Source: Rhizobiales bacterium IMCC20636
Lineage (GTDB): Bacteria > Pseudomonadota > Alphaproteobacteria > Rhizobiales > GCA-2746425
Assembly (NCBI GenBank): GCA_016865015.1
Contig: CP018226.1
Coordinates: forward strand, 4,557,001 to 4,621,000
DNA length: 64,000 nucleotides
Reading direction: 5' to 3'
Shown: positions 1 to 64,000 of the stretch, one piece after another
How the letters are laid out: every line of letters starts with the position of its first letter
Numbering within the stretch: the first letter of the stretch is position 1
Made by a program: the position numbers and the translations under genes
The notes under the pieces: model-generated
Database searches by the model: none
What the model saw: only the letters and a program-made list of their open reading frames with translations
Told to the model about the DNA's origin: nothing

Positions 1-679
1 GATCGAATGCGATCCATGCCAGAAACAATAAAAAACCGAAGCCGACCAGGACAGCCATTGTCATTTGCAGCCAGCTTGCAGCGCGCATTCCTCCCAAAAC
101 CAGCGGCAATGCAATGCCCACCAGAATGACAATCAGCGCTGAATTTGGCGGCACCGTGGTGAATCGCGCACTGAGACCAAACAGAAATGAAATCTGGCCA
201 ACAAGGACGCAGACAATCGCGACCGCTGATATGCAGGTTGCCAGAAAGAGCAGAAGCCGCGAGTTGAATCGCAACTGCAGCAACTCCATTGGGGTCAGTA
301 CATCTGCGCGCCGCAGGAATGGAACAAACAAGGCGCCCATCAGGGCAATGCCGCCGACAACCCCCAGCGGCACAATAAATCCGCTCAACTGATTGGCAAA
401 GATGTCGCCAGGCCAGAAGCTGTAGCCCAGCGCACCTGTGGCGATCATGGCCATCGACAGTCCGTTCGGCAGCGGTGTCATGCGGTAGCCATCGACAAAC
501 ATATCGGTTGTGCGAACGCTGCGTGCCCGGACTCCAGAAAACAGCAGAGACACGAGCAACAATGCAAACAGGAGACGCGTCACCAGATCACTGGACAGGC
601 CAAGCCGCTCCAGAAGTCCCAGAATACCGAGCAGAATTATGGTGCCAAGCAGAAAGGAATTCAGAACACGGAGCCGCAT
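1..679 (-). CDS. Sodium:solute symporter (SSS family), N-terminal part
   Basis: The reading frame is open from an ATG at 679 down to the window edge, so only the first 226 residues are present. It translates as successive hydrophobic segments separated by short polar loops (for example LLGTIILLGILGLLERLGL near the start, then GALGYSFWPGDIFANQLSG), the pattern of the SSS family of Na+-coupled permeases in the inner membrane. Its ATG overlaps the TAA of the preceding small membrane protein gene by one base (TAATG), so the two are translationally coupled, as is known for the paired small and large subunits of this transporter subfamily. The nearby CrbS/CrbR-like pair, whose known targets include acetate uptake, suggests an acetate or other short organic acid substrate; that is inference. 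The C-terminal half lies outside the window. Confidence 0.85.
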   Translation of the reverse strand, partial: MRLRVLNSFLLGTIILLGILGLLERLGLSSDLVTRLLFALLLVSLLFSGVRARSVRTTDMFVDGYRMTPLPNGLSMAMIATGALGYSFWPGDIFANQLSGFIVPLGVVGGIALMGALFVPFLRRADVLTPMELLQLRFNSRLLLFLATCISAVAIVCVLVGQISFLFGLSARFTTVPPNSALIVILVGIALPLVLGGMRAASWLQMTMAVLVGFGFLLFLAWIAFD

Positions 680-1095
680 TATCCAGCCACCTGCGTTTGG
701 TTGGTCTGATCTATCCCGGTCATCGTGCGCTGCTGTTGCTGTTCACTGTCAGATTGAGCGCTTTCGGGGGCGGGAGTGTCTGTATCAGGGACATCAAATG
801 CCTTGACGGGAAAGGATTTCAGGCGCTTTGGAACCCGTCTGCGCTGCAACTGATCTTCGCTGTCGAGTTCATAGTTCCGGTCCAGCGCCTGCTGCATGCT
901 TATCTTGAAAATTGCCAGAATCAGGAAAATGGCGGGCAGGCCGATGGAAAAGAACACAAGTATCGACGGCAGACCCATCAACCGGTCAGATGGCAAACGG
1001 GCAGCAGCCAGCGGCGCACCAACCAGAGCGGCCAGAATCAGCAGGGCTACAAGCCAGTTTCTGGAAATTGCTGAGCGCCAATAGGGTTTTGACAT
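679..1095 (-). CDS. DUF4212-like symporter small subunit
   Basis: A 138-residue protein beginning MSKPYWRS with two hydrophobic helices (about residues 14-33 and 42-62) followed by a polar, acidic and Gln-rich tail. The opening YWR motif, two-helix layout and position directly upstream of an SSS permease match the putative small subunit of sodium:solute symporters (DUF4212), which is usually near 90 residues; the extra C-terminal 60 or so residues are unusual. The frame stays open upstream to 1191, but ATG 1095 has an AAGG-type ribosome site just upstream and gives the family-like N-terminus. The gene stop overlaps the symporter start. The family assignment rests on layout and short motifs, so it is moderately sure. 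Confidence 0.7.
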   Translation of the reverse strand: MSKPYWRSAISRNWLVALLILAALVGAPLAAARLPSDRLMGLPSILVFFSIGLPAIFLILAIFKISMQQALDRNYELDSEDQLQRRRVPKRLKSFPVKAFDVPDTDTPAPESAQSDSEQQQQRTMTGIDQTNQTQVAG

Positions 1096-1573
1096 TCTGC
1101 CTTGCCGGTATTCTGCATTGGTATTCTGGGACGCGATCACTTTATCAACCGATCTTCTACTACGAATCATACTACTGAAAGTCCCGGTCAATACGGGTTT
1201 TCTACCGCAATTCCTGTCATTTGTCTTTGTCTGCCGACCCTAAAGTCTTTCTCGTTCATACGGAAGCATTTGACCGGGTTGAAACTTATTAGTTGATCAT
1301 GCTGCCAATTTCCCTGCTCGACTTGCCAGATCACCTGCCAGTTCACCTGCATGGCGCTGGGTTGCACGCCTGACTACATGAATTGATCCGGTTCGTTAAG
1401 GGGGTCACCATAAACCGAACCATTGCAAGGTGTCGCGATGCAGAGCAATTTGTATCATCTGGATGTGCATTTTTTTTCTGTTGTGTTACAAAACAGTCGC
1501 AATGCTTGTCAGGCATGTAAACAAATACGGGGGAGAATGTCCGAGCTTACATCTGCAAGCTCTGGCGCAGCAT
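1096..1573. promoter_or_regulatory. Divergent intergenic region between symporter genes and CrbR-like regulator
   Basis: There are 478 bases without a convincing gene between divergently transcribed units, so it must hold the promoters of both the symporter pair and the response regulator. The part around 1430-1500 is T-rich. It also carries a 44-base stretch (1239-1282) resembling the terminal repeat of the element at 56146-56423. No clear -35/-10 pair or operator stands out. Confidence 0.5.
1239..1282 (+). repeat. Solitary copy of MITE-like terminal repeat
   Basis: This stretch aligns over about 43 bases, with roughly ten differences and one gap, to the left end of the inverted-repeat element at 56145-56187. 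The best conserved part is CGGAAGCATTTGACCGG here against CGGAAACATTTGACCGG there. I found no matching inverted end nearby, so it looks like a decayed or solo end of the same repeat family. Confidence 0.5.
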
Positions 1574-2254
1574 ATGACAATTCTTCAGCACATCATTATT
1601 GCAGATGACCATCCACTGTTTCGCGGCGCTTTGCGGCAGGCTGTGGAAGGGTTGTTCAGCGGAGCTACAATTCATGAAGCCGGCACTCTTGATGAAGTGA
1701 CGGCCGGACTGGAAGACCATCCGGAGACAGACCTTATTCTGTTTGATCTGTCGATGCCGGGGGCTCGGGGGTTTTCAGGACTGATTTTCCTGCGCGCGCA
1801 ATATCCCGCGGTGCCCTTGATTGTCGTCTCCGGCAAGGAGGATCCCCTGACGATCCGTCATTGCATGGAGTTGGGCGCCAGTGGCTACATTCCCAAATCG
1901 ATGGGGATTGAAGTTATACGGCAAGCCATCGATTCTGTCCTGGCTGGGGATATCTGGTTGCCGGAAGGCTTTGATCCTGATGCTCCGATTGATGATGAAA
2001 CAGCCAATATGCTTGCGCGCCTGTCGACCCTGACGCCCCAACAGGTACGGGTTTTGATGATGTTGAGCGAAGGTTTGCTGAACAAGCAGATCGCTTATGA
2101 ACTCAGCGTTTCGGAAGCCACCATCAAGGCGCATGTATCAGCCATTTTGCAAAAGCTGAATGTTGACAGTCGGACTCAGGCCGTCATTGCCGCAGCCAAG
2201 ATTGAGGCAGGTCAATGGCAGGGAACAGCCGCTGGTGGGCATATCGCCAATTGA
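1574..2254 (+). CDS. crbR: LuxR-family response regulator, CrbR/ErdR-like
   Basis: A 226-residue NarL/FixJ-type response regulator. The receiver domain (about 5-125) has the acidic pair ADD at 10-12, the phospho-acceptor Asp58 in ILFDLSMPG, and a conserved Lys near 108 in GYIPKSMG. The C-terminal LuxR helix-turn-helix (about 150-215) reads LTPQQVRVLMML then ATIKAHVSAILQKLNV. Start ATG 1574 gives the usual short lead before the receiver; upstream in-frame codons encode nothing family-like, although the ribosome site there is poor. It faces a CrbS-like sensor kinase gene convergently and a symporter divergently. In Vibrio and Pseudomonas the CrbS/CrbR (MxtR/ErdR) pair activates acs and actP; the same role here is inferred from pairing and context. 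Confidence 0.85.
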   Translation: MTILQHIIIADDHPLFRGALRQAVEGLFSGATIHEAGTLDEVTAGLEDHPETDLILFDLSMPGARGFSGLIFLRAQYPAVPLIVVSGKEDPLTIRHCMELGASGYIPKSMGIEVIRQAIDSVLAGDIWLPEGFDPDAPIDDETANMLARLSTLTPQQVRVLMMLSEGLLNKQIAYELSVSEATIKAHVSAILQKLNVDSRTQAVIAAAKIEAGQWQGTAAGGHIAN

Positions 2255-2317
2255 GTCTGCAACGTTTCTGCGAAGACGTTCATGACTTGAGTTGATCTGA
2301 CCATTGCCATTCAAGAC

Positions 2318-5300
2318 CTATTCCGCTGCAGGCGCATTGATTTTGCTGTGGCCAGCCTTGGCCAATTGCTGGAGCAGGCTGCGCAATGCTGCAGGCTTGA
2401 GTGGCTTGTTCAGGACAGGCATGTTTTTAGCGCTGGCTTCATCCCGAACGCGTGTTGTTCTGTCCGCTGTGATCAGAATGCCGGGCAATCCACTTTCAAA
2501 ACGCCATCTCAATCGCGCCAGAACCTCGACCCCTCTGATGTTCCCATCAAGATGATAATCGACCAGAATAACGTCTGGCAGATCACCAGACCGCTTGCGC
2601 TCGGCTTCAATGACAATGGTTGCCTCTTCCTGATCTGCAGCGGTCAGGACACGGCAACCCCAGCCTTCCAGGAGATTGCGCATCCCATCCAGAATCTGTG
2701 CCTCATTGTCGATACACAGAATGAGTGTTCCTTCCAGCCGGGCCAGCGGAACGGCTGGTTTTGGCTTTGCTTTCTGCGGCAATGCCAGCGCACGCGCCAA
2801 TGGCAGCGTCACCGAGAAACGTGTGCCCATGCCAATCCCTGATTGAAGGTCAATGGGATGTTTCAGAATTTCAGACAGTCGCTCCACAATTGACAGCCCC
2901 AGCCCCAGCCCAGGCCCCGCCTTGATCCCGGATTCCAGTCTCTGGAACTCGCAGAAAATCTCTTTCTGCTTGGAAAAGGGAATGCCTATCCCCGTGTCAT
3001 AGATATGCAGCGTCGTGGTGTGCTCGTGTCGACGACAGCCCACTGTTACCCGGCCACGCGGCGTGTATTTGATAGCGTTTGAAATCAGGTTTTGCAGCAG
3101 ACGGCGCAGCAAACGACGGTCCGAACGCACGTGAAGGCCGCTTTTGATGACATGAAATTTCAGGTTCTTGGCCTCAGCCATCGGCGAAAATTCGACCTGC
3201 AATTGTTCCAGCAATTCATCCAGCCGGACCACGGTGATCTCGGTGGTGGTGGCCCCCGCGTCCAGCCGGGAAATGTCCAGCAATGTGCTCAGGATGTCTT
3301 CAACAGACCCCAGAGCTGCTTCAATATTGTTGGCGCTTTTCAGATGACGGTCATCTGTCAGGATTTCAGACAATGCGGTGGTATAGAGCCGGGCTGCATT
3401 GAGAGGCTGCAGAATGTCGTGACCGGCGGCAGCGAGAAACTTGGTCTTGCCGACATTAGCCTCATGCGCCATCTGGCTGGCAAGCTCCAGTTGGCCGTTC
3501 AGACGGGTCAGTTCTTCGGTGCGGACCTTGACCCGTTCTTCCAGCGCCTGATTGATTTCTTCCAGTGTGCGTTTGTTGGCAGCCCGTTCACTCACATCCG
3601 TGTAGGTCACGACGATTCCACCATCGGGCATACGGTTGGTCCGCACTTCCAGAATCTGTCCGGTTGGAAAAAAGGTCTCTTCGAAAATATTGGGCGCTTC
3701 GACCAACTGCTTCAAACGGCTGTCAATCATGGTGGCAGGATTGCCAGATCCAAAATGTCCGTTCTCAACACCATGGCGAACGACATCGCCCAGTGACGTT
3801 CCAACCTGACCGAATTCTACCGGCAGATTGAGGAAACCCCGGAAATGCTGATTCCAGCAAATCAGGCGCAAATTGATATCGAACACGGCAATGCCCTGCC
3901 AGACATGATCCAATGCACTCTGCAGAAGGTCCCGATTGTATTGTATGGCCTGCGAGGCATCATCCAGCAATTCGATTGGCACGCGCCCTTTCGCGTCAGT
4001 CTTTTGCATCAGCAGGGAAAACACCAACCGCGACGATGCCGCTCCAATTGCCGACGCCAGCAACTGTTCTGAGTGACTGATCAAAGCAGAATCAGCCATT
4101 ATATAGGGTGTCAGCTCGACGCTACTTTCTTTGGCATAATTCTTGAAAGCGCGTTCTGTGCGTTCGGCCCCCAGATAACGGGAAATGGTTTGCTGCAATT
4201 CTTCAACGGTCACATTGCCGCGCCATGATTTGCGGTGAGCCAGCAAGGTACCTTTGTTTGGCAGATTGCTGAGGACAAAACTGTCTGCCTGCAACCGCTC
4301 CAACGGAACTGGCTCACGTGTCAGGGAGAACGCCACATAGCCAAATATATTTGCCGCCAGAGACCAAAGCACCCCATGAGTCAAAGGGGGCAAATCGCTG
4401 CCAAACAGATGTTCAGGACGCAGCCAGGGCAATTGGAAAAGCCCATCTGTCATCAGCGCCGAGACTGCGCCACTGCTATGGGCAAAGCTGGGCAGCAGTA
4501 ATGTGTAGAACCAGACCGCAAACCCCATCACCATCGCGGCAATTGCGCCCCGTGCCGTGGCCCCGCGCCAGAACAGGCCACCCAAAAAGGCCGGTGCCAG
4601 TTGGGCTATGGCGGCAAATGACAGAAGCCCGATGGAGGCAAGCGCGGCGCTGCCACTGGTCAGTTCGTAATACAGATATCCCAGAGCCAGAACAAAAAAG
4701 ATGGCCACCCTGCGAACCATCAGAACGGTCTGGGTCATGTCCTTGCCAACAAATTGTTCCGGCGAGCGCCGTAACAGAACCGGCAGAACAATCTGATTGG
4801 AAATCATGATCGACAAGGCAACGGCCGCCACAATAACCATGGCTGTTGCAGCAGACAGGCCACCAATAAAGGCAATGATGACAAACCCGACGGACTCGGT
4901 CGACAGGGGCAGTGCGACCACAAACAGATCGCCGCTGACATCCGGCCCAAGGGTCAGACGGCCTGCAATCGCAATGGGCACAACAAACAGATTGATGGCC
5001 ACCAGATAAAGCGGAAACAGCCACGCAGCGCGCTTCAATTCACTTGCATTGTTGTTCTCGACCACAATGACGTGGAATTGCCGTGGCAACAACAAAACGG
5101 CAAAACTGCTGAGCAGCGTAAAGACAGCCAGTTGGCCCCAATTCAGGGACCCTTCATAAAGTGGCAGAATACCACCTGCCTCTGCAGCGGCCTTCAACAG
5201 CGCAGCGGGACTGTCGAACAGAACGGTCAGCACAAACACGCCAATACTGACAAAGGCGATCAGCTTGACCAGGCTTTCAGTTGCCACCGCCAGCATCAGA

Positions 5301-5905
5301 CCTTCCTGATGCTCTGTCGCATCGCTGTGGCGGGTGCCGAACAGGATGGCAAAAAGGGCCATTGCGATGGCGACGAGCAAGGCGATGTCGCCGATGATCG
5401 GCAATGACAAATCCGCTGCCTGACCATTTTCCGAATTCAGGACCGTCGCTGCCAATGAGGTCGAAACGGCTTTCAACTGCAGGGCAATATAGGGAACCGA
5501 GCCAACAACTGCGATCAGCGTCGCCACCATCGCCACTGTCTGGCTCTTGCCATAGCGGGCGGAAATGAAGTCGGCTACCGATGTGATGCGCTGGGTTTTG
5601 GAGACCGCAACGATGTGGCGCACCAGCGGGTATCCGAGCGTGAAGACAAGTATGGGCCCGCTATAGATGCCGACAAAATCCCAGCCGGTTCTGGCGGCCA
5701 GACCAACCGACCCAAAAAATGTCCAACTGGTGCAATAAACCGCCAATGACAATGCGTATAATGTGGGGCGCGCAGAGAACCGCTTTTTGAAGCCTGAGTT
5801 AAGGTTGGAACGACGTCGTGACGCACGGTCGCCATAGGTTGCAACCAAAAACAAGAGCACAATGTAAAACAGCGCCGCAGCAACGACGACCCAACCGGCC
5901 AGCAT
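2318..5905 (-). CDS. crbS: CrbS/CbrA-type hybrid sensor kinase with symporter domain
   Basis: A protein of 1195 residues in the usual order of this family: an N-terminal SSS transporter-like domain of about 500 residues with many membrane helices, a STAC-type linker, a PAS region around residue 690, a coiled coil, then HisKA with His829 in AAAGHDILQPLNAARL, an HATPase domain with GLGLGLSIVERL, and a C-terminal receiver with Asp1116 in ILVDYHLD. Start ATG 5905 follows GGAGGAGAAGGGA; a TTG further up would lie inside that ribosome site. Related kinases are CrbS/MxtR (acetate switch) and CbrA (carbon/nitrogen, histidine). The partner LuxR regulator next door and the symporter gene nearby favour CrbS. 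Ligand sensing or transport by the SSS domain is not shown by sequence. Confidence 0.88.
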   Translation of the reverse strand: MLAGWVVVAAALFYIVLLFLVATYGDRASRRRSNLNSGFKKRFSARPTLYALSLAVYCTSWTFFGSVGLAARTGWDFVGIYSGPILVFTLGYPLVRHIVAVSKTQRITSVADFISARYGKSQTVAMVATLIAVVGSVPYIALQLKAVSTSLAATVLNSENGQAADLSLPIIGDIALLVAIAMALFAILFGTRHSDATEHQEGLMLAVATESLVKLIAFVSIGVFVLTVLFDSPAALLKAAAEAGGILPLYEGSLNWGQLAVFTLLSSFAVLLLPRQFHVIVVENNNASELKRAAWLFPLYLVAINLFVVPIAIAGRLTLGPDVSGDLFVVALPLSTESVGFVIIAFIGGLSAATAMVIVAAVALSIMISNQIVLPVLLRRSPEQFVGKDMTQTVLMVRRVAIFFVLALGYLYYELTSGSAALASIGLLSFAAIAQLAPAFLGGLFWRGATARGAIAAMVMGFAVWFYTLLLPSFAHSSGAVSALMTDGLFQLPWLRPEHLFGSDLPPLTHGVLWSLAANIFGYVAFSLTREPVPLERLQADSFVLSNLPNKGTLLAHRKSWRGNVTVEELQQTISRYLGAERTERAFKNYAKESSVELTPYIMADSALISHSEQLLASAIGAASSRLVFSLLMQKTDAKGRVPIELLDDASQAIQYNRDLLQSALDHVWQGIAVFDINLRLICWNQHFRGFLNLPVEFGQVGTSLGDVVRHGVENGHFGSGNPATMIDSRLKQLVEAPNIFEETFFPTGQILEVRTNRMPDGGIVVTYTDVSERAANKRTLEEINQALEERVKVRTEELTRLNGQLELASQMAHEANVGKTKFLAAAGHDILQPLNAARLYTTALSEILTDDRHLKSANNIEAALGSVEDILSTLLDISRLDAGATTTEITVVRLDELLEQLQVEFSPMAEAKNLKFHVIKSGLHVRSDRRLLRRLLQNLISNAIKYTPRGRVTVGCRRHEHTTTLHIYDTGIGIPFSKQKEIFCEFQRLESGIKAGPGLGLGLSIVERLSEILKHPIDLQSGIGMGTRFSVTLPLARALALPQKAKPKPAVPLARLEGTLILCIDNEAQILDGMRNLLEGWGCRVLTAADQEEATIVIEAERKRSGDLPDVILVDYHLDGNIRGVEVLARLRWRFESGLPGILITADRTTRVRDEASAKNMPVLNKPLKPAALRSLLQQLAKAGHSKINAPAAE

Positions 5906-6058
5906 TCCCTTCTCCTCCAAGGGGACTTCTTTTTTCTACTGTAACCGCGGAACCGCGCCGTTGAAAGTCATTACATAGACAATGATCTACCTTGCGTTTA
6001 TTCTAAAACCCGTTACATGCTCTCGATTCCTTAGACGAGCAAAACACAAGGGGTAGTC

Positions 6059-6475
6059 ATGCTTAAGGAATTCAAAGAATTTGCCTTGAAAGGCAACGTA
6101 ATGGATCTCGCCATCGGCGTGATCATCGGAGCTGCCTTCAGCGGCATCGTCAAGTCCATGGTGGACGATATCATCATGCCAATCATCGGCGCCATCACAG
6201 GCGGCGTCGATTTTTCCAATTTCTTCGTCGGGCTCGCTTCCGGTGTTGATGCGACGACGCTGGATGCAGCGAAAGAGCAAGGCGCTGTTCTGGCATATGG
6301 TAACTTCATCACAGCCGCAGTGAACTTCCTGATCATTGCTTTCGTATTGTTCATGGCTGTGCGTGCCATCAACTCGATGAAACGCAAGGAAGAAGTGAAA
6401 CCGGCACCGGTTGCCACGAAACCACCTGAAGTGGAAGTTCTGGAAGAAATCCGCGATCTTCTGGCCAAGAAATAA
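6059..6475 (+). CDS. mscL: Large-conductance mechanosensitive channel MscL
   Basis: A 138-residue protein with the standard MscL start ([20 protein letters not shown]), the first pore helix [19 protein letters not shown], a periplasmic loop, a second helix near [13 protein letters not shown] and a charged cytoplasmic tail ending ILEEIRDLL-like ([12 protein letters not shown]). MscL opens as a pentamer in the inner membrane under hypo-osmotic shock. Length is typical. It stands alone between divergent crbS and a convergent lactonase gene, and a strong hairpin follows its stop. Confidence 0.97.
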
Positions 6476-6499
6476 CTCGGCATTTGTTTGTCCAGTCTA

Positions 6500-6526
6500 C
6501 CGGGTCTGAATTATGTTCAGACCCGG
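6500..6526. terminator. Bidirectional hairpin between mscL and operon 1
   Basis: A perfect 11-base-pair stem (CCGGGTCTGAA, 5-base loop TTATG, TTCAGACCCGG) lies 24 bases after the mscL stop and 35 bases after the end of the convergent lactonase gene. It has no clean T-run on either side, so it may act as a terminator with weak tail or as a transcript-end stabiliser for both units. Confidence 0.7.
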
Positions 6527-6561
6527 AATCTACAAATACGAATTTTAAAACATGAGGCGTC

Positions 6562-7440
6562 TCAGGCACCAAACCTTGGTTCCGGCACGCCCTTTATGCC
6601 CAGATCATAGATTGCAAACAGGCTGCCCCGCATCCGGCCATCACCGGGAAAACGCGGCAAAGGCGGCTTGGCCATCGATGTGACATAGAGCACATCCATA
6701 TTCGGTCCGCCAAAATTCACACTTGTTACTTTCTTGACCGGCATGTCTATGACGCGATCTATCGTTCCGTCTGGCGCGTAGCGGATCAGTTTTCCATCAT
6801 AAACCAAGGCATTCCAAAGATACCCTTCGGCATCGACGGTTGATCCGTCCGCCGCACCACCATTGGAGTCATCAACCTTGGCAAAGGTTCTGCGGTTCGA
6901 CACATTTCCCGTTTCAATATCATAATCATAGGCCCAGATTTCGCCGGTCCAGGTATCCTGAAAGTAGAAAATCTTGTCGTCCGGGCTGAAACATGGCCCG
7001 TTGGAACAAATGATCCCCTCATCAATCTTGGTAACGGAAAAATCCGGGTCAACCCGATAGAGAGCGCCGTTGGCACCTTCTTCCATCGTATCCATGGATC
7101 CGGCAAAGAACCGTCCTCTGCGGTCAACTTTACCATCATTCAACCGGTTTGCCGGCAGATTGGGTTCGGGGTCGTGGAACAGTTCACACTCACCGGTGTT
7201 GAAATCCAGGCGATGGAAACCACCCTGCAGACTGACAATTGCGCCTTCGCCATCTTTTCGCAGGGCCAGAGACCCGATCTTGCCCGGCACGTCCCAAGCG
7301 CGGACTTCCGTGCCTTCAGCAGTGCATCTGAAGACACGTCCATCCATCGAATCGATGAAATAAAGCCTTTGTTGCTCCACGTCCCAGACAGGGCCTTCGC
7401 CCAGCGTGGTTTTGACATCCAGCAATACTTCTATCCGCAT
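6562..7440 (-). CDS. SMP-30/gluconolactonase-family sugar lactonase
   Basis: A 292-residue protein of the SMP-30/regucalcin beta-propeller family, which hydrolyses sugar gamma- and delta-lactones with a divalent metal in the centre of the propeller. Family marks are LGEGPVWD (metal-ligand Glu near 14), RLNDGKVDRRGRFFAGSMD (metal-binding Asn and substrate residues), SNGPCFSPDD, and DGSTVDAEGYLWNA (metal-ligand Asp). There is no signal peptide, so it is cytoplasmic. It is the last gene of operon 1 and fits hydrolysis of a lactone made by an upstream dehydrogenase. A GGGAGAAAG ribosome site precedes the ATG. Confidence 0.92.
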   Translation of the reverse strand: MRIEVLLDVKTTLGEGPVWDVEQQRLYFIDSMDGRVFRCTAEGTEVRAWDVPGKIGSLALRKDGEGAIVSLQGGFHRLDFNTGECELFHDPEPNLPANRLNDGKVDRRGRFFAGSMDTMEEGANGALYRVDPDFSVTKIDEGIICSNGPCFSPDDKIFYFQDTWTGEIWAYDYDIETGNVSNRRTFAKVDDSNGGAADGSTVDAEGYLWNALVYDGKLIRYAPDGTIDRVIDMPVKKVTSVNFGGPNMDVLYVTSMAKPPLPRFPGDGRMRGSLFAIYDLGIKGVPEPRFGA

Positions 7441-7469
7441 GATGCTTTCTCCCTATATGTTTTTGTTGC

Positions 7470-8414
7470 TTAGAATGCGACCTGATCGCCACCTTTGAGT
7501 GACAAGATTTCACGTGCCTCGTCCGGCGTTGCAACCGCAAGGCCCAGCCCTTCGATAATACTGCGCACCTTGGCAACCTGCACTGCGTTGGACTTTGCCA
7601 ATTCGCCCTTGCCAGCCCAGATGCTGTCTTCCAGTCCCACACGCACATTGCCACCAAGGGCCGCAGCCTGAGCGGCGATGCGGAACTGATTGGAGCCTGC
7701 GCCCAGAACTGACCAGCGGAAATCATTCCCGAACAGACGATCAGCGGTGCGTTTCATATGCATGACATCTTCGGGATGCGGTCCGATGCCGCCCAGCAGG
7801 CCAAACACGGACTGCACAAAGAAGGGCGGTTTGACCAATCCGCGCTCTGCGAAATGCGCCAGATTATAGAGATGGGAAATGTCGTAGCACTCAAACTCGA
7901 AACGCGTGCCGTTTCCGTAACAGGTCTCCAACACATACTCGATGTCCTTGAAAGAATTGCGGAACACCAGATCGCGAGAGCCTTCCAGATGGGCGCGTTC
8001 CCAATCATGCTTGAATTCAGTGTATTTGTTCAACAGTGGGTACAGTCCGAAATTCATCGACCCCATATTGAGCGATGCGACTTCAGGCTGGTAGGTGGCT
8101 GCCGGGCTGACCCGCTCGGCCACACTCATATAGGGGCTGCCGCCGGTGGTGATGTTGATCACAGCATTGGTGCCCTGCTTGATGCGCGGCAGGAACGGCG
8201 CAAACGCCTCCGGTGTCTGATCCGGCTGGCCAGTTTCAGGATTACGCGCGTGCAAATGCAGGATGGAGGCACCAGCCTCTGCTGCCGCAATCGCCTCGCT
8301 GCAAATCTCATCGGGGGTGATCGGCAAATATGGCGTCATGCTGGGTGTGTGGATTGCACCCGTGATCGCACATGTAATGATGACCTTGCCGTTTTGTGCC
8401 GTAGTTGAACTCAC
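7470..8414 (-). CDS. BKACE-family beta-keto acid cleavage enzyme (DUF849)
   Basis: A 314-residue TIM-barrel protein of the DUF849/BKACE family. Known members condense a beta-keto acid with acetyl-CoA and split it to acetoacetate and a new CoA ester (for example 3-keto-5-aminohexanoate or dehydrocarnitine). The zinc-binding HxH motif is seen in ILHLHARNP, and the C-terminal GLEDSIWAGKG matches the family Glu-Asp motif. The start is GTG at 8414, whose GTGA overlaps the stop of the preceding dehydrogenase by four bases, so they are co-translated. Its place in a sugar-import operon next to a 3-hydroxy-acid dehydrogenase suggests a sugar-derived beta-keto acid as substrate, which would be new for the family (inference). 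Confidence 0.9.
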   Translation of the reverse strand: MSSTTAQNGKVIITCAITGAIHTPSMTPYLPITPDEICSEAIAAAEAGASILHLHARNPETGQPDQTPEAFAPFLPRIKQGTNAVINITTGGSPYMSVAERVSPAATYQPEVASLNMGSMNFGLYPLLNKYTEFKHDWERAHLEGSRDLVFRNSFKDIEYVLETCYGNGTRFEFECYDISHLYNLAHFAERGLVKPPFFVQSVFGLLGGIGPHPEDVMHMKRTADRLFGNDFRWSVLGAGSNQFRIAAQAAALGGNVRVGLEDSIWAGKGELAKSNAVQVAKVRSIIEGLGLAVATPDEAREILSLKGGDQVAF

Positions 8415-9355
8415 GATCCGAACTCCTTGTTTGCTTTGTTTTTATGTTCAATCAATGCCATTAACCGGCGGTCGCGCCAAGCTTGCCTCTCGGCCAACTG
8501 GGTTTCATCCAGTCGGACACGGCGGGCGGCTTCCACCTTGTCCAGAACCGGACCGGTCCAGTTCGGGCGGCCGGGTATGGCGGTATTCACCCCATCATAC
8601 ATCTGCGCATAGCGGTTGACGTAGTCTCGCACGCCACCTGGTGCATTGAGATCAATCGTCTCAAACGGGCCCATGAAGGCCCATCGCAGGGCGAGACCAT
8701 CACGAATACCAATGTCGACATCTTCCGCGCTGGCATAGCCTTCTTCGACCAGGCGAAACGCCTCATCCAGAAGCGCGCCCTGAAGCCGGTTCATCAGAAA
8801 ACCGTCAACTTCCTTGTTCATCACGATGGGAGCCTGCCCCAGAGATGTCATGAATTCCGCCGTGCGGCTTACCACATCGGCAGATGTGTCCGGTCCCGGT
8901 ACGATCTCAACTGCCGGCACCAGATAGGGCGGGTTGATCGGGTGAACGACAAGGCAGCGGGCAGCCCCTGCCAGCCCCTCGAACATGGCTGATGGCAAAA
9001 GAGCGGATGTGGAACTGGCCAGCACGGTTTCTGGTTTGGTGGCCGCATCAAGCTGCGCAAAGATCGCACGCTTGCTGTTGATCTCTTCCGGTGTGTTTTC
9101 CTGGACATGTTCGGCTTCCGAGACACATTCCTGTAATGTATCGCAAACCCGGAGGCGCGCCAGAATACTATCCGTGTCCTCCTCCAGCAGGCCAGAGCCG
9201 CGTAAGTTTTCAAAAATATCAGGCAAGAACTCCCGAACTGACCGGGCGACATCTGCCTTCGCGTCCCAAAGCGTCACTTCGCAGCCGCCGCGCAGAAAGC
9301 TGATTGCCCAGGCCCGGCCGATCAACCCACATCCTATAATCGCTACACGTGTCAT
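8411..9355 (-). CDS. 3-hydroxyacyl-CoA dehydrogenase-like, lambda-crystallin/L-gulonate 3-dehydrogenase type
   Basis: A 314-residue NAD-dependent dehydrogenase. The Rossmann fingerprint is VAIIGCGLIGRAWA at the N-terminus, followed by SSTSALLPS and HPINPPYLVPAVEIVPG, then the C-terminal helical domain with VDGFLMNRLQGALLDEAFRLVEEG and MGPFETIDLNAPGG. The ending with ERQAWRDRRLMAL is typical of lambda-crystallin, whose mammalian form is L-gulonate 3-dehydrogenase; L-carnitine dehydrogenases are also close. It would oxidise a 3-hydroxy acid to a beta-keto acid, just what the next gene product (BKACE) consumes. The genes overlap by four bases. The exact substrate is not readable. Confidence 0.88.
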   Translation of the reverse strand: MTRVAIIGCGLIGRAWAISFLRGGCEVTLWDAKADVARSVREFLPDIFENLRGSGLLEEDTDSILARLRVCDTLQECVSEAEHVQENTPEEINSKRAIFAQLDAATKPETVLASSTSALLPSAMFEGLAGAARCLVVHPINPPYLVPAVEIVPGPDTSADVVSRTAEFMTSLGQAPIVMNKEVDGFLMNRLQGALLDEAFRLVEEGYASAEDVDIGIRDGLALRWAFMGPFETIDLNAPGGVRDYVNRYAQMYDGVNTAIPGRPNWTGPVLDKVEAARRVRLDETQLAERQAWRDRRLMALIEHKNKANKEFGS

Positions 9356-9358
9356 GGT

Positions 9359-10153
9359 TCAGAGCGTCTCCACATTGCCATCAACGGCCAGTGACTGGCC
9401 GGACAAATTGGCACCGGCATCCGACAGAAGGAAAGCTGTCATGGTGGCCACATCCTCCATTGTCACCATCCGGCGCAGGGAGATTTTGGCAAGGTAATCC
9501 TGCTCCATTTCGTCATAGCTGACACCGGTGGCGTTGGCACGATCGCGGATAACACCCTCCATTCGGGCACCGGAGACGATTCCCGGCAAAATCGCATTGA
9601 CGCGAATATTGTCCGGGCCCAGCTCTTTTGCCAGACTTTGGGTCAGGCCGATCACACCAAATTTGGCTGCGGAGTAAGGTGTTCGGTAGGCATAGCCATA
9701 TTTTCCTGCAACAGACGACATGCTGACGATCGACCCGCCTCCCGATGCTTTCAGCATTGGCACCGCATTGTGCGCACAGATGAACTGGCCGGTGAGACAG
9801 ATATCGATACAGCGCCGCCAGCTTTCGACCGAAATGTCCTCAACGCCGCCGGTCGGGCCTGCAATGCCCGCATTGTTGATGAGCGCATCAAGCCCGCCAA
9901 GCTCTGACTTTACTTCCTGAAAGAAGGTTTCCACAGCGGCTTCATCCGATACATCGGTCAAACGGGTCATGCAGCCACCCAGTTCCGCGCTCGCCAATTC
10001 CAGTGCCTTGGCATCGACGTCACAGAGCGCCAGTCGTGCCCCCTGACTGTGGAGCTCGCGTGCAATGGCCAATCCGATACCATTGGCACCGGCGGTGACA
10101 ACCACGCGCTGCCCCGACAGACCGGGCAAATTGAGTTTCTTTGGTTCAGACAT
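9359..10153 (-). CDS. Short-chain dehydrogenase/reductase (SDR)
   Basis: A 264-residue classical SDR with the cofactor motif TAGANGIGLAIA, the NNAG motif (INNAGIAGPTGG), the active-site Ser in SMSSVAGKYG and the YxxxK pair in PYSAAKFG. An acidic residue at the end of the second strand (CDVDAKAL) indicates NAD rather than NADP. Within the operon, between the importer and the lactonase, it may oxidise the imported sugar to a lactone or act on a later hydroxy intermediate. It lies two bases after the permease stop. Confidence 0.9.
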   Translation of the reverse strand: MSEPKKLNLPGLSGQRVVVTAGANGIGLAIARELHSQGARLALCDVDAKALELASAELGGCMTRLTDVSDEAAVETFFQEVKSELGGLDALINNAGIAGPTGGVEDISVESWRRCIDICLTGQFICAHNAVPMLKASGGGSIVSMSSVAGKYGYAYRTPYSAAKFGVIGLTQSLAKELGPDNIRVNAILPGIVSGARMEGVIRDRANATGVSYDEMEQDYLAKISLRRMVTMEDVATMTAFLLSDAGANLSGQSLAVDGNVETL

Positions 10154-10155
10154 GG

Positions 10156-12234
10156 CTAGTGGCTCCTTTTTTCACGCAAGGCAATGACGGCGGCTAGAAT
10201 GACAAGGCCGAAGAAAACCGACCGGAAAGCAAAGGGAAGTGTGGTGCCAGCAAGCAGGGTTTGCATTGAGGTGAGCAACAGAGCGCCGCCAAACATACCC
10301 AGATAATGCCCGCGTCCACCGGTAATCAGTGCGCCGCCCACAACAACTACAGCGATTGATGGCAAGAGGTAACCATCTCCCATGCCCAGGCTCGCCTGCC
10401 CCGAAAACCCGGTGAGCAATATGCCGACAAGGGCCGCACATATCGCCGAAAGAATATAGACCAGGATCAGAGTTTTGCCAGTATTGACACCTGACAGACG
10501 AGCAGCTGTTTCACTGTTGCCGATAGCATATACCCGGCGCCCGAACGCCGTGCGGCCAAGCAGCAGCACTGCGGCCAGCACAAACAGGCCCAAGGTGGGA
10601 ATGATCGGGGTGATGCCGAGAATTTCTCCAGTCATCATCCAGCGCAATGCGGGAGCTGCAAAACCGTCTGGCGTACCATTTGAGTAGATCAGGGCGACGC
10701 CTTGCAGCAAGCCGTTCATTGCCAGCGTGACCACGATTGGTGACAGGCCCAAAGCCACAATCCCCAAACCGTTCAGGAAGCCGATGATGGTGGCCACAAT
10801 CAACACCACCGGGATGGCGTAGATCAAAGCGCCGTCGGCACCCTGCACAATGCCAGCCACCAGAATACCAGACAGGCCAATCGTCCATGGTATCGACAGA
10901 TCAAGCCCGCCGGTCAGGATGACGGCTCCCTGCCCAAGGGCCAGAATGACCAGAAATGATGACAGAACAAACAGGGCATCCCAATATCTAAATGAGGTGA
11001 ACACATTTCCAAAGGAAGCCTGAGTGATCAAAAGCACAACAAACAGGCAGACGAAGGCCGGAAGCGTGTAGCGCATCAAGGCCGAATTGCGTGTCCAGAA
11101 ACCCGGTCCAGCCTTGCGCGATGGTGAGACTTTTGCGGCAAAGTCCAACCGTTTGTCGGCATAGGGCCGTTGTGTGATCAGCATCTGCTTGCTGCGTGCA
11201 GAGATGTAGTCTCTTGCGCCACGCAGTTTGTGCGCAAGCGGACTGCTGGCCGAGAGCGATCCGGCCAGAACCGCCAACATCAGCACCGTACTTTCGGCGA
11301 TGGTGGAATAGTAGGCCGAGATGTTCAGCGACAGCAGAATGTTTACAACAATCATCAGGATATAGGCGCCAAAGATCGTGCCCACCAGGCCGCCCTTGCC
11401 GCCGCCAAGACGGGAGCCTCCGATGACCACCGCAGCAAATGTCGGCAACAGCAGAGAATTACCGACCAGAGGATCTCCCGACCCGGTTTGCGCGCTGACA
11501 AACACACCGGCCAGTCCATAAAGCCCGCCAGCCAGCACATAGGTGAAGAAGATCACCCAACCGGTTCGCAGGCCCGTCGCACTCGCAGCTTCCGGATCGC
11601 TGCCCACAGCATACAGGGCCAAGCCGAACGGCGTGCGCTTCAGCCAAAGCCAGAGCAACACAACCACGCCTAACAGAACGACGGAAGCGGGGAGCAGATT
11701 GGGGATGGCATCTCCCATATAGGCCGAACCGATGGAAGGAGAGACAAACCCGCCAGGCTTGTCCATCACCAGCAGGGTCAGCCCCTGAACGATGAACATT
11801 GTCGCCAGAGTCACTACAATGGGTTGCAGGCGCAGATAGGCGATGAAAAATCCGTTGAAGGCCCCGACGGCCATACCAACCGCGATGCCAATACCGGTCC
11901 ATAGCGGCACCGAGGCCGCGAAATTGGTCGGATCCATCTGAGAGGCCAGAACCGCATTGACCAGAGATATGACAGCCCCTGCGGACAGATCAAAGCCGCC
12001 AGACAGGATGACAAGCGTCTGGCCCATAGCGGCCAGCGCTGTGGTGGTTCCGCCACTGGCCAGAAATGAAACGTCAAAATATGACAGCGGGTATGGGCTG
12101 ATCGTGCTGTTCAATGTCAGCAATGCAATCAAGACCGCCAGCGCCGTCAACATCGGGCGGCTGCGCTGAAGGCCGCGCATGAAGCGCGGTTTCACAGGCT
12201 TTGCTTGGGAGGGAGCTGTGTCTGTGTGGTTCAT
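10156..12234 (-). CDS. ABC sugar permease, two RbsC-type domains fused
   Basis: A 692-residue inner-membrane protein made of two tandem RbsC/AraH-type permease domains (about 30-335 and 395-690) joined by a polar linker of about 60 residues. Both halves carry the same family segments: AMGQTLVILSGGFDLSAGA in the first and LGQGAVILTGGLDLSI in the second, and later VVIGGSRLGGGKGGLVGT against VVVGGALITGGRGHYLG. The usual RbsC is about 320 residues and works as a dimer, so this is a covalently joined heterodimer. The start overlaps the ATPase stop (ATGA). No separate permease gene is present in the operon. Confidence 0.92.
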   Translation of the reverse strand: MNHTDTAPSQAKPVKPRFMRGLQRSRPMLTALAVLIALLTLNSTISPYPLSYFDVSFLASGGTTTALAAMGQTLVILSGGFDLSAGAVISLVNAVLASQMDPTNFAASVPLWTGIGIAVGMAVGAFNGFFIAYLRLQPIVVTLATMFIVQGLTLLVMDKPGGFVSPSIGSAYMGDAIPNLLPASVVLLGVVVLLWLWLKRTPFGLALYAVGSDPEAASATGLRTGWVIFFTYVLAGGLYGLAGVFVSAQTGSGDPLVGNSLLLPTFAAVVIGGSRLGGGKGGLVGTIFGAYILMIVVNILLSLNISAYYSTIAESTVLMLAVLAGSLSASSPLAHKLRGARDYISARSKQMLITQRPYADKRLDFAAKVSPSRKAGPGFWTRNSALMRYTLPAFVCLFVVLLITQASFGNVFTSFRYWDALFVLSSFLVILALGQGAVILTGGLDLSIPWTIGLSGILVAGIVQGADGALIYAIPVVLIVATIIGFLNGLGIVALGLSPIVVTLAMNGLLQGVALIYSNGTPDGFAAPALRWMMTGEILGITPIIPTLGLFVLAAVLLLGRTAFGRRVYAIGNSETAARLSGVNTGKTLILVYILSAICAALVGILLTGFSGQASLGMGDGYLLPSIAVVVVGGALITGGRGHYLGMFGGALLLTSMQTLLAGTTLPFAFRSVFFGLVILAAVIALREKRSH

Positions 12235-13772
12235 GCAGCGGTCTCTTGCGCTGTCCGGGCCGAGCCGAGGGCGGCCTGAATAATTCCGGTTTCAGTAATT
12301 TCGTCGCCGTCCAGCCATGTGGTCATGCGGCCCTCATAGAGCACGCCCACGCGGTCCGACATATGCACGAGTTCCGGCACTTCGGTCGAGTGGAACAGAA
12401 TGGCGCCACCGGCAGCCACGAACTCACTCATCAAGGTGTAAAGCTGTTGCTTGGTGCCAACATCGATCCCGCGTGTTGGGTCGAACAGCAACAGGATGCG
12501 GCTTTGCGCGACCAGCCATTTTGCAATTGCGATTTTCTGCTGATTGCCGCCCGAAAACGCGCTGACCGGCAGATATTGCGCTCGCTCATCAACTTCGACA
12601 GCTTCAAAGGCCTTTGCCGTGGCTTCGGCCTCATCTTCAGAATTGAGCAACAGACCTTTGCGAAACCGGGCGATCACTGGGAGGCTGGCATTTTGCTTGC
12701 CGGTCAAGGTCAGGAACAAGCCTTCGGTCTTACGCTCTTCCGGCACCAGTCCGATGGCAATCGAGGGATGCAGCGCATCTGCAGGGGAGCGCAGATGCAC
12801 CGGAGTGCCGTCCACAATCATCTCACCGCTGTCTATATGGGTGTCGCCGAAGAGAGCGGTGAAAAGATCCTTCTGGCCCATGCCTTGCAACCCGGCGATG
12901 CCCAGTATTTGTCCCGGATGCAGTGCAAAACTTATGTCACGAAGCTTGTCCCCCGCAGACAGATTATGCGCCTCGAGCACCGGTTTTTCCTGATGTGCCG
13001 GTTTTGAATCACGCGGCGGAAACGTTGCTTCAACCGACCGGCCGATAATCATTTCTATGATTTCGTCGTCCGTGATCTCATCGACCCGCGCTGATTTGAC
13101 ATGTTTGCCATTGCGCAGGATCGACAGTGTGTCACAGAAGGCGCGGACTTCCGGTATCCGGTGGGAGATGAACAGGATGGTCATGCCGCGCGCCTTGGCG
13201 TCAGCGATAACCCAGCCAAGCCAGTCGACATCATCGCCGGTGAGAGCAGATGTTGGTTCGTCCAGCAACAGAATGCGCGGGTCACGGAAAATCGCGCGCG
13301 CAATTTCAATCTTCTGACGCGTGGCCAAATCAAGTTCACTGGCCAGTGCACCCAGATCAACGCTCAGCCCGACGGACTGGAAATGTGCGGAGACCTGACG
13401 CCCGGCTTCGCTCGATTTGAGCATGAATAATGGATTTTTGGGCCCTTTGGGCAGCATCATGTTTTCCAGAACAGTCAAGTCAGGGATCAGCGTCAATTCC
13501 TGAAATGCAGTCTGAATTCCAACCGCGTGTGCGTCACGCGGAGATTTGAGTGTGATCGGCTTGCCGTCGATCCGAATGGTGCCGTCATCAGGGCGGATCA
13601 GGCCGGAGAGCAACTTCATTGTGGTCGACTTGCCAGCGCCATTTTCGCCCAACAGCGCATGAACGGCCCCCGGGGCCACGCTGAAACTTACATCATCATT
13701 GGCAATGGTTGGACCATAAGCCTTGCGGAGATTGGTCACTTCGATAATCGGATGGCTTTCCGCAACGGACAT
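12231..13772 (-). CDS. Sugar ABC transporter ATP-binding protein, RbsA/MglA type
   Basis: A 513-residue protein with two tandem ABC domains. The first has Walker A GENGAGKST, the signature-like ATRQKIEIARAIF and Walker B LLLDEPTSAL. The second has a degenerate Walker A (GLQGMGQKDLF), the signature FSGGNQQKIAIAKWL and Walker B LLLFDPTRGID. The weak second nucleotide site and the FDPT variant are usual in this family. It powers import by the fused permease encoded immediately downstream and the binding protein encoded upstream. Confidence 0.95.
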   Translation of the reverse strand: MSVAESHPIIEVTNLRKAYGPTIANDDVSFSVAPGAVHALLGENGAGKSTTMKLLSGLIRPDDGTIRIDGKPITLKSPRDAHAVGIQTAFQELTLIPDLTVLENMMLPKGPKNPLFMLKSSEAGRQVSAHFQSVGLSVDLGALASELDLATRQKIEIARAIFRDPRILLLDEPTSALTGDDVDWLGWVIADAKARGMTILFISHRIPEVRAFCDTLSILRNGKHVKSARVDEITDDEIIEMIIGRSVEATFPPRDSKPAHQEKPVLEAHNLSAGDKLRDISFALHPGQILGIAGLQGMGQKDLFTALFGDTHIDSGEMIVDGTPVHLRSPADALHPSIAIGLVPEERKTEGLFLTLTGKQNASLPVIARFRKGLLLNSEDEAEATAKAFEAVEVDERAQYLPVSAFSGGNQQKIAIAKWLVAQSRILLLFDPTRGIDVGTKQQLYTLMSEFVAAGGAILFHSTEVPELVHMSDRVGVLYEGRMTTWLDGDEITETGIIQAALGSARTAQETAA

Positions 13773-13801
13773 GCGCGACCTCCCCCAAGGCTCTCAAAAT
13801 T

Positions 13802-13828
13802 GCGCCCGACGCTTAGTGCGTCGGGCGC
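13802..13828. other. Intra-operon hairpin after the binding-protein gene
   Basis: A perfect 11-base-pair GC-rich stem (GCGCCCGACGC, loop TTAGT, GCGTCGGGCGC) sits between the binding-protein stop and the ATPase start. Such hairpins in other importer operons protect the upstream message or cut read-through, giving more binding protein than ATPase. A T-run is lacking. Confidence 0.7.
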
Positions 13829-13850
13829 TTGCTTGCGAATCTGTGGCAGC

Positions 13851-14975
13851 CTAGTCTTCGGGCTGACCAACAAGTGCGGCGTTCAGGCCAACTTCCGGCA
13901 GGTCAGCCGAGAAGATGGAGGCGAACCAGCCCGGATTGGAGACAAGAGACGGGAGGAAGGCATTGCAGCCAGCCTTTTGCTCATCCCAGGAACCGGTTTC
14001 GCACAGCTGCACTGTTTCGCTGGTTACAAGTGGCAGCGGCAGCGTGGTGAGATCTGCGATTTCCTTGCCATCCAGTACATCGACAGCCAGTTTGAAGGCC
14101 AATGCGCCGGAGTAAGGTGGCGATGCATAAGATATCCTCGGAGCACCAAGGGGTGCATAAGGGCTGGCAGCACCTTCAACGTCAGTGCCGGCAGGCAGCA
14201 TCTGGATACGTCCGCCATTCGAGCCTTCGCCTGCACAGGGCAGCAGGGCATCTGCGGCAATGCCGGCTTCAAGCTGCATGGCGTTTGCGGTAAAGCAACC
14301 GACCTGCATCCACAATCCGTCAACATCACTCCAGTCGCGGGTCGCCAGAATCTTGGACAGTTCGGTGCGTGCTACAGCCTGGCTCCACATGCCGATCGCT
14401 TCGCCAACAACGTTGATGCCTTCATGCTTGGCAAAGACTTCTTTTGCAGCTGCAGTCCGGGCAGCGTCAACAGAGGTCCCCGGAACGCCGGTCATCAGAA
14501 CGATGTCGCCTTCGCCACCCATCTGCTCCACCAGCCATTCAGCGGTGACGCGACCAGCTTCATCCTGATCGATTGTCACATTATAAGCGCAGGGCTCGGT
14601 AATTTCACCGTCATAGGCGATGATGGTCACGCCCTTGTCACAGGCGTTCTTGACAACATTGTTCAGCGCAGTCGGCGAAATCGGATACACCACAATGGCA
14701 TCCGCTCCGGCTTGCACCATGGCATTGATCTGCTGGATCTGACGCTGGGCATTGGGACCGGCGACCTGCACCCGCAGGTTTACCCGGTCTGCGTAATTTG
14801 AATGCGACGCAATTGCCTTGACCATATTGGCGGCCTCGGCCTGCCAATCATTTCCGATGTAACTCATTGACAAATAAACATCATATTTGTCCTGAGCAAT
14901 AACGGGTGCAGTCGCAGACAACGCCAATAGACCTGCCGCCATGGCCGTGCTGGCCACAGTTTTGAAATTAAACAT
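13851..14975 (-). CDS. Periplasmic sugar-binding protein, RbsB family
   Basis: A 374-residue type I periplasmic binding protein. A signal peptide (MFNFKTVASTAMAAGLLAL then cleavage after VIAQ) is followed by two lobes with RbsB-type segments: QIQQINAMVQAGADAIVVYPISP, GVTIIAYDGEI and GDIVLMTGVPGTSVD. Start ATG 14975 has GGGAGGAAC just upstream; the frame is open further but encodes no sensible N-terminus. It is the first gene of operon 1, divergent from a GntR regulator. At 374 residues it is longer than RbsB (about 295), as in some binding proteins for larger or acidic sugars. The ligand is unknown. Confidence 0.92.
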   Translation of the reverse strand: MFNFKTVASTAMAAGLLALSATAPVIAQDKYDVYLSMSYIGNDWQAEAANMVKAIASHSNYADRVNLRVQVAGPNAQRQIQQINAMVQAGADAIVVYPISPTALNNVVKNACDKGVTIIAYDGEITEPCAYNVTIDQDEAGRVTAEWLVEQMGGEGDIVLMTGVPGTSVDAARTAAAKEVFAKHEGINVVGEAIGMWSQAVARTELSKILATRDWSDVDGLWMQVGCFTANAMQLEAGIAADALLPCAGEGSNGGRIQMLPAGTDVEGAASPYAPLGAPRISYASPPYSGALAFKLAVDVLDGKEIADLTTLPLPLVTSETVQLCETGSWDEQKAGCNAFLPSLVSNPGWFASIFSADLPEVGLNAALVGQPED

Positions 14976-14992
14976 AGTTCCTCCCAAATATA

Positions 14993-15042
14993 GACTTTTG
15001 TATATAATGTTTATATTGATTATTGATATTTGATCAAAAGTC
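14993..15042. promoter_or_regulatory. Divergent promoter/operator region of operon 1 and GntR gene
   Basis: A very AT-rich stretch between divergent genes with an 8-base inverted repeat, GACTTTTG at 14993-15000 and CAAAAGTC at 15035-15042, and a small palindrome TTGATCAA at 15030-15037. Position and symmetry suggest binding of the neighbouring GntR/FCD regulator. This is seen symmetry plus inference; no footprint is known. Confidence 0.45.
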
Positions 15043-15097
15043 AACGGCTTTTAATTTCAGCCATTCGCGGATAAAAGGGTTCAAAAAAGGTTTCTGG

Positions 15098-15781
15098 ATG
15101 AATTCCACCTTAAGCACCATCAAGCCTGTTCGGCGCGAGACGCTGCAAACGGCGGTATATGAACAATTGTGCGAACTCATTCTGGAGGGCAATCTTGCAC
15201 CAGGGGAATCCATCACCGTTGCAAGCATCGCCAAGGCTTTTGATGTCAGCCCGATGCCGGTCCGCGAAGCCATCACCCGCCTCATGGCGGCAGGCGCGCT
15301 GACGGTTGTGTCAGGTCGATCCATTGGGGTGCCACAACTGGATCGAAGTGTATTTACCGACCTTCGCAACGTCAGGCTGGAAATTGAAGCTGTGTCATTG
15401 CGCTGGGCCATAGAAAACGCAACAGAAGCGTTTCACCGCGATCTCGACGACAAGCTTAACGCCATGATTTCGGCTGAGCAAAAAGGAGAAGTCAAAGGCT
15501 TCATTCGTTCCAATTACGGTTTCCATTTTGCAATCTACCGCCAGGCGCACTCTCCGGTCCTGCTGGAAACGATCAGCAGAATCTGGTTACGCATCAACCC
15601 GTATTTTCATCTTCTTCAGCAAAGCGGACACTACAGGATTTCCAACGACCAGCATCGCGAAATCGTCGAGGGGATCGTCCAGCGCGACGCAAACAAGGCG
15701 ATTGAGGCGCTGAGAAACGATATCAACAGCGCCTTCAACACGATGGTTGCTCAACTGGGACAAAAACCTGCAGTCGGCTGA
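15098..15781 (+). CDS. GntR-family regulator, FCD (FadR) subfamily
   Basis: A 227-residue regulator. The N-terminal winged helix (about 15-80) shows the GntR pattern VYEQLCELILEGNLAPGE, then SIAKAFDVSPMPVREAITRL. The C-terminal all-helical FCD ligand domain has the metal-site type pattern FRSNYGFHFAIYRQAHSPVL and a later NDQHREIVEGI. ATG 15098 follows AAAAAAGG. It diverges from operon 1 and probably represses it until a pathway acid binds; FCD regulators often sense sugar acids or organic acids, which would fit a lactonase pathway. Confidence 0.9.
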   Translation: MNSTLSTIKPVRRETLQTAVYEQLCELILEGNLAPGESITVASIAKAFDVSPMPVREAITRLMAAGALTVVSGRSIGVPQLDRSVFTDLRNVRLEIEAVSLRWAIENATEAFHRDLDDKLNAMISAEQKGEVKGFIRSNYGFHFAIYRQAHSPVLLETISRIWLRINPYFHLLQQSGHYRISNDQHREIVEGIVQRDANKAIEALRNDINSAFNTMVAQLGQKPAVG

Positions 15782-15805
15782 AGACATCCTGCCGTTCAAT
15801 CGCCG

Positions 15806-15840
15806 TCAGCTCAGCTCAGGTCAGGTCAGGTTAGGTTAGG
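15806..15840 (+). repeat. Short pentamer tandem repeat
   Basis: About seven units of a drifting 5-base repeat, running CAGCT, CAGCT, CAGGT, CAGGT, CAGGT, TAGGT, TAGG, between the ends of two convergent genes. It looks like slippage-grown sequence. No gene or hairpin is evident. Confidence 0.6.
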
Positions 15841-15848
15841 ACGATTGC

Positions 15849-16937
15849 CTAGCGCACGGCCCGGCCGTCTGACTCGCGGAAAAAATGAACTTCACCGCTG
15901 TTCACATACACATCAACCATATCATCGGGCTGGGGTCTGGATCTGGATGAGAACTGTGCTGTGAACTTTTCACCCCCGACTTCACCAATCAGAAGCGTGT
16001 GAGGGCCCAGTGGTTCAACATCGATGACTTTTATCTGGATTTTTGGGCCGACATCGGCATTTTCGCTGGTGTGTTCGGGGCGAATTCCAAGACTGAAGCG
16101 TTCGCCGGAAAACTCTGCCAGAGCCGGGATCCGGCTTTTTGGGATCGGGAAAGATGCACCGGCATCGCTCTCAAACACGAGATCATCGCCGGTTCCCGAC
16201 AATTTTCCTTCCAGCATGTTCATGCTCGGTGCTCCAATGAAGGAAGCGACAAATTTGTTCACCGGGAATTCATACAGGGTGATCGGATCGGCCGCCTGCT
16301 CGATGATTCCGGCATTCAGCACGACAACCCGGTCGGCCATGGTCATGGCCTCTACCTGATCGTGGGTCACATAGACCATTGTTGTCTTCAAGCGCCGGTG
16401 CAACTGCTTGATTTCAACACGCATTTCGACACGCAATTTGGCGTCAAGATTTGACAGCGGTTCATCAAACAGGAAAACTTCAGGATCGCGGACAATCGCC
16501 CGTCCAATCGCCACCCTTTGACGCTGTCCGCCCGACAGGGCAGCCGGTTTGCGATGGAGATAATCTGTCAGGTTCAAAACCCGGGCCGCATTCGCGACCG
16601 CCTCGGCTGCGATCTTCTTATCAACACCACGGACTTTCATGCCGTAGCCGATGTTTTCCTTGACCGTCATGTGGGGATAGAGCGCGTAGCTCTGGAACAC
16701 CATGGCACAATCTCGCAGCCCGGGCCGCAGATCGGTGACATCGCGGTCCCCGATGAAAACCTTGCCGGCTGATGTGGTCTCCAACCCTGCGATCATCCGC
16801 AAGGTGGTCGATTTGCCACAACCGGAGGGACCAACGAGCACAACGAATTCGCCATCCTCGATTTCCAGGTCCAAGGGAGGGATCACCTGGACATCCCCGT
16901 AAGATTTTTCAATGTTTTTCAGTCTGATATTAGTCAT
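15849..16937 (-). CDS. ABC transporter ATP-binding protein, UgpC/MalK type
   Basis: A 362-residue CUT1-type ATPase: Walker A GPSGCGKSTT, Q-loop AMVFQSYALYP, signature LSGGQRQRVAIGRA, Walker B EVFLFDEPLSNLDAKLR, H-loop YVTHDQVEAMTM, and a C-terminal TOBE/OB region for regulation. ATG 16937 has GAGGGAAA just upstream; the frame is open 25 codons further without support. It is the last gene of operon 2 and energises the MalF/MalG-type permeases encoded upstream. Confidence 0.95.
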   Translation of the reverse strand: MTNIRLKNIEKSYGDVQVIPPLDLEIEDGEFVVLVGPSGCGKSTTLRMIAGLETTSAGKVFIGDRDVTDLRPGLRDCAMVFQSYALYPHMTVKENIGYGMKVRGVDKKIAAEAVANAARVLNLTDYLHRKPAALSGGQRQRVAIGRAIVRDPEVFLFDEPLSNLDAKLRVEMRVEIKQLHRRLKTTMVYVTHDQVEAMTMADRVVVLNAGIIEQAADPITLYEFPVNKFVASFIGAPSMNMLEGKLSGTGDDLVFESDAGASFPIPKSRIPALAEFSGERFSLGIRPEHTSENADVGPKIQIKVIDVEPLGPHTLLIGEVGGEKFTAQFSSRSRPQPDDMVDVYVNSGEVHFFRESDGRAVR

Positions 16938-17006
16938 CGATTTCCCTCGATAAAGCCAGATATGCGGGCGAAAAAATTCCCGGATTTCGGTTTCATTTGT
17001 CGCCCG

Positions 17007-17035
17007 CTGCATGACGCCAGTGCGGCGTCATGCAG
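17007..17035. other. Intra-operon hairpin after the binding-protein gene
   Basis: A perfect 12-base-pair stem (CTGCATGACGCC, loop AGTGC, GGCGTCATGCAG) lies between the stop of the binding-protein gene and the start of the ATPase gene, the same relative position as the hairpin at 13802-13828. It probably sets the binding protein to ATPase ratio by transcript protection or partial termination. Confidence 0.7.
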
Positions 17036-17055
17036 GGAGGTAACTCCGAACTTTT

Positions 17056-18510
17056 TTATTTGGCTTCCAGACCCATGGATGCACGGTAAGCTTCAAGCTG
17101 AGACTCGCGTCCAAACTCTTCGGTCAGCTCATCCCAACCAGCCGCAACTGTGTCCAGTGCCTCCTGAGGCGTAACGTCACCTGCCAAAGCCTTGGAAAGT
17201 TCGATTTCCAGGATTTCGGTGTAGGAGAAGTAACCTGGCAGACGCATATCGAGGGCAACATTGTCAGCAGTGACTGACGCTTGTTGTGCACCCAGATATT
17301 CAGCAGCTTCACGCTCAGAGAAGATCGAAGCCCAGCGTTCCATATTGGTCGTATGCGAGATCCGATACGGGTTGACGCCTGTGCCACCGGTCACGGCAGC
17401 CTGTCCGGAAACTTCCGGGCTGGACAGGAACGAGATGAAATCCCAGGCAGCTTCCTGGTTTCCAGAGGATTGCGGCACAGCAGCCTGCCATCCACCGAAT
17501 GCCATGAATGGCGTTTTCACGACTTCGTCATATGTGTCCCACTCACCGGTTACATGGTTCCAGATTTCATTTGAACTTGGAAGCATCGCAGAACCAACAT
17601 TGCCGTTGACTTTGGACTGTGCAGGATCCGCTGCAATAACACCGGTATCACCCCAACCAATTGACTGGGCAACCTGGCCACCAGCAAAGGCAGCATTCAC
17701 TTCACCAAAGGAGAAGTTCAACGCAGCCGGTGGGGCAAGTTTGGAGGCCCGAATGTATTCTTCAAGCCCGCGAAGCCAACCTGGATTGTTGATCTGCGCA
17801 TCCATGGTTTCAGGATCAAAGAACATGGAACCCGGGTTGTCCGGATGGTTGGTGTACCCGGCGGCGTGGCTGAAGAAGAACCAGAATTGCTGGCCACCAC
17901 GACGGAATGCTTCAGCCGTGCCATAGACACCTTCAACATCGTTCTGGAAGTATTCCGCGATGTCGAGATACTGGTCCCAGGACACAGGAATCGCAAGGTC
18001 GTAGCCATATTTGGCTTTGAACGCTTCCTGATGGGCCTTGTCTTCGAACAGGTCGATCCGATAGGTGTAAGTGTGAACGTCACCGTCCATTGTCTGTGAC
18101 AGAACCTTGCCGTTCCAGATCATCAGCGCTTCACGGTACACCGGTGCGATGTCCATCCAGTCGTCGCCCTGCTGGTATTTGGCAGGCATTTCGGTCAGAT
18201 ATGGCGTGAAATCGGGGGCCCAGGCAGGCGCAAATGCGATTACGTCAAATGCATCGTCGCCTGATGTCAGGGTCGTCACGATTTTCGGATAGAGTTCCGA
18301 CCAGGGAAACTCGACAACTTTCACAGTGCCACAGGTCTTTTCGGTCCAGCCATCTGCAGCCAGCTGAAGTGCTGACGCGATGTATGGGCCGGTTTGTGTT
18401 GTGGCAGTGATTTCAATGCCAGTGAAGTCAGGCGAACAGTCTGCCATTGCGACCGATGCCGACAGGGACAAGGCTACAAACGCAGCCGAGGAATACATTA
18501 GATTTTTCAT
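17056..18510 (-). CDS. Periplasmic solute-binding protein, family 1 (MalE-like)
   Basis: A 484-residue extracellular solute-binding protein. The signal peptide (MKNLMYSSAAFVALSLSASV, cut near AMAD) is followed by the typical family 1 layout, with VVEFPWSELYPKIVTTLTSG early, aromatic-rich substrate segments and WDFISFLSSPEVSGQ near the C-terminus. It delivers substrate to the MalF/MalG-type permeases encoded just upstream. At 484 residues it is larger than MalE. Nearby deoC and kinase genes point to deoxyribose or a related pentose or nucleoside as cargo (inference). Confidence 0.92.
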   Translation of the reverse strand: MKNLMYSSAAFVALSLSASVAMADCSPDFTGIEITATTQTGPYIASALQLAADGWTEKTCGTVKVVEFPWSELYPKIVTTLTSGDDAFDVIAFAPAWAPDFTPYLTEMPAKYQQGDDWMDIAPVYREALMIWNGKVLSQTMDGDVHTYTYRIDLFEDKAHQEAFKAKYGYDLAIPVSWDQYLDIAEYFQNDVEGVYGTAEAFRRGGQQFWFFFSHAAGYTNHPDNPGSMFFDPETMDAQINNPGWLRGLEEYIRASKLAPPAALNFSFGEVNAAFAGGQVAQSIGWGDTGVIAADPAQSKVNGNVGSAMLPSSNEIWNHVTGEWDTYDEVVKTPFMAFGGWQAAVPQSSGNQEAAWDFISFLSSPEVSGQAAVTGGTGVNPYRISHTTNMERWASIFSEREAAEYLGAQQASVTADNVALDMRLPGYFSYTEILEIELSKALAGDVTPQEALDTVAAGWDELTEEFGRESQLEAYRASMGLEAK

Positions 18511-18560
18511 AGTTCTCTCCTTGTTATTATTTGGTAGGCACTAAACTTCCGGACTGTCTT

Positions 18561-19589
18561 TTATTTTACTGCTCCCATCAGAAGTCCGGATCGCATCATT
18601 CGGCCAAGCAAACCGGCGATGATAACCATTGGCACGATTGCTACCAGGGCAGCAGCCGAAATCGCCCACCATTCATCTCCGCGCTGGCTGTTTTGACCGG
18701 CGACGAGAATTGGTAGCGTTTGCCATTTCGAATTTGTCAGGAAGAGCGCAAACAGAAACTCGTTCCAGACGAAGGCAAGTGTAATCACGAAGGTCGCGAT
18801 AAGCCCGGGCTTGGACATCGGTAGTACGATGCCGAAGAAAATCCGCCAGGTGGGGACATTGTCCACCATTGCCGCCTCTTCCACGTCCAGCGGCAGACTG
18901 GCAATAAAATCACGCATCAACCAAATCACGATCGGCAGCGAAAATGCGACATAGGCCAGTGTCAAACCAAAATAGGTATCGGTCATTCTGAAGCCCAACT
19001 TGCCCATCTCGGTGTATAAAAGGAACAGCGCAAAGGCGACGACAATCGGCGGAAACAGGCGCTGGCTGACGAACCAGAAAACAATGTCGTCATTGCCCAA
19101 AACCGGTCCAGGCAGCTTGAATCTATTGATGAAGATCGACAGTGCCAGCGCAATGCAGAACGCAATGATCGATGCAGTTGCAGGGCCGATGCCCAGCACT
19201 TCACGACCGAACAGGAAGCCGCCCATTGCGACAACGAAAAACGTAATGCCGCTCATCAGGCGCACACGGAAGGTAAACCGGACCAAGGCATAGGCGGCCA
19301 TTGACCCGATGATCGTGGCGATAACAGAAGCCGACAGCGCGACAATCGTTGAGGACCAGAAGTTCGAGAAGAACTCGCCGCGAATACCCGAGAACAGCTC
19401 GGTCCACGCTTTCAGGGTCGGCTGAAAATCAACAAATGGCAGGTAGGTCGGGCCTCCGACCACATCCACCGGACTTTTCAATGATGTTATGGCCACCCAA
19501 TAGAGCGGGAACAATGCGAATGTCAGCCATATGAGGCAGCCGAACAAAACCCAATGCCGTTTGGCACCCCTTAAATCCCGGACGCTCAT
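18561..19589 (-). CDS. ABC sugar permease, MalG type
   Basis: A 342-residue permease with about six to seven hydrophobic helices. The EAA loop that contacts the ATPase is visible as EEAAMVDNVPTWRIFFGIVLPMSKPGL. The N-terminal helix ALFPLYWVAITSLK is typical of MalG-like subunits. Its start overlaps the stop of the MalF-type gene by four bases. An extra hydrophobic stretch in the middle makes it longer than the usual 280 residues. Confidence 0.93.
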   Translation of the reverse strand: MSVRDLRGAKRHWVLFGCLIWLTFALFPLYWVAITSLKSPVDVVGGPTYLPFVDFQPTLKAWTELFSGIRGEFFSNFWSSTIVALSASVIATIIGSMAAYALVRFTFRVRLMSGITFFVVAMGGFLFGREVLGIGPATASIIAFCIALALSIFINRFKLPGPVLGNDDIVFWFVSQRLFPPIVVAFALFLLYTEMGKLGFRMTDTYFGLTLAYVAFSLPIVIWLMRDFIASLPLDVEEAAMVDNVPTWRIFFGIVLPMSKPGLIATFVITLAFVWNEFLFALFLTNSKWQTLPILVAGQNSQRGDEWWAISAAALVAIVPMVIIAGLLGRMMRSGLLMGAVK

Positions 19590-20461
19590 TTGTATCTCTC
19601 CAGATAGGGTTTCAGGATTGCCAGATAGACCAGGCTGATGATCAGAACCACAATGAGGAACAGGAAGGACAAGGCTGAAGTGTAGCCGAGGTTGAATTTC
19701 TTGAACCCTTCCTGATAGGCAAACAGCGACAGGGTTTCAGTGGCAATGCCGGGCCCGCCCCCGGTCATCACGAAGACAGTGTCGATGATCTTGAAGCTTT
19801 CAACGATCCTGATGAAAATGACAGCCACAGAAATCGGCAACATCATCGGGAACGTAATTCCCCAGAACTGCCGCCATGGCGAGGCGTTTTCAAGTTCAGC
19901 CGCCTCATAGACATCATCAGGCAGACCTTGCAGACCTGCGAGCAACAATAGAATCACGAAGGGCGTCCATTGCCATATTTCAACAGCTATCAAAGAGCCC
20001 AGGGCCCAGGTTGAATCGGTCAGAAATGGAAGGTTGGGAAATCCGAAGAATGTGGTGACCTGATTGAGCGGTCCCATGGACGGGTTCAGGATCTGCTTGG
20101 CAACCAGCGCCACAGCCACCGGCGCAACCAGCATTGGCAACAGGAAACTGACCCGGAAGAAGTCTGCGCCGCGCACTTTTTTGACCAGAGCCAGGGCAAT
20201 CGCAAATCCGATGACGAATTGAAACGCAACCGAGGTGAAGGAGATCAGGCTGGTGGTCTTCACAACCTGCCAGAAGCGTTCATTTCCCAGAAGATCGATG
20301 TAGTTTTCAAAACCGACAAATTTGGAGGGCCGTGGCGGCACCAGCCGCAGGCTCATGAAACTGTTGGCCAGCGAAAATATCAGAGGGAAAATCGCAATGG
20401 CCAAAACGACCAGCACGGCCGGCCAGAGGAAAAAATGTTTTACGGGGTCTTCACGGGTCAT
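19586..20461 (-). CDS. ABC sugar permease, MalF type
   Basis: A 291-residue permease with an N-terminal helix near WPAVLVVLAIAIFPLIFSL and the EAA loop YEAAELENASPWRQFWGITFPMMLPI. Six helices can be counted. It overlaps the kinase gene before it and the MalG-type gene after it by four bases each, so the importer and kinase are made together. Confidence 0.93.
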   Translation of the reverse strand: MTREDPVKHFFLWPAVLVVLAIAIFPLIFSLANSFMSLRLVPPRPSKFVGFENYIDLLGNERFWQVVKTTSLISFTSVAFQFVIGFAIALALVKKVRGADFFRVSFLLPMLVAPVAVALVAKQILNPSMGPLNQVTTFFGFPNLPFLTDSTWALGSLIAVEIWQWTPFVILLLLAGLQGLPDDVYEAAELENASPWRQFWGITFPMMLPISVAVIFIRIVESFKIIDTVFVMTGGGPGIATETLSLFAYQEGFKKFNLGYTSALSFLFLIVVLIISLVYLAILKPYLERYK

Positions 20462-21411
20462 CGGGCGCCGCCTTTGATCGCATCAGGAGTTTCCAGCAGT
20501 TCCAGTATCTCTTTGAGATCCGGCATGGCTGGCGCGGTGCCGCGACGGGTGACTGCGATCCCCGCGGTTGCGCAGCCAAACTGCACGGCCTCAATGTCAT
20601 TCGCACCATCTGCAAGCGCCGCTGCAAAGCCACCGATAAATGCATCTCCCGCACCTGCTGTATCGATGACTACGCCATTGGTAACGGACGGGATAAGCCT
20701 GCTGACTTGCGAGGTATGATAATAGACACCGCGTTCACCAAGAGTGATCAGCGCAGCACCAACGCCCCGGGCCAGAAGCATGTCTCCGGCGCGCGCTGCA
20801 TCCTGCTCAGTTAAAATCGGGAATCCAACCAGTGCCTCGGCTTCGGTTTCATTAGGGACGATGTAGTCACATAAAGGATAGATCTCTTCCGGAAAATCGT
20901 TGGCAGGAGCGGGATTGAAAACCGTCCGCACCTTTGCATTGCGCGCAATCTCCAGGCCTTTATGGGCGGCTTCTGCTGGTTGTTCGAGCTGCGTCACAAA
21001 GACACTGGAGGATTCAATGCATGCGCTTTGCGCCACGACATCCTCGACAGATATGGTGCCGGCTGCACCGGGATAAACAATGATTGCATTTGCCCCGGTC
21101 TGCTCATCGACGAAAATGAATGCCGCGCCTGAAGGCATGTCATCCATGATCGTCAGCTTTGGCGTAACACCAGATTCTTGGTATATCTTCAGCGCCATTT
21201 CTCCGAACGGATCGTTGCCGATCTTGGAGATAAAGGAGGTTTGGGCGCCAGCGCGACCAGCCGCAACGGCCTGGTTTGAGCCCTTGCCGCCCGGCCCAAG
21301 CGAAAACCCGCTGCCGGAAAGTGTTTCACCCATAACCGGCATCCGCGTTGCCACATAGGCCGTGTCCGCAACATAGATTCCAAGAATCGAGATGCCCGAC
21401 TTGTCGCTCAT
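20458..21411 (-). CDS. Ribokinase-family sugar kinase (candidate deoxyribokinase)
   Basis: A 317-residue PfkB-family kinase. The first signature is LGPGGKGSNQAVAAGRAGAQ and the second, with the catalytic Asp, is IDTAGAGDAFIGGFAAALA; both are ribokinase-like. It would phosphorylate the imported pentose at O5 using ATP in the cytoplasm. Next to deoC, the likely product is 2-deoxyribose 5-phosphate, making it a DeoK-type enzyme; ribose remains possible. Confidence 0.88.
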   Translation of the reverse strand: MSDKSGISILGIYVADTAYVATRMPVMGETLSGSGFSLGPGGKGSNQAVAAGRAGAQTSFISKIGNDPFGEMALKIYQESGVTPKLTIMDDMPSGAAFIFVDEQTGANAIIVYPGAAGTISVEDVVAQSACIESSSVFVTQLEQPAEAAHKGLEIARNAKVRTVFNPAPANDFPEEIYPLCDYIVPNETEAEALVGFPILTEQDAARAGDMLLARGVGAALITLGERGVYYHTSQVSRLIPSVTNGVVIDTAGAGDAFIGGFAAALADGANDIEAVQFGCATAGIAVTRRGTAPAMPDLKEILELLETPDAIKGGAR

Positions 21412-21525
21412 GACAAGACCTGCCCACAGATGCCGATGGCAGAGAAGCCATTGAAATACATATTTTCAGTGTCAAATTTACGCAATGCTTTTCCTCCCAG
21501 ACACGCATCCGATGATCGCGATTGC

Positions 21526-23910
21526 TTACTCGCCGTATGGTACCCAGATATTCTTCACTTCGGTAGACTTTCGCAGATAGATCTCACCCTCACTGGCCGC
21601 TGGAAGACTCCAGTCGATCTGCCTGCCATAATCGACAAAGGTGCGTTTGAGATTACCAATTGAATTTTGTTCAACCATTTTGGACAGTTCCGCCGACCCG
21701 AAGGCCCAGACTGCATCTACATCATTATGCTTGGACAATACATCTGCCAATGCTTCAGAATCACCTGTGACGATATTCAGAACCCCGTCTGGTACATCTG
21801 ATGTCTCGACAACGGAATAGAAATCTGTCGCAGACAGAGGATGCGGCTCACTTGGCACCACGACCACGCGGTTGCCGACGGCCAACAAGGGTGCAACCAC
21901 ACTGATCAATCCCAGGAGCGGTGCTTCCGGCGGACAGATTGCGCCCACCACGCCCAAAGGTTCGGGTATGGCCAATGCAAGGCCGCGCATTGGCGGCATG
22001 TGAATCTGGCCTTCAAACTTGTCCGCCCAGGCGGCATAGGAAAACAAACGGGAAACAGACAGCTCGACCTCGGATTTGGCCTTCGCTGCACTGGCTCCGG
22101 TCATGTCCCTCAAGCGATCTGCAAATTCGTGGGATCGCGTCGAGAGATTCTCGCCAAGATAAAACAGAATTTGCGACCGGTTATAGGCAGTTTTCGATCC
22201 CCAGGCAGAAGCTTTGCGTGCGGCCTCTACGGCATTCCTGATATCTTTTCTGTTGCCCAGTCCCACTTCACCAACAGCCGTGCCTTTTGGTGAGTAGACC
22301 GTTTTCGAATAGGTTGCGTCAGGGCGTTGCTGTTTCCCGCCGATGAACATCTTTGCGGTCTGGTCGATGGTGGCGAGTTTGAATTCGCCGCTCGGCTTCA
22401 CCGCGTCAGGCGCAGGGCGCGCTGGCAATTTGGCCAAGACATCCGGCTTAAGATATTCAAAGCAGCCTTCGCGCCCGCCCTCACGCCCAAAGCCACTTTC
22501 CTTGCGGCCACCGAAACCAACGGCTGCATCCATCAGATTGGTCGAGTTGATCCAGACAATTCCGGCCTCGACCTTGGCCGCGACTTCCAGAGACTGATTG
22601 ACAGACTCGCTCCAGATGCTGGCCGACAGGCCGTATCTGGAATGGTTAGCCAACAGGATCGCTTCATCTGTCGTGCGGAAGGTCATGGACACCACAACCG
22701 GCCCGAAAATCTCTTCCGTTGCCACGGCCGATGTGGACTGCACATTGGTCAACAGGGTCGGAGGATAGAAACTGCCGCACTGGGGAAAATCTATTTCGGG
22801 TTGGAAAATTGTCGCTCCGGCACTGACGCCATCATTTACCATATCCGTAACCCGCTTGAGCTGGTCCGGGTCGATAATCGAGCTGATATCAATGGTTTTG
22901 TCCAAAGACACACCAACCCGCAATTTGGCCATCCGTGCGCGCAGGCGATCATGGAAATCGTCCGCAATGCCTTCCTGCACCAATATGCGCGATCCGGCAC
23001 AACAGACCTGACCCTGATTGAGCCAGATAGCATCAACCACACCTTCAATGGCGGCATCGATATCAGCGTCTTCAAAGACAATAAAGGGCGACTTTCCGCC
23101 AAGCTCGAGTGTCAAAGACTTGCCAGTGCCAGCCGTCACCTTGCGGATCACCTTGCCAATCTGTGTTGACCCGGTGAAGGCGATCTTGTCGATGTCTTCG
23201 TGTTCAACCACAAGCGCACCGGTTGAACCGTCACCTGTGACAACATTGATCAGCCCATCCGGCAGGCCAGCAGCCAGAGCCAGTTCGGCAAACAACAGTG
23301 CGGTCAGGGATGTGGCCTCAGCCGGCTTCAACACCACGGCATTGCCAAGTGCAAGCGCTGGCGCAAGCTTCCAGGCGAGCATCAGGAACGGGAAATTCCA
23401 CGGAATAATCTGTCCGACAACGCCGACTGGCGAATGATCGGAAAACTCGCTCTCGCTGAGTTGCGCCCAGCCTGCATGATAATAAAAATGACGCGCTGCC
23501 AGAGGAATATCAATGTCGCGTGATTCGCGGATCGGCTTGCCATTGTCGAGAGATTCAACCACTGCGATGAGCCGCGCGTTGCGCTGGATGATCCGCGCCA
23601 GTGCATACATTGATCGAGCGCGTTCGTGGCCACTGCGTCCTGCCCAGTCCTTCTGGGCCTTGCGCGCGGCGTGAACCGCAGCGTCGACATCAGCCTTTGT
23701 TCCCATCGCAATCCGCGCCAGCGACTTGCCAGTCGCAGGCTCGAAGGTTTCAAAGCTTTCGCTCTTTTTGGGGTTTGTGAATTTGCCACCAATAAAGTGA
23801 CCGAAGCTGGCCTTGTTGGCAGCCAGCCACTGTCTGGCCAAAGTATCTTCTTCAGTGCTTGGGCCATAGGACATGGAATCAAAATAATCCGCTACGTTCA
23901 TGTTTCTCAT
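21526..23910 (-). CDS. Double aldehyde dehydrogenase, second domain degenerate
   Basis: A 794-residue protein with two aldehyde dehydrogenase domains. The first (about 30-500) is complete: LTLELGGKSPF with the general-base Glu and NQGQVCCAGSR with catalytic Cys303. The second (about 515-790) keeps the fold signatures (ILFYLGENLSTRS, VVVPSEPHPLSATDF, LNIVTGDS) but lacks both a recognisable catalytic Cys motif and the Glu-Leu-Gly-Gly motif, so it is probably structural. In the deoxyribose route it would oxidise acetaldehyde released by DeoC. Its ATG overlaps the deoC stop by four bases (ATGA). Confidence 0.88.
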   Translation of the reverse strand: MRNMNVADYFDSMSYGPSTEEDTLARQWLAANKASFGHFIGGKFTNPKKSESFETFEPATGKSLARIAMGTKADVDAAVHAARKAQKDWAGRSGHERARSMYALARIIQRNARLIAVVESLDNGKPIRESRDIDIPLAARHFYYHAGWAQLSESEFSDHSPVGVVGQIIPWNFPFLMLAWKLAPALALGNAVVLKPAEATSLTALLFAELALAAGLPDGLINVVTGDGSTGALVVEHEDIDKIAFTGSTQIGKVIRKVTAGTGKSLTLELGGKSPFIVFEDADIDAAIEGVVDAIWLNQGQVCCAGSRILVQEGIADDFHDRLRARMAKLRVGVSLDKTIDISSIIDPDQLKRVTDMVNDGVSAGATIFQPEIDFPQCGSFYPPTLLTNVQSTSAVATEEIFGPVVVSMTFRTTDEAILLANHSRYGLSASIWSESVNQSLEVAAKVEAGIVWINSTNLMDAAVGFGGRKESGFGREGGREGCFEYLKPDVLAKLPARPAPDAVKPSGEFKLATIDQTAKMFIGGKQQRPDATYSKTVYSPKGTAVGEVGLGNRKDIRNAVEAARKASAWGSKTAYNRSQILFYLGENLSTRSHEFADRLRDMTGASAAKAKSEVELSVSRLFSYAAWADKFEGQIHMPPMRGLALAIPEPLGVVGAICPPEAPLLGLISVVAPLLAVGNRVVVVPSEPHPLSATDFYSVVETSDVPDGVLNIVTGDSEALADVLSKHNDVDAVWAFGSAELSKMVEQNSIGNLKRTFVDYGRQIDWSLPAASEGEIYLRKSTEVKNIWVPYGE

Positions 23911-24953
23911 CCGATCGGGTGACGATTGAGAGCGCTGTAGGCCCCGTCAATATGGTGTTCCAACTGCCGCTCTATATCCGCAAGAAGCGATGAGGCTCCT
24001 ATTCGGAACAATTCCGGACGCAACCATTCACGGCCCAGTTCTTCCTTCATCAAGGTTTGATAAACCAGAATATCCTTGGCTTTCGAGACACCGCCAGCTG
24101 GTTTGTAGCCAACCTTGAAGCCTGTCATCTTTTCATACTGCCGGATCATTCGCACCATGATCAGGGAGACAGGAAGCGTTGCGTTTACAGATTCCTTGCC
24201 GGTCGAAGTCTTGATGAAATCCGCGCCTGCCATCATGCAGATGAGGCTTGCCTTCGCGACATTTCGCAGGGTCTTGAGATCACCGGTTGCCAAGATCGCC
24301 TTGACGTGGGCTTCCCCGCATGCGGCTCGATAATCCTGCATTTCACTGTAAAGCGCATGCCAGTTGCCGGTCAGCACATGCTCGCGGGTGATGACAATAT
24401 CAATTTCTGACGCACCATCGGCCACGGATGCTTCGATCTCGGCAATTTTCAATTCGTGTGGTGTGAGGCCTGCGGGAAACCCAGTGGAAACGGCGGCCAC
24501 GGGTATTCCCGTACCTTCAAGTTCACTGACTGCGCACGCTACAAACCGATGATACACGCACACTGCCCCGGTTGTGATGTGGCGGTCAGCCATGTTCAAT
24601 CTGGCCAAGATGTCGGCGCGTATCGGAAAGCGGGCCTTTGCGCACAGACGCTTGACCCGGCCTTCGGTGTCATCACCGTTGAGGGTCGTCAGATCAATAC
24701 AAGTCACTGCATTCAGCAACCAGGCCGCTTGCGCATCTTTCTTAACCGCGCGCCTGCCGGGCAGAGCCGACACACGACGTTCGGCTGCGGAGCGGTTCAC
24801 ACGAACTGCTTCAACCACAGACAGATCCAGCTCAATACCCGTGTTTCTGGGCAACCGGTTTGAAGCGGCGTTGTCGGCTTCAGTGGAAGTGCCCACCTGT
24901 CTTACCCGTGTCGCGTCAGTCACCAAAACCATCCCCATTTTGGAATCTTTCAT
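23907..24953 (-). CDS. deoC: Deoxyribose-phosphate aldolase
   Basis: A 348-residue DeoC: the Schiff-base Lys lies in GADFIKTSTGKE and the second Lys in FKVGYKPAGGV; CIDLTTLNGDDT starts the barrel. It splits 2-deoxyribose 5-phosphate to acetaldehyde and glyceraldehyde 3-phosphate. It is longer than E. coli DeoC (259), with an N-terminal arm of about 70 residues, as in many alphaproteobacterial forms. It is the first gene of operon 2, divergent from a DeoR-type regulator. Confidence 0.95.
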   Translation of the reverse strand: MKDSKMGMVLVTDATRVRQVGTSTEADNAASNRLPRNTGIELDLSVVEAVRVNRSAAERRVSALPGRRAVKKDAQAAWLLNAVTCIDLTTLNGDDTEGRVKRLCAKARFPIRADILARLNMADRHITTGAVCVYHRFVACAVSELEGTGIPVAAVSTGFPAGLTPHELKIAEIEASVADGASEIDIVITREHVLTGNWHALYSEMQDYRAACGEAHVKAILATGDLKTLRNVAKASLICMMAGADFIKTSTGKESVNATLPVSLIMVRMIRQYEKMTGFKVGYKPAGGVSKAKDILVYQTLMKEELGREWLRPELFRIGASSLLADIERQLEHHIDGAYSALNRHPIG

Positions 24954-25021
24954 AGATTCTCGTCACCAGATTTGTGATCTTACATCAAAGCTGGGCCTCA
25001 CTCTGTGGATAGTCTCAGAAA

Positions 25022-25058
25022 TGTTATACTGTCAACATGTTTTGTGATAATCATAACA
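25022..25058. promoter_or_regulatory. Candidate DeoR operator/promoter between deoC and the regulator gene
   Basis: An AT-rich interval with the inverted repeat TGTTAT at 25022-25027 and ATAACA at 25053-25058, and an inner TGATAATCA. It lies between divergent deoC and the DeoR-type gene, where a repressor site is expected. Symmetry is seen; binding is inferred. Confidence 0.45.
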
Positions 25059-25158
25059 ACTCAAGGTCACATCACCATGAACTGGATTGCGCTGGACAGA
25101 CTGCCCATGCTTGCAAAACCCTGGAAGCGCGCACCTGACAGAACGAGGAGCGAACGAT

Positions 25159-25887
25159 TTGCGTGAACGAAAGAAAACCAGACTGGCAAAGTTGCTGGAT
25201 GCTGTCGCCGAGAACAACAGCCTTCATGTGAAGGACGCAGCCGAGATACTGGATGTCTCGGAAATGACGGTTCGCAGGGACCTTCGCGACAATCCGAATG
25301 AGTTCGACTATTTTGGCGGGCATATCGTGTTGGCAAATGGCGGCTCCAATTCAGCACCTTACGATCTGGGGCGCGCGACCGAAGTGTTTGAAAACGAAAA
25401 GAAAGCGGCCTGCAAACACTGTCTGCAATTCATCAAACCAAAAGACACGATCTTCGTCGATTGCGGCACAACTCTGGTCCACCTTGTCAATATGTTGCCA
25501 ACAGATGCGGAGCTGACACTTGTTTGTTTCGCCCTCAACATAGCGGATCAGGCGATCCGTAAGCCCAACATCAAACTTGTCCTGATTGGCGGAATATACC
25601 AACCAGCGACGACCTCTTTTTCACCGATACAGCCGGAAACATCGTTTGACGGTCTGGCTTTCAATGTCGGCTTTTTCACCGCTGCAGGTCTGGACCGGAA
25701 GCTGGGCGCGACCTGCACCACGTTTCGCGAAGCCATGCAGAAACGGGCTGCAATATCGAAATCCAACAAAAGCATCCTTGTCACGGACTCCAGCAAGATC
25801 GATGTCGTCCGGCCCGCCTGTTTCGGTCAGATTGATGAGTTTGAGCAAATCATAACAGAAAAAGGTGCCATCGACCTGGAGGCCTGA
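25159..25887 (+). CDS. DeoR-family transcriptional repressor
   Basis: A 242-residue DeoR-type regulator. The N-terminal helix-turn-helix reads HVKDAAEILDVSEMTVRRDL and the C-terminal sugar-phosphate domain has DTIFVDCGTTLVHLV and ILVTDSSKID. I place the start at TTG 25159, because a strong GAGGAG lies nine bases upstream and the translation then begins directly with RERKKTRLAKLLDAV; the frame is open to 25087 but encodes no family sequence there. It diverges from deoC and probably represses operon 2 until deoxyribose 5-phosphate appears. Confidence 0.9.
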   Translation: MRERKKTRLAKLLDAVAENNSLHVKDAAEILDVSEMTVRRDLRDNPNEFDYFGGHIVLANGGSNSAPYDLGRATEVFENEKKAACKHCLQFIKPKDTIFVDCGTTLVHLVNMLPTDAELTLVCFALNIADQAIRKPNIKLVLIGGIYQPATTSFSPIQPETSFDGLAFNVGFFTAAGLDRKLGATCTTFREAMQKRAAISKSNKSILVTDSSKIDVVRPACFGQIDEFEQIITEKGAIDLEA

Positions 25888-26108
25888 CCATTCGAAAATC
25901 AAACGCACAGTCAATCCAGTGTGTTGTTCAGGTTTTCATTGCCACATCAACATAATCTGCTAATTTTTGTTCACTTTTTAACAAAATGGTCAATTCTGCC
26001 CTAGAGGAAGAAAACTCTTGTCGCAAATGCGGCACTCGACGCGGACTGACCAGACAATTTTATTGGACCAAACGGCCATTTGCACATGGCCCTACAGAAA
26101 GAACCAAA

Positions 26109-26540
26109 ATGACAGAGCAAACAAACAGTAATTCTGAAAATCAGCAGACGACCATTCTTGTGCTGGAGGCCTTCGAGCGCGTGCACAAAGCCAGAATGGC
26201 AGACTATGAACGCATGGGTTCAGTGATTGACGACCAGGTCAAGGACACCGAACCGGGCATGTTGGTTCACGCTCTGACCAAAATCTCGGAATCTGATGAA
26301 GAAGCGCTGTATCGGTGGCTGGAGGTCTTTGACAGTGAGCAGGCGTTTGAAAAGCACCTGTCCAATCCACACGTGATCAAACATGTGGGAGCCATGAATG
26401 AGGGGGTGCTCTGCGGGGAAACCGAGTTGGTGATCTACTCGGATTGGACTGAGGATCGAAAAAATGAGTGGCGCGCAAAAATCTCCGGCGTAAAACTGAC
26501 ATTTGCACCGATGCTGACCAGCTATTTCCTGAAACGCTGA
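26109..26540 (+). CDS. ABM-like small protein (putative monooxygenase fold)
   Basis: A 143-residue protein that looks like the dimeric alpha-beta barrel (ABM) fold: LVLEAFERVHKARMADYERM, then PGMLVHALTKISESDEEALYRWLEVFDSEQAFEKHL and HVIKHVGAM. Such proteins include quinol monooxygenases and many of unknown role. ATG 26109 is chosen because the sequence upstream in frame is Arg/Cys-rich and unlike the family; the ribosome site is weak. It stands alone between the DeoR gene and a broken aminotransferase gene. Function is unknown. Confidence 0.65.
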   Translation: MTEQTNSNSENQQTTILVLEAFERVHKARMADYERMGSVIDDQVKDTEPGMLVHALTKISESDEEALYRWLEVFDSEQAFEKHLSNPHVIKHVGAMNEGVLCGETELVIYSDWTEDRKNEWRAKISGVKLTFAPMLTSYFLKR

Positions 26541-26687
26541 TCTCGCCTGGAATTTCCGGAGGATTGCAAAGCTGCTGTCACTGACTGGCTGGCAGAGTTC
26601 CGAACAGTTTTTTGTGACCAAGAAGGTGCGGGCCTCTTTGTCTGAACAGCCGGAAATGGATTAAAACTGATCAGCAAGGAGCCCACT

Positions 26688-27869
26688 GTGAGCGATGATC
26701 AGATGCTGAATGCATTGCGACCCGAAGCTGCTTTTTCGCCTGAGAGCGGAATCATCCGGGTGATGAACCATGCGCGATCCAGCGGGAAACCTTATATCCC
26801 GCTGGTGGCCGGTGAAGGCCATCAACCGACACCGGACTTCATCTGTCAGGCGGCCAGCGCCTCGCTGGCCAGAGGAGAGACATTCTACACCTATCAAAAG
26901 GGCCTGCCAGAATTGTGACAGGCTCTGTCGGCCTACCACAAGCGCCATTTTGATCGCGCACTTGAAGCCGACCGGTTTATTGTGACCGGTTCCGGCATGC
27001 AGGCGATCCAGCTATGTATTCAGGCCGTTGCCGGTGCAGGCGAGGAAGTCCTTCTGCCAACTCCCGCCTGGCCGAATTTTGCCGCTGCGCTTGGCATAAT
27101 GGGCGCTGTCCCTCTCAGCGTTCCCATGCAGTTTGACGGCCAGTCATGGACACTGGACATCGGTGCGTTGGAAGCGGCTGTGACGCCCAGAACGCGGGCC
27201 CTGTTCGTCAACTCGCCCTGCAATCCCACAGGTTGGGTAGCAGATAAGTCCATGCTTGAGGCCTTGTTGAAATTTGCCCGCAAACACAATCTGTGGATCA
27301 TCGCAGATGAGGTCTACAACAGGTTTTACTATGAAGGCACCCGTGCGCCATCCTTCTATGACATTATGGAAGCAGACGACAAAATCCTGTTCGTAAACAC
27401 ATTTTCAAAGAACTGGGCGATGACAGGTTGGCGCGTTGGCTGGATTTCAGCACCTCCTGCGCTGCAGCAGGTTTTCGAAAATCTGGTTCAATATTCAACA
27501 TCCGGAGTGGCGGCCTTCATGCAACGGGGCGCGATTGCAGCTCTGAACGATGGTGAGGATTTCCTGAAGACCCAGATCGCGGATTGCCACAAGGGACGTG
27601 ATCTTGTGTGCGATGTGCTTGAGGCCACCGGCAAGGTCCGTCTGGAACGCCCCCGTGGTGCCTTCTATCTATTTTTCGGTCTCCCTGATTTTCCCGACAC
27701 CATGGAACTGGGGATAAGACTGGTCGATGATGTGGGCGTCGCCATGTCGCCCGGCGAAGCCTTCGGACCCGGAGGTGCCGGCTTCATGCGGCTGTGCTTT
27801 GCGCGCAGTCACGACAATCTGCTGGATGCGGCCAACCGAATTGCCGGGTGGCTTGGCTCACAGTCATAG
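26688..27869 (+). pseudogene. Class I/II PLP aminotransferase, interrupted by one in-frame TGA
   Basis: The frame from GTG 26688 (AAGGAG upstream) to 27869 encodes a whole 393-codon aspartate-aminotransferase-fold protein, broken only by TGA at 26916-26918. Family marks lie on both sides: FYTYQKGLPEL before it, and after it VTGSGMQAIQ, NSPCNPTGWV, IIADEVY and the PLP-lysine segment NTFSKNWAMTGWRVGW. The stop falls where relatives have Arg (ELRxAL), so a CGA-to-TGA change explains it. No frameshift is present. It is therefore a very recent pseudogene, a sequencing or assembly error, or a case of stop read-through. The substrate is unknown. Confidence 0.85.
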
Positions 27870-28016
27870 ATTTTTGATCGAACCATCCATCAGGCCGCAC
27901 CAGATGGCAATCCTGCTCGAAAACCCATAAATTCAGCCGGACTCACGGCTAAGACTTTGTAAATTTTTAAGGCTTTCAATGCGACAAGACACCGTTCGTG
28001 TCGCGGGGGCATTTTC

Positions 28017-28520
28017 TTGTACGACTTTTCAAATCTGAATGTGGCCATTGCGGATGACAGCGCGTTCTTTCGCACTTCATTGCGGTCCGTTCTGTACGGC
28101 TTTGGGATTCGGGATATCTTTGAGGCCGAAGATGGAAAACAATGCCTCACAATGGTTGAAAAGCTGAGGCCTGACATTCTGTTTCTGGACTGGGAAATGC
28201 CGGAGATGTCCGGACTGCAAGTGATGCGCGACATCCGCAGAGAAGACGGGCCGCATCCGTTCCTGCCTGTAATCATGGTCACATCACATACCGAGTTGGA
28301 CCGCGTACAACAGGCAACCACTCTTGGCATCCACGAGTTGCTCTGCAAACCGATTGCTGCAAAGCCGGTTTATCAACGGCTTGTGTCGATTGTAACGAAC
28401 CCGCGTAAATTTGTGCGAACCGCATCCTATTTTGGCCCGATGCCGCGTAATGGAAAACTGCCAGTGGATGAGAGCCCACCGGATATCATTAAAGAAGACG
28501 GTGACGCTTTCATTCTTTAG
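28017..28520 (+). CDS. Single-domain response regulator (CheY-like)
   Basis: A 167-residue protein with one receiver domain (about 5-125): acidic residues in AIADDSAFFR, phospho-acceptor Asp58 in ILFLDWEMPEMSG, Thr/Ser in IMVTSH and Lys in LLCKPI. The remaining 40 residues have no DNA-binding domain. The start is TTG 28017; no ATG precedes the receiver, and GGGGG lies about 10 bases upstream. A small palindrome (GACAC, loop, GTGTC at about 27985-27999) precedes it. No kinase gene is nearby, so the partner is unknown. Confidence 0.82.
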   Translation: MYDFSNLNVAIADDSAFFRTSLRSVLYGFGIRDIFEAEDGKQCLTMVEKLRPDILFLDWEMPEMSGLQVMRDIRREDGPHPFLPVIMVTSHTELDRVQQATTLGIHELLCKPIAAKPVYQRLVSIVTNPRKFVRTASYFGPMPRNGKLPVDESPPDIIKEDGDAFIL

Positions 28521-28605
28521 TTCTTTTACTGTCTCCGCACAGACAACGCCGCGTTGGCAGGGACATCACTTGTGTTGTCCACTGCTTCACTCCCTGATAA
28601 TTGGG

Positions 28606-29556
28606 TCAGCGATTGGCGGCAATAAAAGCTTCAATCTCGGACCGTGTCGGCGGGTTGCAGCCAATACTCTGGCAGTTGATGGCTGCGGCACTTGTGGCAA
28701 ATTCCAGCAAGCTACTCAAACCATCCTCATTCAGTCCGCGTATTGCATCGGCATCAGAAAGCCCTTGACTGAGGATCCAGGCAAGCGCTGATCCCATCAG
28801 CGTATCCCCTGCGCCCACAGTGTCAGCCAACACAATTTCGGGTGGCTTGGTGTTGTGAACTGCGGCATCGGTATAGCCGGTTGCTCCCTCTGAACCATCG
28901 GTAATGACAACCAGCCCGGCGGATTTTGCCAGATGGTTCCTCGCAAACTGTTCTTCCGTCTGGTGCGGCGCAATGATCTTCAGATCTTCGACGCTGAGCT
29001 TGATAATACTCGCTATCTCCAGCAGTTGTGCAATGCGCCGGTGCCAAGCGGGCCAATCCTGGATCATGCCTGGGCGTGCATTGGGATCAATCGAGACCAT
29101 CATCCGGTCACTCATGGCAACTGCGAAATTTGTGATGTTGTCAGCGCCGGGGAGATCAATCAGCGAAATTGACCCGACATCCAGAATATCGCCGGGCCCA
29201 ACATCAATCATTGCAGGATTTGGTGCCATGTTGGCCGTGGAGGTTTCATTGTTGTAAAACGCATAACGCGGATCGCCGCTTGTCAGATCGACAAATGCCA
29301 AGGTCGTGGGATGCTTGCAGCGTGGCAGCGCATCACAATAGACTCCACTTTCCTCCAGATGGGACTTCAGCTGATCGCCAAAAAAATCTGTTGAAATTGC
29401 GCCCAGAAAGCTGACATCTGCACCGGCGCGCGCTGCAGCCTTGGCGGCATTGTAGGGAGAGCCCCCGGGTTTGGGTGCATATCCGCTTTGGCCGTCGGCC
29501 CCCTGGAATGGCACAAAATCAATCAGCGCTTCGCCGCAAATATGGAGTTTGGGCAT
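28606..29556 (-). CDS. PfkB-family kinase, probable fructokinase
   Basis: A 316-residue PfkB kinase with GEALIDFVPF at the start, the first signature PGGSPYNAAKAAARAGADVSF and the second with catalytic Asp in LADTVGAGDTLMGSALA. This pattern is usual for bacterial fructokinases. It follows a mannitol dehydrogenase gene in operon 3, so it would phosphorylate fructose produced from mannitol to fructose 6-phosphate. Other keto- or aldohexoses remain possible. Confidence 0.88.
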   Translation of the reverse strand: MPKLHICGEALIDFVPFQGADGQSGYAPKPGGSPYNAAKAAARAGADVSFLGAISTDFFGDQLKSHLEESGVYCDALPRCKHPTTLAFVDLTSGDPRYAFYNNETSTANMAPNPAMIDVGPGDILDVGSISLIDLPGADNITNFAVAMSDRMMVSIDPNARPGMIQDWPAWHRRIAQLLEIASIIKLSVEDLKIIAPHQTEEQFARNHLAKSAGLVVITDGSEGATGYTDAAVHNTKPPEIVLADTVGAGDTLMGSALAWILSQGLSDADAIRGLNEDGLSSLLEFATSAAAINCQSIGCNPPTRSEIEAFIAANR

Positions 29557-29593
29557 GGAGCCTCCCTTTAAATCGCGTTTTTTATAGCTGCCA

Positions 29594-29827
29594 TCATGAC
29601 GTCCTCATGTCATTTCTGGCAGCGGTTTCAGCCGGTGTAGCACAATGAAATGGCTGATACATAGCCTTCTTGCCATTCACCAGTTCATCCAGAAAAGCAC
29701 AGCATATTTGCTGAGACCAGTCCAGAAAACCAAGTTCAAATATGCTGATGATCATTGCCTCGTGATCGCTGGCGACAGATAGACAGTCTCTGGCTGTGCC
29801 TTTGATGCCATGGCGATATCTGGTCAT
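29594..29827 (-). CDS. Hypothetical small protein
   Basis: A 77-residue frame starting at ATG 29827, with AGGGGA seven bases upstream, located between mannitol dehydrogenase and fructokinase in the same direction. The sequence (MTRYRHGIKGTARDC... FLDWSQQICCAFLDELVNGKK) has no motif I recognise and no membrane helix. It could be a real small gene or decayed sequence within the operon. Confidence 0.4.
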   Translation of the reverse strand: MTRYRHGIKGTARDCLSVASDHEAMIISIFELGFLDWSQQICCAFLDELVNGKKAMYQPFHCATPAETAARNDMRTS

Positions 29828-29844
29828 CACAGTATCCCCTTGGC

Positions 29845-31110
29845 TCAGCTGTTTGGAACAGCGGTTGTATTCCGGCTCTGCAATTGCGCACGCCACTCAC
29901 GATAATCAGGTTGCAGGGTTTTCAAAAATTGCACCATGTCTTCTGCGGCATCCGGCGTCGCGCCGCTTTTCACCCAGCTTCCAAGCATGGTTTCGGGTTG
30001 TTGGTTCAACACCTCAAAAGCAGCCAGCGCCGCGAAACCGTAGCGGTTGGCAGAGACGTTCTGGCCCCTGACCAAACGGATTGTGCCAATCAAACGATCA
30101 TCCCAGCCCAGCTTGCGCGAGACATCCCGGCCAATGCGGTCGCATGTATCCCGCAGCCATGGATTGGCCATACGCGCCAGCAGATCATCCACATAGGCGC
30201 GATAACCATCAGCGGTAAACAGCGGGTCCTTGCCACCATGCAACCGGATGAGGGCTTCACCGGATTCTTCCAGAAATGCATCGTGGAAGAAGCTGAAGAC
30301 TTCAGGAATTGCAGCCACGTCCGCCATCCATTTCAGGCCCAGCACCTGCCCTACATAGGCAAATCCGGCATGGGTTGCGTTGTGGCCATGTATCTTGGCG
30401 TGCTCGAAGGGGATCAGATCGGTTTTTTCCACCAATTGGGAAATACCACGCCCTGACGTGCGGCCCGGGTCGACATGGCTGACCAGAATATTGTTGAACG
30501 CCTCAACCAGAAAGGCCTCTGAACTCTGATCAGCAAACAATGTCAGTCCAGCTTCCTGAATTTCATCCTGATCACGGATGACCCGTGACATTTTTCCGAT
30601 GACCGTATCGACCGTTTGAAAAACCTGGGTCGCCGCCGAACGATCGGCTTCCGGCAGGGCTGACAGAATAGCCTGCTGCAGAAGGGACGCCGCCTCATTG
30701 TGATTTTCTGAAGAATAGATCAGCACTTTTGGTCCGGCACCACGCAGTTTGCCCGATATGGCGCGCGCAATCAGGCGGTGCAGGCTGTCGGGGTGATCGG
30801 ACACATAATCACTGACGCTGGAGACAGCCACAGAAATCTCATGTGCAGCCAGCATGTCCTGTTCCAACTGCTGGATATCTGCGGCGACAGACAGGCAGCG
30901 GGCATCGATATTGGTATAGGTCTCAACGGCAATGCCATCTGGCATCGCAATATTGACTGTGACCGTTCGATCCCGGTTCACAGCCTGTGCAATTTCCGGC
31001 CTGCGCATGGCGACGATATAGCGGTCAAAATTTCCCGATCGCTGCGCTTCGCGCAAAAACAGACCGGTTTGAATGGCACCGAAGCCGATACCCACGAATA
31101 TGCGTCCCAT
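29845..31110 (-). CDS. Mannitol dehydrogenase-family oxidoreductase
   Basis: A 421-residue polyol-specific long-chain dehydrogenase. The N-terminal nucleotide site is FVGIGFGAIQTGLF, and the family catalytic pattern K-x4-N-x2-H is seen in KIHGHNATHAGFAYVG. It differs in start and length from MtlK of Rhodobacter (about 480) and is nearer the mannitol-1-phosphate dehydrogenase size. With the importer and fructokinase it would turn mannitol, sorbitol or arabitol into a ketose in the cytoplasm. Confidence 0.85.
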   Translation of the reverse strand: MGRIFVGIGFGAIQTGLFLREAQRSGNFDRYIVAMRRPEIAQAVNRDRTVTVNIAMPDGIAVETYTNIDARCLSVAADIQQLEQDMLAAHEISVAVSSVSDYVSDHPDSLHRLIARAISGKLRGAGPKVLIYSSENHNEAASLLQQAILSALPEADRSAATQVFQTVDTVIGKMSRVIRDQDEIQEAGLTLFADQSSEAFLVEAFNNILVSHVDPGRTSGRGISQLVEKTDLIPFEHAKIHGHNATHAGFAYVGQVLGLKWMADVAAIPEVFSFFHDAFLEESGEALIRLHGGKDPLFTADGYRAYVDDLLARMANPWLRDTCDRIGRDVSRKLGWDDRLIGTIRLVRGQNVSANRYGFAALAAFEVLNQQPETMLGSWVKSGATPDAAEDMVQFLKTLQPDYREWRAQLQSRNTTAVPNS

Positions 31111-31388
31111 TACTCAGCTATACCTTTGACAACAAGTCTGCTTCACCCCGTGCCGTCCACTCCGGAACCTGATATGCACCTCATCTGGGGTGATGATGGA
31201 GAACCGCCTTGCCGTCAAGGTACTGTGCCCCAACATCATGACCTGTGGCAGCATTCAGCCACAGCTGATCCGGCTGATGCCCGTCGCTTTTTGAGGTGAT
31301 GAATGGGTGCCGTAGCGCCAGCAGGCTGTACAATCGGGCGCGCATGGTCGGGCGGGAAACGGACCCGGAACAAGAACGTCTCCTGAAA
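31111..31388. other. Gene-poor stretch inside operon 3
   Basis: There are 278 bases between the ATPase stop and the dehydrogenase start. The minus strand is open for 82 codons (31181-31429), partly inside the ATPase gene end, with a protein-like run RARLYSLLALRHPFITSK, but there is no start with a ribosome site and no family I recognise. It may be a decayed gene. No hairpin or promoter stands out. Confidence 0.35.
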
Positions 31389-32510
31389 TCAGCTATCAAC
31401 AACGATGGCTTTGAGCCGGGAACCATCACTGGTGCTGAAAAGATAGCTCAGTCCACTGTCAAACTGGATGCCCACTTTCTGGTCGTAATCGACCACAAAA
31501 TCTTTTGGCATCTTGATCGTCAGGATCGACTGCCCGTGCTTGACGGTCACCAGCGTCAGATCGCCCGTCATTTCAGCGGTATAGACCATTGCGTCAAACC
31601 GGCCCTCGCCAGCCTCCACAACATCTGCATCTTCCGGGCGGAACCCCATTGTGACCGCTGTCCCCTCTTGCGCACCCTGCAGGAATATCTTGTCATTCCC
31701 GACCTGAATGCTGCCCTGGGATAACGTACCCTCAATAAAGTTCATCGGTGGAGACCCCATAAAGCCAGCGACGAACAGATTGGTCGGGTTTGTATAGACT
31801 TCAGCTGGCGTGCCCAACTGCTGCAACTCACCGTCTTTCATGATCGCAACCCTGTGGGCCAGCGTCATGGCTTCGATCTGATCATGCGTTACATAGATGG
31901 TGGTGACGCCAAGTTCATGTTGCATGTGTTTCAGTTCTGCGCGCATGAAACCGCGCAGTTTGGCATCCAGATTCGACAGAGGCTCATCCATCAAGAATGC
32001 TGATGGACGGCGGATGATCGCCCGCGCAAGCGCGACACGCTGGCGCTGACCACCTGACAGTTCACGCGGATACCGCTCCAGCAGAGTTTCCATCTGTACC
32101 TGTGCAGCCGCATCCAGCACAGCCTGATTGCGCTGTTCCAGGGGAACACCCGTCACCTTCAGCGGAAAGCCGATATTCTCGGCCACTGTCTTGTGCGGAT
32201 AGAGCGCGTAGGACTGGAACACCATTGCGATATCGCGGTATTTCGGCAGGACATGGGTGACGTCGCGTTCGCCCATGATCACTTCGCCGGAGGTAATTTC
32301 CTCAAGCCCGGCAATCATGCGAAGGGCGGTCGATTTACCACAACCGGAAGGTCCGAGCAGCACCAGAAACTCGCCCGGTTCCACTTCGATATCCAGATCC
32401 TTCACAGCGTGAAAGTCGCCATAGTGTTTGTTCATCTTCCGGATCGAAAGCCGTTTGGCATCGGAAGTAAGTGTGTCTGTTTCAGACGCTGAAGACATGT
32501 CCGTACTCAT
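31389..32510 (-). CDS. ABC transporter ATP-binding protein, UgpC/MalK type
   Basis: A 373-residue CUT1 ATPase: Walker A GPSGCGKSTALRM, Q-loop AMVFQSYALYPH, signature LSGGQRQRVALARA, Walker B FLMDEPLSNLDAKLR, H-loop YVTHDQIEAMTLA, then a C-terminal OB/TOBE region (GFRPEDADVVEAGEG). The first 20 residues are a low-complexity Ser/Thr/Asp lead. It is in operon 3 and overlaps the permease gene upstream by four bases. It resembles SmoK/MtlK-type polyol importers by context. Confidence 0.94.
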   Translation of the reverse strand: MSTDMSSASETDTLTSDAKRLSIRKMNKHYGDFHAVKDLDIEVEPGEFLVLLGPSGCGKSTALRMIAGLEEITSGEVIMGERDVTHVLPKYRDIAMVFQSYALYPHKTVAENIGFPLKVTGVPLEQRNQAVLDAAAQVQMETLLERYPRELSGGQRQRVALARAIIRRPSAFLMDEPLSNLDAKLRGFMRAELKHMQHELGVTTIYVTHDQIEAMTLAHRVAIMKDGELQQLGTPAEVYTNPTNLFVAGFMGSPPMNFIEGTLSQGSIQVGNDKIFLQGAQEGTAVTMGFRPEDADVVEAGEGRFDAMVYTAEMTGDLTLVTVKHGQSILTIKMPKDFVVDYDQKVGIQFDSGLSYLFSTSDGSRLKAIVVDS

Positions 32511-33574
32511 CCTTTAACGGCTCCCAGCAAAACGCCCTTGGAAATGTAGCGCTGCAAGACAATAGCCATAAACACCACCGGAATGATCATCACGATGATC
32601 ACAACCGACATCGACCACCATAAGATCCCACGCTCTCCGGCATTCATGGCAGCCACGAGAATAGGCATGGTCTGAGCCTTGGCAGTGGATAGAAACAGGG
32701 CCAGCAGATATTCGTTCCAGCACAGGATCATGACCAGCAATGTGGTTGCCGCCAAGCCTGCGCGTGACAGGGGCAACACCACTTCACGGAAAGTCATGAT
32801 CATGGTTGCGCCATCCAGTTGGGCGCTTTCCTCAAGGTCCTTGGGGATGGAGTTGAAGAAGTCATACATCAACCAGATGACAATCGGCAGATTGACCACC
32901 GCATAGGTGAGAATGATCGCCAGATGCGTGTCGAGCATGCGCACTGACTGGAACATCATGTAAATCGGCACAACCACGACAATAGGTGCCAGAATGCGTT
33001 GCGAGATCATCCAGAACAGGATGTCGCCATTTGCCAGAGGCACTTTGACACGAGAGGCCACTGCCTTGCTGAAGAAATAGAAGATCCCCACACCGACCAC
33101 CAGCACAATGCGCCAGTCGACCCCGTAGCTGAAAACCGCAAACAATGCGGCCGTCATGGTCAAAATGAAAATCAGGATGGTGATCAGATTGGGTTGATAG
33201 CGAATGCGCGCCAGGGCGTAAGCGGCCATCGACCCGACCAGCACGGCCAACGCTGTTGCAGCAAGCGAGATGATCAGTGAATTGACGTAAGCCCGCAAGG
33301 TATCGGCGTAGTCGACGATAAACAATTCCCGCCAGGCATGAAGGCTGGGCGTGAAATCGACAAATGGAATGAAAAACGGACCCGCATTGACATCAGCAGC
33401 CGTTTTCACAGACGTGATCAGCAACCAGTAAATCGGAAACAGGACGAACGCCGACCAGGCCAGCAGAAGTGTATAGACGATGATCTTGGCACCGGGTGCC
33501 ATGGCGCCAATTCTTGGCGGTTCAAACAGCCTGTCAAACAGGCTCCTTCGCGGCACTTTAGAGACATTACTCAT
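32507..33574 (-). CDS. ABC permease, MalG type (polyol operon)
   Basis: A 355-residue inner-membrane permease with helices such as LFPIYWLLITSVK and an EAA loop EESAQLDGATMIMTFREVVLPLSRAGL. Between helices 2 and 4 are additional hydrophobic stretches, ITILIFILTMTAALFAVF and RIVLVVGVGIFYFFSKAV, as in the longer MalG homologue at 18561. It overlaps both neighbours by four bases. Confidence 0.93.
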   Translation of the reverse strand: MSNVSKVPRRSLFDRLFEPPRIGAMAPGAKIIVYTLLLAWSAFVLFPIYWLLITSVKTAADVNAGPFFIPFVDFTPSLHAWRELFIVDYADTLRAYVNSLIISLAATALAVLVGSMAAYALARIRYQPNLITILIFILTMTAALFAVFSYGVDWRIVLVVGVGIFYFFSKAVASRVKVPLANGDILFWMISQRILAPIVVVVPIYMMFQSVRMLDTHLAIILTYAVVNLPIVIWLMYDFFNSIPKDLEESAQLDGATMIMTFREVVLPLSRAGLAATTLLVMILCWNEYLLALFLSTAKAQTMPILVAAMNAGERGILWWSMSVVIIVMIIPVVFMAIVLQRYISKGVLLGAVKG

Positions 33575-34743
33575 ATCCGCCTCATACGGTTGACAACGAT
33601 AAGGTTGAAGAAGGACACGCAGATCACCACTGTCACGAACAGCAAGAGATAGGCGATGGCGGCAGACTGGCCAAGATCAAGCGATCGCCAGGCAAAGAAC
33701 GAGTGCAGCGACATGGATTCCGTCGCAATGCCCGGCCCGCCGGAGGTCATGATGTTTGGCAAATCAACAATCTTGAACCCTTCGATGACGCGGATCAGCA
33801 TCACGGTCACAGCCACGGGCATCACCTGCGGCCAGCTGATTTCGCGGAATATCTGCCAATTGCTGGCACCATCCATCTGACCTGCCTCGACATAATCACG
33901 CGGAATGTTTTCAAACGCAGCCAGCAGAATAATGAAAATAAACGGAATCCATTGCCAGCTATCACCGATGATGATGAAAATACGCGCCGTCCACGGGTTG
34001 GCTGCCCAGGCAAAATCATTGAGGCCAAACCACTGCCATGCCGGAGAAAACGGCCCTTTGGTCGTATCGGCCATCATGCGGAACACGTAGCCAACGCCAA
34101 TCGGTGTGATCATCATCGGGATGAAAAAGGCGACGCGGAAGAAATTGCGTCCACGAATGGGCTGGGAACACAGAAATGCCAACCCCAGGCCAATTATGAA
34201 CTGAACGCCGCAACCGACAAACACGTAGAAGAGCGTGACGCCCAGAGTGCCGAACGGATTGCCGCTGAAGAAGGTTCCCGCAAACATCCAGGCAATGCCG
34301 AGACCGACAATGGCCGTGATCATCCGCCCGATGAAGCCAATAATCGAAAATCCGGTTGTGATGTAGCGGTACATCCACCACAGGATTGCAGCTGAAGCTG
34401 ACAGGGCAACCACCCAACCCAGAAATGTCAGAGTGGTGAAGGTCCCCAGAAAATGAAACTGCTCGGAACCAAAAATCTGCTTGGAAAAATTCTTGAACCC
34501 GACAAAACGAACCTGATAGCCACCGGCCTTCAAGCGCACCCGCGAGAACGCGATTATGAGCGAGGCCACCAATGGAAATATTGAAAAGATGAGAATCATC
34601 ACCACGGCTGGCGTGATGAAAAGCTGCCGAGCATGGCCATCCAGCCATTCATTGAACCGGAAGCGGCGTGACGGGGGCTGAGAGTTGTCAGCCGGGACAT
34701 AACCCGGCTGACGGTTCTCTACCCGACCTTGGGTCGAGGTCAT
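33571..34743 (-). CDS. ABC permease, MalF type (polyol operon)
   Basis: A 390-residue permease with a polar N-terminal lead of about 35 residues, first helix FITPAVVMILIFSIFPLVAS, and the EAA loop YVEAGQMDGASNWQIFREISWPQVMPV. Two extra helices (about 120-185) not present in the short MalF-type protein at 19586 raise its length. It lies 12 bases after the binding-protein stop. Confidence 0.93.
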   Translation of the reverse strand: MTSTQGRVENRQPGYVPADNSQPPSRRFRFNEWLDGHARQLFITPAVVMILIFSIFPLVASLIIAFSRVRLKAGGYQVRFVGFKNFSKQIFGSEQFHFLGTFTTLTFLGWVVALSASAAILWWMYRYITTGFSIIGFIGRMITAIVGLGIAWMFAGTFFSGNPFGTLGVTLFYVFVGCGVQFIIGLGLAFLCSQPIRGRNFFRVAFFIPMMITPIGVGYVFRMMADTTKGPFSPAWQWFGLNDFAWAANPWTARIFIIIGDSWQWIPFIFIILLAAFENIPRDYVEAGQMDGASNWQIFREISWPQVMPVAVTVMLIRVIEGFKIVDLPNIMTSGGPGIATESMSLHSFFAWRSLDLGQSAAIAYLLLFVTVVICVSFFNLIVVNRMRRI

Positions 34744-34755
34744 ACTCTTTGCACC

Positions 34756-36237
34756 TTAGTTAGTGATGCCGAGAGACAGTTTGTACATCTGCTTCTGAGT
34801 GTCACGACCGAAATCATCGGTGATTTCTTCCCAACCAGCTTCGATGTTGGCCAAAGCCTGTTCAGCTGTGATTTCTCCAGCCAGGAACCGGGCCAGTTCG
34901 CGGTCCAGGACAACGCCAGTATATTGCTGGGCTCCCGGAATACGCACATCGGAGGCCATGTTCGGATGGTTCAGACTGTCCTTGATCGCACCAAGGTAAT
35001 TGTCTGCAAACTCCGGTGAGAAGCCTGCTTCAATCCATTTGCTGGTGTCGTTCAATTGTGAGTTGCGGTACGGATTGTATCCGGTCCAGCCCAGCGTCAC
35101 ATCCACATTGGATTGCTCTGCCTGGTTCATATAGGACAGGAATGCGTAGGAGGCGTCCTTGACCTTCTGATCAGCTTTCGCATTGACCGCACCAGCCCAG
35201 CCACCGAATGCTGCATAGGGCGCATGGTTCACACCATCTGTTGCATGAGGACAAAGGTCCGCATCACATTGCTGCAACTCACCCGTTGCCGGGTTCAGGA
35301 CCTTGCGGGAACCTGGCATGATGACCGCACCCATCTTGTCCCGGATCGCTGCACCGGATTCGTCGATGGACAGCGGTCCGATATCGCCCCAGTCAATGAC
35401 AAGTCCACAACGGCCTGCCTGAACAAGCGCACGTGTATCACCAATATCCTGGTTCAGCTCGTCGGTTGGTCCGTATTTGCCGGTTTCCTTGTAAACACGG
35501 AAGGCTTCTGCCCAGCCCGCATTGTTGATTTTCGGCTTCATGGTTTCGGTATCAAACCACAGGCCTTCTCCGGTGCCCTTGGTCTGGGTGAAGCCGGCGG
35601 CAATGGATCCGATGGCAAAATAGGACTGTGCGTTACGCTTCTTGAAAATGCAGGAGCCGTAATCAGCTTCGCCATCTCCGTTCATGTCCATGCCATTCAT
35701 GGCTTCGGCAACTTTCATGTAGTCGTCCCAGTCCTTGGGCGGCTCCATACCGATCTTTTCCAGAATATCACGGCGGTAATACAGCATCTGGAAATCACCA
35801 TCGACGGTGATCAGATAGGTGTTGCCACCAATCTTCTGGTTGAACTCGCGGAAGTAGGGGGCGATGTCATCAATGTCGATCTTGTCATCTTTGGCAATGT
35901 ACGGATCGAGGTTCTCAACCAGCCCACCATCAACCAGCTCAACAGCCCAGCCGGACGCGAAGACGCCCACATCAATCGAGTTGGTCCCTGTGGCCCAGTC
36001 GGTCAGCAGTTTCTGGAAAATTTCGGCGAATGGAACTTCATTGACGCGAATTTCTGCGCCGGTCATTTCCGTGAATTCCTTACCACGATCAACCAGGCGC
36101 CCAGCGATCACAGGGCCAGGCCGGGTCAGAATGCTGATGGTAACGCCGTCGAATTCTCCCGCAAATGTTGGAGTCGCAGTGCCCAGAACGGCAGCAGCGG
36201 CCACGCCCGCGAGGAGCGATTTACAAGTAGATTTCAT
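34756..36237 (-). CDS. Periplasmic solute-binding protein, family 1 (polyol operon)
   Basis: A 493-residue family 1 binding protein. Signal peptide MKSTCKSLLAGVAAAAVLG is cut near TFAGE; then VTISILTRPGPVIAGRL, YYRRDILEKIGMEPPKDWDDYMK and a late AYAFLSY-type helix (ASYAFLSYMNQAE) follow. ATG 36237 has GGGAGGAAA immediately upstream. As first gene of operon 3, ahead of MalF/MalG/ATPase, mannitol dehydrogenase and fructokinase, it likely binds mannitol, sorbitol or another polyol (inference). Confidence 0.92.
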   Translation of the reverse strand: MKSTCKSLLAGVAAAAVLGTATPTFAGEFDGVTISILTRPGPVIAGRLVDRGKEFTEMTGAEIRVNEVPFAEIFQKLLTDWATGTNSIDVGVFASGWAVELVDGGLVENLDPYIAKDDKIDIDDIAPYFREFNQKIGGNTYLITVDGDFQMLYYRRDILEKIGMEPPKDWDDYMKVAEAMNGMDMNGDGEADYGSCIFKKRNAQSYFAIGSIAAGFTQTKGTGEGLWFDTETMKPKINNAGWAEAFRVYKETGKYGPTDELNQDIGDTRALVQAGRCGLVIDWGDIGPLSIDESGAAIRDKMGAVIMPGSRKVLNPATGELQQCDADLCPHATDGVNHAPYAAFGGWAGAVNAKADQKVKDASYAFLSYMNQAEQSNVDVTLGWTGYNPYRNSQLNDTSKWIEAGFSPEFADNYLGAIKDSLNHPNMASDVRIPGAQQYTGVVLDRELARFLAGEITAEQALANIEAGWEEITDDFGRDTQKQMYKLSLGITN

Positions 36238-36519
36238 TATTTCCTCCCATTGGAACAGCAATTTTTATTGCTTGCCTATCCAGCCTGCTACAGCAAATGG
36301 TAACCGTCAATAGATTTGCGTACTGAGTTCAGTAAATATCAAAAAAGCTCAACATCTCACTGGAAAACCTGATGGTTTCGCAACAGTAATCCACATAACA
36401 AGTGCAGTTCAATTAAATACACTAAATAGTTGTACTTGATAAAAGCTAGCCCCACATCAAATAGCCCATCGGACATTTGAACTGAGGAAGAATTTATTGA
36501 ACGGAAAGGCATGGATGCA
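36238..36519. promoter_or_regulatory. Upstream region of polyol operon
   Basis: There are 282 AT-rich bases ahead of the binding-protein gene, so the promoter of operon 3 should be here. I see no clear operator or gene. Unlike operons 1, 2 and 4, no recognisable regulator gene is divergent from it. Confidence 0.4.
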
Positions 36520-36795
36520 CTAATTGCTGCCGTTTGCGTTGCAGATGATCTCTGCACCTTCACCAATGAGGTCGGGCAGGATGTCATGCATCCGATCGAT
36601 GATCGGATCAGTTCGGTTGACTTGCTGGAGCATGAAAACTGCAAACACAAGATCCTGACCACTGGCGGACAACACAGAGATCGCGCTATTATCCCAATCA
36701 ACAAATACCTTGGCGTCCATAGATTGGTCACCGATCAAAGTGCAGCCGAAGCCGATTTCAATACGAACCGTGAGCTCAAAAGACCCCATGACCAT
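36520..36795 (-). CDS. Hypothetical protein
   Basis: A 91-residue frame with ordinary codon use and a protein-like sequence (DAKVFVDWDNSAISVLSASG, then DRMHDILPDLIGEGAEI). It has no motif I know. Two ATG codons six bases apart can start it, without a strong ribosome site. Its first bases overlap the start of the opposite-strand amidohydrolase gene by 8 bases. It lies upstream of operon 3 in the same direction. Confidence 0.4.
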   Translation of the reverse strand: MVMGSFELTVRIEIGFGCTLIGDQSMDAKVFVDWDNSAISVLSASGQDLVFAVFMLQQVNRTDPIIDRMHDILPDLIGEGAEIICNANGSN

Positions 36796-37621
36796 TGTCG
36801 ACGCACATCATCATTTCTGGAACATTGACCTTGGCATTTACAACTGGATTTCTGACGATATTGCAGGCATTCGCCGCGACTATCAGCCCGAGCATCTGGC
36901 GCCCTATCTCAAGCATCTTGGTATCAGCAAGACGGTGTTGGTACAGGCAGGAGAAAGCCTGCTGGAAAATGACGCGATGCTCACCATTGCCGAGCGCACG
37001 GACTTTGTCGCCGGTGTGGTCGCCTGGGTTGATCTTGCACCGGCTGATGCAGCGTCTCAGCTTGAGACACTTGCGGCCCACGACAAGGTGAAGAGCATCC
37101 GCCCTGTGCTATAGGGAATCTCTGACAGTGAATGGGTGCTACAACCGCAAGTGATCGACAATCTGCGCCGGTTTCCAGATCTGAATTTGTGTTTTGATGC
37201 GCTGGTCCAGCCCCGGCACCTTGCCGTGCTCGACCGCCTGACCGACATAATCCCCGACATGGCTGTGGTGATTGATCACGCGGCAAAGCCCGTGATTGCC
37301 AATGGACAGGCAGCCGGACCAGAGTGGGAAACCGGCATGGCGCGGCTGGCCGAGAAACCACAGATTTTCTGCAAATTGTCCGGCATCGCAACCGAACAGG
37401 GCCCTGGCTGGAAGGCAGACACATTGCAGGGCGTTACGGATCATCTGCTCACCACATTTGGTCCGCGCCGAGTGATGTGGGGCAGTGACTGGCCGGTGCT
37501 GGAACTGGTTGGCTCCTACACTCAGTGGTTTGAAGCTGCACAACAGATGCTGAGCGGAGTGAGCGAGGAAGACCGGTCCTGGGTGATGGGCCGGACGGCT
37601 ACCGAATTTTACAGGCTCTAG
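36788..37621 (+). pseudogene. Amidohydrolase-family sugar lactonase, interrupted by one in-frame TAG
   Basis: The frame from ATG 36788 to 37621 encodes a whole 277-codon protein of the COG3618 amidohydrolase family (L-fuconolactonase/L-rhamnonolactonase type), broken only by TAG at 37112-37114. The start VDAHHHFWN holds the metal-site histidines; after the stop come VIDHAAKP, FCKLSGI and VMWGSDWPV. Relatives read RPxLQGxxD where the stop lies, so CAG became TAG. There is no frameshift. It may be a fresh pseudogene, an error in the sequence, or read through by a suppressor. The aldose dehydrogenase at 38721 would make its lactone. Confidence 0.85.
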
Positions 37622-38697
37622 CGCCCGGCAATGTGATCTATAGTGTCTTCCATGGCGTCTGCTTCCGCAGCGTTCAGCGCGCCCATGCGCATTGTAATGG
37701 TCCATGTGTCACGGGCAGCCAGCTCCACATAACAACCTTTTTGTTTTTCCTTGTGGTAGCCTTCCACACCGCTGGTGGCCGGAAAGGCAATGCCCAAACC
37801 TTGCTGATCGGGCGTCCGGCAAAGCCAGCGGCCGGTTAACGGTGCCTGAAGCGGCTGATAGGAAATGAAATCCGCCCCGCCTTGCGGGAGCTTCTGCATG
37901 GCATGGGTCCAGCCATCCAGCCCGGCTATCATGTCAATTGCGAAGACCACTTCAGGGTCGAAGGCAAGATCAGGCCGCAGCACATGGTGCAAGACCGGTT
38001 CCCGCTCCAGCGCCTCGATGAATTCCACATAACCTTCTGCGGGAGAGATATGAGCCGGTATGGAGGTGCGCACCCGCACGCTGGCCGGGTCGTATTCCGC
38101 TGCATAGATCAATCTGCCAAAATCAACCGGCCGGAAATTGGCATGGCCAAGATACATCAGATCCATCGGCACATTGCGTTTGTTTTCCACCGCCAGGTCA
38201 ACGGTCAGCCAGGTCTCGTCAAAACCCAGGTTGACTTTTGCGGTGGCAATGTAATTGCAGGAAAACGCAACCGTATGCTGGTAGCTGCCGCAAATGGAAA
38301 TGCGGCTCTCCATTTCATCCACTTCCAGCCAGGCCGCCTGAAACGGTGCATTGGGCAGTTCACCATGCAGGGGATGGTTGTCCTTGGGTCCAGGTGCGCC
38401 AACACCTGCCAGACCACAATGAATGAAGAAGGCCCCATAGGTTCGCAGATAGTCTGTGGTATTCACGGGCTCTTCAAACATGGACCCCATGGTCAGGTCC
38501 CGGCCATCAAATACAGCTCGCCAGATTTGTTGTCCCTTGTAAGGCAGGACCACAATATCCGCCCGGGCCGTTTTCAGGCGCAGCGCTGCCACGCCTGAGC
38601 GGTAACGGAAGGTGCTGACCGCAATCCTGTCATTGCTGACGATGGTTTGCTCTACGGGGCCGAATTGCGCTTCGGCCAGATCAATATGAAGGGTCAT
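37618..38697 (-). CDS. DUF4432 family protein (aldose 1-epimerase-like fold)
   Basis: A 359-residue protein of the DUF4432 family, which shares the galactose-mutarotase beta-sandwich. Supporting segments are IVVLPYKGQQIWRAVFDGRDL, a His in HCGLAGVGAPGPKDNHPLHGEL and MYLGHANFRP. It probably binds a sugar and may catalyse anomer or isomer exchange. Its stop overlaps the stop of the converging lactonase gene in the palindrome CTAG. It is 23 bases downstream of the aldo/keto reductase gene, suggesting one transcript. Confidence 0.8.
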   Translation of the reverse strand: MTLHIDLAEAQFGPVEQTIVSNDRIAVSTFRYRSGVAALRLKTARADIVVLPYKGQQIWRAVFDGRDLTMGSMFEEPVNTTDYLRTYGAFFIHCGLAGVGAPGPKDNHPLHGELPNAPFQAAWLEVDEMESRISICGSYQHTVAFSCNYIATAKVNLGFDETWLTVDLAVENKRNVPMDLMYLGHANFRPVDFGRLIYAAEYDPASVRVRTSIPAHISPAEGYVEFIEALEREPVLHHVLRPDLAFDPEVVFAIDMIAGLDGWTHAMQKLPQGGADFISYQPLQAPLTGRWLCRTPDQQGLGIAFPATSGVEGYHKEKQKGCYVELAARDTWTITMRMGALNAAEADAMEDTIDHIAGR

Positions 38698-38720
38698 TCA
38701 AGCCTCCGCGTTGGATAAGG

Positions 38721-39752
38721 TCAGCCGGGCGTCGGTGCATCTTCCCGCACCAGACCGTGCTTTTTCAGATCAGCCCAAAGCGCGGCTGGAATGACCGTTT
38801 CTGCCGCAGCCAGATTCAAGCCCACTTCCCGCGCATTTTGAGCACCGGGGATGACGGACATCACATTGGGGTGGCCCAGCGGGAACTGGAACGCCGCATT
38901 GACCATCGCCACGCCATGATCACGGCAGACCGCATCAATACGGGCAACAGTGTCCATCACATCGGCGGGGGCATCGCTATAATTGTATTTCGCACCCGGT
39001 ACAGCACCGGTGGCCAGAATGCCGGAATTATATGGTCCACCGAGAATGATACCGATGTTGCGCTCTTCACACAGCGGCAGGAAACTGTTGAGTGCTTCCT
39101 GTTCCAGCAAGGTGTAACGGCCTGCCAGTAGGAACATGTCAAAATCGCCGCGCTCGGCCATGTATTGGCAGATTTCCCACTCATTCACGCCAGCACCGAA
39201 GCCGGCGATCACGCCTTGTTCGCGCAATTCCAACAAGGCCTTGTAACCGCCATTGAGAAACTCTTCCATCAGCGGGTCCACCGCTTCCTGACTGCCATGA
39301 GAGAAAATATCCAGATCATGGGCCAGAAGAATATCGATACGATCAATACCAAGACGCTCCAGCGAGAATTCAACCGAACGCATCACCCCATCATAGGAGT
39401 AATCGAAATGCTCCTTGCGACTCGGCACATCGAAAAACTTGCCGATGGCATCACGTGTGTCCGGAGTCGCCAATTTCAGAATTCGCCCGATTTTCGTGGA
39501 AAGCACGTAGGCATCCCGGTCCTTGCCGCGCAGGAACCGGTTGAGGCGTGTTTCTGACAGGCCGAACCCATAGAGTGGCGCCGTGTCGAAATAGCGAACG
39601 CCCCCGTCCCATGCCGCCTGCAAGGCCGCATCAGCGTCTTCATCGCTGACAGCGCGGTACAGATTGCCAAGTCCGGCAGCGCCGAAACCGAGTTCCGTAA
39701 AGTTGATTTTTGGAGACGTACCCCGTTGCAAAAAGCGTGACTTCAGTCCCAT
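38721..39752 (-). CDS. Aldo/keto reductase, L-fucose/D-threo-aldose 1-dehydrogenase type
   Basis: A 343-residue AKR barrel with the catalytic set visible: Asp and Tyr in YFDTAPLYGFGLSE, Lys in LSTKIGR and His in ILLAHDLD. The N-terminal FTELGFGAAGLGNLY and the overall length match the D-threo-aldose 1-dehydrogenase/pyridoxal dehydrogenase group, which oxidises L-fucose and similar aldoses to lactones with NAD(P). With the opposite-strand lactonase this forms the first two steps of an oxidative deoxysugar pathway. Confidence 0.88.
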   Translation of the reverse strand: MGLKSRFLQRGTSPKINFTELGFGAAGLGNLYRAVSDEDADAALQAAWDGGVRYFDTAPLYGFGLSETRLNRFLRGKDRDAYVLSTKIGRILKLATPDTRDAIGKFFDVPSRKEHFDYSYDGVMRSVEFSLERLGIDRIDILLAHDLDIFSHGSQEAVDPLMEEFLNGGYKALLELREQGVIAGFGAGVNEWEICQYMAERGDFDMFLLAGRYTLLEQEALNSFLPLCEERNIGIILGGPYNSGILATGAVPGAKYNYSDAPADVMDTVARIDAVCRDHGVAMVNAAFQFPLGHPNVMSVIPGAQNAREVGLNLAAAETVIPAALWADLKKHGLVREDAPTPG

Positions 39753-39837
39753 TTACAGCCTCCCAGGCAATTCGAAATTTTGGAATTGCGCGCAGCTTAG
39801 TGACTGATGGACTTAATTTCCAGTGCCAGTTTTGGTC

Positions 39838-40632
39838 TCATGCAGCGTCAGGCAATCTTTCAACAGATACAGTCTGTATTTCCAAAGTCATGGGACCGTA
39901 TGACGACAGGAACGCAACTTCAGCTGCGTCCATGCCCACACCAATTCGCACGATATCGTCCGCTTTTGCCATGCGGGTGGGATCAATCAGATGCCACGTC
40001 CCATCCAGAAACACTTCCACCACTGCATGAAAATCCTGAGGCGTGACGTCCGGTGCATAGGCGCTGACGAATCGCGCAGGAATGGCAGAGGCACGGCAAA
40101 ATGCAATCAACACATGGGCAAAATCCCGGCACACGCCCTGGCGCTGCACCAAGGTGTCCAAGGCGGTTGTCTGGCCACTGCTTGCGCCAGAAACATATTG
40201 AAAATTGTAGTAGATCCAGTCCGTCATGGCAGCAACTCTTGCGCCGCCCTCCAATGCACCGAATTCTGCGGATACAAGATTTTGAAACGCATCTGACGGG
40301 CAATAGCGTGATGGCATGAGATAGCGCACGGCATCGCCTGGAAGCAGATGCGGTGGCACTGATTGCAGCATGTCGATCTGAAGCGCCGGCCGGTCGACGG
40401 AGACGGTGCAGGAATAACTGCATTGAAAGCTGTCTTCGACACGAATCCAGGTGCGCACACCCAACCCGTTCTCGGCAGCGACGTCCTGACAGTGCTGGGC
40501 GTTCTGCACGGAAAAATGCTGCGATCTGACCAATTGATCTGCCAGGTCGGGCACCTGTATCTGCGCGAGAATATCTGTTGGCTGCGACAGGCCGTAGCGA
40601 AGCTGGACGGCTATTTTTAGGTTTGTCATCAT
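39838..40632 (-). CDS. Transglutaminase-like cysteine protease family protein
   Basis: A 264-residue protein with an N-terminal beta domain and a transglutaminase core (about 150-225). The catalytic triad is visible: Cys in QRQGVCRDFAHVLIAFCRA, His in QDFHAVVEVFL and Asp in HLIDPTR. ATG 40632 has AGGA six bases upstream and gives the family N-terminus MTNLKIAVQLRYGL. There is no signal peptide. Such proteins are common in alphaproteobacteria, but their substrates are unknown; peptidase or transglutaminase activity is possible. Confidence 0.88.
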   Translation of the reverse strand: MMTNLKIAVQLRYGLSQPTDILAQIQVPDLADQLVRSQHFSVQNAQHCQDVAAENGLGVRTWIRVEDSFQCSYSCTVSVDRPALQIDMLQSVPPHLLPGDAVRYLMPSRYCPSDAFQNLVSAEFGALEGGARVAAMTDWIYYNFQYVSGASSGQTTALDTLVQRQGVCRDFAHVLIAFCRASAIPARFVSAYAPDVTPQDFHAVVEVFLDGTWHLIDPTRMAKADDIVRIGVGMDAAEVAFLSSYGPMTLEIQTVSVERLPDAA

Positions 40633-40678
40633 GCATTGTCCTACCGGTTTGCGACCCGCGTCAAAATACAGCGTACAC

Positions 40679-40707
40679 AAAAAAAGCCGCTCGAAAGCGG
40701 CTTTTTT
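40679..40707. terminator. Rho-independent terminator of the CsbD gene
   Basis: A 7-base-pair stem AGCCGCT/AGCGGCT around the loop CGAA is flanked by a run of A on one side and T on the other. On the minus strand it gives a hairpin followed by a run of U 20 bases after the csbD-like stop, so it ends that single-gene transcript. The symmetric A/T flanks allow action both ways. Confidence 0.92.
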
Positions 40708-40726
40708 CTTCTTATCAGCGTAGGTG

Positions 40727-40924
40727 CTAGTGGCGATCGAGCCAAGCGTCTATTTCCTGCTCGGCTTCTTCTTTGGTTTTGCCGTATTGCGCCTGAATTT
40801 TTCCAGCCAGCGCTTCACGGTTGCCGTCGATTTCGGTGAGTTCATCATCCGTCAGCTTGCCCCACTGGGCTTTGGCGTTGCCGGTAAACTCGGTCCATTT
40901 TCCTTCAACTTGATCCCAATTCAT
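40727..40924 (-). CDS. CsbD-family stress protein
   Basis: A 65-residue acidic, helical protein starting MNWDQVEGKWTEFTGNAKAQW, with LTEIDGNREALAGKIQ and YGKTKEEAEQEIDAW, the full CsbD family pattern. Its role is unknown, but it is strongly induced by general stress in many bacteria. It has its own perfect EcfG-type promoter at 40961-40985 and its own terminator. Confidence 0.95.
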   Translation of the reverse strand: MNWDQVEGKWTEFTGNAKAQWGKLTDDELTEIDGNREALAGKIQAQYGKTKEEAEQEIDAWLDRH

Positions 40925-40960
40925 ATTCAGTCTCCTCGGGTTTGTTTGTTCTGTGGTATC

Positions 40961-40985
40961 AACGGACGAGGGCGAATTAGGTTCC
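40961..40985 (-). promoter_or_regulatory. EcfG-type stress promoter (csbD-like gene)
   Basis: On the minus strand GGAAC (40985-40981), a 16-base spacer and CGTT (40964-40961) give an exact match to the known promoter consensus of the alphaproteobacterial general stress sigma factor EcfG. It ends 37 bases upstream of the csbD-like start. Confidence 0.85.
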
Positions 40986-41017
40986 GCAATTTCAAGAATA
41001 TTTCGGAGATATTTGGT

Positions 41018-42043
41018 TCAGCTGTTTTTTGGCCGATAAACATTGTCGGCGACGAACGCGCCACGCTCGCCTCTGGGCGCATCCGGCCCGATCGTTGTAT
41101 CCGGATAGGTCTGGAATTCCAGTTCGGCGTTCAAGATCGCCCCAATGACAAACACCATGGATGAAAAATAGAGCCACAGCATCAGGATGACGGCCGTTGC
41201 TATCGAGCCAAACGTAGCTCCGTAATTGGAGAAATTCTCGATGTAGAACGAAAATGCAATCGAGCCGCCCAGCCATAATATCGTGGCGGTCACAGCACCT
41301 GGCAGGACCCAACGAAATTTGGGGCCCTGACGATGGGGCGCGGTTTTATAAAGATAGGCAGTTGCGACCAGAACGATGATGGCCACAACCGGCCAGCGCA
41401 GCCAGAGCGCTGTTGTCTCAGCTTCAATCGGCAATGGCACGAATGTCGTGATGACCGGAAGGACAGCAACGGCACCGAGGACCAGCAACCCCACCAGAAA
41501 GGACGCAATTGTCAGACCGATTGAGATTGCGGCCGCGAGAAGAAACGGGCGCTCATCCTCTTCCCGATAGGCTTTGGTCAATGCATAAATCAGTGCGTTG
41601 ATTCCGCGCGATCCACTCCACAGGGCCAGAGCCAGACTGATGATCAGCCCCAGAGTCAGTGTCTCGTCACTTTCGGAAATGATGGCTTCCAGCCGCTCCG
41701 CGAACAATTCGGTGACGCTTGACGGCAAAAACTGGTCAGCCAGATACATTTGCTCGTTCAATGTCTGAATGTCTGCAAACAAGCCGTAGAGAGCCACACC
41801 AACTGCAACTGCAGGGAACAGGGACAGGAACCCGAAAAATGCAACGCCGGCGCATCGCAGAGACACATCCGTCTCTGCGATCCTGACGAACACTCTTTTC
41901 AACACTGTCCAAAGATTTGCCAATGGCAGTTTCAAAGGTGATCTGGCCATGCTGGCTTTCTGTTTGATCCCATCCTCTGCCATCCCGCTGGAGTCAGTGC
42001 CTCCTGCGACAGTAAATTCTGAGCCTTTGTCCGCCTGATCCAT
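41018..42043 (-). CDS. YihY/UPF0761 family inner-membrane protein
   Basis: A 341-residue YihY/BrkB-family protein with six hydrophobic helices. Family marks include SLRCAGVAFFGFLSLFPAVA, the helix LILISLALALWSGSRGINALI-like run and the C-terminal ATFGSIATAVILMLWLYFSS. The first 45 residues are polar. The family was once called RNase BN in error; its real role is unknown. It lies 60 bases after the 57-residue gene and likely shares the EcfG-type promoter at 42364. Confidence 0.92.
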   Translation of the reverse strand: MDQADKGSEFTVAGGTDSSGMAEDGIKQKASMARSPLKLPLANLWTVLKRVFVRIAETDVSLRCAGVAFFGFLSLFPAVAVGVALYGLFADIQTLNEQMYLADQFLPSSVTELFAERLEAIISESDETLTLGLIISLALALWSGSRGINALIYALTKAYREEDERPFLLAAAISIGLTIASFLVGLLVLGAVAVLPVITTFVPLPIEAETTALWLRWPVVAIIVLVATAYLYKTAPHRQGPKFRWVLPGAVTATILWLGGSIAFSFYIENFSNYGATFGSIATAVILMLWLYFSSMVFVIGAILNAELEFQTYPDTTIGPDAPRGERGAFVADNVYRPKNS

Positions 42044-42103
42044 GATTGCTTCTTCGGCTGCCTTATTATCTTTCTGGATATCAGCGGTTGCGTCCTTCAG
42101 ACC

Positions 42104-42277
42104 TTAGTTGCCCGGGAGGTCGACCTTGATATTAATGTCATTTGATGAATTACCAAATATTGCATCCCGATATACATAGCCACCGACAAGCAGCAAGCAA
42201 ATAGCGACAACAGCCACAACCCAACCGGCACTGCTGCCAGAGTTGATGACTTTTACTTCACGGTCCGGATTTGACAT
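42104..42277 (-). CDS. Small single-helix membrane protein
   Basis: A 57-residue protein (MSNPDREVKVINSGSSAG, then helix WVVAVVAICLLLVGGYVY, then a polar end with NDINIKVDLPGN). AAAGGA sits seven bases before ATG 42277, and a perfect EcfG-type promoter is 87 bases upstream. The N-terminus would be cytoplasmic and the tail periplasmic if it follows the positive-inside trend. No family name comes to mind; a stress role is inferred from the promoter. Confidence 0.8.
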   Translation of the reverse strand: MSNPDREVKVINSGSSAGWVVAVVAICLLLVGGYVYRDAIFGNSSNDINIKVDLPGN

Positions 42278-42363
42278 GTTTTTTCCTTTGATGCTGCGCT
42301 TGATGGGGATTTCCCGATCAAGCGAATGTGGGCCGCGCTTATGCGACAGCCCTTAGCACCAAC

Positions 42364-42388
42364 AACGATTTTGACGGAGAAAGGTTCC
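42364..42388 (-). promoter_or_regulatory. EcfG-type stress promoter (57-residue protein and YihY gene)
   Basis: On the minus strand GGAAC (42388-42384), a 16-base spacer and CGTT (42367-42364) match the EcfG consensus exactly. The downstream genes are the small single-helix protein and the YihY-family gene. Confidence 0.85.
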
Positions 42389-42414
42389 GGGGCAAACAGA
42401 CGAATTTTCGAAGC

Positions 42415-42903
42415 CTATTCCGCGGCTTCCTCCGATGCATTGAAGAGTGGCACCGTTGAAAGCGACATTTTTGCTGACCCGTCCTGTACCTGCCGCGAAT
42501 GGGACAGGTAAATCAGCGTATTGTTGGCCTCGTCGTAAACTCTCTTTACGATCAGCTTTTTCCAGATTAATGACCGGCGGCTTTTGAAAATCTCTTCGCC
42601 GCCCTTGCCACGGTCGATATCACCAATGCGAATGGGCCCGGTTTGGCGACAGTCAATCGAGGAATTCGAAGGATCTTCAAACCAGTTTCCCTTTTGCAGA
42701 CGGTCAATCAGGCCGCGCTCGAAATAGGCCACATGGCATGTCACACCCTCGACATCCGGGTCCGGCACGGCTTCAATGATGATATCGTTGCCAAGCCAGT
42801 CAACGCCGATTTCACCGACTTCCTCGGCCTGTGCCGGGTTGAAGATCGAAAAAAACAGCGCCAGGGTGGCGAAGGCTCGCAAAGTTTTGTGGCGAGGTGT
42901 CAT
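42415..42903 (-). CDS. creA: CreA-family periplasmic protein
   Basis: A 162-residue protein with a signal peptide (FATLALFFSIFNPAQA then cut) and the CreA pattern: VGEIGVDWLGNDIIIEAVPDPDVEGVTCHVAYFERG and the Cys in SIDCRQTGPI. CreA is a periplasmic or exported protein of unknown role. Start ATG 42903 has CAGGA at a good distance; the frame extends seven codons to a TTG with no better site. Confidence 0.92.
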   Translation of the reverse strand: MTPRHKTLRAFATLALFFSIFNPAQAEEVGEIGVDWLGNDIIIEAVPDPDVEGVTCHVAYFERGLIDRLQKGNWFEDPSNSSIDCRQTGPIRIGDIDRGKGGEEIFKSRRSLIWKKLIVKRVYDEANNTLIYLSHSRQVQDGSAKMSLSTVPLFNASEEAAE

Positions 42904-42931
42904 GGGTATTGTGTCCTGTGTCAAACTGCGC

Positions 42932-43354
42932 TCAGCGGTTTGTCGCGAGCGCTTCCAGATGCTGCAATTCCTGCTTCAAGAGCCGAACGTTTTTGGCATT
43001 TGATTTATAGGCAAAATCAAAAAAGTCTCCGATCAATGGTACAGCACCAATAACAAGATCTACTGTCGAGTTGGAGACCATCCGCGCCAAAGTGCGCTTG
43101 CGCGCGCCCTTTCGGTGTGCATCGAAGATGATCAACGCAGACAGACCGGCGGTCAGCGTATCACCAACCCCGGGGATCAGGCCGATCAATCCGTCCAGAC
43201 CGATTCGAAAATCTGTGCCCGGCACAGCGAATTTTGAGTCGAGCCAGTTTTCCAGATTATCCAGCTGTTGTGGGCTGAAGACCCCTGATTTTTCCCGGAT
43301 CGACAAAGCCCGGGCATGCGCGCGTCCGGGCTGTGGTTCTGCAATGTGGTTCAT
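42932..43354 (-). CDS. DUF4112 family membrane protein
   Basis: A 140-residue protein of the DUF4112 family: LDSKFAVPGTDFRIGLDGLIGLIPGVGDTLTAG, then a hydrophobic helix and VDLVIGAVPLIGDFFDFAYKSN. Two membrane segments are likely. It lies 14 bases after the Pmp3-like gene and just ahead of creA in the stress island. Role unknown. Confidence 0.92.
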   Translation of the reverse strand: MNHIAEPQPGRAHARALSIREKSGVFSPQQLDNLENWLDSKFAVPGTDFRIGLDGLIGLIPGVGDTLTAGLSALIIFDAHRKGARKRTLARMVSNSTVDLVIGAVPLIGDFFDFAYKSNAKNVRLLKQELQHLEALATNR

Positions 43355-43368
43355 GTCAGTGGCCCTGC

Positions 43369-43527
43369 CTATCGACGTGCTATGATCCAGACCGCGTGAA
43401 CGATACCGGGAATGTATCCTAGGATGGTCAACAGTATGTTGAGCCAGAATTGAGCCCCGATGCCCACCTGCAGGAAAACGCCCAGCGGGGGCAGCAAGAC
43501 GGATAAGATAATTCGGATCAGATCCAT
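43369..43527 (-). CDS. YqaE/Pmp3-family small membrane protein
   Basis: A 52-residue protein beginning MDLIRIILSVLLPPLGVFLQVG and ending GYIPGIVHAVWIIARR, the complete Pmp3/YqaE pattern with two helices. Plant and yeast members respond to salt and cold stress and affect membrane potential. ATG 43527 has GAGG six bases upstream. It sits in the stress island. Confidence 0.95.
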   Translation of the reverse strand: MDLIRIILSVLLPPLGVFLQVGIGAQFWLNILLTILGYIPGIVHAVWIIARR

Positions 43528-43581
43528 GATTTTACCTCGTTTAAAGAACCCCGGCGCCCAGACGGGCACCGGGAATTGTAA

Positions 43582-43656
43582 TCAGGCCAGGCCGAGAAAT
43601 GACAAAAGCGCCAAGACGACAACGACCACACCTATGATATAAAAAATACTATGCAT
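43582..43656 (-). CDS. 24-residue single-helix membrane peptide
   Basis: MHSIFYIIGVVVVVLALLSF plus four residues, almost wholly one membrane helix with a His near its start. AAGGAG precedes ATG 43656 by ten bases, and it lies 14 bases after the DUF3618-type gene and 54 bases before the Pmp3-like gene in the same direction. Good ribosome site, operon position and clean hydrophobic design support a real gene. Very short peptides of this kind often bind larger membrane proteins, but no partner is known. Confidence 0.7.
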   Translation of the reverse strand: MHSIFYIIGVVVVVLALLSFLGLA

Positions 43657-43670
43657 GACTGCTTCGCTCC

Positions 43671-44780
43671 TTAGGCTTTTGCTGAACTTGTCTGAGACGG
43701 TTTGGTGTTTCCACCAGTGGCTATTGATGCGCTGTCCGCCGCTCTGTTAGTTCCATCAGAACGGGCCTTCTCAGCTGCAATTTTTGCTGCCGATTTCACC
43801 GTTTTGGCAGCGGCTGCACCTGACGAGGCAGACGGCTTGCGAGATGGCGTTTTCTTGGCCGGTGTTTTGGATTTCACCTTTGGCTTTTGCGCTACCTGTG
43901 CAGGCGGATCATAAGCGGACACAGCACGGGCCACCGGTTCGTCGATCTGCGTTGCAGACCCATGTGGCGGCAGGTGATGTGGCGTGACATCCGATTCAGG
44001 CAGGTTCTCGCCATCAGCGTGTTTGGCCGATGACTGCGATCTGGCGGTCAGGAAAGACGCAGCTGCCGCGCCAAAAGCAAGTGCCATCAGACCCAGTGGC
44101 ACCGGATTTTCCTTGGCCCAATCCGCAGCCTTGGATGATGTGTCTCGAATCTGGCCTGACGCATCCTCCGCACGACGCCGCATCGTCGCGCCGCCTGCAG
44201 AAATCTGTTCGCCCAGATGCTGGGTCTGTTGCCGAATTTGGGCGGACCCTTTTTCAGCTCCGGCACGGGCATCTGAATAAGCATGTTTCAGCTTGTCGGC
44301 CTGTTCGCTGGCCAGCGCCTTGGCACCGGCAGCGACATTATTCATGGTTTCCGTGGCCGATGCCTTCGCGCTGTCCAGCTTGTCACCCGCAGCTGCAACC
44401 GTCTGTCCGGCCTCTGCTTTGAGCGTGTTCACATGAGATGCCACACGGGTGGCTGCATCAGGTGATGTCTCGGCAAAACCTGCCGGTGGCTGATAGCTGT
44501 TGCCCTCGGGAACTGATGTGGACACATCATTTGCCCGGGATTTCTGGCTTGCCAGCAGACCAACGAGGCCAGCGCCAATCAGCGCGGCTGGAAGCGGGTG
44601 CTTGCGCACCGTATCAATGGCAGCATCCAGAAGATCAGAGGGTTGATTTCCCTTGGCCCCAAGTGTGCGGGATGCCAGAGAGGAAAGGCTCAAATCATCG
44701 GCCAGATGGTCTACACGTTCGCTCATGCGGTCCTGGATCCGTTTGATGTTTTCTTCGATTTCTTGTGAACTCTGTCCCAT
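43671..44780 (-). CDS. DUF3618-domain membrane protein with Lys/Ala-rich tail
   Basis: A 369-residue protein. The N-terminal 40 residues match DUF3618 (IEENIKRIQDRMSERVDHLADDLS). A helix near HPLPAALIGAGLVGLLAS and a second at PLGLMALAFGAAAASFL flank an Ala/Lys/Gln-rich helical region. The last 70 residues are a Lys/Ala/Pro/Ser-rich tail (VKSKTPAKKTPSRKPSASSG) like a histone H1 tail. The ATG overlaps the stop of the holin-X-like gene by one base. It belongs to an operon also holding two partner membrane genes, commonly found together in alphaproteobacteria. Confidence 0.85.
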   Translation of the reverse strand: MGQSSQEIEENIKRIQDRMSERVDHLADDLSLSSLASRTLGAKGNQPSDLLDAAIDTVRKHPLPAALIGAGLVGLLASQKSRANDVSTSVPEGNSYQPPAGFAETSPDAATRVASHVNTLKAEAGQTVAAAGDKLDSAKASATETMNNVAAGAKALASEQADKLKHAYSDARAGAEKGSAQIRQQTQHLGEQISAGGATMRRRAEDASGQIRDTSSKAADWAKENPVPLGLMALAFGAAAASFLTARSQSSAKHADGENLPESDVTPHHLPPHGSATQIDEPVARAVSAYDPPAQVAQKPKVKSKTPAKKTPSRKPSASSGAAAAKTVKSAAKIAAEKARSDGTNRAADSASIATGGNTKPSQTSSAKA

Positions 44781-45160
44781 TATGCTGCATCCTTTATTGT
44801 CTCTGCGCTTTCACGCACCGAATTGATTGTCCGGTTTGGCATCAGGTTTTTGGCTTTCAACTGCTCTGCACCTGCCTTGACGGATATGAAGGCGATCACT
44901 GCCAGAACGACTCCGACAAGAAGGGCGGCGAGCGAGGCTGGCATGATGTTGGCCAGAGCCACGACCAGTGCTTGAAGCAAAATCAGCAAGGCGCAGAACG
45001 CCAGCAGCAATCCAGATACGATTGCGATGATGCCCAACTGAACCTGCTCGACTTTTTCGCCCATCTCGGCGCGCGCCAGACGGGCTTCCTGCTGCATCAG
45101 CAGCGTCGCATCGCTCACCAGCGATTTGACTGTCTCGATTATGTTTGAATTATTCGTCAT
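44780..45160 (-). CDS. Phage-holin-superfamily-like protein (Holin-X/DUF1469)
   Basis: A 126-residue protein with an amphipathic N-terminal region (VSDATLLMQQEARLARAEMGEKV) and two helices (GIIAIVSGLLLAFCALLILL and LAALLVGVVLAVIAFISV). This is the Holin-X/DUF1469 pattern, a chromosomal family not linked to lysis. ATG 45160 has GAGG six bases upstream. It is between two co-directed genes of the stress operon. Confidence 0.9.
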   Translation of the reverse strand: MTNNSNIIETVKSLVSDATLLMQQEARLARAEMGEKVEQVQLGIIAIVSGLLLAFCALLILLQALVVALANIMPASLAALLVGVVLAVIAFISVKAGAEQLKAKNLMPNRTINSVRESAETIKDAA

Positions 45161-45252
45161 ATTTATCCTCAATGGTTGTGGCAGCGCCGCGATTGCATTT
45201 CTGCTCTCAAACCGCGCCAGCCGTAGTCTGCGGATGCTGGTGCCTGTCCGGC

Positions 45253-45699
45253 TTATTTTCCGGACCGTGCGTTTACGAAGCTGGCCAGTGCAAACCCTGC
45301 GACCGCCAGAATTCCGGCTGCTGCCAATGGTTTTTCGCGCACGAAATGTTCAACCCGCGCGGTAATGCTGGTCGGGTCCAAGCCATCAACCTCATCGCCG
45401 ACATGGCCGATGCCACGGGCGGCTGCACGGACATATCCGGCTGTTCCCAACAATCCATCGCGTTCCAAGCTGGCGCTGCCAGCGTCGATGGCACGGCCCA
45501 CCGAATGCACGATATGCTGCATCTCGGTCTGTCCCTTTCGGGCTGCATTGTCGGCCTCTTCCCGCGCGGCATTGATCGTGTCAGACGTCGCCTGCTCAGT
45601 TTTCTCTGCCAGGCGCTCAGCCGCTTTCGCTGCGGCCTCTTTCACTTTCTGTGCAGGGTTCGGTTTGCTGTTCTGGGTATTTGTTTCTTGAATGCTCAC
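45253..45699 (-). CDS. Hypothetical membrane-anchored helical protein
   Basis: A 148-residue protein with a long Ala/Glu/Lys-rich helix (about 10-60), a middle region LLGTAGYVRAAARGIGHVGDEVDGL and one C-terminal helix KPLAAAGILAVAGFALASFV. I choose GTG 45699, since AGGAGGT lies five bases upstream. It resembles the family of chromosomal nutrient- and stress-linked YqjD/ElaB-like anchors, only loosely. It is first in the operon under the EcfG-like promoter at 45734. Confidence 0.78.
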   Translation of the reverse strand: MSIQETNTQNSKPNPAQKVKEAAAKAAERLAEKTEQATSDTINAAREEADNAARKGQTEMQHIVHSVGRAIDAGSASLERDGLLGTAGYVRAAARGIGHVGDEVDGLDPTSITARVEHFVREKPLAAAGILAVAGFALASFVNARSGK

Positions 45700-45733
45700 A
45701 AGGCACCTCCTGCGTTTAACTGTCACAGATAAC

Positions 45734-45758
45734 AACTACGGAGCCGCGGATTTGTTCC
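45734..45758 (-). promoter_or_regulatory. EcfG-like stress promoter (stress operon)
   Basis: On the minus strand GGAAC (45758-45754), a 16-base spacer and AGTT (45737-45734), one base off the CGTT consensus, 34 bases upstream of the GTG start at 45699. It can drive the operon running down to creA at 42415. Confidence 0.7.
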
Positions 45759-45983
45759 AACGCTGTTGAGAATAATTCGAAAAATTCCGTCGGCGTTCCG
45801 GCGTGTACCGGATAAAGACACTGGACAGTCAGGAGAAATTGATGGTCCAGCGCTTGACTGGACTTCAATCTCGGCTGAAGAATCAAATCAGACTTTTCCA
45901 GTCTGCCTCGATAACAAACAGTCACTGGCGGCCATAAAGAGCCTGCAGGACAATAAAATACGCCGAAATGATAGGGGTTCGAC

Positions 45984-47672
45984 GTGCTGAACAAAGTTGT
46001 TTCCAAGCAAACCAGGCACCGCAAGAGTGCACAGCCGAAAGGGCGCCAGCTCGACGAGGGATCGCTTGCTGAGGTTCGGGAGTTGCTCGGTGATGCGCCA
46101 CGCAGGCGGGACCTTCTGATCGAATTTCTGCATCTTATTCAGGATAGGCATGGCTGCCTGTCGGCGGCTCATTTGCGGGCATTGGCAGAAGACATGAAAC
46201 TGAGTCAGGCCGAAATATATGAAGTCGCATCCTTCTATGATCATTTCGATGTTGTGCGCGAAGGCGAAGACAAGCCTGCGCCCCTGACCATTCGCGTGTG
46301 TGAATCCCTGTCTTGCATGATGGCAGGTGCGGAACCGCTGATAGCTGAACTGCAAGCAGCTGTGGATCCTTCCAAAATTCGGATTGCACGCGCGCCTTGT
46401 ATGGGCAGATGCGCGACCGCACCGGCTGCGCGCATTGGAAACCGGGAAGTTGACCAAGCTGAGTCTGCACAGCTTCTGGCCATGGCCGAAAAGCGGGAAA
46501 CCGATGTTGTTGTTCCAGATTACGTGACCCTGGAAGCCTATCTCGCATCGGGCGGATACCAGGTGCCGGACACTTTGAGAACTGGTGATCTGGAGATTGA
46601 TGCGCTGATCTCAACGCTCGATGAAGCCGGGCTGCGCGGGCTTGGCGGCGCAGGTTTCCCAGCCGGTAAGAAATGGGGTTTCGTCAAGGCGCATCCCGGC
46701 CCGCGTCTGATGACCATCAATGGCGATGAGGGAGAGCCGGGCACCTTCAAGGACCGCTATCATCTGGAGCGCGATCCACACCGCATGTTTGAAGGGGCAT
46801 TGATTGCGGCCCATGCTGTGGAAGCAGAGCGCATCTATCTGTATATGCGCGATGAATATCCGGCTGTGCTGGAAATTCTGCGCACCGAAATTGCCGCTCT
46901 GGAAGCGGCCAAGATCGTCGAGCCGGGGTTCATTGAACTGCGCCGCGGTGCTGGCGCTTACATTTGCGGCGAAGAAAGCGCAATGATTGAATCCATCGAA
47001 GGCAAACGCGGGCTGCCGCGCCATCGTCCGCCCTATATTGCCGAGGTTGGGCTGTTTGGCCGACCCACACTCAATCACAATGTAGAAACGCTATGGTGGA
47101 TCCGCGATATCGTTGAAAACGGACCGCAATGGTTTGCCGATCTGGGCAAGCCGGAAAACCCCGGCCTGCGCTCATGGTCCGTGTCCGGACGCGTCGCCAA
47201 GCCGGGCGTCAAACTTGCCCCCGCTGGCATCACGGTGCGCGAACTGATTGATGAGCATTGTGGCGGCATGGCAGAGGGGCACAGTTTCAAAGCCTATTTG
47301 CCCGGTGGCGCGTCCGGCGGCATTCTGCCTGCATCAATGGATGATATTCCACTGGATTTTGGCGATGATCTGTTCCGCCACGGAGCCTTTGTCGGGTCCC
47401 ATGCGGTGGTCATCCTGTCCCACAAGGACAGCGTCAAGGATGCGGTGATCAATCTGATTGATTTCTTCGCCCATGAAAGCTGCGGCCAATGTACGCCTTG
47501 CCGTGGTGGCACGGAAAAACTGGCAAAATTGCTGCGCGCCAAAGGCAAGCTGGATGAGGAAGCCATTCGGGATCTGGAAACGGTGATGCGCGATGCATCG
47601 ATCTGCGGGCTGGGTCAGGCGGCACCCAATCCGGTCAACCATCTTCTGACCCATTTCAGGGATGATCTGTGA
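45984..47672 (+). CDS. NAD-dependent formate dehydrogenase, fused NuoE-NuoF-type beta subunit
   Basis: A 562-residue fusion. Residues about 20-175 are NuoE-like with a [2Fe-2S] site (CESLSCMMAG and CMGRCATAP). Residues about 200-562 are NuoF-like: the FMN/NAD region GLGGAGFPAGKKWGF, GDEGEPGTFKDRY, YICGEESAMIESIEG, and the [4Fe-4S] cysteines in HESCGQCTPCRGG and SICGLGQ. It passes electrons from the catalytic subunit to NAD+. The fusion and size match the beta subunit of Methylobacterium FDH1-type tungsten enzymes. GTG 45984 has AGGGG upstream. Confidence 0.93.
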   Translation: MLNKVVSKQTRHRKSAQPKGRQLDEGSLAEVRELLGDAPRRRDLLIEFLHLIQDRHGCLSAAHLRALAEDMKLSQAEIYEVASFYDHFDVVREGEDKPAPLTIRVCESLSCMMAGAEPLIAELQAAVDPSKIRIARAPCMGRCATAPAARIGNREVDQAESAQLLAMAEKRETDVVVPDYVTLEAYLASGGYQVPDTLRTGDLEIDALISTLDEAGLRGLGGAGFPAGKKWGFVKAHPGPRLMTINGDEGEPGTFKDRYHLERDPHRMFEGALIAAHAVEAERIYLYMRDEYPAVLEILRTEIAALEAAKIVEPGFIELRRGAGAYICGEESAMIESIEGKRGLPRHRPPYIAEVGLFGRPTLNHNVETLWWIRDIVENGPQWFADLGKPENPGLRSWSVSGRVAKPGVKLAPAGITVRELIDEHCGGMAEGHSFKAYLPGGASGGILPASMDDIPLDFGDDLFRHGAFVGSHAVVILSHKDSVKDAVINLIDFFAHESCGQCTPCRGGTEKLAKLLRAKGKLDEEAIRDLETVMRDASICGLGQAAPNPVNHLLTHFRDDL

Positions 47673-50458
47673 TGTCTGACACAATCAAATTCAGCCTCGA
47701 TGGCAAACAGGTCCGCGCCGAAACAGGCGAGACGATCTGGCAGATTGCCAAGCGCGAAGGCGTCGATATTCCGCATTTGTGTTATCTGGACAAGCCGGGC
47801 TACCGCGCTGATGGCAATTGCCGCGCCTGCATGGTGGAAATCGATGGCGAGCGCACACTGGCCGCCTCCTGTATCCGCAAACCGACCGAAGGCATGGTGG
47901 TCAGCACAACATCGCAGCGCGCAGAAAAAAGCCGCGCCATGGTGTTTGAACTGCTGGCCGCCGATATGCCTGCACGCGAGCAAGCGCCGGACAATCAAAG
48001 TGCATTCTGGAACTGGGCCGATAACTTTGGCATTTCCGGCTCGGAGCGGTTGCCGGGCAAATTTGACGACAACGCTGATACCAATGACATCAGCAACCCC
48101 GCCATAGCGGTGAATCTGGATGCCTGTATTGCCTGCGGATTGTGCGTGCGCGCCTGCCGCGAAGTGCAGGTCAATGATGTGATCGGCATGGCCGGACGCG
48201 GCTCGCACTCGGTTCCGGTGTTCGACATTCATGACCCGATGGGCCTGTCGACCTGCGTCACCTGTGGCGAATGCGTGCAGGCCTGCCCGACAGGTGCGCT
48301 GTTTGAAAAGTCACTGATGGACACAAATGGCAAAAAACGGGTGATTGCCGAGTTCGACAAAACCGTCGACAGTGTGTGCCCGTTCTGTGGTGTTGGCTGT
48401 CAGACCACAGTGAATGTCAAAGACAACAAGATCGTGCAGGTGGATGGCCGTAATGGTCCCGCCAATGAAAACCGGCTTTGTGTCAAAGGCCGGTTCGGCT
48501 TTGATTATGTGATGAGCGCAGAGCGCCTGACCAAGCCGCTGATCCGCCGCGATGATGCGCCGAAGCGCGGCGACATCGACATGCGCTTCATGAAAATATC
48601 AGACATCTTCAGAGAAGCGACATGGGAAGAAGCCATGGCCAGATCCGCTGAAGGGTTGATGGCGATTGAACGCGCCCATGGCGGCGATGCCCTGTCGGGG
48701 TTTGGCTCTGCCAAGGGGTCCAATGAGGAGGCCTATCTGTTCCAGAAACTGGTTCGCCAGGGGTTTGGAACGAACAATGTCGATCATTGCACACGGCTGT
48801 GCCATGCGTCCTCTGTTGCCGCGCTGATGGAGGGTGTTTCCTCCGGAGCTGTGTCCGCCCCCTTTACCGATGCGATGGTTGCAGACTGCATTATTGTGAT
48901 TGGCGCGCGGCCGACCACGAACCATCCTGTCGCTGCCACCTATTTCAAGCAGGCGGCCAAGAAGGGCGCAAAGCTTGTGGTCATCGATCCACGCCAGCAG
49001 GATCTGATGCGCTTTGCCGAACATTCCTTGCAGTTCAAGCCCGGCACGGATGTGGCCATGCTGAACGCATTGCTTCATGTGATGATCGAAGAGGAATTGT
49101 ACGACCAGCAATATATTCAGGCCAATGTCAGCGGTTTCAATGCGCTGAAAGACAAGGTCCGGGATTTCGCGCCAGAGGCGATGGCAGAAGTTTGCGGCAT
49201 TGCGGCTGAAACGCTGCGTGCTGTGGCGCGGCTTTACGCGACATCCAACCGATCTCTCATCTTCTGGGGCATGGGCATCTCACAGCACACCCACGGCACG
49301 GACAATGCACGTTGCCTGATTGCCATGGCATTGATCACCGGCCAGATCGGCCGTGAAGGCACAGGTCTGCATCCGTTGCGCGGCCAGAACAATGTTCAGG
49401 GGGCGTCCGATGCCGGGCTCATTCCAATGTTTCTGCCGGACTATCAAAGCGTTGAAAACGCCACCATCCGCGAACAGTTCGAAGATGTCTGGGGCCGCAC
49501 GATTGACCAGAAGCGTGGGCTGACTGTGGTGGAAATCATGGATGCGGTTCACGATGATAAAATTCACGGCATGTATATCATGGGCGAAAATCCGGCCATG
49601 TCCGACCCGGATCAGCATCATGCGCGGGCAGCCCTTGCAAAACTGAAACATCTTGTGGTGCAGGACATTTTTCTGACCGAAACCGCCTGGCATGCAGATG
49701 TGGTCTTGCCAGCGTCCGCCCATGCGGAAAAGCTCGGCACCTTCACCAACACAAACCGTCAGGTCCAGCTGGGCCGACCAGCGCTGGATCCGCCCGGCGA
49801 TGCGCGTCAGGACTGGAAGATCATTGTCGAGCTTGCCGAGCGCATGGGGCTTGACTGGCATTATGAGGACGTCAGCGATGTCTACACTGAAATGATGCGC
49901 GTGATGCCGTCGCTGCAGAACATTCCCTGGTCCCGCCTCGTCAAGGAAGACAGTGTGACCTATCCGGCGGACAGCGAAGACGAGCCCGGCAATGCGGTGA
50001 TTTTTGTGAACGGTTTTCCAACCGAAGATGGCCGCGGCAAGCTGGTTCCGGCCGACCTGCTGGCCCCGGACGAAGTGCCGGACGCAGATTTCCCGCTGGT
50101 GCTGACAACCGGACGATTGCTGGAGCATTGGCATACCGGTGCCATGACGCGGCGTGCCAGCGTGCTGGACGCCATTGAGCCGGAAGGTATTGCGGCGATG
50201 AACCCGCGTGAGATTGACCGGCTCAGGCTTGAGGTTGGTGAGATGGTGACCGTGGAAACACGGCGGGGGACCGTCTCGGCGGTGTTACGCGCGGATCGTG
50301 AAGTGGCCGATGGCATGATCTTCATGCCGTTCTGCTTCAATGAAAGCCCGGCCAACGTGCTGACCAATCCAAAACTTGATCCATTCGGAAAGATTCCCGA
50401 ATTCAAGTTCTGTGCAGCCAGAATAGACCGGAAAAACTCGCTGGAAGCAGCGGAGTAA
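47672..50458 (+). CDS. Formate dehydrogenase catalytic (alpha) subunit, W/Mo-bis-MGD
   Basis: A 928-residue catalytic subunit. It has an N-terminal [2Fe-2S] ferredoxin domain (CYLDKPGYRADGNCRACMVE), two [4Fe-4S] clusters (CIACGLCVRACREVQ, CVTCGECVQACPTG), then the molybdopterin oxidoreductase domain with its own cluster (VCPFCGVGCQTT, NRLCVKG). The metal ligand is Cys, not selenocysteine, in NVDHCTRLCHASS. It oxidises formate to CO2. ATG 47672 overlaps the beta-subunit stop (TGATG). Close relatives use tungsten or molybdenum; sequence alone does not settle which. Confidence 0.95.
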   Translation: MSDTIKFSLDGKQVRAETGETIWQIAKREGVDIPHLCYLDKPGYRADGNCRACMVEIDGERTLAASCIRKPTEGMVVSTTSQRAEKSRAMVFELLAADMPAREQAPDNQSAFWNWADNFGISGSERLPGKFDDNADTNDISNPAIAVNLDACIACGLCVRACREVQVNDVIGMAGRGSHSVPVFDIHDPMGLSTCVTCGECVQACPTGALFEKSLMDTNGKKRVIAEFDKTVDSVCPFCGVGCQTTVNVKDNKIVQVDGRNGPANENRLCVKGRFGFDYVMSAERLTKPLIRRDDAPKRGDIDMRFMKISDIFREATWEEAMARSAEGLMAIERAHGGDALSGFGSAKGSNEEAYLFQKLVRQGFGTNNVDHCTRLCHASSVAALMEGVSSGAVSAPFTDAMVADCIIVIGARPTTNHPVAATYFKQAAKKGAKLVVIDPRQQDLMRFAEHSLQFKPGTDVAMLNALLHVMIEEELYDQQYIQANVSGFNALKDKVRDFAPEAMAEVCGIAAETLRAVARLYATSNRSLIFWGMGISQHTHGTDNARCLIAMALITGQIGREGTGLHPLRGQNNVQGASDAGLIPMFLPDYQSVENATIREQFEDVWGRTIDQKRGLTVVEIMDAVHDDKIHGMYIMGENPAMSDPDQHHARAALAKLKHLVVQDIFLTETAWHADVVLPASAHAEKLGTFTNTNRQVQLGRPALDPPGDARQDWKIIVELAERMGLDWHYEDVSDVYTEMMRVMPSLQNIPWSRLVKEDSVTYPADSEDEPGNAVIFVNGFPTEDGRGKLVPADLLAPDEVPDADFPLVLTTGRLLEHWHTGAMTRRASVLDAIEPEGIAAMNPREIDRLRLEVGEMVTVETRRGTVSAVLRADREVADGMIFMPFCFNESPANVLTNPKLDPFGKIPEFKFCAARIDRKNSLEAAE

Positions 50459-50469
50459 GACACAAAAAA

Positions 50470-50491
50470 GCATGAGGTAAAACCTCAATGC
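50470..50491 (+). other. Small hairpin between formate dehydrogenase and fhs
   Basis: An imperfect stem TGAGGT/ACCTCA with GCA/TGC at its base and an AAA loop, in the 60-base gap before fhs. It is too weak for a sure terminator; it may attenuate or stabilise the message. A G-rich ribosome site (GGGGGGA) follows. Confidence 0.45.
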
Positions 50492-50518
50492 ATCAATGAT
50501 TTTTGGGGGGACCAAAAT

Positions 50519-52195
50519 ATGGAATTCAAGACAGACATCGAAATTGCCCGTGCAGCGAATAAACGACCGATACAGGAAATCGGCGAAAAGCTCGGGATTC
50601 CATCCGATCATCTGGTTCCCTATGGACATGACAAGGCCAAGGTGAGTGCCGAGTTCATCAAGGCGCAAGCCGACAAGCCTGATGGAAAGCTGATACTGGT
50701 CACAGCGATCAATCCGACTCCTGCCGGAGAAGGCAAGACCACCACCACTGTCGGGTTGGGTGACGGGCTGAACGCAATTGGCAAAAAAGCTGCGATTTGT
50801 ATCCGCGAGGCATCCCTTGGTCCCTGCTTCGGCATGAAGGGCGGCGCTGCCGGTGGCGGCTATGCGCAAGTTGTGCCGATGGAGGATATGAACCTTCATT
50901 TCACCGGCGATTTTCATGCCATTACCTCGGCCCACAATCTGCTGTCTGCGATGATCGACAATCATGTCTACTGGGGCAACGAGTTGGGGATTGATAACAG
51001 GCGCGTTGTCTGGAAACGGGTCGTTGACATGAATGACCGGGCCTTGCGCGATGTTGTGACCTCGCTTGGCGGCGTGCCAAACGGCTTTCCGCGCCAGTCA
51101 GGCTTCGACATCACCGTTGCGTCAGAAGTGATGGCGATCCTGTGCCTGTCGAATGATCTGGAAGATCTGCAGACGCGCCTTGGCAACATCATTGTCGCCT
51201 ATACACGTGACCGTGAGCCGATTACCTGCCGCGATCTGAAAGCAGATGGTGCCATGACTGTGCTGCTCAAAGACGCAATGCAGCCCAATCTGGTGCAGAC
51301 ATTGGAGAACAACCCGGCCTTTGTGCATGGCGGACCCTTTGCCAATATTGCCCATGGCTGCAACTCGGTTGTCGCCACCAAGACTGCCCTCAAGCTTGCC
51401 GATTATGTGGTCACGGAAGCCGGATTTGGCGCCGATCTGGGCGCTGAAAAGTTCATGAACATCAAATGCCGCAAGGCTGGCATTGCGCCTTCAGCGGTTG
51501 TGATTGTTGCCACGATCCGCGCCATGAAGATGAATGGCGGCGTGGCGAAGGCTGATCTGGGCGCTGAGAATGTGGCTGCGGTCAAGGATGGCTGCGCCAA
51601 TCTTGGTCGGCACATCGAAAACATCAAGGGGTTTGGCGTGCCTGCCGTGGTGGCAATCAACCATTTTCATGGCGACACGGATGCCGAGATTGACGCCTGC
51701 AAGGCCTATGTCAAAAGCCTCGGTTCGGAAGCAATCCTGTGCAAACACTGGGCGGAAGGCTCCAAAGGAACTGAAGAGCTGGCAACACGCATTGCCCAGA
51801 TTGCGGATTCCGGCATCGCCCAGTTCCAGACGCTTTATCCTGATGACAAGCCCTTGATGGAAAAGATCGAAACCATCGCCAAGCGCATCTACCGTGCCAA
51901 TGAAGTTCTGGCCGACAAGAAAATCCGCGATCAATTGCGCCTGTGGGAAAGTCAGGGCTTTGGCCATCTGCCGATCTGCATGGCCAAAACGCAATATTCC
52001 TTCTCCACCGACCCCAATCTGCGCGGCGCACCCACCGGTCACTCAGTCCCGGTACGCGAAGTGCGCCTGTCGGCAGGCGCCGGTTTCATTGTCGTGGTCT
52101 GCGGTGAAATCATGACCATGCCCGGCCTGCCCAGAAAGCCCAGCGCCGAAGTCATCATGATGAATGAGGACGGGCTGATCGAAGGCTTGTTCTAG
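50519..52195 (+). CDS. fhs: Formate-tetrahydrofolate ligase
   Basis: A 558-residue Fhs: the ATP site [18 protein letters not shown], then [22 protein letters not shown] and [15 protein letters not shown] are family signatures. The enzyme makes 10-formyl-THF from formate, ATP and THF. Following formate dehydrogenase, it lets the cell either burn formate to CO2 with NADH or bring it into one-carbon metabolism. Length is normal. Confidence 0.97.
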
Positions 52196-52204
52196 GACCT
52201 TAAT

Positions 52205-53233
52205 TCAGGCCTCTGCCAAAGCAACGATCTGGCCGGTGCGGATGCTTTCGTCGGCGGCTAGGCAGATGCGGAGGGATTGGAGGGCGTCGTGCATGTGGCG
52301 GGTCAGATCGGTGTCGTTGCGAATGGCGTCGATGATCCAGGCCTGTTCGGCGTCGCACAATTCCTGATGGCCCGGTTCATCGGGCAGATCGATCATCTGG
52401 TCACCCTCTTTCGCGCGGTGGACCAGCAGCCCGCCAACCTTGGTGTGGCCGCCGACATCATCTGACGCGCCCATGTCCGCATCGGTGATAGAGACGGAGC
52501 CGTTGGGGCTGACGACATCTTTGACGAAATAGGCCGTCTCCGACATCATCGGACCCCAGCCCGCTTCATACCAGCCGACCGAACCATCGTCGAAGATGAC
52601 CTGAAGCTGGCCGTAATTATACATCTCAGGCGCAATCTCATCGGACAGGCGCACGCCCATGCCATGCACCCGAAGGGGGGTGGCGTCGGTGATCTGGCAC
52701 ATCACATCAACATAATGCACGCCACAATCAACCAGCGGTGAGGTTGATTTCATCAGCGCTTTGTGGGTTTCCCAAGTTGGCCCGTCGGATTGCTGGTTGA
52801 GGTTCAGCCGAAACACAAAAGGACCGCCCAGATCACGGGCTTCCACAATCAACCGCTGCCAGCTTGGATGGTGGCGCAAAATGTAGCCAATACCGAGCTT
52901 GCGCTTCTCCCGCTGTGCGACCTCGATCACACGCTTTGCATCAGCTGCATTGCCGGCTAAAGGCTTTTCAACAAAGACGTGAGCGCCCGCCTCCATCGCA
53001 GCAACCGCATAGTCGGCATGGGTTTCGGTGTAGGTGGCAATGACGACCAGATCCGGGGTCGTCTCCTTCAGGGCCGTTTCAAAGTGATCGAAGAACGGAT
53101 AATCTGCCAGTTCCTGCGGCAGATCGACCCTGGAGCGGTTCACCAGCCCGACAATGGTGGTGTCCGGATGGGCATGATGCGCCAGCGCATGGCTCTGCCC
53201 CATATTGCCCAGACCTGCGATCAATACTTTCAT
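52205..53233 (-). CDS. Gfo/Idh/MocA-family oxidoreductase
   Basis: A 342-residue NAD(P)-dependent sugar dehydrogenase-like protein. The nucleotide site is VLIAGLGNMGQSHA, the catalytic-type EKP motif is FVEKPLAGNA, and an His-bearing segment is SPLVDCGVHYVDVM. ATG 53233 has AGGAG upstream. Members oxidise or epimerise sugars and inositols. It diverges from a GntR/HutC regulator and is convergent with fhs, to which it is not likely related. Confidence 0.92.
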   Translation of the reverse strand: MKVLIAGLGNMGQSHALAHHAHPDTTIVGLVNRSRVDLPQELADYPFFDHFETALKETTPDLVVIATYTETHADYAVAAMEAGAHVFVEKPLAGNAADAKRVIEVAQREKRKLGIGYILRHHPSWQRLIVEARDLGGPFVFRLNLNQQSDGPTWETHKALMKSTSPLVDCGVHYVDVMCQITDATPLRVHGMGVRLSDEIAPEMYNYGQLQVIFDDGSVGWYEAGWGPMMSETAYFVKDVVSPNGSVSITDADMGASDDVGGHTKVGGLLVHRAKEGDQMIDLPDEPGHQELCDAEQAWIIDAIRNDTDLTRHMHDALQSLRICLAADESIRTGQIVALAEA

Positions 53234-53455
53234 GTGATGGCTCCTGATGTGACACTGCGGATCAAACCCCGCTAGCGGGTGATCTTGTGGTTTGCCCAAC
53301 AAAACCCAACCAATACCTTTTGTCTACCAATTTTTGAATGAAGGTGATAGCGGCCCCATTCTTGAAGTTCATCGCTTAATTGGATTTGTTTTGGTCTGAT
53401 AAATGATATATAGGTATGGTTTGGGCATTCAACCCGACGACAGGGAGACCACTGC

Positions 53456-54220
53456 ATGCATGTTGCCGAATTTCTCGACCCTGAGGTCTGGTTCCGGTCC
53501 GATGCCGGTCCACGATATGTGCAGCTTCGGCAGCGCTTGAGCGATGGCGTGTCGCAAGGCATTTTGTTGCCGGGCAGCCCCTTGCCGCCCGAGCGGGAAA
53601 TCGCCTCGATCACGGACTTTTCTCGGGTTACCGTACGCAAGGCCATCCAGTCTCTCGCCGACGAAGGCACCATCGTGCAAAAGCGCGGATCCGGCTCTTT
53701 CATCGCCTCAAAGCCGGAGCGCATAGAGCAAAAGCTTTCCCGGCTAACATCTTTTTCCGAAGACATGGCCCGGCGCGGAAAAACATCCGCGTCACGCTGG
53801 CTCGAGCGCGGGATATTCATGCCGTCACCTGCAGAGATGACCTCGCTCGGTCTGTCGTCTGAGGATTCTGTTGCGCGGATCGTGCGCCTGCGTCTTGCGG
53901 ACAACCAGCCCATGGCAATCGAATGCGCCTCACTGCCAACCGATATTCTGCCCAATCCGCTGGCTGTTGAAACATCGCTGTATGAAGTTCTCGCCAAAAG
54001 TGGCCATCGCCCTATCTGGGCGCTGCAGTCGATCTCGGCAGTCAATATTATAGAGAAGGACGCTGAGCTTCTTGCCGTTTCTTCAGGCGATGCCGCGCTG
54101 CGAATTGAACGCACGTCTTATCTGGAAAGTGGCCGGGTCGCTGAATTTACGCAGACGCTGTACCGGGGCGATGCCTATAATTTTGTTGCTGAACTCCGGC
54201 TTTCAAGGGAACAGATATGA
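53456..54220 (+). CDS. GntR-family regulator, HutC/NagR subfamily
   Basis: A 254-residue regulator. The winged helix reads YVQLRQRLSDGVSQGILLPGS, then SRVTVRKAIQSLADEGTIVQ and GSGSFIA; the C-terminal UTRA ligand domain follows (SVARIVRLRLADNQPMAIE, LYEVLAKSGHRP). GGGAG precedes ATG 53456. It overlaps the SIS-domain gene by four bases, and NagR-like members sense amino-sugar phosphates, so control of that gene is likely. Confidence 0.92.
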   Translation: MHVAEFLDPEVWFRSDAGPRYVQLRQRLSDGVSQGILLPGSPLPPEREIASITDFSRVTVRKAIQSLADEGTIVQKRGSGSFIASKPERIEQKLSRLTSFSEDMARRGKTSASRWLERGIFMPSPAEMTSLGLSSEDSVARIVRLRLADNQPMAIECASLPTDILPNPLAVETSLYEVLAKSGHRPIWALQSISAVNIIEKDAELLAVSSGDAALRIERTSYLESGRVAEFTQTLYRGDAYNFVAELRLSREQI

Positions 54221-55245
54221 CCGCCGATACTCATATGCGCCGGGAAATCCTCGAAATTCCTGCGGTGATCGAAACACTTTTGACCAAGGGCCAATCTGGC
54301 ATCACGGCGGCGGCCGCCGCCTTGGCCGCACGTGATCCGGCTTTCATGATCTCGGTCGCGCGCGGTTCATCCGATCATGCTGCGACCTATTTCAAATATG
54401 CCAGCGAATTGATGGCCGGCATTCCTGTGGCCTCGGTCGGCCCGTCCATCGCGTCGATTTATGACAGACCCCTGAAGCTGCGCGGCAGCGCCTGCATTGC
54501 CGTGTCACAATCGGGCAAGAGCCCCGATATCATCCGCATGGCCGATATGGCACGCCAGCAAGGCGCTTTGAGCATTGCCCTGACCAACCATCCGGACAGC
54601 GATCTGGCGCGGGCTAGTTCCCACACGCTCAACCTCCATGCCGGGGCGGAACTCAGCGTTGCTGCGACGAAAACCTTCGTGACATCGCTGGTCACAGCTA
54701 TCTGGCTGCTGGCTGAATGGCAGAAGGACGCTGACCTGCTTGCCGCGATCCGGCAGCTTCCGGAAGATCTTGAGAAAGCTGCCGCCGCAGACTGGAGCGC
54801 GCTGGGGGCGCAAATCACCTCGCACCCATCACTGTTTTGCCTCGGTCGTGGCCCCAGCCTTGCCATATCCAATGAAGCGGCGCTGAAATTCAAGGAAACC
54901 TGTCAGCTTCATGCAGAATCCTACTCCTCTGCGGAAGTGCTTCACGGGCCGGTGTCGATTGTCGACAGGGATTTTCCGGTGCTGGCTTTTTGCGCTTCGG
55001 ACGAGGCCGAGCAAACGCTTGTCGATGTGGCCGATGAAATTGCGGGCAAGGGGGCAATGGTGTTTGCAACGTCCAGCAAGGCCAAGCGCGCGACACAGCT
55101 TCCATGTGTCCGCACACGCCATCCGCTGACCGATCCGATCTCGCTGATTGTCTCGTTCTATGCTCTGGTCGAGGCAGTCGCCCGCGCCCGTGGCATCAAT
55201 CCGGACGAGCCGCGCCATCTGAAAAAGGTTACGGAAACGGTTTGA
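54217..55245 (+). CDS. SIS-domain sugar-phosphate isomerase/deaminase (GlmS-C/NagB-II-like)
   Basis: A 342-residue protein with two SIS domains like the isomerase half of GlmS: SVARGSSDHAATYFKY, CIAVSQSGKSPDIIRM, LSVAATKTFVTSLV and LGRGPSLAISNEAALKFKETC, ending PRHLKKVTETV. Such stand-alone forms (NagB-II, FrlB, AgaS) deaminate glucosamine 6-phosphate or deglycate fructose-lysine phosphates. It overlaps the GntR regulator gene (ATGA). Exact substrate unknown. Confidence 0.92.
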   Translation: MTADTHMRREILEIPAVIETLLTKGQSGITAAAAALAARDPAFMISVARGSSDHAATYFKYASELMAGIPVASVGPSIASIYDRPLKLRGSACIAVSQSGKSPDIIRMADMARQQGALSIALTNHPDSDLARASSHTLNLHAGAELSVAATKTFVTSLVTAIWLLAEWQKDADLLAAIRQLPEDLEKAAAADWSALGAQITSHPSLFCLGRGPSLAISNEAALKFKETCQLHAESYSSAEVLHGPVSIVDRDFPVLAFCASDEAEQTLVDVADEIAGKGAMVFATSSKAKRATQLPCVRTRHPLTDPISLIVSFYALVEAVARARGINPDEPRHLKKVTETV

Positions 55246-55347
55246 GTAGCCTCATTCCGCGTCTTGCGTAACACGCCCCACCTTGTCGGATGGGCCAAAT
55301 TGGTTCATCTAGGCTTTCAATATACAAATCATGCGCCAGGAGCCTTT

Positions 55348-56142
55348 ATGAAACTGTCCACCAGGTTGGAATTCGCCACAGACCTTGCAATCAGGGCCGG
55401 GAAATTTGCCCACGATACATTCAAGGTGCTTGATACGCTGACGATTGAGAGCAAAGGCCATCACGACCTCGTTTCGGAGGCGGACCGGGACACTGAAACC
55501 CTGATACGCGATGCCATCAATGCAGCTTATCCTGATGACGGGATTGTCGGCGAAGAGCATGGCCGCAAATATGGCACCAGCGGCTTTGACTGGATCATCG
55601 ACCCGATTGACGGCACAGCAAATTATCTGAGCGGAATCCCGCATTGGTGCGTGGTCATTGCTTGCGCCCATGAAGGATTACCGGTTGTTGGCGTCATCCG
55701 TGATCCGAACACCGAGGAAACCTTCACCGCATCCAAGGGCCATGGGGCACAGGTTAACGGCAAGGTGATGCATATTGCCGATGGCACCACACTGTCAGAC
55801 GGCTCCATCGCAACAGGCGCTTCCGGCCGTTCCGACCGGGAACAGGCCGCCGCGCTGGTACGCGAAATTCTGATCAATGACGGCATGTATTTCCGCTCGG
55901 CTTCCGGCGCGCTGATGCTGGCCTATGTCGCATCAGGCCGTCTGCTTGGTTATGTCGAAGATCACATGAATTCATGGGATTGCTTTGCAGCCCTCCTGAT
56001 GATCACCGAAGCCGGCGGTCGGCATCAGACGCTTGATCCGGACAAATCGCTTGAAAACGGCACCATGCTGGTTGCCGGTAACACCGACATCTATCCCATA
56101 CTGGCATCCATCGCAGAGCGTGCCTTCAAACCGAAGGCATGA
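55348..56142 (+). CDS. Inositol monophosphatase-family phosphatase
   Basis: A 264-residue protein with the family motifs: SEADRDTETLI, GEEHG (metal), IIDPIDGTANYLSGIP (the DPIDGT metal signature) and NSWDCFAALLMITEAGG (WD pair). AGGAG is seven bases before ATG 55348. It would dephosphorylate a sugar or inositol phosphate, or a histidinol-phosphate-like compound, with Mg2+. It follows the SIS-domain gene by about 100 bases. Confidence 0.93.
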   Translation: MKLSTRLEFATDLAIRAGKFAHDTFKVLDTLTIESKGHHDLVSEADRDTETLIRDAINAAYPDDGIVGEEHGRKYGTSGFDWIIDPIDGTANYLSGIPHWCVVIACAHEGLPVVGVIRDPNTEETFTASKGHGAQVNGKVMHIADGTTLSDGSIATGASGRSDREQAAALVREILINDGMYFRSASGALMLAYVASGRLLGYVEDHMNSWDCFAALLMITEAGGRHQTLDPDKSLENGTMLVAGNTDIYPILASIAERAFKPKA

Positions 56143-56145
56143 ACC

Positions 56146-56423
56146 TAGAGCCTTTCAGTTTTATCCGGAAACATTTGACCGGATTGGCGCGTTTGCTGGC
56201 AAGGCACAGGCCACGCCGTGGTCTTTACGACCACAAGTGGGCTGTAACGATGTCCAGCGAGCGCGCAAAGCCGGCCTTCGGTGCCCCGGAACAGCCCACC
56301 AGCGGCGTTAGCCAGCTTGCCCGATGCGCCGCCCCCGATACTTTTGGGCGCTGCGCTGACTGCCTTGGCTGGATGAACTGTTTCGGGGCATCAAATTATT
56401 CCGTATAATCGTGAAAGGCTCTA
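56146..56423. mobile_element. MITE-like inverted-repeat element
   Basis: A 278-base element bounded by perfect 12-base inverted repeats (TAGAGCCTTTCA at 56146-56157 and its complement at 56412-56423), extended imperfectly to about 35 bases per end. It has no gene. A possible TA target duplication is seen at both outer edges. Inside is another inverted pair, TGCCCCGGAACAG and CTGTTTCGGGGCA, and small palindromes near 56212 and 56225. The right end supplies the TAG stop of the FGGY kinase gene. A diverged copy of one end lies at 1239-1282. Confidence 0.7.
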
Positions 56424-57914
56424 CGTATCAAGCGCCGTCTTGAGCGCGGGATATAGCGCCAGATATTTTTGATAGATGTCATCATAGGCCAGCATGGCAA
56501 CAGGGTCGGGCTCAATCAGACGCCCGGGCCTGACCATCGCCTCGATGCCTTCATCAATGGTGGCAAAATGTCCGGCTCCGTGGGCTGCCAGAATGGCCGA
56601 CCCGAGAGACGGACCGTCGGTTGAATCTGGAATACGCAACGGAATACCCGCCGCATCAGCATGTATCTGCATCCACAGATCAGAGCTGGTCGCGCCGCCG
56701 CCAACCACCATTTCGGTGCCGTGATAACCGCCCTTGGCAAAGGAATCCAGAATGGCGCGGGTGCCCAGCGAGATGCCTTCCATGATGGCGCGGAACACAT
56801 GATGCGGCTCGTGTGCCAGCGTCAGACCGGTGATTGCGCCGCGTGACAAGGCATCGGTATAAGGTGTCCGGTTGCCCTGGAAGTGATCCTGTACGATAAC
56901 ACCCTCTGATCCGGGCGGCAGCAGTGCGGCTTTGCGGTTCATCTCCTCAAAGTCCAGCTCGCCGCCAACAAAACGCTTCAGCCAGTTGATGATCGAACCG
57001 GTCGATGTCTGGCCGCCTTCGATGATATAGCGGTCCGGATAGACGATATCGGCATAGGCACCCCACATGCCCTTGGTGTGGAACGGCTTTTCGGTGACAC
57101 CAAATTGCAGATGCGATGAGCCTGTGATCAGGCACAATTGACCGGGCTTGGAGACACCGAGACCAATCATACCGATCAGCGCATCGGCGCCGCCCTGCAC
57201 CACTTTTGTGCTGGTCGTGAGGCCGAGGGCCTCAGCCGCCTTTTGTGTCAGATTGCCCACGACTTCGCCGGGTGCTGCCACCCGTGACGGCCATTTTTCA
57301 ACAAGGTCAGCCATGCCAAGTTTGGTGACCATGGTTTCCGCCCAGCCGCCGCCCCTGTTGTCATAATGCCAGCGCAAGCCGACATTGTTCAGCGACGCGC
57401 AGCGTTGACCGGTCAGGCGCAGGGTCAGAAAATCCTGATATTCGCAGATGGTGACGGCCTTGTCGTAGATGTCCGGTTCGTTGCGCTTGATCCACAATGC
57501 TTTGGGGATCATCCATTCCGCAGACACCGGCCCGCTGCCATTGCCATTGAATTTCAGGCGTTCGTCGCCGGTTTCCAGAACCGCAGCAGCCTCGTCGGAG
57601 GCACGCACATCCATCCACATCAAAGCCGGGCGCAGCGCATTGCCAGCGCCATCCAGAGCAACCACGGTGCAGCATGTGGTGGCATAGGCCATGGCTTCAA
57701 TCTGGTCGGGCTTCAAGCCTGTTTCAGCCAGACAGGCGCGCGTCGCCTTGCACAGACAGTTCCACCAGTCATCGGGCTGCTGCTCGGCACGGGCCCCGGG
57801 CGAAAAAGTGGTTTCGTAAGGCACTGCGTATGACGCGATGCAATGACCTTTGATGTCATAGATGCGCGCGCGCAGGCTCTCGGTGCCGCCATCGGCCGTC
57901 AGAAAATAAGCCAT
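56421..57914 (-). CDS. FGGY-family carbohydrate kinase
   Basis: A 497-residue kinase: the N-terminal phosphate site TADGGTESLRARIYD, then VVQGGADALIGMIGLGV, SIINWLKRFVGG and the C-terminal VVGGGATSSDLWMQIHADAAGIPL. The FGGY family includes xylulokinase, ribulokinase, erythritol kinase and LsrK. ATG 57914 has GGGGAAG upstream. It ends operon 4, 42 bases after the E2-like gene. Beside a ketose 3-epimerase its likely substrate is a ketose. The stop codon lies in the MITE-like end, so the C-terminus could have been altered by insertion. Confidence 0.9.
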   Translation of the reverse strand: MAYFLTADGGTESLRARIYDIKGHCIASYAVPYETTFSPGARAEQQPDDWWNCLCKATRACLAETGLKPDQIEAMAYATTCCTVVALDGAGNALRPALMWMDVRASDEAAAVLETGDERLKFNGNGSGPVSAEWMIPKALWIKRNEPDIYDKAVTICEYQDFLTLRLTGQRCASLNNVGLRWHYDNRGGGWAETMVTKLGMADLVEKWPSRVAAPGEVVGNLTQKAAEALGLTTSTKVVQGGADALIGMIGLGVSKPGQLCLITGSSHLQFGVTEKPFHTKGMWGAYADIVYPDRYIIEGGQTSTGSIINWLKRFVGGELDFEEMNRKAALLPPGSEGVIVQDHFQGNRTPYTDALSRGAITGLTLAHEPHHVFRAIMEGISLGTRAILDSFAKGGYHGTEMVVGGGATSSDLWMQIHADAAGIPLRIPDSTDGPSLGSAILAAHGAGHFATIDEGIEAMVRPGRLIEPDPVAMLAYDDIYQKYLALYPALKTALDT

Positions 57915-57956
57915 AGTTTCTTCCCCATAGGTAGCGACTTAATCAATAGCGCTGTG

Positions 57957-59198
57957 TCAGTCGGTCTGCAAAATCAGCCTTTCCAGCAAGGCTGGTGAGT
58001 CCCAGTGTGGCATGTGTCCGGTACGAACAATATGCGAGCTGACCCGTGGTGGCATATTGAACATATGCTCTTTCGGTATGATCGTATCCGCAATCCCGAA
58101 GATCGCCGTGACCGGTATGTGCTGGCTCAGCGCTGCGGCGGCTGTAATTGTATCAATGCATTGCATGTTGCCACGCGCGACGGCATCGGCCAGTGGGATC
58201 AGACGCCCCTTGGCCAGTTCATTCGCCATGGTTTCGATGGCATCCAGCGGCAATTTCGAGGCCTTTGGGCCGAGCAGGCGCAACAGATGCACCAATTCGC
58301 CAGCGGAATGGGCATGCGCCATGCCATGCAGGAACGTGCCGTTGATGTCATGGCCACACCCGGCTGGCGCGACCAGAGTTAGTCGACCGACTTTCGAATG
58401 TGTTCGCTCTGCGGCCTGAGCGGCGATATGAGCGCCGAGCGAATGGCCGACAAGATGCACCGGACGATCCTGTTCGTTGAGCAAAGCTTCAAGCCAGGCG
58501 ACGCAATCCTCGACACCGTTTGCATCGGTGCTGTTCTGTCCATGGCCCGGCATGTCGGGTGCCAGGGTCTTCAAGCCGGTTTTCTGCAGGTTTGCCCGCA
58601 AGGCAGCCCAGTTGGAGCCAAGACCGGCAAAGCCATGAATGAACAAGACAGTGTCCAGCGCGGCGTCACTATTGCCTCTGCGAGCGGCAGAGACTGGCGA
58701 AGTTAGGTCGCTTTCGATGCTGGTTTGAACATCATGCGCTTCAATGCGCCCGCGTCTGCCCGTTCCAGTCACGGTGGAAAGGTCAAGGCCGCTCTGGCGC
58801 GCCAGACGGCGGGCCAAAGGCGTTGCCCGCAACCGGTCACTTGTGGATTGCGTGTGGGCACTGCTGCGCATGGCTGCAGTGCTGTTCGTGTCAGGCTCAC
58901 TCGTCTGGGCTGGCGGCTCCGGGCTGTCAGAGACGTGGTCCCAGACATCGGAGGATTCAATGATGGCGATCGGCGCGCCGACATCCACCACATCGCCCGG
59001 CTCGACCAGGGTTTCAATCATTTTTCCTGAACCAAGCGCTGGATATTCGACAAGTGTCTTGTCGGTTTCCAGTTCGAGCAACGGATCGCCCCGCACAAAA
59101 TCATCACCGGGTTTGACCAACCAGTTTGAAATGGTGCCCTGTTCCATCGTCTCGCCGAGACGCGGCATCGGTAATCTGACCTGTGTCACCGCATTCAT
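57957..59198 (-). CDS. AcoC-type E2: lipoyl + E3-binding + alpha/beta-hydrolase
   Basis: A 413-residue protein. Residues 1-78 are a lipoyl domain with the lipoylated Lys47 in LLELETDKTLVEYP. Residues about 122-160 look like the peripheral-subunit-binding domain (RATPLARRLARQSGLDLSTV, GTGRRGRIEAHDV). The rest is an alpha/beta-hydrolase, not the usual acyltransferase: FIHGFAGLGSNW and the nucleophile Ser in VHLVGHSLGAHIAAQ. This is the layout of AcoC in acetoin dehydrogenase complexes. It overlaps the E1 beta gene by four bases. No E3 (lipoamide dehydrogenase) gene is in view. Confidence 0.9.
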   Translation of the reverse strand: MNAVTQVRLPMPRLGETMEQGTISNWLVKPGDDFVRGDPLLELETDKTLVEYPALGSGKMIETLVEPGDVVDVGAPIAIIESSDVWDHVSDSPEPPAQTSEPDTNSTAAMRSSAHTQSTSDRLRATPLARRLARQSGLDLSTVTGTGRRGRIEAHDVQTSIESDLTSPVSAARRGNSDAALDTVLFIHGFAGLGSNWAALRANLQKTGLKTLAPDMPGHGQNSTDANGVEDCVAWLEALLNEQDRPVHLVGHSLGAHIAAQAAERTHSKVGRLTLVAPAGCGHDINGTFLHGMAHAHSAGELVHLLRLLGPKASKLPLDAIETMANELAKGRLIPLADAVARGNMQCIDTITAAAALSQHIPVTAIFGIADTIIPKEHMFNMPPRVSSHIVRTGHMPHWDSPALLERLILQTD

Positions 59199-60178
59199 TT
59201 CAACATCATCCGCACGGCTTCTGTGATCAGTTCAGGCGTCGGCACCGAATTCTGTTCCAGCAGCGGTGAGACGGATATCGGAATGTCTTCACCGGCGACT
59301 CTCACGACCGGATCTTCAAGAAAATCGAAACATTCTTCGGTGATCCGCGCCGCAAGTTCAGCTGCCACACCGGAAGTCATCACCCCTTCGGATACGACCA
59401 TTGCGCGCCCGGCCTGTTCGACAAGCGGACGGATGGTGTCAAAATCCAGCGGATTGAGCGTGCGCAGATCAATAACAGCCGCCTGAATGCCATCTTCGCT
59501 GGCCAATGTGTCGGCTGCTGCGAGTGCATGATGGATCTGCCGCGAATAGCTGACGATGACAAGATCTGCACCCTCGCGCATCACCCGTGCCTTGCCCCAG
59601 GCAGCAGGTTCGGCATCGGTATCCAGCGTGCCTTTCATTGTGTAGAGGCCCTTGTGCTCAATGAACACGACCGGGTCCGGCTGCATCAGGGCCTGACGCA
59701 GCAAATGATAGGCATCCTCGACAGTGGATGGCATGGCAAGGCGAAGCCCCGGCGTATGCATCACATAGGCTTCAAGGCTCTGGCTATGTTGTGCACCCGC
59801 CGAGCGGCCAGTTCCGCCCTGTGTGCGCAAAACCATGGGCACGCCGATCTGCCCGCCAAACATGTAGCGGATCTTGGCCGCCTGATTGGCCAGCTGATCC
59901 ATCGTCATGCCGATGAAATCAACATACATCAGTTCGGCCACCGGGCGGAGCCCGGCCATCGCAGCCCCAACAGCCGAGCCGATGATCGCTGGTTCGGAGA
60001 TTGGCGTGTCGATGACCCGGTCCTCACCAAATTCTTCGATCAGCCCTTTCGTGACGCCATAGGCACCGCCATAGCGGCCAACTTCTTCGCCCATAATGAT
60101 GACGTTTTCATCAGCGCGCATGGTTTCGGTGAGGGCCAGACGCAAAGCGTCGCGATAGGTGGTTTCAATCATTGTCAT
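59195..60178 (-). CDS. TPP-dependent dehydrogenase E1 beta subunit (AcoB/PdhB-like)
   Basis: A 327-residue transketolase-like E1 beta: YRDALRLALTETMRADENVIIMGEEVG, then PAIIGSAVGAAMAGLRPVAELMYVDF and RTQGGTGRSAGAQHSQSLEAY. It pairs with the E1 alpha gene six bases upstream to form the TPP enzyme. The acetoin-type E2 that follows suggests an alpha-hydroxyketone rather than pyruvate as substrate. Confidence 0.92.
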   Translation of the reverse strand: MTMIETTYRDALRLALTETMRADENVIIMGEEVGRYGGAYGVTKGLIEEFGEDRVIDTPISEPAIIGSAVGAAMAGLRPVAELMYVDFIGMTMDQLANQAAKIRYMFGGQIGVPMVLRTQGGTGRSAGAQHSQSLEAYVMHTPGLRLAMPSTVEDAYHLLRQALMQPDPVVFIEHKGLYTMKGTLDTDAEPAAWGKARVMREGADLVIVSYSRQIHHALAAADTLASEDGIQAAVIDLRTLNPLDFDTIRPLVEQAGRAMVVSEGVMTSGVAAELAARITEECFDFLEDPVVRVAGEDIPISVSPLLEQNSVPTPELITEAVRMMLK

Positions 60179-60183
60179 AGCCC

Positions 60184-61224
60184 CTACTCCCGCGCCAGAA
60201 TTCGTTCGAGACGCGCGCGCACCGGTTCAGGTTCCGGTTCTCCCGGGGCATAGACATCACGGAACATCGAGTTCAACTGAGGTTCTTTCTCGGCAATGGA
60301 GAAATCAATGGTTGCGTCCATTTCGGTTGCGATTTCAGCGTCGACCCGGTCGAGGGTGGATTCATCCATCATCCCTGACGAAATCAACTTGTTGCGTGCG
60401 CTCAAAACCGGATCCTTCTTGCGGCCTTCGGCTTCTTCGATATCGTCGCGGTAGGGCGATTTGTCTTTGCGTGCATGGCCGTAGAAACGATAGCAGTCGA
60501 TGACCAGAAACCCTGGTTGACCAGCCCGGGCACCGGCAATCAGTTCCGCTGCGGCGTCTGCCACATCTTCAACCGCAAGCCCGTCCACCGTGCGCGCGGC
60601 CAGTCCAAATGCCTCGGCGCGTTCGTGAAGTCTGGGGTTTGCCGTGGCCTGATCAATCCGCGTGCCCATGCCATATTGATTGTTGATGCAGACAAACATC
60701 ACCGGCAGTTTCCACAGCGCTGCCATGTTCATGCTTTCATAGAGGATGCCCTGTCCGGTTGCGCCATCGCCGAAAAAGGCAAGAGACACACCACCAGTCT
60801 TGCGGTTGCGCGCCGCCAGACCCGCACCAACGACGGCAGGAATACCGCCACCGACAATTGCGTTGGCACCCAGATGGCCAAGCCCCATATCCGCGATATG
60901 CATGGAGCCGCCCTTGCCGTGGCAATAGCCGGCTTCCTTGCCGGCAATTTCCGCCATCATGCGGGCCGGATCTGCCCCGCGCGCCAGAAAGATGCCGTGG
61001 CCGCGATGGTGCGTGGTGAACGTATCGCCATCGCGCATATTTGCACACACACCGACTGCAGCGCTTTCCTCACCAATCGACAAATGCAGCATCGAGCCTG
61101 CAGACTGGCCACGTACGAACAATTCGCCGACACGTTCTTCAAAGGTGCGCACGCGGCGCATCTGATAATACAGATCTGCCAGGTTCGAATTTTTGACCGC
61201 AGCTTCATTAAGGGCATTCATCAT
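60184..61224 (-). CDS. TPP-dependent dehydrogenase E1 alpha subunit (AcoA/PdhA-like)
   Basis: A 346-residue E1 alpha with the TPP motif GDGATGQGILYESMNMAAL and ending in INN, HRGHG and the loop YCHGKGGSMHIAD. It holds the TPP at the interface with E1 beta. Its ATG overlaps the stop of the ketose 3-epimerase gene by four bases, tying the complex to sugar metabolism. AcoA-type (acetoin) and PdhA-type (pyruvate) enzymes cannot be told apart by these motifs alone. Confidence 0.92.
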   Translation of the reverse strand: MMNALNEAAVKNSNLADLYYQMRRVRTFEERVGELFVRGQSAGSMLHLSIGEESAAVGVCANMRDGDTFTTHHRGHGIFLARGADPARMMAEIAGKEAGYCHGKGGSMHIADMGLGHLGANAIVGGGIPAVVGAGLAARNRKTGGVSLAFFGDGATGQGILYESMNMAALWKLPVMFVCINNQYGMGTRIDQATANPRLHERAEAFGLAARTVDGLAVEDVADAAAELIAGARAGQPGFLVIDCYRFYGHARKDKSPYRDDIEEAEGRKKDPVLSARNKLISSGMMDESTLDRVDAEIATEMDATIDFSIAEKEPQLNSMFRDVYAPGEPEPEPVRARLERILARE

Positions 61225-62069
61225 ATCAATCCATATTGCCTTGCTTTGTTGCGCAGAAACGGCAGTCCATTTTCCATGACCTCGGCCTCACCAGATGCGA
61301 CCGGCCGCCAGACGGACAGCCCGAATGCCATTTCCGGCGGCATATCGATAAAGCTTTCCATCGCCAGACCTCCCTTGAAACCAATGGCGCGCAATGTTGT
61401 GAAAATCTCATCCCATGCAATCGTCCCGGCGCCGGGTGTGCCGCGATCCGATTCTGAAAGGTGAATGTATTTCAGATGCTCACGGGCATCGATGATGCCC
61501 TGTCCGATGCCTTTTTCCTCAATATTCATGTGGTAGGTATCCAGATGCACGAACATGTTGTCCGCACCGATGCGTTCGATCATGTCGACCGCCTGCCAGC
61601 CTGTGTTCAGCAGATGTGTTTCATAGCGGTTGACCGGCTCGATGCCGAACAGAAGACCGAGGTTTCTGGCGTAAGCTGCAGCACGCGTCAGCGCGTCGGC
61701 AACATTGTCCAGCTCCTGCTGGCTGGGCGGTTTTCCGCTGCGTTCGCCAATGCCGCCATAGACGACACCGGATAAGGCCTCGCAGCCCATTGCGGCACAT
61801 TTGTCGAGCGCCACCTTGAGGAAATCAACCGCACCATCGGGATTGTGAGACGCCCAGACTTCCTGCGGCAGGCCAAGCGAACAGACCGAGCGCATATTGT
61901 GCGCCTCCAATGTCTTGCGGCTGTGTTCTGCATCGACCGATGGCGGATCAAGCAGGGCGATCTCCAGAAAGTCCATATTATAGGAAGCGGCCTTTGCCAC
62001 TGCCTTCTCACATCCTGCACGGTCCCATGACATGGTCCACATGCTGGTATGCACGCCGAAACCTTCCAT
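61221..62069 (-). CDS. DTEase-type ketose 3-epimerase (TIM barrel)
   Basis: A 282-residue xylose-isomerase-like TIM barrel. The four metal ligands of D-tagatose/D-psicose 3-epimerases are in place: Glu in FGIEPVNRYE, Asp in VHLDTYHMNIEE, the His/Arg segment IHLSESDRGTPGAG, and Glu in LAMESFID. Such enzymes swap C3 stereochemistry of free ketoses (for example D-fructose, L-ribulose). It overlaps the SorC stop (TGATG) and the E1 alpha start, so it is co-translated. Confidence 0.88.
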   Translation of the reverse strand: MEGFGVHTSMWTMSWDRAGCEKAVAKAASYNMDFLEIALLDPPSVDAEHSRKTLEAHNMRSVCSLGLPQEVWASHNPDGAVDFLKVALDKCAAMGCEALSGVVYGGIGERSGKPPSQQELDNVADALTRAAAYARNLGLLFGIEPVNRYETHLLNTGWQAVDMIERIGADNMFVHLDTYHMNIEEKGIGQGIIDAREHLKYIHLSESDRGTPGAGTIAWDEIFTTLRAIGFKGGLAMESFIDMPPEMAFGLSVWRPVASGEAEVMENGLPFLRNKARQYGLI

Positions 62070-63043
62070 CAGTTCGTTCCTTTCTGGACTTCTTTTAACA
62101 ACAGTACCGCAAGGGCCTCATCGACCATCATGCGGCTGACAAAACCAGCGCGCAAAACCGCCAGTGTGGCGGCACATTTGCCTTTACCACTGGCGAGGAT
62201 GACAGCATCCATGCCTGTGAATTCCTGTGGCTTCACACATGGCGTACTGCGGTTCAATTCAATATCGGCGACGGACCCGTCAGCCTTGAAGAAAACACCA
62301 CAGCAATCGCCAACCACATCAGCGTCGAGCAATTGCTGGAGCTGCTCCTCACTGAAAATTCCACTTTCGAACAGGATCGCGCCTTCGCGACACTCACCGA
62401 TACTCATCAAGGCATAATCTGCCGTGCGGGCAACCGTCAGCGCTTCGGCAACCAGGCGCTGTGACATGACCACATCGCAGGCCTCCGCACTGTCAGCGAC
62501 AAAGGGCGCGGGCAACAACAGGGCCCGCCCGCCGGTTTGTGCAGCCAGGCGGACACAAACGTCGCCAGGTGCCGTATGGGTGGCATGGGTGACGGATCCC
62601 ATTAGCGAGACGAATGTGAGGTTCTGTTTTGTCACGGCCGTCACATTGTCGGCCATCGCAGACAAAGTACGCCCCCAGCCGACGCCAACCGTGATCGGCT
62701 CTTCGGTTGCGGCGATGCGTTCCAGATAACCTGCTGCCAGCATGCCCACTGCGGCGCGGCCATAACTGTCATCCAGATGCTTGCTCGGCACTGGCGCAAC
62801 CTGCACCTCGCTGAGGTCAAATGCCTTGGCCAACCGATCAGCCAGAGCCAGTGTGCGCGACGTGCGGTGCTCGACCGATATGCGGACCAACCCCTGCTCA
62901 CGCGCATCGGCAAGCATGCGCAAAACCTTGAAACGCGAAATGCCCAGATGCTGGCTGACTTCCTGCTGGCTCAGATTGCCAACATAATAAAGCCACGCCG
63001 CCTGCGCGATTTCGTTATCTGCCTGACGTTTGCCTCCTTGCAT
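62069..63043 (-). CDS. SorC/DeoR-family sugar-binding regulator
   Basis: A 324-residue SorC-family regulator. The N-terminal helix-turn-helix is AAWLYYVGNLSQQEVSQHLGISRFKVLRMLADAR; the C-terminal sugar-phosphate domain has ITVGVGWGRTLSAMADNV and VVGDCCGVFFKADGSV. GGGGAGG lies upstream of ATG 63043. LsrR, which senses phospho-AI-2, belongs to this family. It is the first gene of operon 4 and divergent from the binding-protein gene, and probably responds to the kinase product. Confidence 0.92.
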   Translation of the reverse strand: MQGGKRQADNEIAQAAWLYYVGNLSQQEVSQHLGISRFKVLRMLADAREQGLVRISVEHRTSRTLALADRLAKAFDLSEVQVAPVPSKHLDDSYGRAAVGMLAAGYLERIAATEEPITVGVGWGRTLSAMADNVTAVTKQNLTFVSLMGSVTHATHTAPGDVCVRLAAQTGGRALLLPAPFVADSAEACDVVMSQRLVAEALTVARTADYALMSIGECREGAILFESGIFSEEQLQQLLDADVVGDCCGVFFKADGSVADIELNRSTPCVKPQEFTGMDAVILASGKGKCAATLAVLRAGFVSRMMVDEALAVLLLKEVQKGTN

Positions 63044-63111
63044 GTTGGTATTCCGCCTCCCCGAACGATCCTCACAAATGGCTTGACCGAGCTTATCTTC
63101 GTTATATAGTC

Positions 63112-63138
63112 ACATGTGTGCAGTCAATGCACAAGTGT
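63112..63138. promoter_or_regulatory. Candidate SorC operator
   Basis: An imperfect inverted repeat (ACATGTGTGCA at 63112-63122 and TGCACAAGTGT at 63128-63138, spacer GTCAA) lies in the 240-base gap between the sorC-like gene and the binding-protein gene. Nine of 11 positions pair. The place fits autoregulation and control of both directions. A second hairpin (TCCGCC AA GGCGGA near 63252) precedes the binding-protein ribosome site. Confidence 0.45.
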
Positions 63139-63283
63139 TGCAAAGAGGCGTTTCAGCAGCGCATTCAGATCATGCAGATATTGCAAAATGATACGCAACG
63201 CTGTAGCTGATGGACGTGAGGCACCGTATTTCCGGGTCCTGAGGAATTCAGTCCGCCAAGGCGGATCAAGGGAGAATGAAACT

Positions 63284-64000
63284 ATGAAAAAACGTACAGT
63301 ACTACTCGCCAGCGCGCTGGTTGCCGGAACGGCATTGTCAGCCTTTGCTGCAAGCCATAGTGGCGGCAAAAACATCGCCACCGTAGTGAAAATTGCTGGT
63401 ATCCAGTGGTTCAACCGCATGGAAGAAGGTGTCAATAAATTCGCTGAAGAATCCGGCAACAATGCGTTCCAGGTTGGCCCTGCACAGGCTGATCCTCAGC
63501 AGCAGGCCGCTCTGATTGAAGATATGATTGCCCAGGGCGTTGATGCTCTTGCTGTTGTGCCAATGTCACCAGAAGCGCTGGAGCCTGTGCTGAAACGCGC
63601 TATGGAAGCTGGCATCACTGTCATCACCCATGAAGCTGCCGCTCAGGAAAATACAAGCTACGATCTTGAAGCCTTCGTGAACGAAGATTTCGGTGCCAAT
63701 CTGATGGAACAGCTTGCACAATGCATGAATGGTGAAGGCGAATACGCCGTGTTTGTCGGGTCTTTGACCTCACAGACCCACAATCAGTGGGTTGATGGTG
63801 CGATTGCACACCAGAAGGCAAACTATCCGAACATGACACTCGTCGGCGACAAGAACGAAACCGCTGATGACGCTGAAAAAGCCTATACCAAGGCGCAGGA
63901 AGTTCTGCGTGCATTCCCGAACATCAAAGGCATGCAGGGTTCTGCATCCACCGATGTTGCCGGTATTGGCCGTGCCATTGAAGAACGTGGCAAAGAAGAT
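63284..64000 (+). CDS. Periplasmic sugar-binding protein, LsrB/RbsB-like, partial
   Basis: The first 239 residues of a type I binding protein; the rest is past the window end. The signal peptide [19 protein letters not shown] is cut near AFAAS; then [47 protein letters not shown] and [12 protein letters not shown]. The arrangement is close to LsrB (AI-2 binding) and RhaS-type proteins, but the aligned AI-2 contacts of LsrB (Asp, and Asp-Gln before NQW) are replaced here by Glu and Thr-His, so AI-2 itself is doubtful. GGGAGA lies upstream of ATG 63284. It is divergent from operon 4. Confidence 0.9.

Follow-up and report, generated by a model that had tools for sequence, protein, structure and literature searches.

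A two-domain RbsC-type permease encoded as a single chain in a conserved proteobacterial BKACE operon

The ribose permease RbsC is presumed to be a homodimer. Its importer, RbsABC, combines a double-NBD ATPase with an intact Walker B motif in the second NBD (Walker B2) with a permease of the BPD_transp_2 type, for which there is a single gene. In the tandem-pair systems of the CUT2 family, two unlike RbsC-type permeases are encoded beside a double-NBD ATPase and a binding protein, and which permease half pairs with which NBD is difficult to assign in the CUT2 importers that have two such genes. A different layout is found in FhuB, the permease of the E. coli ferrichrome importer (PDB 7lb8), which is described in an excerpt of PMC8660799 as two 10-helix halves in one chain with a central path. 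The excerpt of Zheng et al. 2013 (PMC3654945) covers 17 CUT2 proteins with 7-12 predicted TMSs and gives FhuB as the 20-TMS case.

Here, we describe an RbsC-type permease from Rhizobiales bacterium IMCC20636 that, like the tandem-pair systems, has two unlike permease domains next to a double-NBD ATPase and a binding protein, but in which one gene and one chain replace the two genes and two chains of those systems. The window, i.e., the whole stretch of DNA that was analyzed, comprises 64,000 nucleotides of contig CP018226.1 (positions 4,557,001 to 4,621,000). The chain very probably constitutes the whole membrane part of an ABC importer of the CUT2 type, joined once from a heterodimeric pair and FhuB-like in its arrangement. 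The transporter type itself is well known; what is new here is the FhuB-like one-chain arrangement in the CUT2 family. Members of the fused clade are annotated as "ABC transporter permease" in public records, and among the matches listed from the open-licence literature, no description of a fused CUT2 permease was found in the titles and abstract openings. The "fused permease" of PMC3281065, as far as its excerpt goes, is a TRAP system, and that of the excerpt of PMC2847192 is a TRAP COG together with a permease-ATPase COG.

The fused permease and its two halves

The open reading frame at 10156-12234 (minus strand) starts with ATG and has 692 codons without an internal stop. Its parts are as follows, with the domain borders of the halves set by a profile built in this analysis:

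10156-12234, minus strand: fused CUT2/RbsC-type permease, 692 aa (open reading frame; two BPD_transp_2 stretches; one ORF in relatives)
11251-12177, minus strand: N-half permease domain, residues 20-328 (custom profile; sister to the first genes of eight tandem pairs)
11098-11250, minus strand: basic linker, residues 329-379 (model confidence below 50 at residues 360-373)
10165-11097, minus strand: C-half permease domain, residues 380-690 (custom profile; sister to the second genes of those eight pairs)

The initial annotation had read this frame as two unlike RbsC-type halves in one 692-residue chain, joined by a polar linker, and both points were borne out. Pfam found two stretches of BPD_transp_2 (209.6 bits against a cut-off of 26.8), and an alignment of the two halves gives 30.9% identity in 278 columns, with the conserved stretches of the family kept in each. 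The linker of 51 residues is polar and basic; in 60 fused homologs (alignment A3) it spans 48-57 residues and contains on average 10.0 K/R versus 3.6 D/E. Because the linker is basic, the positive-inside rule would place it on the cytoplasmic side, and both halves would therefore keep their usual orientation. The permease chain might conceivably be cleaved at this linker.

By its BPD_transp_2 permease domains, and by the two-NBD ATPase and Peripla_BP_4 binding protein of the operon, the system falls among the CUT2/BPD_transp_2 importers. None of the named CUT2 equivalogs of NCBIfam (RbsC, YjfF, AraH, GguB, LsrC/D, MglC) was reached, the best scores being 252.4 against 398 for RbsC and 237.4 against 363 for YjfF. 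The permease is not of the LivH/Urt type according to the NCBIfam models for LivH (19.7 against 379), UrtB (49.2 against 250.3), and UrtC (45.5 against 296.2).

Also in agreement with the initial annotation, no other permease (0) was detected by Pfam among the eight gene products of the operon that were tested. Most simply, the membrane part is a fixed heterodimer, and two fused chains would be unable to pair with each other. The initial annotation had presented such a heterodimer as the outcome of the fusion; it stands as the simplest reading, but not as a product of the joining, since the tandem-pair relatives indicate that the heterodimer is older. Nor is the single-domain homodimer the sole normal state of this family, as had been supposed, given the relatives with two different adjacent permease genes (YtfT/YjfF and LsrC/LsrD of E. 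coli, and the 18 unfused pairs in our tree).

Operon content and candidate substrates

The permease gene lies in a run of seven genes on the minus strand, with a divergent regulator gene beside it:

15023-15781, plus strand: divergent GntR/FCD regulator (Pfam; beside the operon in 76/81 loci)
13851-14975, minus strand: periplasmic substrate-binding protein, Peripla_BP_4 (Pfam)
12231-13772, minus strand: ATPase with two NBDs in one 513-aa chain (two ABC_tran stretches in Pfam; motifs)
9359-10153, minus strand: SDR oxidoreductase (open reading frame and profile matches)
8411-9355, minus strand: lambda-crystallin-like 3-hydroxyacid dehydrogenase, 3HCDH family (profile matches, solved relatives)
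7470-8414, minus strand: BKACE, beta-keto acid cleavage enzyme (NF053538, 547.4 bits, cut-off 430)
6562-7440, minus strand: SMP-30/gluconolactonase-type protein, a probable lactonase (Pfam)

The order of the run is binding protein, two-NBD ATPase, fused permease, SDR, hydroxyacid dehydrogenase, BKACE, and SMP30-type protein, with successive intergenic gaps of 78, -4, 2, 3, -4, and 29 bases; the permease and ATPase genes thus share 4 bases, and the SDR gene starts 2 bases after the permease gene. For the binding protein, the ATG at 14975 appears preferable to the TTG of the listed ORF, which runs to 15044. In the eight nearest unfused pairs, the binding-protein gene is instead placed last.

Across 81 loci, the neighborhood of the fused permease contains the binding protein in 77, the SDR in 78, the hydroxyacid dehydrogenase in 75, BKACE in 77, the SMP30-type protein in 78, and the GntR regulator in 76, counts that depend on score thresholds and include some loci truncated at the end of a contig. 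BKACE is retained in L069 and L161, two loci among the most distant of the fused ones; no BKACE ORF was seen in L066, one of the eight closest relatives. The fused permease also provides a marker gene for a conserved BKACE operon. At the unfused locus L073 of the same genome, a metallo-beta-lactamase-fold protein, a 3-hydroxyacid dehydrogenase, and a histidinol-dehydrogenase-like gene adjoin (12404-15630), and no BKACE match was found within the stretch examined.

This gene content suggests the uptake of a hydroxy acid, a lactone, or a 2-deoxy-sugar acid, which is the least certain point of our analysis. In this route, the lactonase would open the substrate, oxidation would give a 3-keto acid, and BKACE would cleave this acid with acetyl-CoA. 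The BKACE of the operon scores above the cut-off of the NCBIfam model for 3,5-dioxohexanoate:acetyl-CoA acetone transferase (NF053538; 547.4 against 430 bits), whose name mirrors an in vitro activity within a promiscuous enzyme family. Among solved structures, the best relatives of this BKACE are 3e49 and BKACE15 of Paracoccus (8rip, 8rio); the excerpt of PMC11961710 names 3-ketohexanoate and 3,5-dioxohexanoate among the assayed substrates of BKACE15 and interprets its gene context as aromatic-compound breakdown. Further leads come from excerpts on deoxyribonate use in Pseudomonas, where a lactonase-SDR-BKACE set occurs with MFS transporters (PMC6365646), and on triacetate in phloroglucinol breakdown (PMC10470551). 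None of the triacetate, deoxyribonate, and BKACE15 leads is singled out by these data. A hydroxylated lactone or acid is the most likely substrate, with a 2-deoxy-sugar acid or a 3,5-dihydroxyhexanoate-like compound as candidates.

Alternatively, the system could be an ordinary monosaccharide transporter of the ribose/xylose-like kind, in which case the enzymes of the operon would be incidental. Profiles of ribose, xylose, and galactofuranose systems do match, below their cut-offs, and the nearest solved relatives of the window binding protein are mostly sugar-type by name, at low similarity. We consider this unlikely, as the same five kinds of neighboring genes recur in 75-78 of the 81 loci and BKACE is kept even in the distant L069 and L161.

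Several other genes of the window deserve mention. A minus-strand run at 15849-24953 encodes two BPD_transp_1 permeases, a PfkB kinase, a double aldehyde dehydrogenase, and a DeoC-type aldolase, with an ABC ATPase and a binding protein recognized by eye; it could represent a deoxy-sugar route beside the BKACE operon. The 794-aa protein at 21526-23910 (minus strand), with two Aldedh stretches, is apparently another tandem-domain protein. At 2318-5920 (minus strand), a 1200-aa protein appears by eye to join a transporter-like membrane part to a hybrid histidine kinase, and is presumably CbrA-like.

Architecture and ATP sites

An AlphaFold model built from the 60 fused sequences of alignment A3 reached a pLDDT of 80.7 and a pTM of 0.79; an earlier model from 10 sequences was weaker (pLDDT 72.9). 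In the model, the order of helices is closely similar in both halves, and the pLDDT falls below 50 around residues 360-373. When both models were compared with the PDB using Foldseek, FhuB was the sole match under E 0.001, with a loose superposition (TM-scores 0.44/0.47, rmsd 16.4). With VIA-align, FhuB (7lb8_B) aligned over 525 residues between positions 21 and 687 (Z 14.0, rmsd 5.8) and was the only row with more than 500 residues aligned. The single type-II permeases HmuU and BtuC aligned over 248-277 residues, roughly the size of one half, with a higher Z of 15.8-16.5 and in ranges spanning the N-half into the C-half; the packing of the two halves is thus a prediction of the model. The model thus predicts a FhuB-like architecture, with two type-II importer TMD halves in one chain, albeit with a loose superposition.

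Searches by sequence gave 0 PDB matches for the window permease, and a profile of 61 fused sequences yielded only 4 weak matches, to a beta-hydroxyacid dehydrogenase. Pfam reported only BPD_transp_2 in the fused permease at E 0.001 and no FecCD domain, which we take to be the Pfam family of FhuB. E. coli RbsC (L164, 2789-3754) likewise gave only weak matches to unrelated proteins when compared with the PDB by phmmer. The BPD_transp_2 permease family may be without a solved member.

One double-NBD ATPase and two TMD halves make up a complete ABC core. One fused permease would therefore pair with one double-NBD ATPase chain and the periplasmic binding protein, in a 1:1 stoichiometry of the two chains, and the permease and ATPase might purify as a 1:1 complex. 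Four-half assemblies, or a homodimer of fused chains in which one half of each lies outside the pore, are compatible with the sequence and with a single-chain model. Such assemblies seem improbable in light of the core being already complete with two halves, of the alignment of the model with FhuB over both halves, albeit loose, and of the conserved stretches present in both.

The fused permease and FhuB share the two halves in a single chain but differ in several respects. FhuB works with two FhuC chains, according to the excerpt of PMC8660799, whereas the operon described here encodes one double-NBD ATPase chain; the substrate of FhuB is a siderophore, whereas a hydroxy acid or lactone is suggested here. 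FhuB is also attributed to an intragenic duplication in the excerpt of PMC3654945, in contrast to the joined heterodimeric pair proposed for the fused permease.

In the window ATPase, NBD1 has a normal Walker A (GENGAGKST) and a normal Walker B (LLLDEP). The signature of NBD2 is normal (FSGGNQQ), but its Walker A is without the Lys and its Walker B reads LFDP. Judging from these motifs, the second ATP site is probably dead, and hydrolysis would occur at one of the two sites, to which NBD1 would contribute Walker A and B and NBD2 the signature. In the ATPases of fused operons, the Walker B2 Asp is replaced by F or Y and the Glu by D in all 92 readable rows (93 rows, one gapped). The ATPases of the unfused two-permease loci show the same loss in 20/20 cases (Asp to F, N, Y, or A; Glu to D), so the asymmetry was not caused by the fusion. 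The D-E pair is retained in all three E. coli ATPases compared (RbsA, YtfR, and LsrA); because YtfR and LsrA also serve two-gene permeases, the loss of Walker B2 is no rule for all two-permease systems.

A fixed N/C order in both chains together with one degenerate ATP site would make this system a natural test object for asymmetric coupling. Tentatively, and in a reading that is less likely than not, the family could be a widespread, one-chain heterodimeric CUT2 importer of single origin, in which the TMDs and the NBDs are each fused as a pair and locked in register, with one working ATP site. It would then be a natural asymmetric type-II importer that feeds a non-sugar hydroxy acid or lactone to BKACE.

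Origin and distribution of the fusion

The initial annotation proposed finding the relatives of each half, and this check was informative: each half is nearest to one gene of the tandem pairs, in the same order, and one such pair lies in this genome (locus L073, 7341-8333 and 8330-9355, overlapping by 4 bases). A tree of 98 domains separates the halves of the fused proteins into two clades, one of N-halves (100/98) and one of C-halves (100/99). The N-half clade is sister (99/94) to the first genes of eight unfused tandem pairs, and the C-half clade is sister (99/95) to the second genes of those same eight pairs. The tree sampled 24 of the 93 fused loci, 18 complete unfused pairs, and 14 other rows, with a midpoint root only; the N-type and C-type labels of unfused genes were assigned from gene order, and two of the 20 unfused loci (L070 and L203) gave one gene each, as the partner failed the domain filter. 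The deepest branching within the fused clade differs by half (L161/L197 first in N, L069 first in C), a mild conflict.

Because the two clades are sister to the first and second genes of the same pairs, an existing heterodimeric pair appears to have been joined once. The heterodimeric permease is older than the fusion: two tandem genes, N-type then C-type, would have been joined, and the fused gene inherited since. That a single permease gene was duplicated internally, the origin proposed for FhuB in the excerpt of PMC3654945, could be entertained from the fact that both halves belong to one family and are 31% identical. It is very improbable here, as the halves do not group together: one joins the first genes and the other the second genes of the same pairs, both with starred support.

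The fused permease is real, of old standing, and kept across many proteobacteria. Full-length single-ORF homologs in other genomes are 47-90% identical. Among 101 relative genomes (our own included), there were nine full-length single-frame matches of 64-100% identity and one more at 48%; nine of the ten were confirmed as single ORFs in larger stretches (L061-L069), the tenth being the window ORF. Since the open frame of a search may span a stop, fused status was derived from the DNA itself. When 84,980 species genomes were scanned with a pattern, 200 relatives were recovered. The best 80 of them all have one ORF with the N-half then the C-half, a set ranked on the full-length match and hence biased toward fused genes; a Caballeronia plasmid locus shows the same order in one ORF. 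It is important to note that some loci are very probably one genome twice (e.g., L063/L097 and L139/L196, whose contigs are equal in length), and rows do not equal independent genomes.

As full-length ranking favors long matches, single-half queries were used on samples of genomes of the order and the phylum, with at most five candidates per genome scored at E 1e-60. The C-half query matched in 23 of the 397 genomes from the order. The C-half was 52-100% identical in 21 of these genomes, and the N-half lay in the same stop-free frame in all 21; the other four C-half matches, at 42-45% identity and each in a different genome, are separate genes, and two of these four genomes have a fused copy as well. 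With the N-half, five of 398 genomes of the phylum matched with an N-half at least 50% identical, all five fused, and three genomes are common to the two sets. When 299 genomes of the phylum were searched with a profile, four matches exceeded 800 bits, and these span both halves in one frame; the next match was at 273 bits. No split-gene member of the fused clade was seen in these single-half and profile searches of the order and phylum samples.

The initial annotation had named a missed stop or an assembly join of two separate genes near 11100 as what would undo the fusion; although unfused pairs are tandem and some overlap, such that a sequencing slip could join them, and although two other permease pairs of this genome lie in one frame with a single stop between, this has practically no chance of being correct, given that independent assemblies, drawn from many genera, read through the same junction and have 48-57 linker residues there, and that among the separate genes seen, identity reaches about 46% at most.

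Two long frames of this genome (767 and 701) were considered as further fusions and rejected, each being two open frames split by one stop. These two BPD_transp_2 pairs, at L071 (about 7115-9415) and L072 (about 6719-8821), are one step from fusion, each lying in one frame with a single stop between the two genes.

Follow-up and report, generated by a model that had tools for sequence, protein, structure and literature searches.

A mobile MITE-like repeat of Alphaproteobacteria with a conserved core of two inverted units and changing terminal repeats

The described repeats closest in kind to the element presented here are RUP, ERIC, Correia/NEMIS and CIR (PMC2229807). RUP of Streptococcus pneumoniae is 107 bp long and its mobilisation by IS630-Spn1 has been proposed, ERIC/IRU of enterobacteria is 127 bp long and has a 7-bp contiguous inverted repeat in the table of the review, and the CIR repeats of Caulobacter and Brucella carry a conserved GANTC motif with no terminal inverted repeat listed (PMC2229807). 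Like RUP, the present element is a short non-coding repeat with a TA target and IS630-like ends. For RUP, we found neither a conserved two-unit core nor an exchange of ends described, whereas the core of our element is conserved over many genera and its partner is located in a sister species. ERIC/IRU shares the TA duplication, the ability to form hairpins and the position adjacent to genes, but its RNA effects are orientation-dependent whereas our element shows no orientation preference at stop codons; judged by the description of ERIC, the two also differ in size and host group. The CIR repeats resemble our element in being intergenic repeats of Alphaproteobacteria that are depicted with two arms and have TA at their termini. 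Judged by the description of CIR only, the element differs in possessing a terminal stem and in lacking a conserved GANTC, none of which was observed in our alignment of element copies (A4). The IS630/Tc1 insertion sequences share the TA duplication, the CTAG-like target and a matching end in the sister species, but the element contains no transposase and its core is, by eye, unlike the interior of the insertion sequence.

The window, which is the whole stretch of 64,000 nucleotides analysed (C1:4557001-4621000 of a 4.79 Mb genome), contains this element as 278 non-coding bases that separate two convergent genes (Table 1). Its arms (56143-56178 and 56391-56426, 36 nt each) are 81% complementary and the outermost 12 bases of the arms, TAGAGCCTTTCA and TGAAAGGCTCTA, are perfectly so. 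This agrees with the initial annotation, which had described terminal inverted repeats of 12 perfect and about 35 imperfect bases, TA at both edges, inner nested inverted pairs and no gene inside. The inner pairs are real, as the + strand RNA folds at -152 kcal/mol while shuffled sequences reach -99.8 +/- 5.3 (z -10); the - strand folds at -144 kcal/mol (z -8.6). No conserved reading frame was observed in the element, whose full-length copies are 265 and 278 nt long, and a coding element was rejected because these forms differ by 13 nt and have no frame in common. Furthermore, no promoter-like or intrinsic-terminator-like site (a GC-rich hairpin followed by a T run) was found in positions 56000-56600.

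Table 1. Features of the element and of its two neighbouring genes (positions in the window)
Feature	Positions	Strand	Remark
Whole element including the TA at each edge	56146-56423	+	covariance model match 56173-56395, E 4e-51
Target TA, left copy	56146-56147	.	single TA in the empty sites of three other copies
Target TA, right copy	56422-56423	.	on the - strand, the TA of the kinase stop codon TAG
Left terminal inverted repeat	56148-56173	+	ends of the family match the end of an IS630-family element of the sister species
Right terminal inverted repeat	56396-56421	-	
ATTTGA strand, stem at the base of the two arms	56173-56178	+	pairs with 56391-56396
Unit A, hairpin arm	56179-56274	+	constrained as a single strand on the + strand
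Unit B, hairpin arm	56281-56391	-	inverted homologue of unit A; constrained single-stranded on the - strand
TAG stop codon of the kinase	56421-56423	-	target TA and first G of the element
FGGY-family carbohydrate kinase gene, ends in the edge of the element	56421-57914	-	
Inositol monophosphatase-family gene, convergent with the kinase	55264-56142	+	stops 3 nt short of the element

A DNA search of the focal genome gave about 40 matching places, far above chance, and at least 20 of these copies retain both ends and are about 265 nt long, about 278 nt long or internally deleted. The end pattern was observed at 70 sites in this genome against 0 for the reversed control. The element is therefore short, free of a transposase gene, bounded by terminal inverted repeats and dispersed in many copies, as are bacterial MITEs. 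When the joined flanks of 15 copies were searched against four congeneric genomes, contiguous orthologous sites without the element were found. Three of the orthologous empty sites, in the sister species, have a single TA at the junction, which demonstrates insertion with duplication of the TA. With further copies in the genome and such empty sites in relatives, the earlier reading of the sequence as a MITE proved largely right. Among 30 copies from several genomes, a pyrimidine (C or T) precedes the TA in 25 and a purine (A or G) follows it in 23, giving a YTAR target of which CTAG is the most frequent context.

Several damaged or rearranged forms were also noticed. A degenerate, truncated left end of the same family (TAAAGTCTTTCTCGTTCATACGGAAGCATTTGACCGGGTT) lies at positions 1241-1285 of the window, with the right half absent nearby. 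Two focal copies, L007 (left flank) and L014 (right flank), have a common flank of about 40 bases in opposite orientation, containing the hairpin GGCTCCATGCGAAGATGGAGCC, and the ends beside it read ACAAGCC in place of TAGAGCC; recombination between copies or a second repeat are possible origins. In genome G040, three 34-base remnants (L205, L210 and L214) consist of one complete end and the last bases of the other, and an arm of L219 is apparently inverted. These four are deletion and inversion forms typical of long hairpins. In genome G096, the left end of the element and its mirror image together form L336, a near-perfect palindrome of about 138 nt, and an equally short match is present at three places in this genome.

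The fold of the core was examined in an alignment of 52 copies from about 28 genomes. Two-sided changes were observed in 88 of the 101 base pairs, and 91.9% of the cells are paired, against 72.9% after shuffling and at most 39.7% when the structure is slid. The covariation score is 0.527, whereas shuffling gives 0.173 and sliding no more than 0.101; part of the same copies had served to derive the structure, which gives the structure an advantage but not one of this size. In those pairs that are mostly Watson-Crick, a G-U exception favours a fold of the + strand and an A-C exception a fold of the - strand. Collapsed by genome, the counts of G-U to A-C are 28:28 in the outer repeat, 60:14 in arm A and 15:54 in arm B (Fisher 5e-13 for arm A against arm B, where P is only a guide as the sequences are related). 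In other orders, 20 copies counted as a separate set gave 25:8 in arm A and 6:18 in arm B (P 2e-4, again only a guide). The outer repeat thus behaves like double-stranded DNA, and each arm like a single strand that is read from its own end towards the centre.

In addition, a profile of arm A matches arm B on the reverse strand in 48 of the 52 copies (best E 1e-8, with no shuffled sequence below 1.2) and therefore the element consists of two homologous units in inverted orientation. The likeness of the halves is weak by pairwise alignment and becomes clear only with the profile. A count on a narrower alignment had pointed to an RNA of the + strand when only the fold of that strand was considered, but a single functional RNA of 265 nt was rejected since arms A and B have opposite wobble biases. 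An AACG/CGTT pseudoknot between the arms was likewise rejected, as these bases are near-invariant and most simply represent the same AACG motif in both inverted units. Sites of the attC kind were rejected by eye since the motif does not fit.

With a covariance model of the 210-nt core, the family was observed in 50 of 297 genomes of the order, representing 36 of 122 genera. A sample spanning the class yielded it in 36 of 385 genomes, most of them belonging to other orders, while the kinase loci searched for named hosts gave two weak hits only. The element has no match among the Rfam 15 covariance models or in plasmid and phage collections, and no description of the family was found in the literature, where our coverage of subscription papers was limited. 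The matches L318-L326 (in G659, G605, G376, G349, G573 and G479) are confined to the half of the model that represents arm B; some of them have ends such as TAGCCCGCATTTCTCACCAGG, and they are probably further subfamilies. The initial annotation had named a structured RNA or terminator as what the sequence would be instead of a MITE if it had no other copies in the genome and were conserved at this locus across species. This is partly true, as the core is structurally conserved throughout the class, but the element is mobile and present in many copies and is therefore both mobile and structured.

In the sister species (G002), we identified as a candidate for its mobilisation an IS630-family element of 1088 bp that contains HTH and DDE_3 reading frames. 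Its end, TAGAGTCTTTCACGTTTAGACGGAAGCAT, is identical to the focal copies at 27 of 29 positions and has the same TA tip, with one end compared and this being the single matching case. The inner 22 bases agree at 21 positions with the focal copies, while the arms of other genomes agree at 11.6 on average. Such a match makes mobilisation by an IS630-type transposase, as judged from these end sequences, well supported for this genus only. Neither the focal genome nor G001 contains a homologue of the G002 transposase, and pairing of ends revealed no transposase flanked by the ends of the element in the focal genome. The full-length insertion sequence with the same ends that had been anticipated was thus found in the sister species and not in the focal genome. 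The one IS630-type DDE_3 protein of the focal genome (L152) was rejected as the partner because its element has differing ends (TACCAACGG) that do not match, and the IS5-type elements of this genome were rejected because their ends differ.

Four of these IS5-type elements (L156, L157, L158 and L159, at about 3982809, 1884217, 4061336 and 1416956 of C1) are alike, with TA-flanked ends TAGGGTCAGGACC/TAGGCTCAGGACT, and L159 adjoins a damaged copy of the repeat (L034). Another, L155 (at about 3334849), has the ends GAGCCCGATTT, which we take to resemble those of the IS1031 group.

In other genomes, IS630 elements with TAGAGC-like tips have inner 22 bases that do not match the sampled local copies, and no IS630 DDE_3 protein was found in five element-rich genomes (G024, G028, G040, G047 and G096). 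One of these, G040, has 42 near-identical ends; a hidden insertion sequence was rejected as their source since those examined are copies of the element or deletion forms.

Bacterial MITEs are usually viewed as ends with disposable middles that are bound to one transposase, and their ends are expected to be more alike than their cores. The opposite was observed here, as 1163 of 1326 comparisons gave a lower likeness for the ends than for the cores. As an example, some copies within each of the genomes G024, G041 and G266 have cores that are 59-80% alike and ends that are only 35-48% alike. The ends differ between and within genomes and yet are matched inside each copy, where the left arm is 92% identical to its own right arm and 52% identical to the right arms of other copies.

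We interpret the element as a non-autonomous MITE of the IS630/Tc1 type with a persistent core and changing, transposase-facing ends, and assign this reading a probability of roughly 85%. Insertion occurs at TA, usually in the context YTAR and often CTAG, with duplication of the TA, and an IS630-type transposase would have acted in trans on the ends. Most likely, the core is what the lineage hands down, under selection as a fold of a single strand that is read from either end towards the centre, while the ends would track whichever transposase of this type is available. A possible extension, which we offer tentatively, is a class-wide lineage independent of any one transposase, in which the two inverted strand-specific units are the core and the terminal repeats are exchangeable adaptors, both replaced at once for different IS630-type transposases. 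Each unit would then act on whichever strand is entered from the side of that unit, in the simplest case within the nascent transcript of the adjacent gene, and the element would supply both a stop codon and an RNA 3' end in either direction.

It is also conceivable, but in our view unlikely, that the ends merely drift under the pairing constraint of the outermost stem, that their likeness to the one IS630 end is local and that mobilisation is due to another enzyme, which reads the folded core. The greater conservation of the core, the dissimilar arms of copies within one genome and the lack of a matching IS630 in most genomes are in line with such drift. However, the outer helix lacks the strand bias in wobble pairs that the inner arms possess, as expected for double-stranded recognition, and the close match to the G002 end with its TA tip, together with the TA duplication and the CTAG-like target, fits IS630.

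At the focal locus, the right end was correctly described by the initial annotation as forming the last bases of an FGGY kinase gene, the identity of which was confirmed, and the terminal TAG is indeed composed of the target TA and the first G of the element. In the suggested comparison of C-termini, the kinases of G001 and G002, which lack the element, have their own TAG at the same place and therefore the length of the protein is unchanged. ERIC copies overlapping stop codons were reportedly noted by De Gregorio in 2005. We surveyed 57 copies from many genomes for frames open over at least 100 codons. On 35 sides such a frame stops precisely at the edge TAG, while the other two frames combined account for 11. 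A gene is ended by the TAG of the element in 13 of 22 focal copies and in 19 of 35 copies elsewhere. The stop is supplied by the left side in 17 cases and by the right in 18, and no orientation preference towards the gene is seen.

As TA is the target and the first base of the element is G, insertion into a TAG or TAA stop leaves a working TAG, and such insertions are therefore harmless and kept. Among non-coding sites in 178 kb of the focal genome, with genes taken from simple ORF calls, stop codons account for 10% of TA, 23% of YTAR and 42% of CTAG sites. Active targeting of stop codons, as opposed to tolerance, would agree with the excess of focal copies at exact gene ends over the YTAR share (P 2e-4), but the CTAG share alone reduces the excess to P 0.08 and selection removes insertions inside genes, and we consider targeting improbable. 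Target preference and selection against insertion within genes can account for most of the excess, and a residue is possible.

We infer that the unit is under selection as a single strand, of either RNA or DNA. In nascent RNA, the fold may protect or end transcripts that enter from either side, as the RNA from either neighbouring gene would meet each unit first on its constrained strand. Entry from either side fits the position at gene ends and the even use of both sides for stop codons. A fold that acts as single-stranded DNA at the ends during transposition would fit equally well. An immobile structured RNA or 3'-end element fixed at gene ends, such as a bidirectional terminator, would share the strong fold, the covariation in nearly all helices, the location, often at the ends of genes, and the wobble constraint that falls on the strand carried by the transcript entering from each side, but is very improbable given the dispersed copies, the absence of a promoter-like or terminator-like site and of an Rfam match, the equal use of both sides and above all the empty sites in sister species, which refute it as a full account and leave it as a possible function of the core of a mobile element.

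The covariance model makes this family searchable, where Rfam has no family covering it. The habit of inserting at stop codons illustrates how a compact genome can take up insertions undamaged. Furthermore, a middle that is conserved over many genera while the ends vary suggests selection on the core. This raises the question of the role of the folded unit, and the opposite strand bias of the two arms limits the possible answers to an activity directed from both ends towards the centre.
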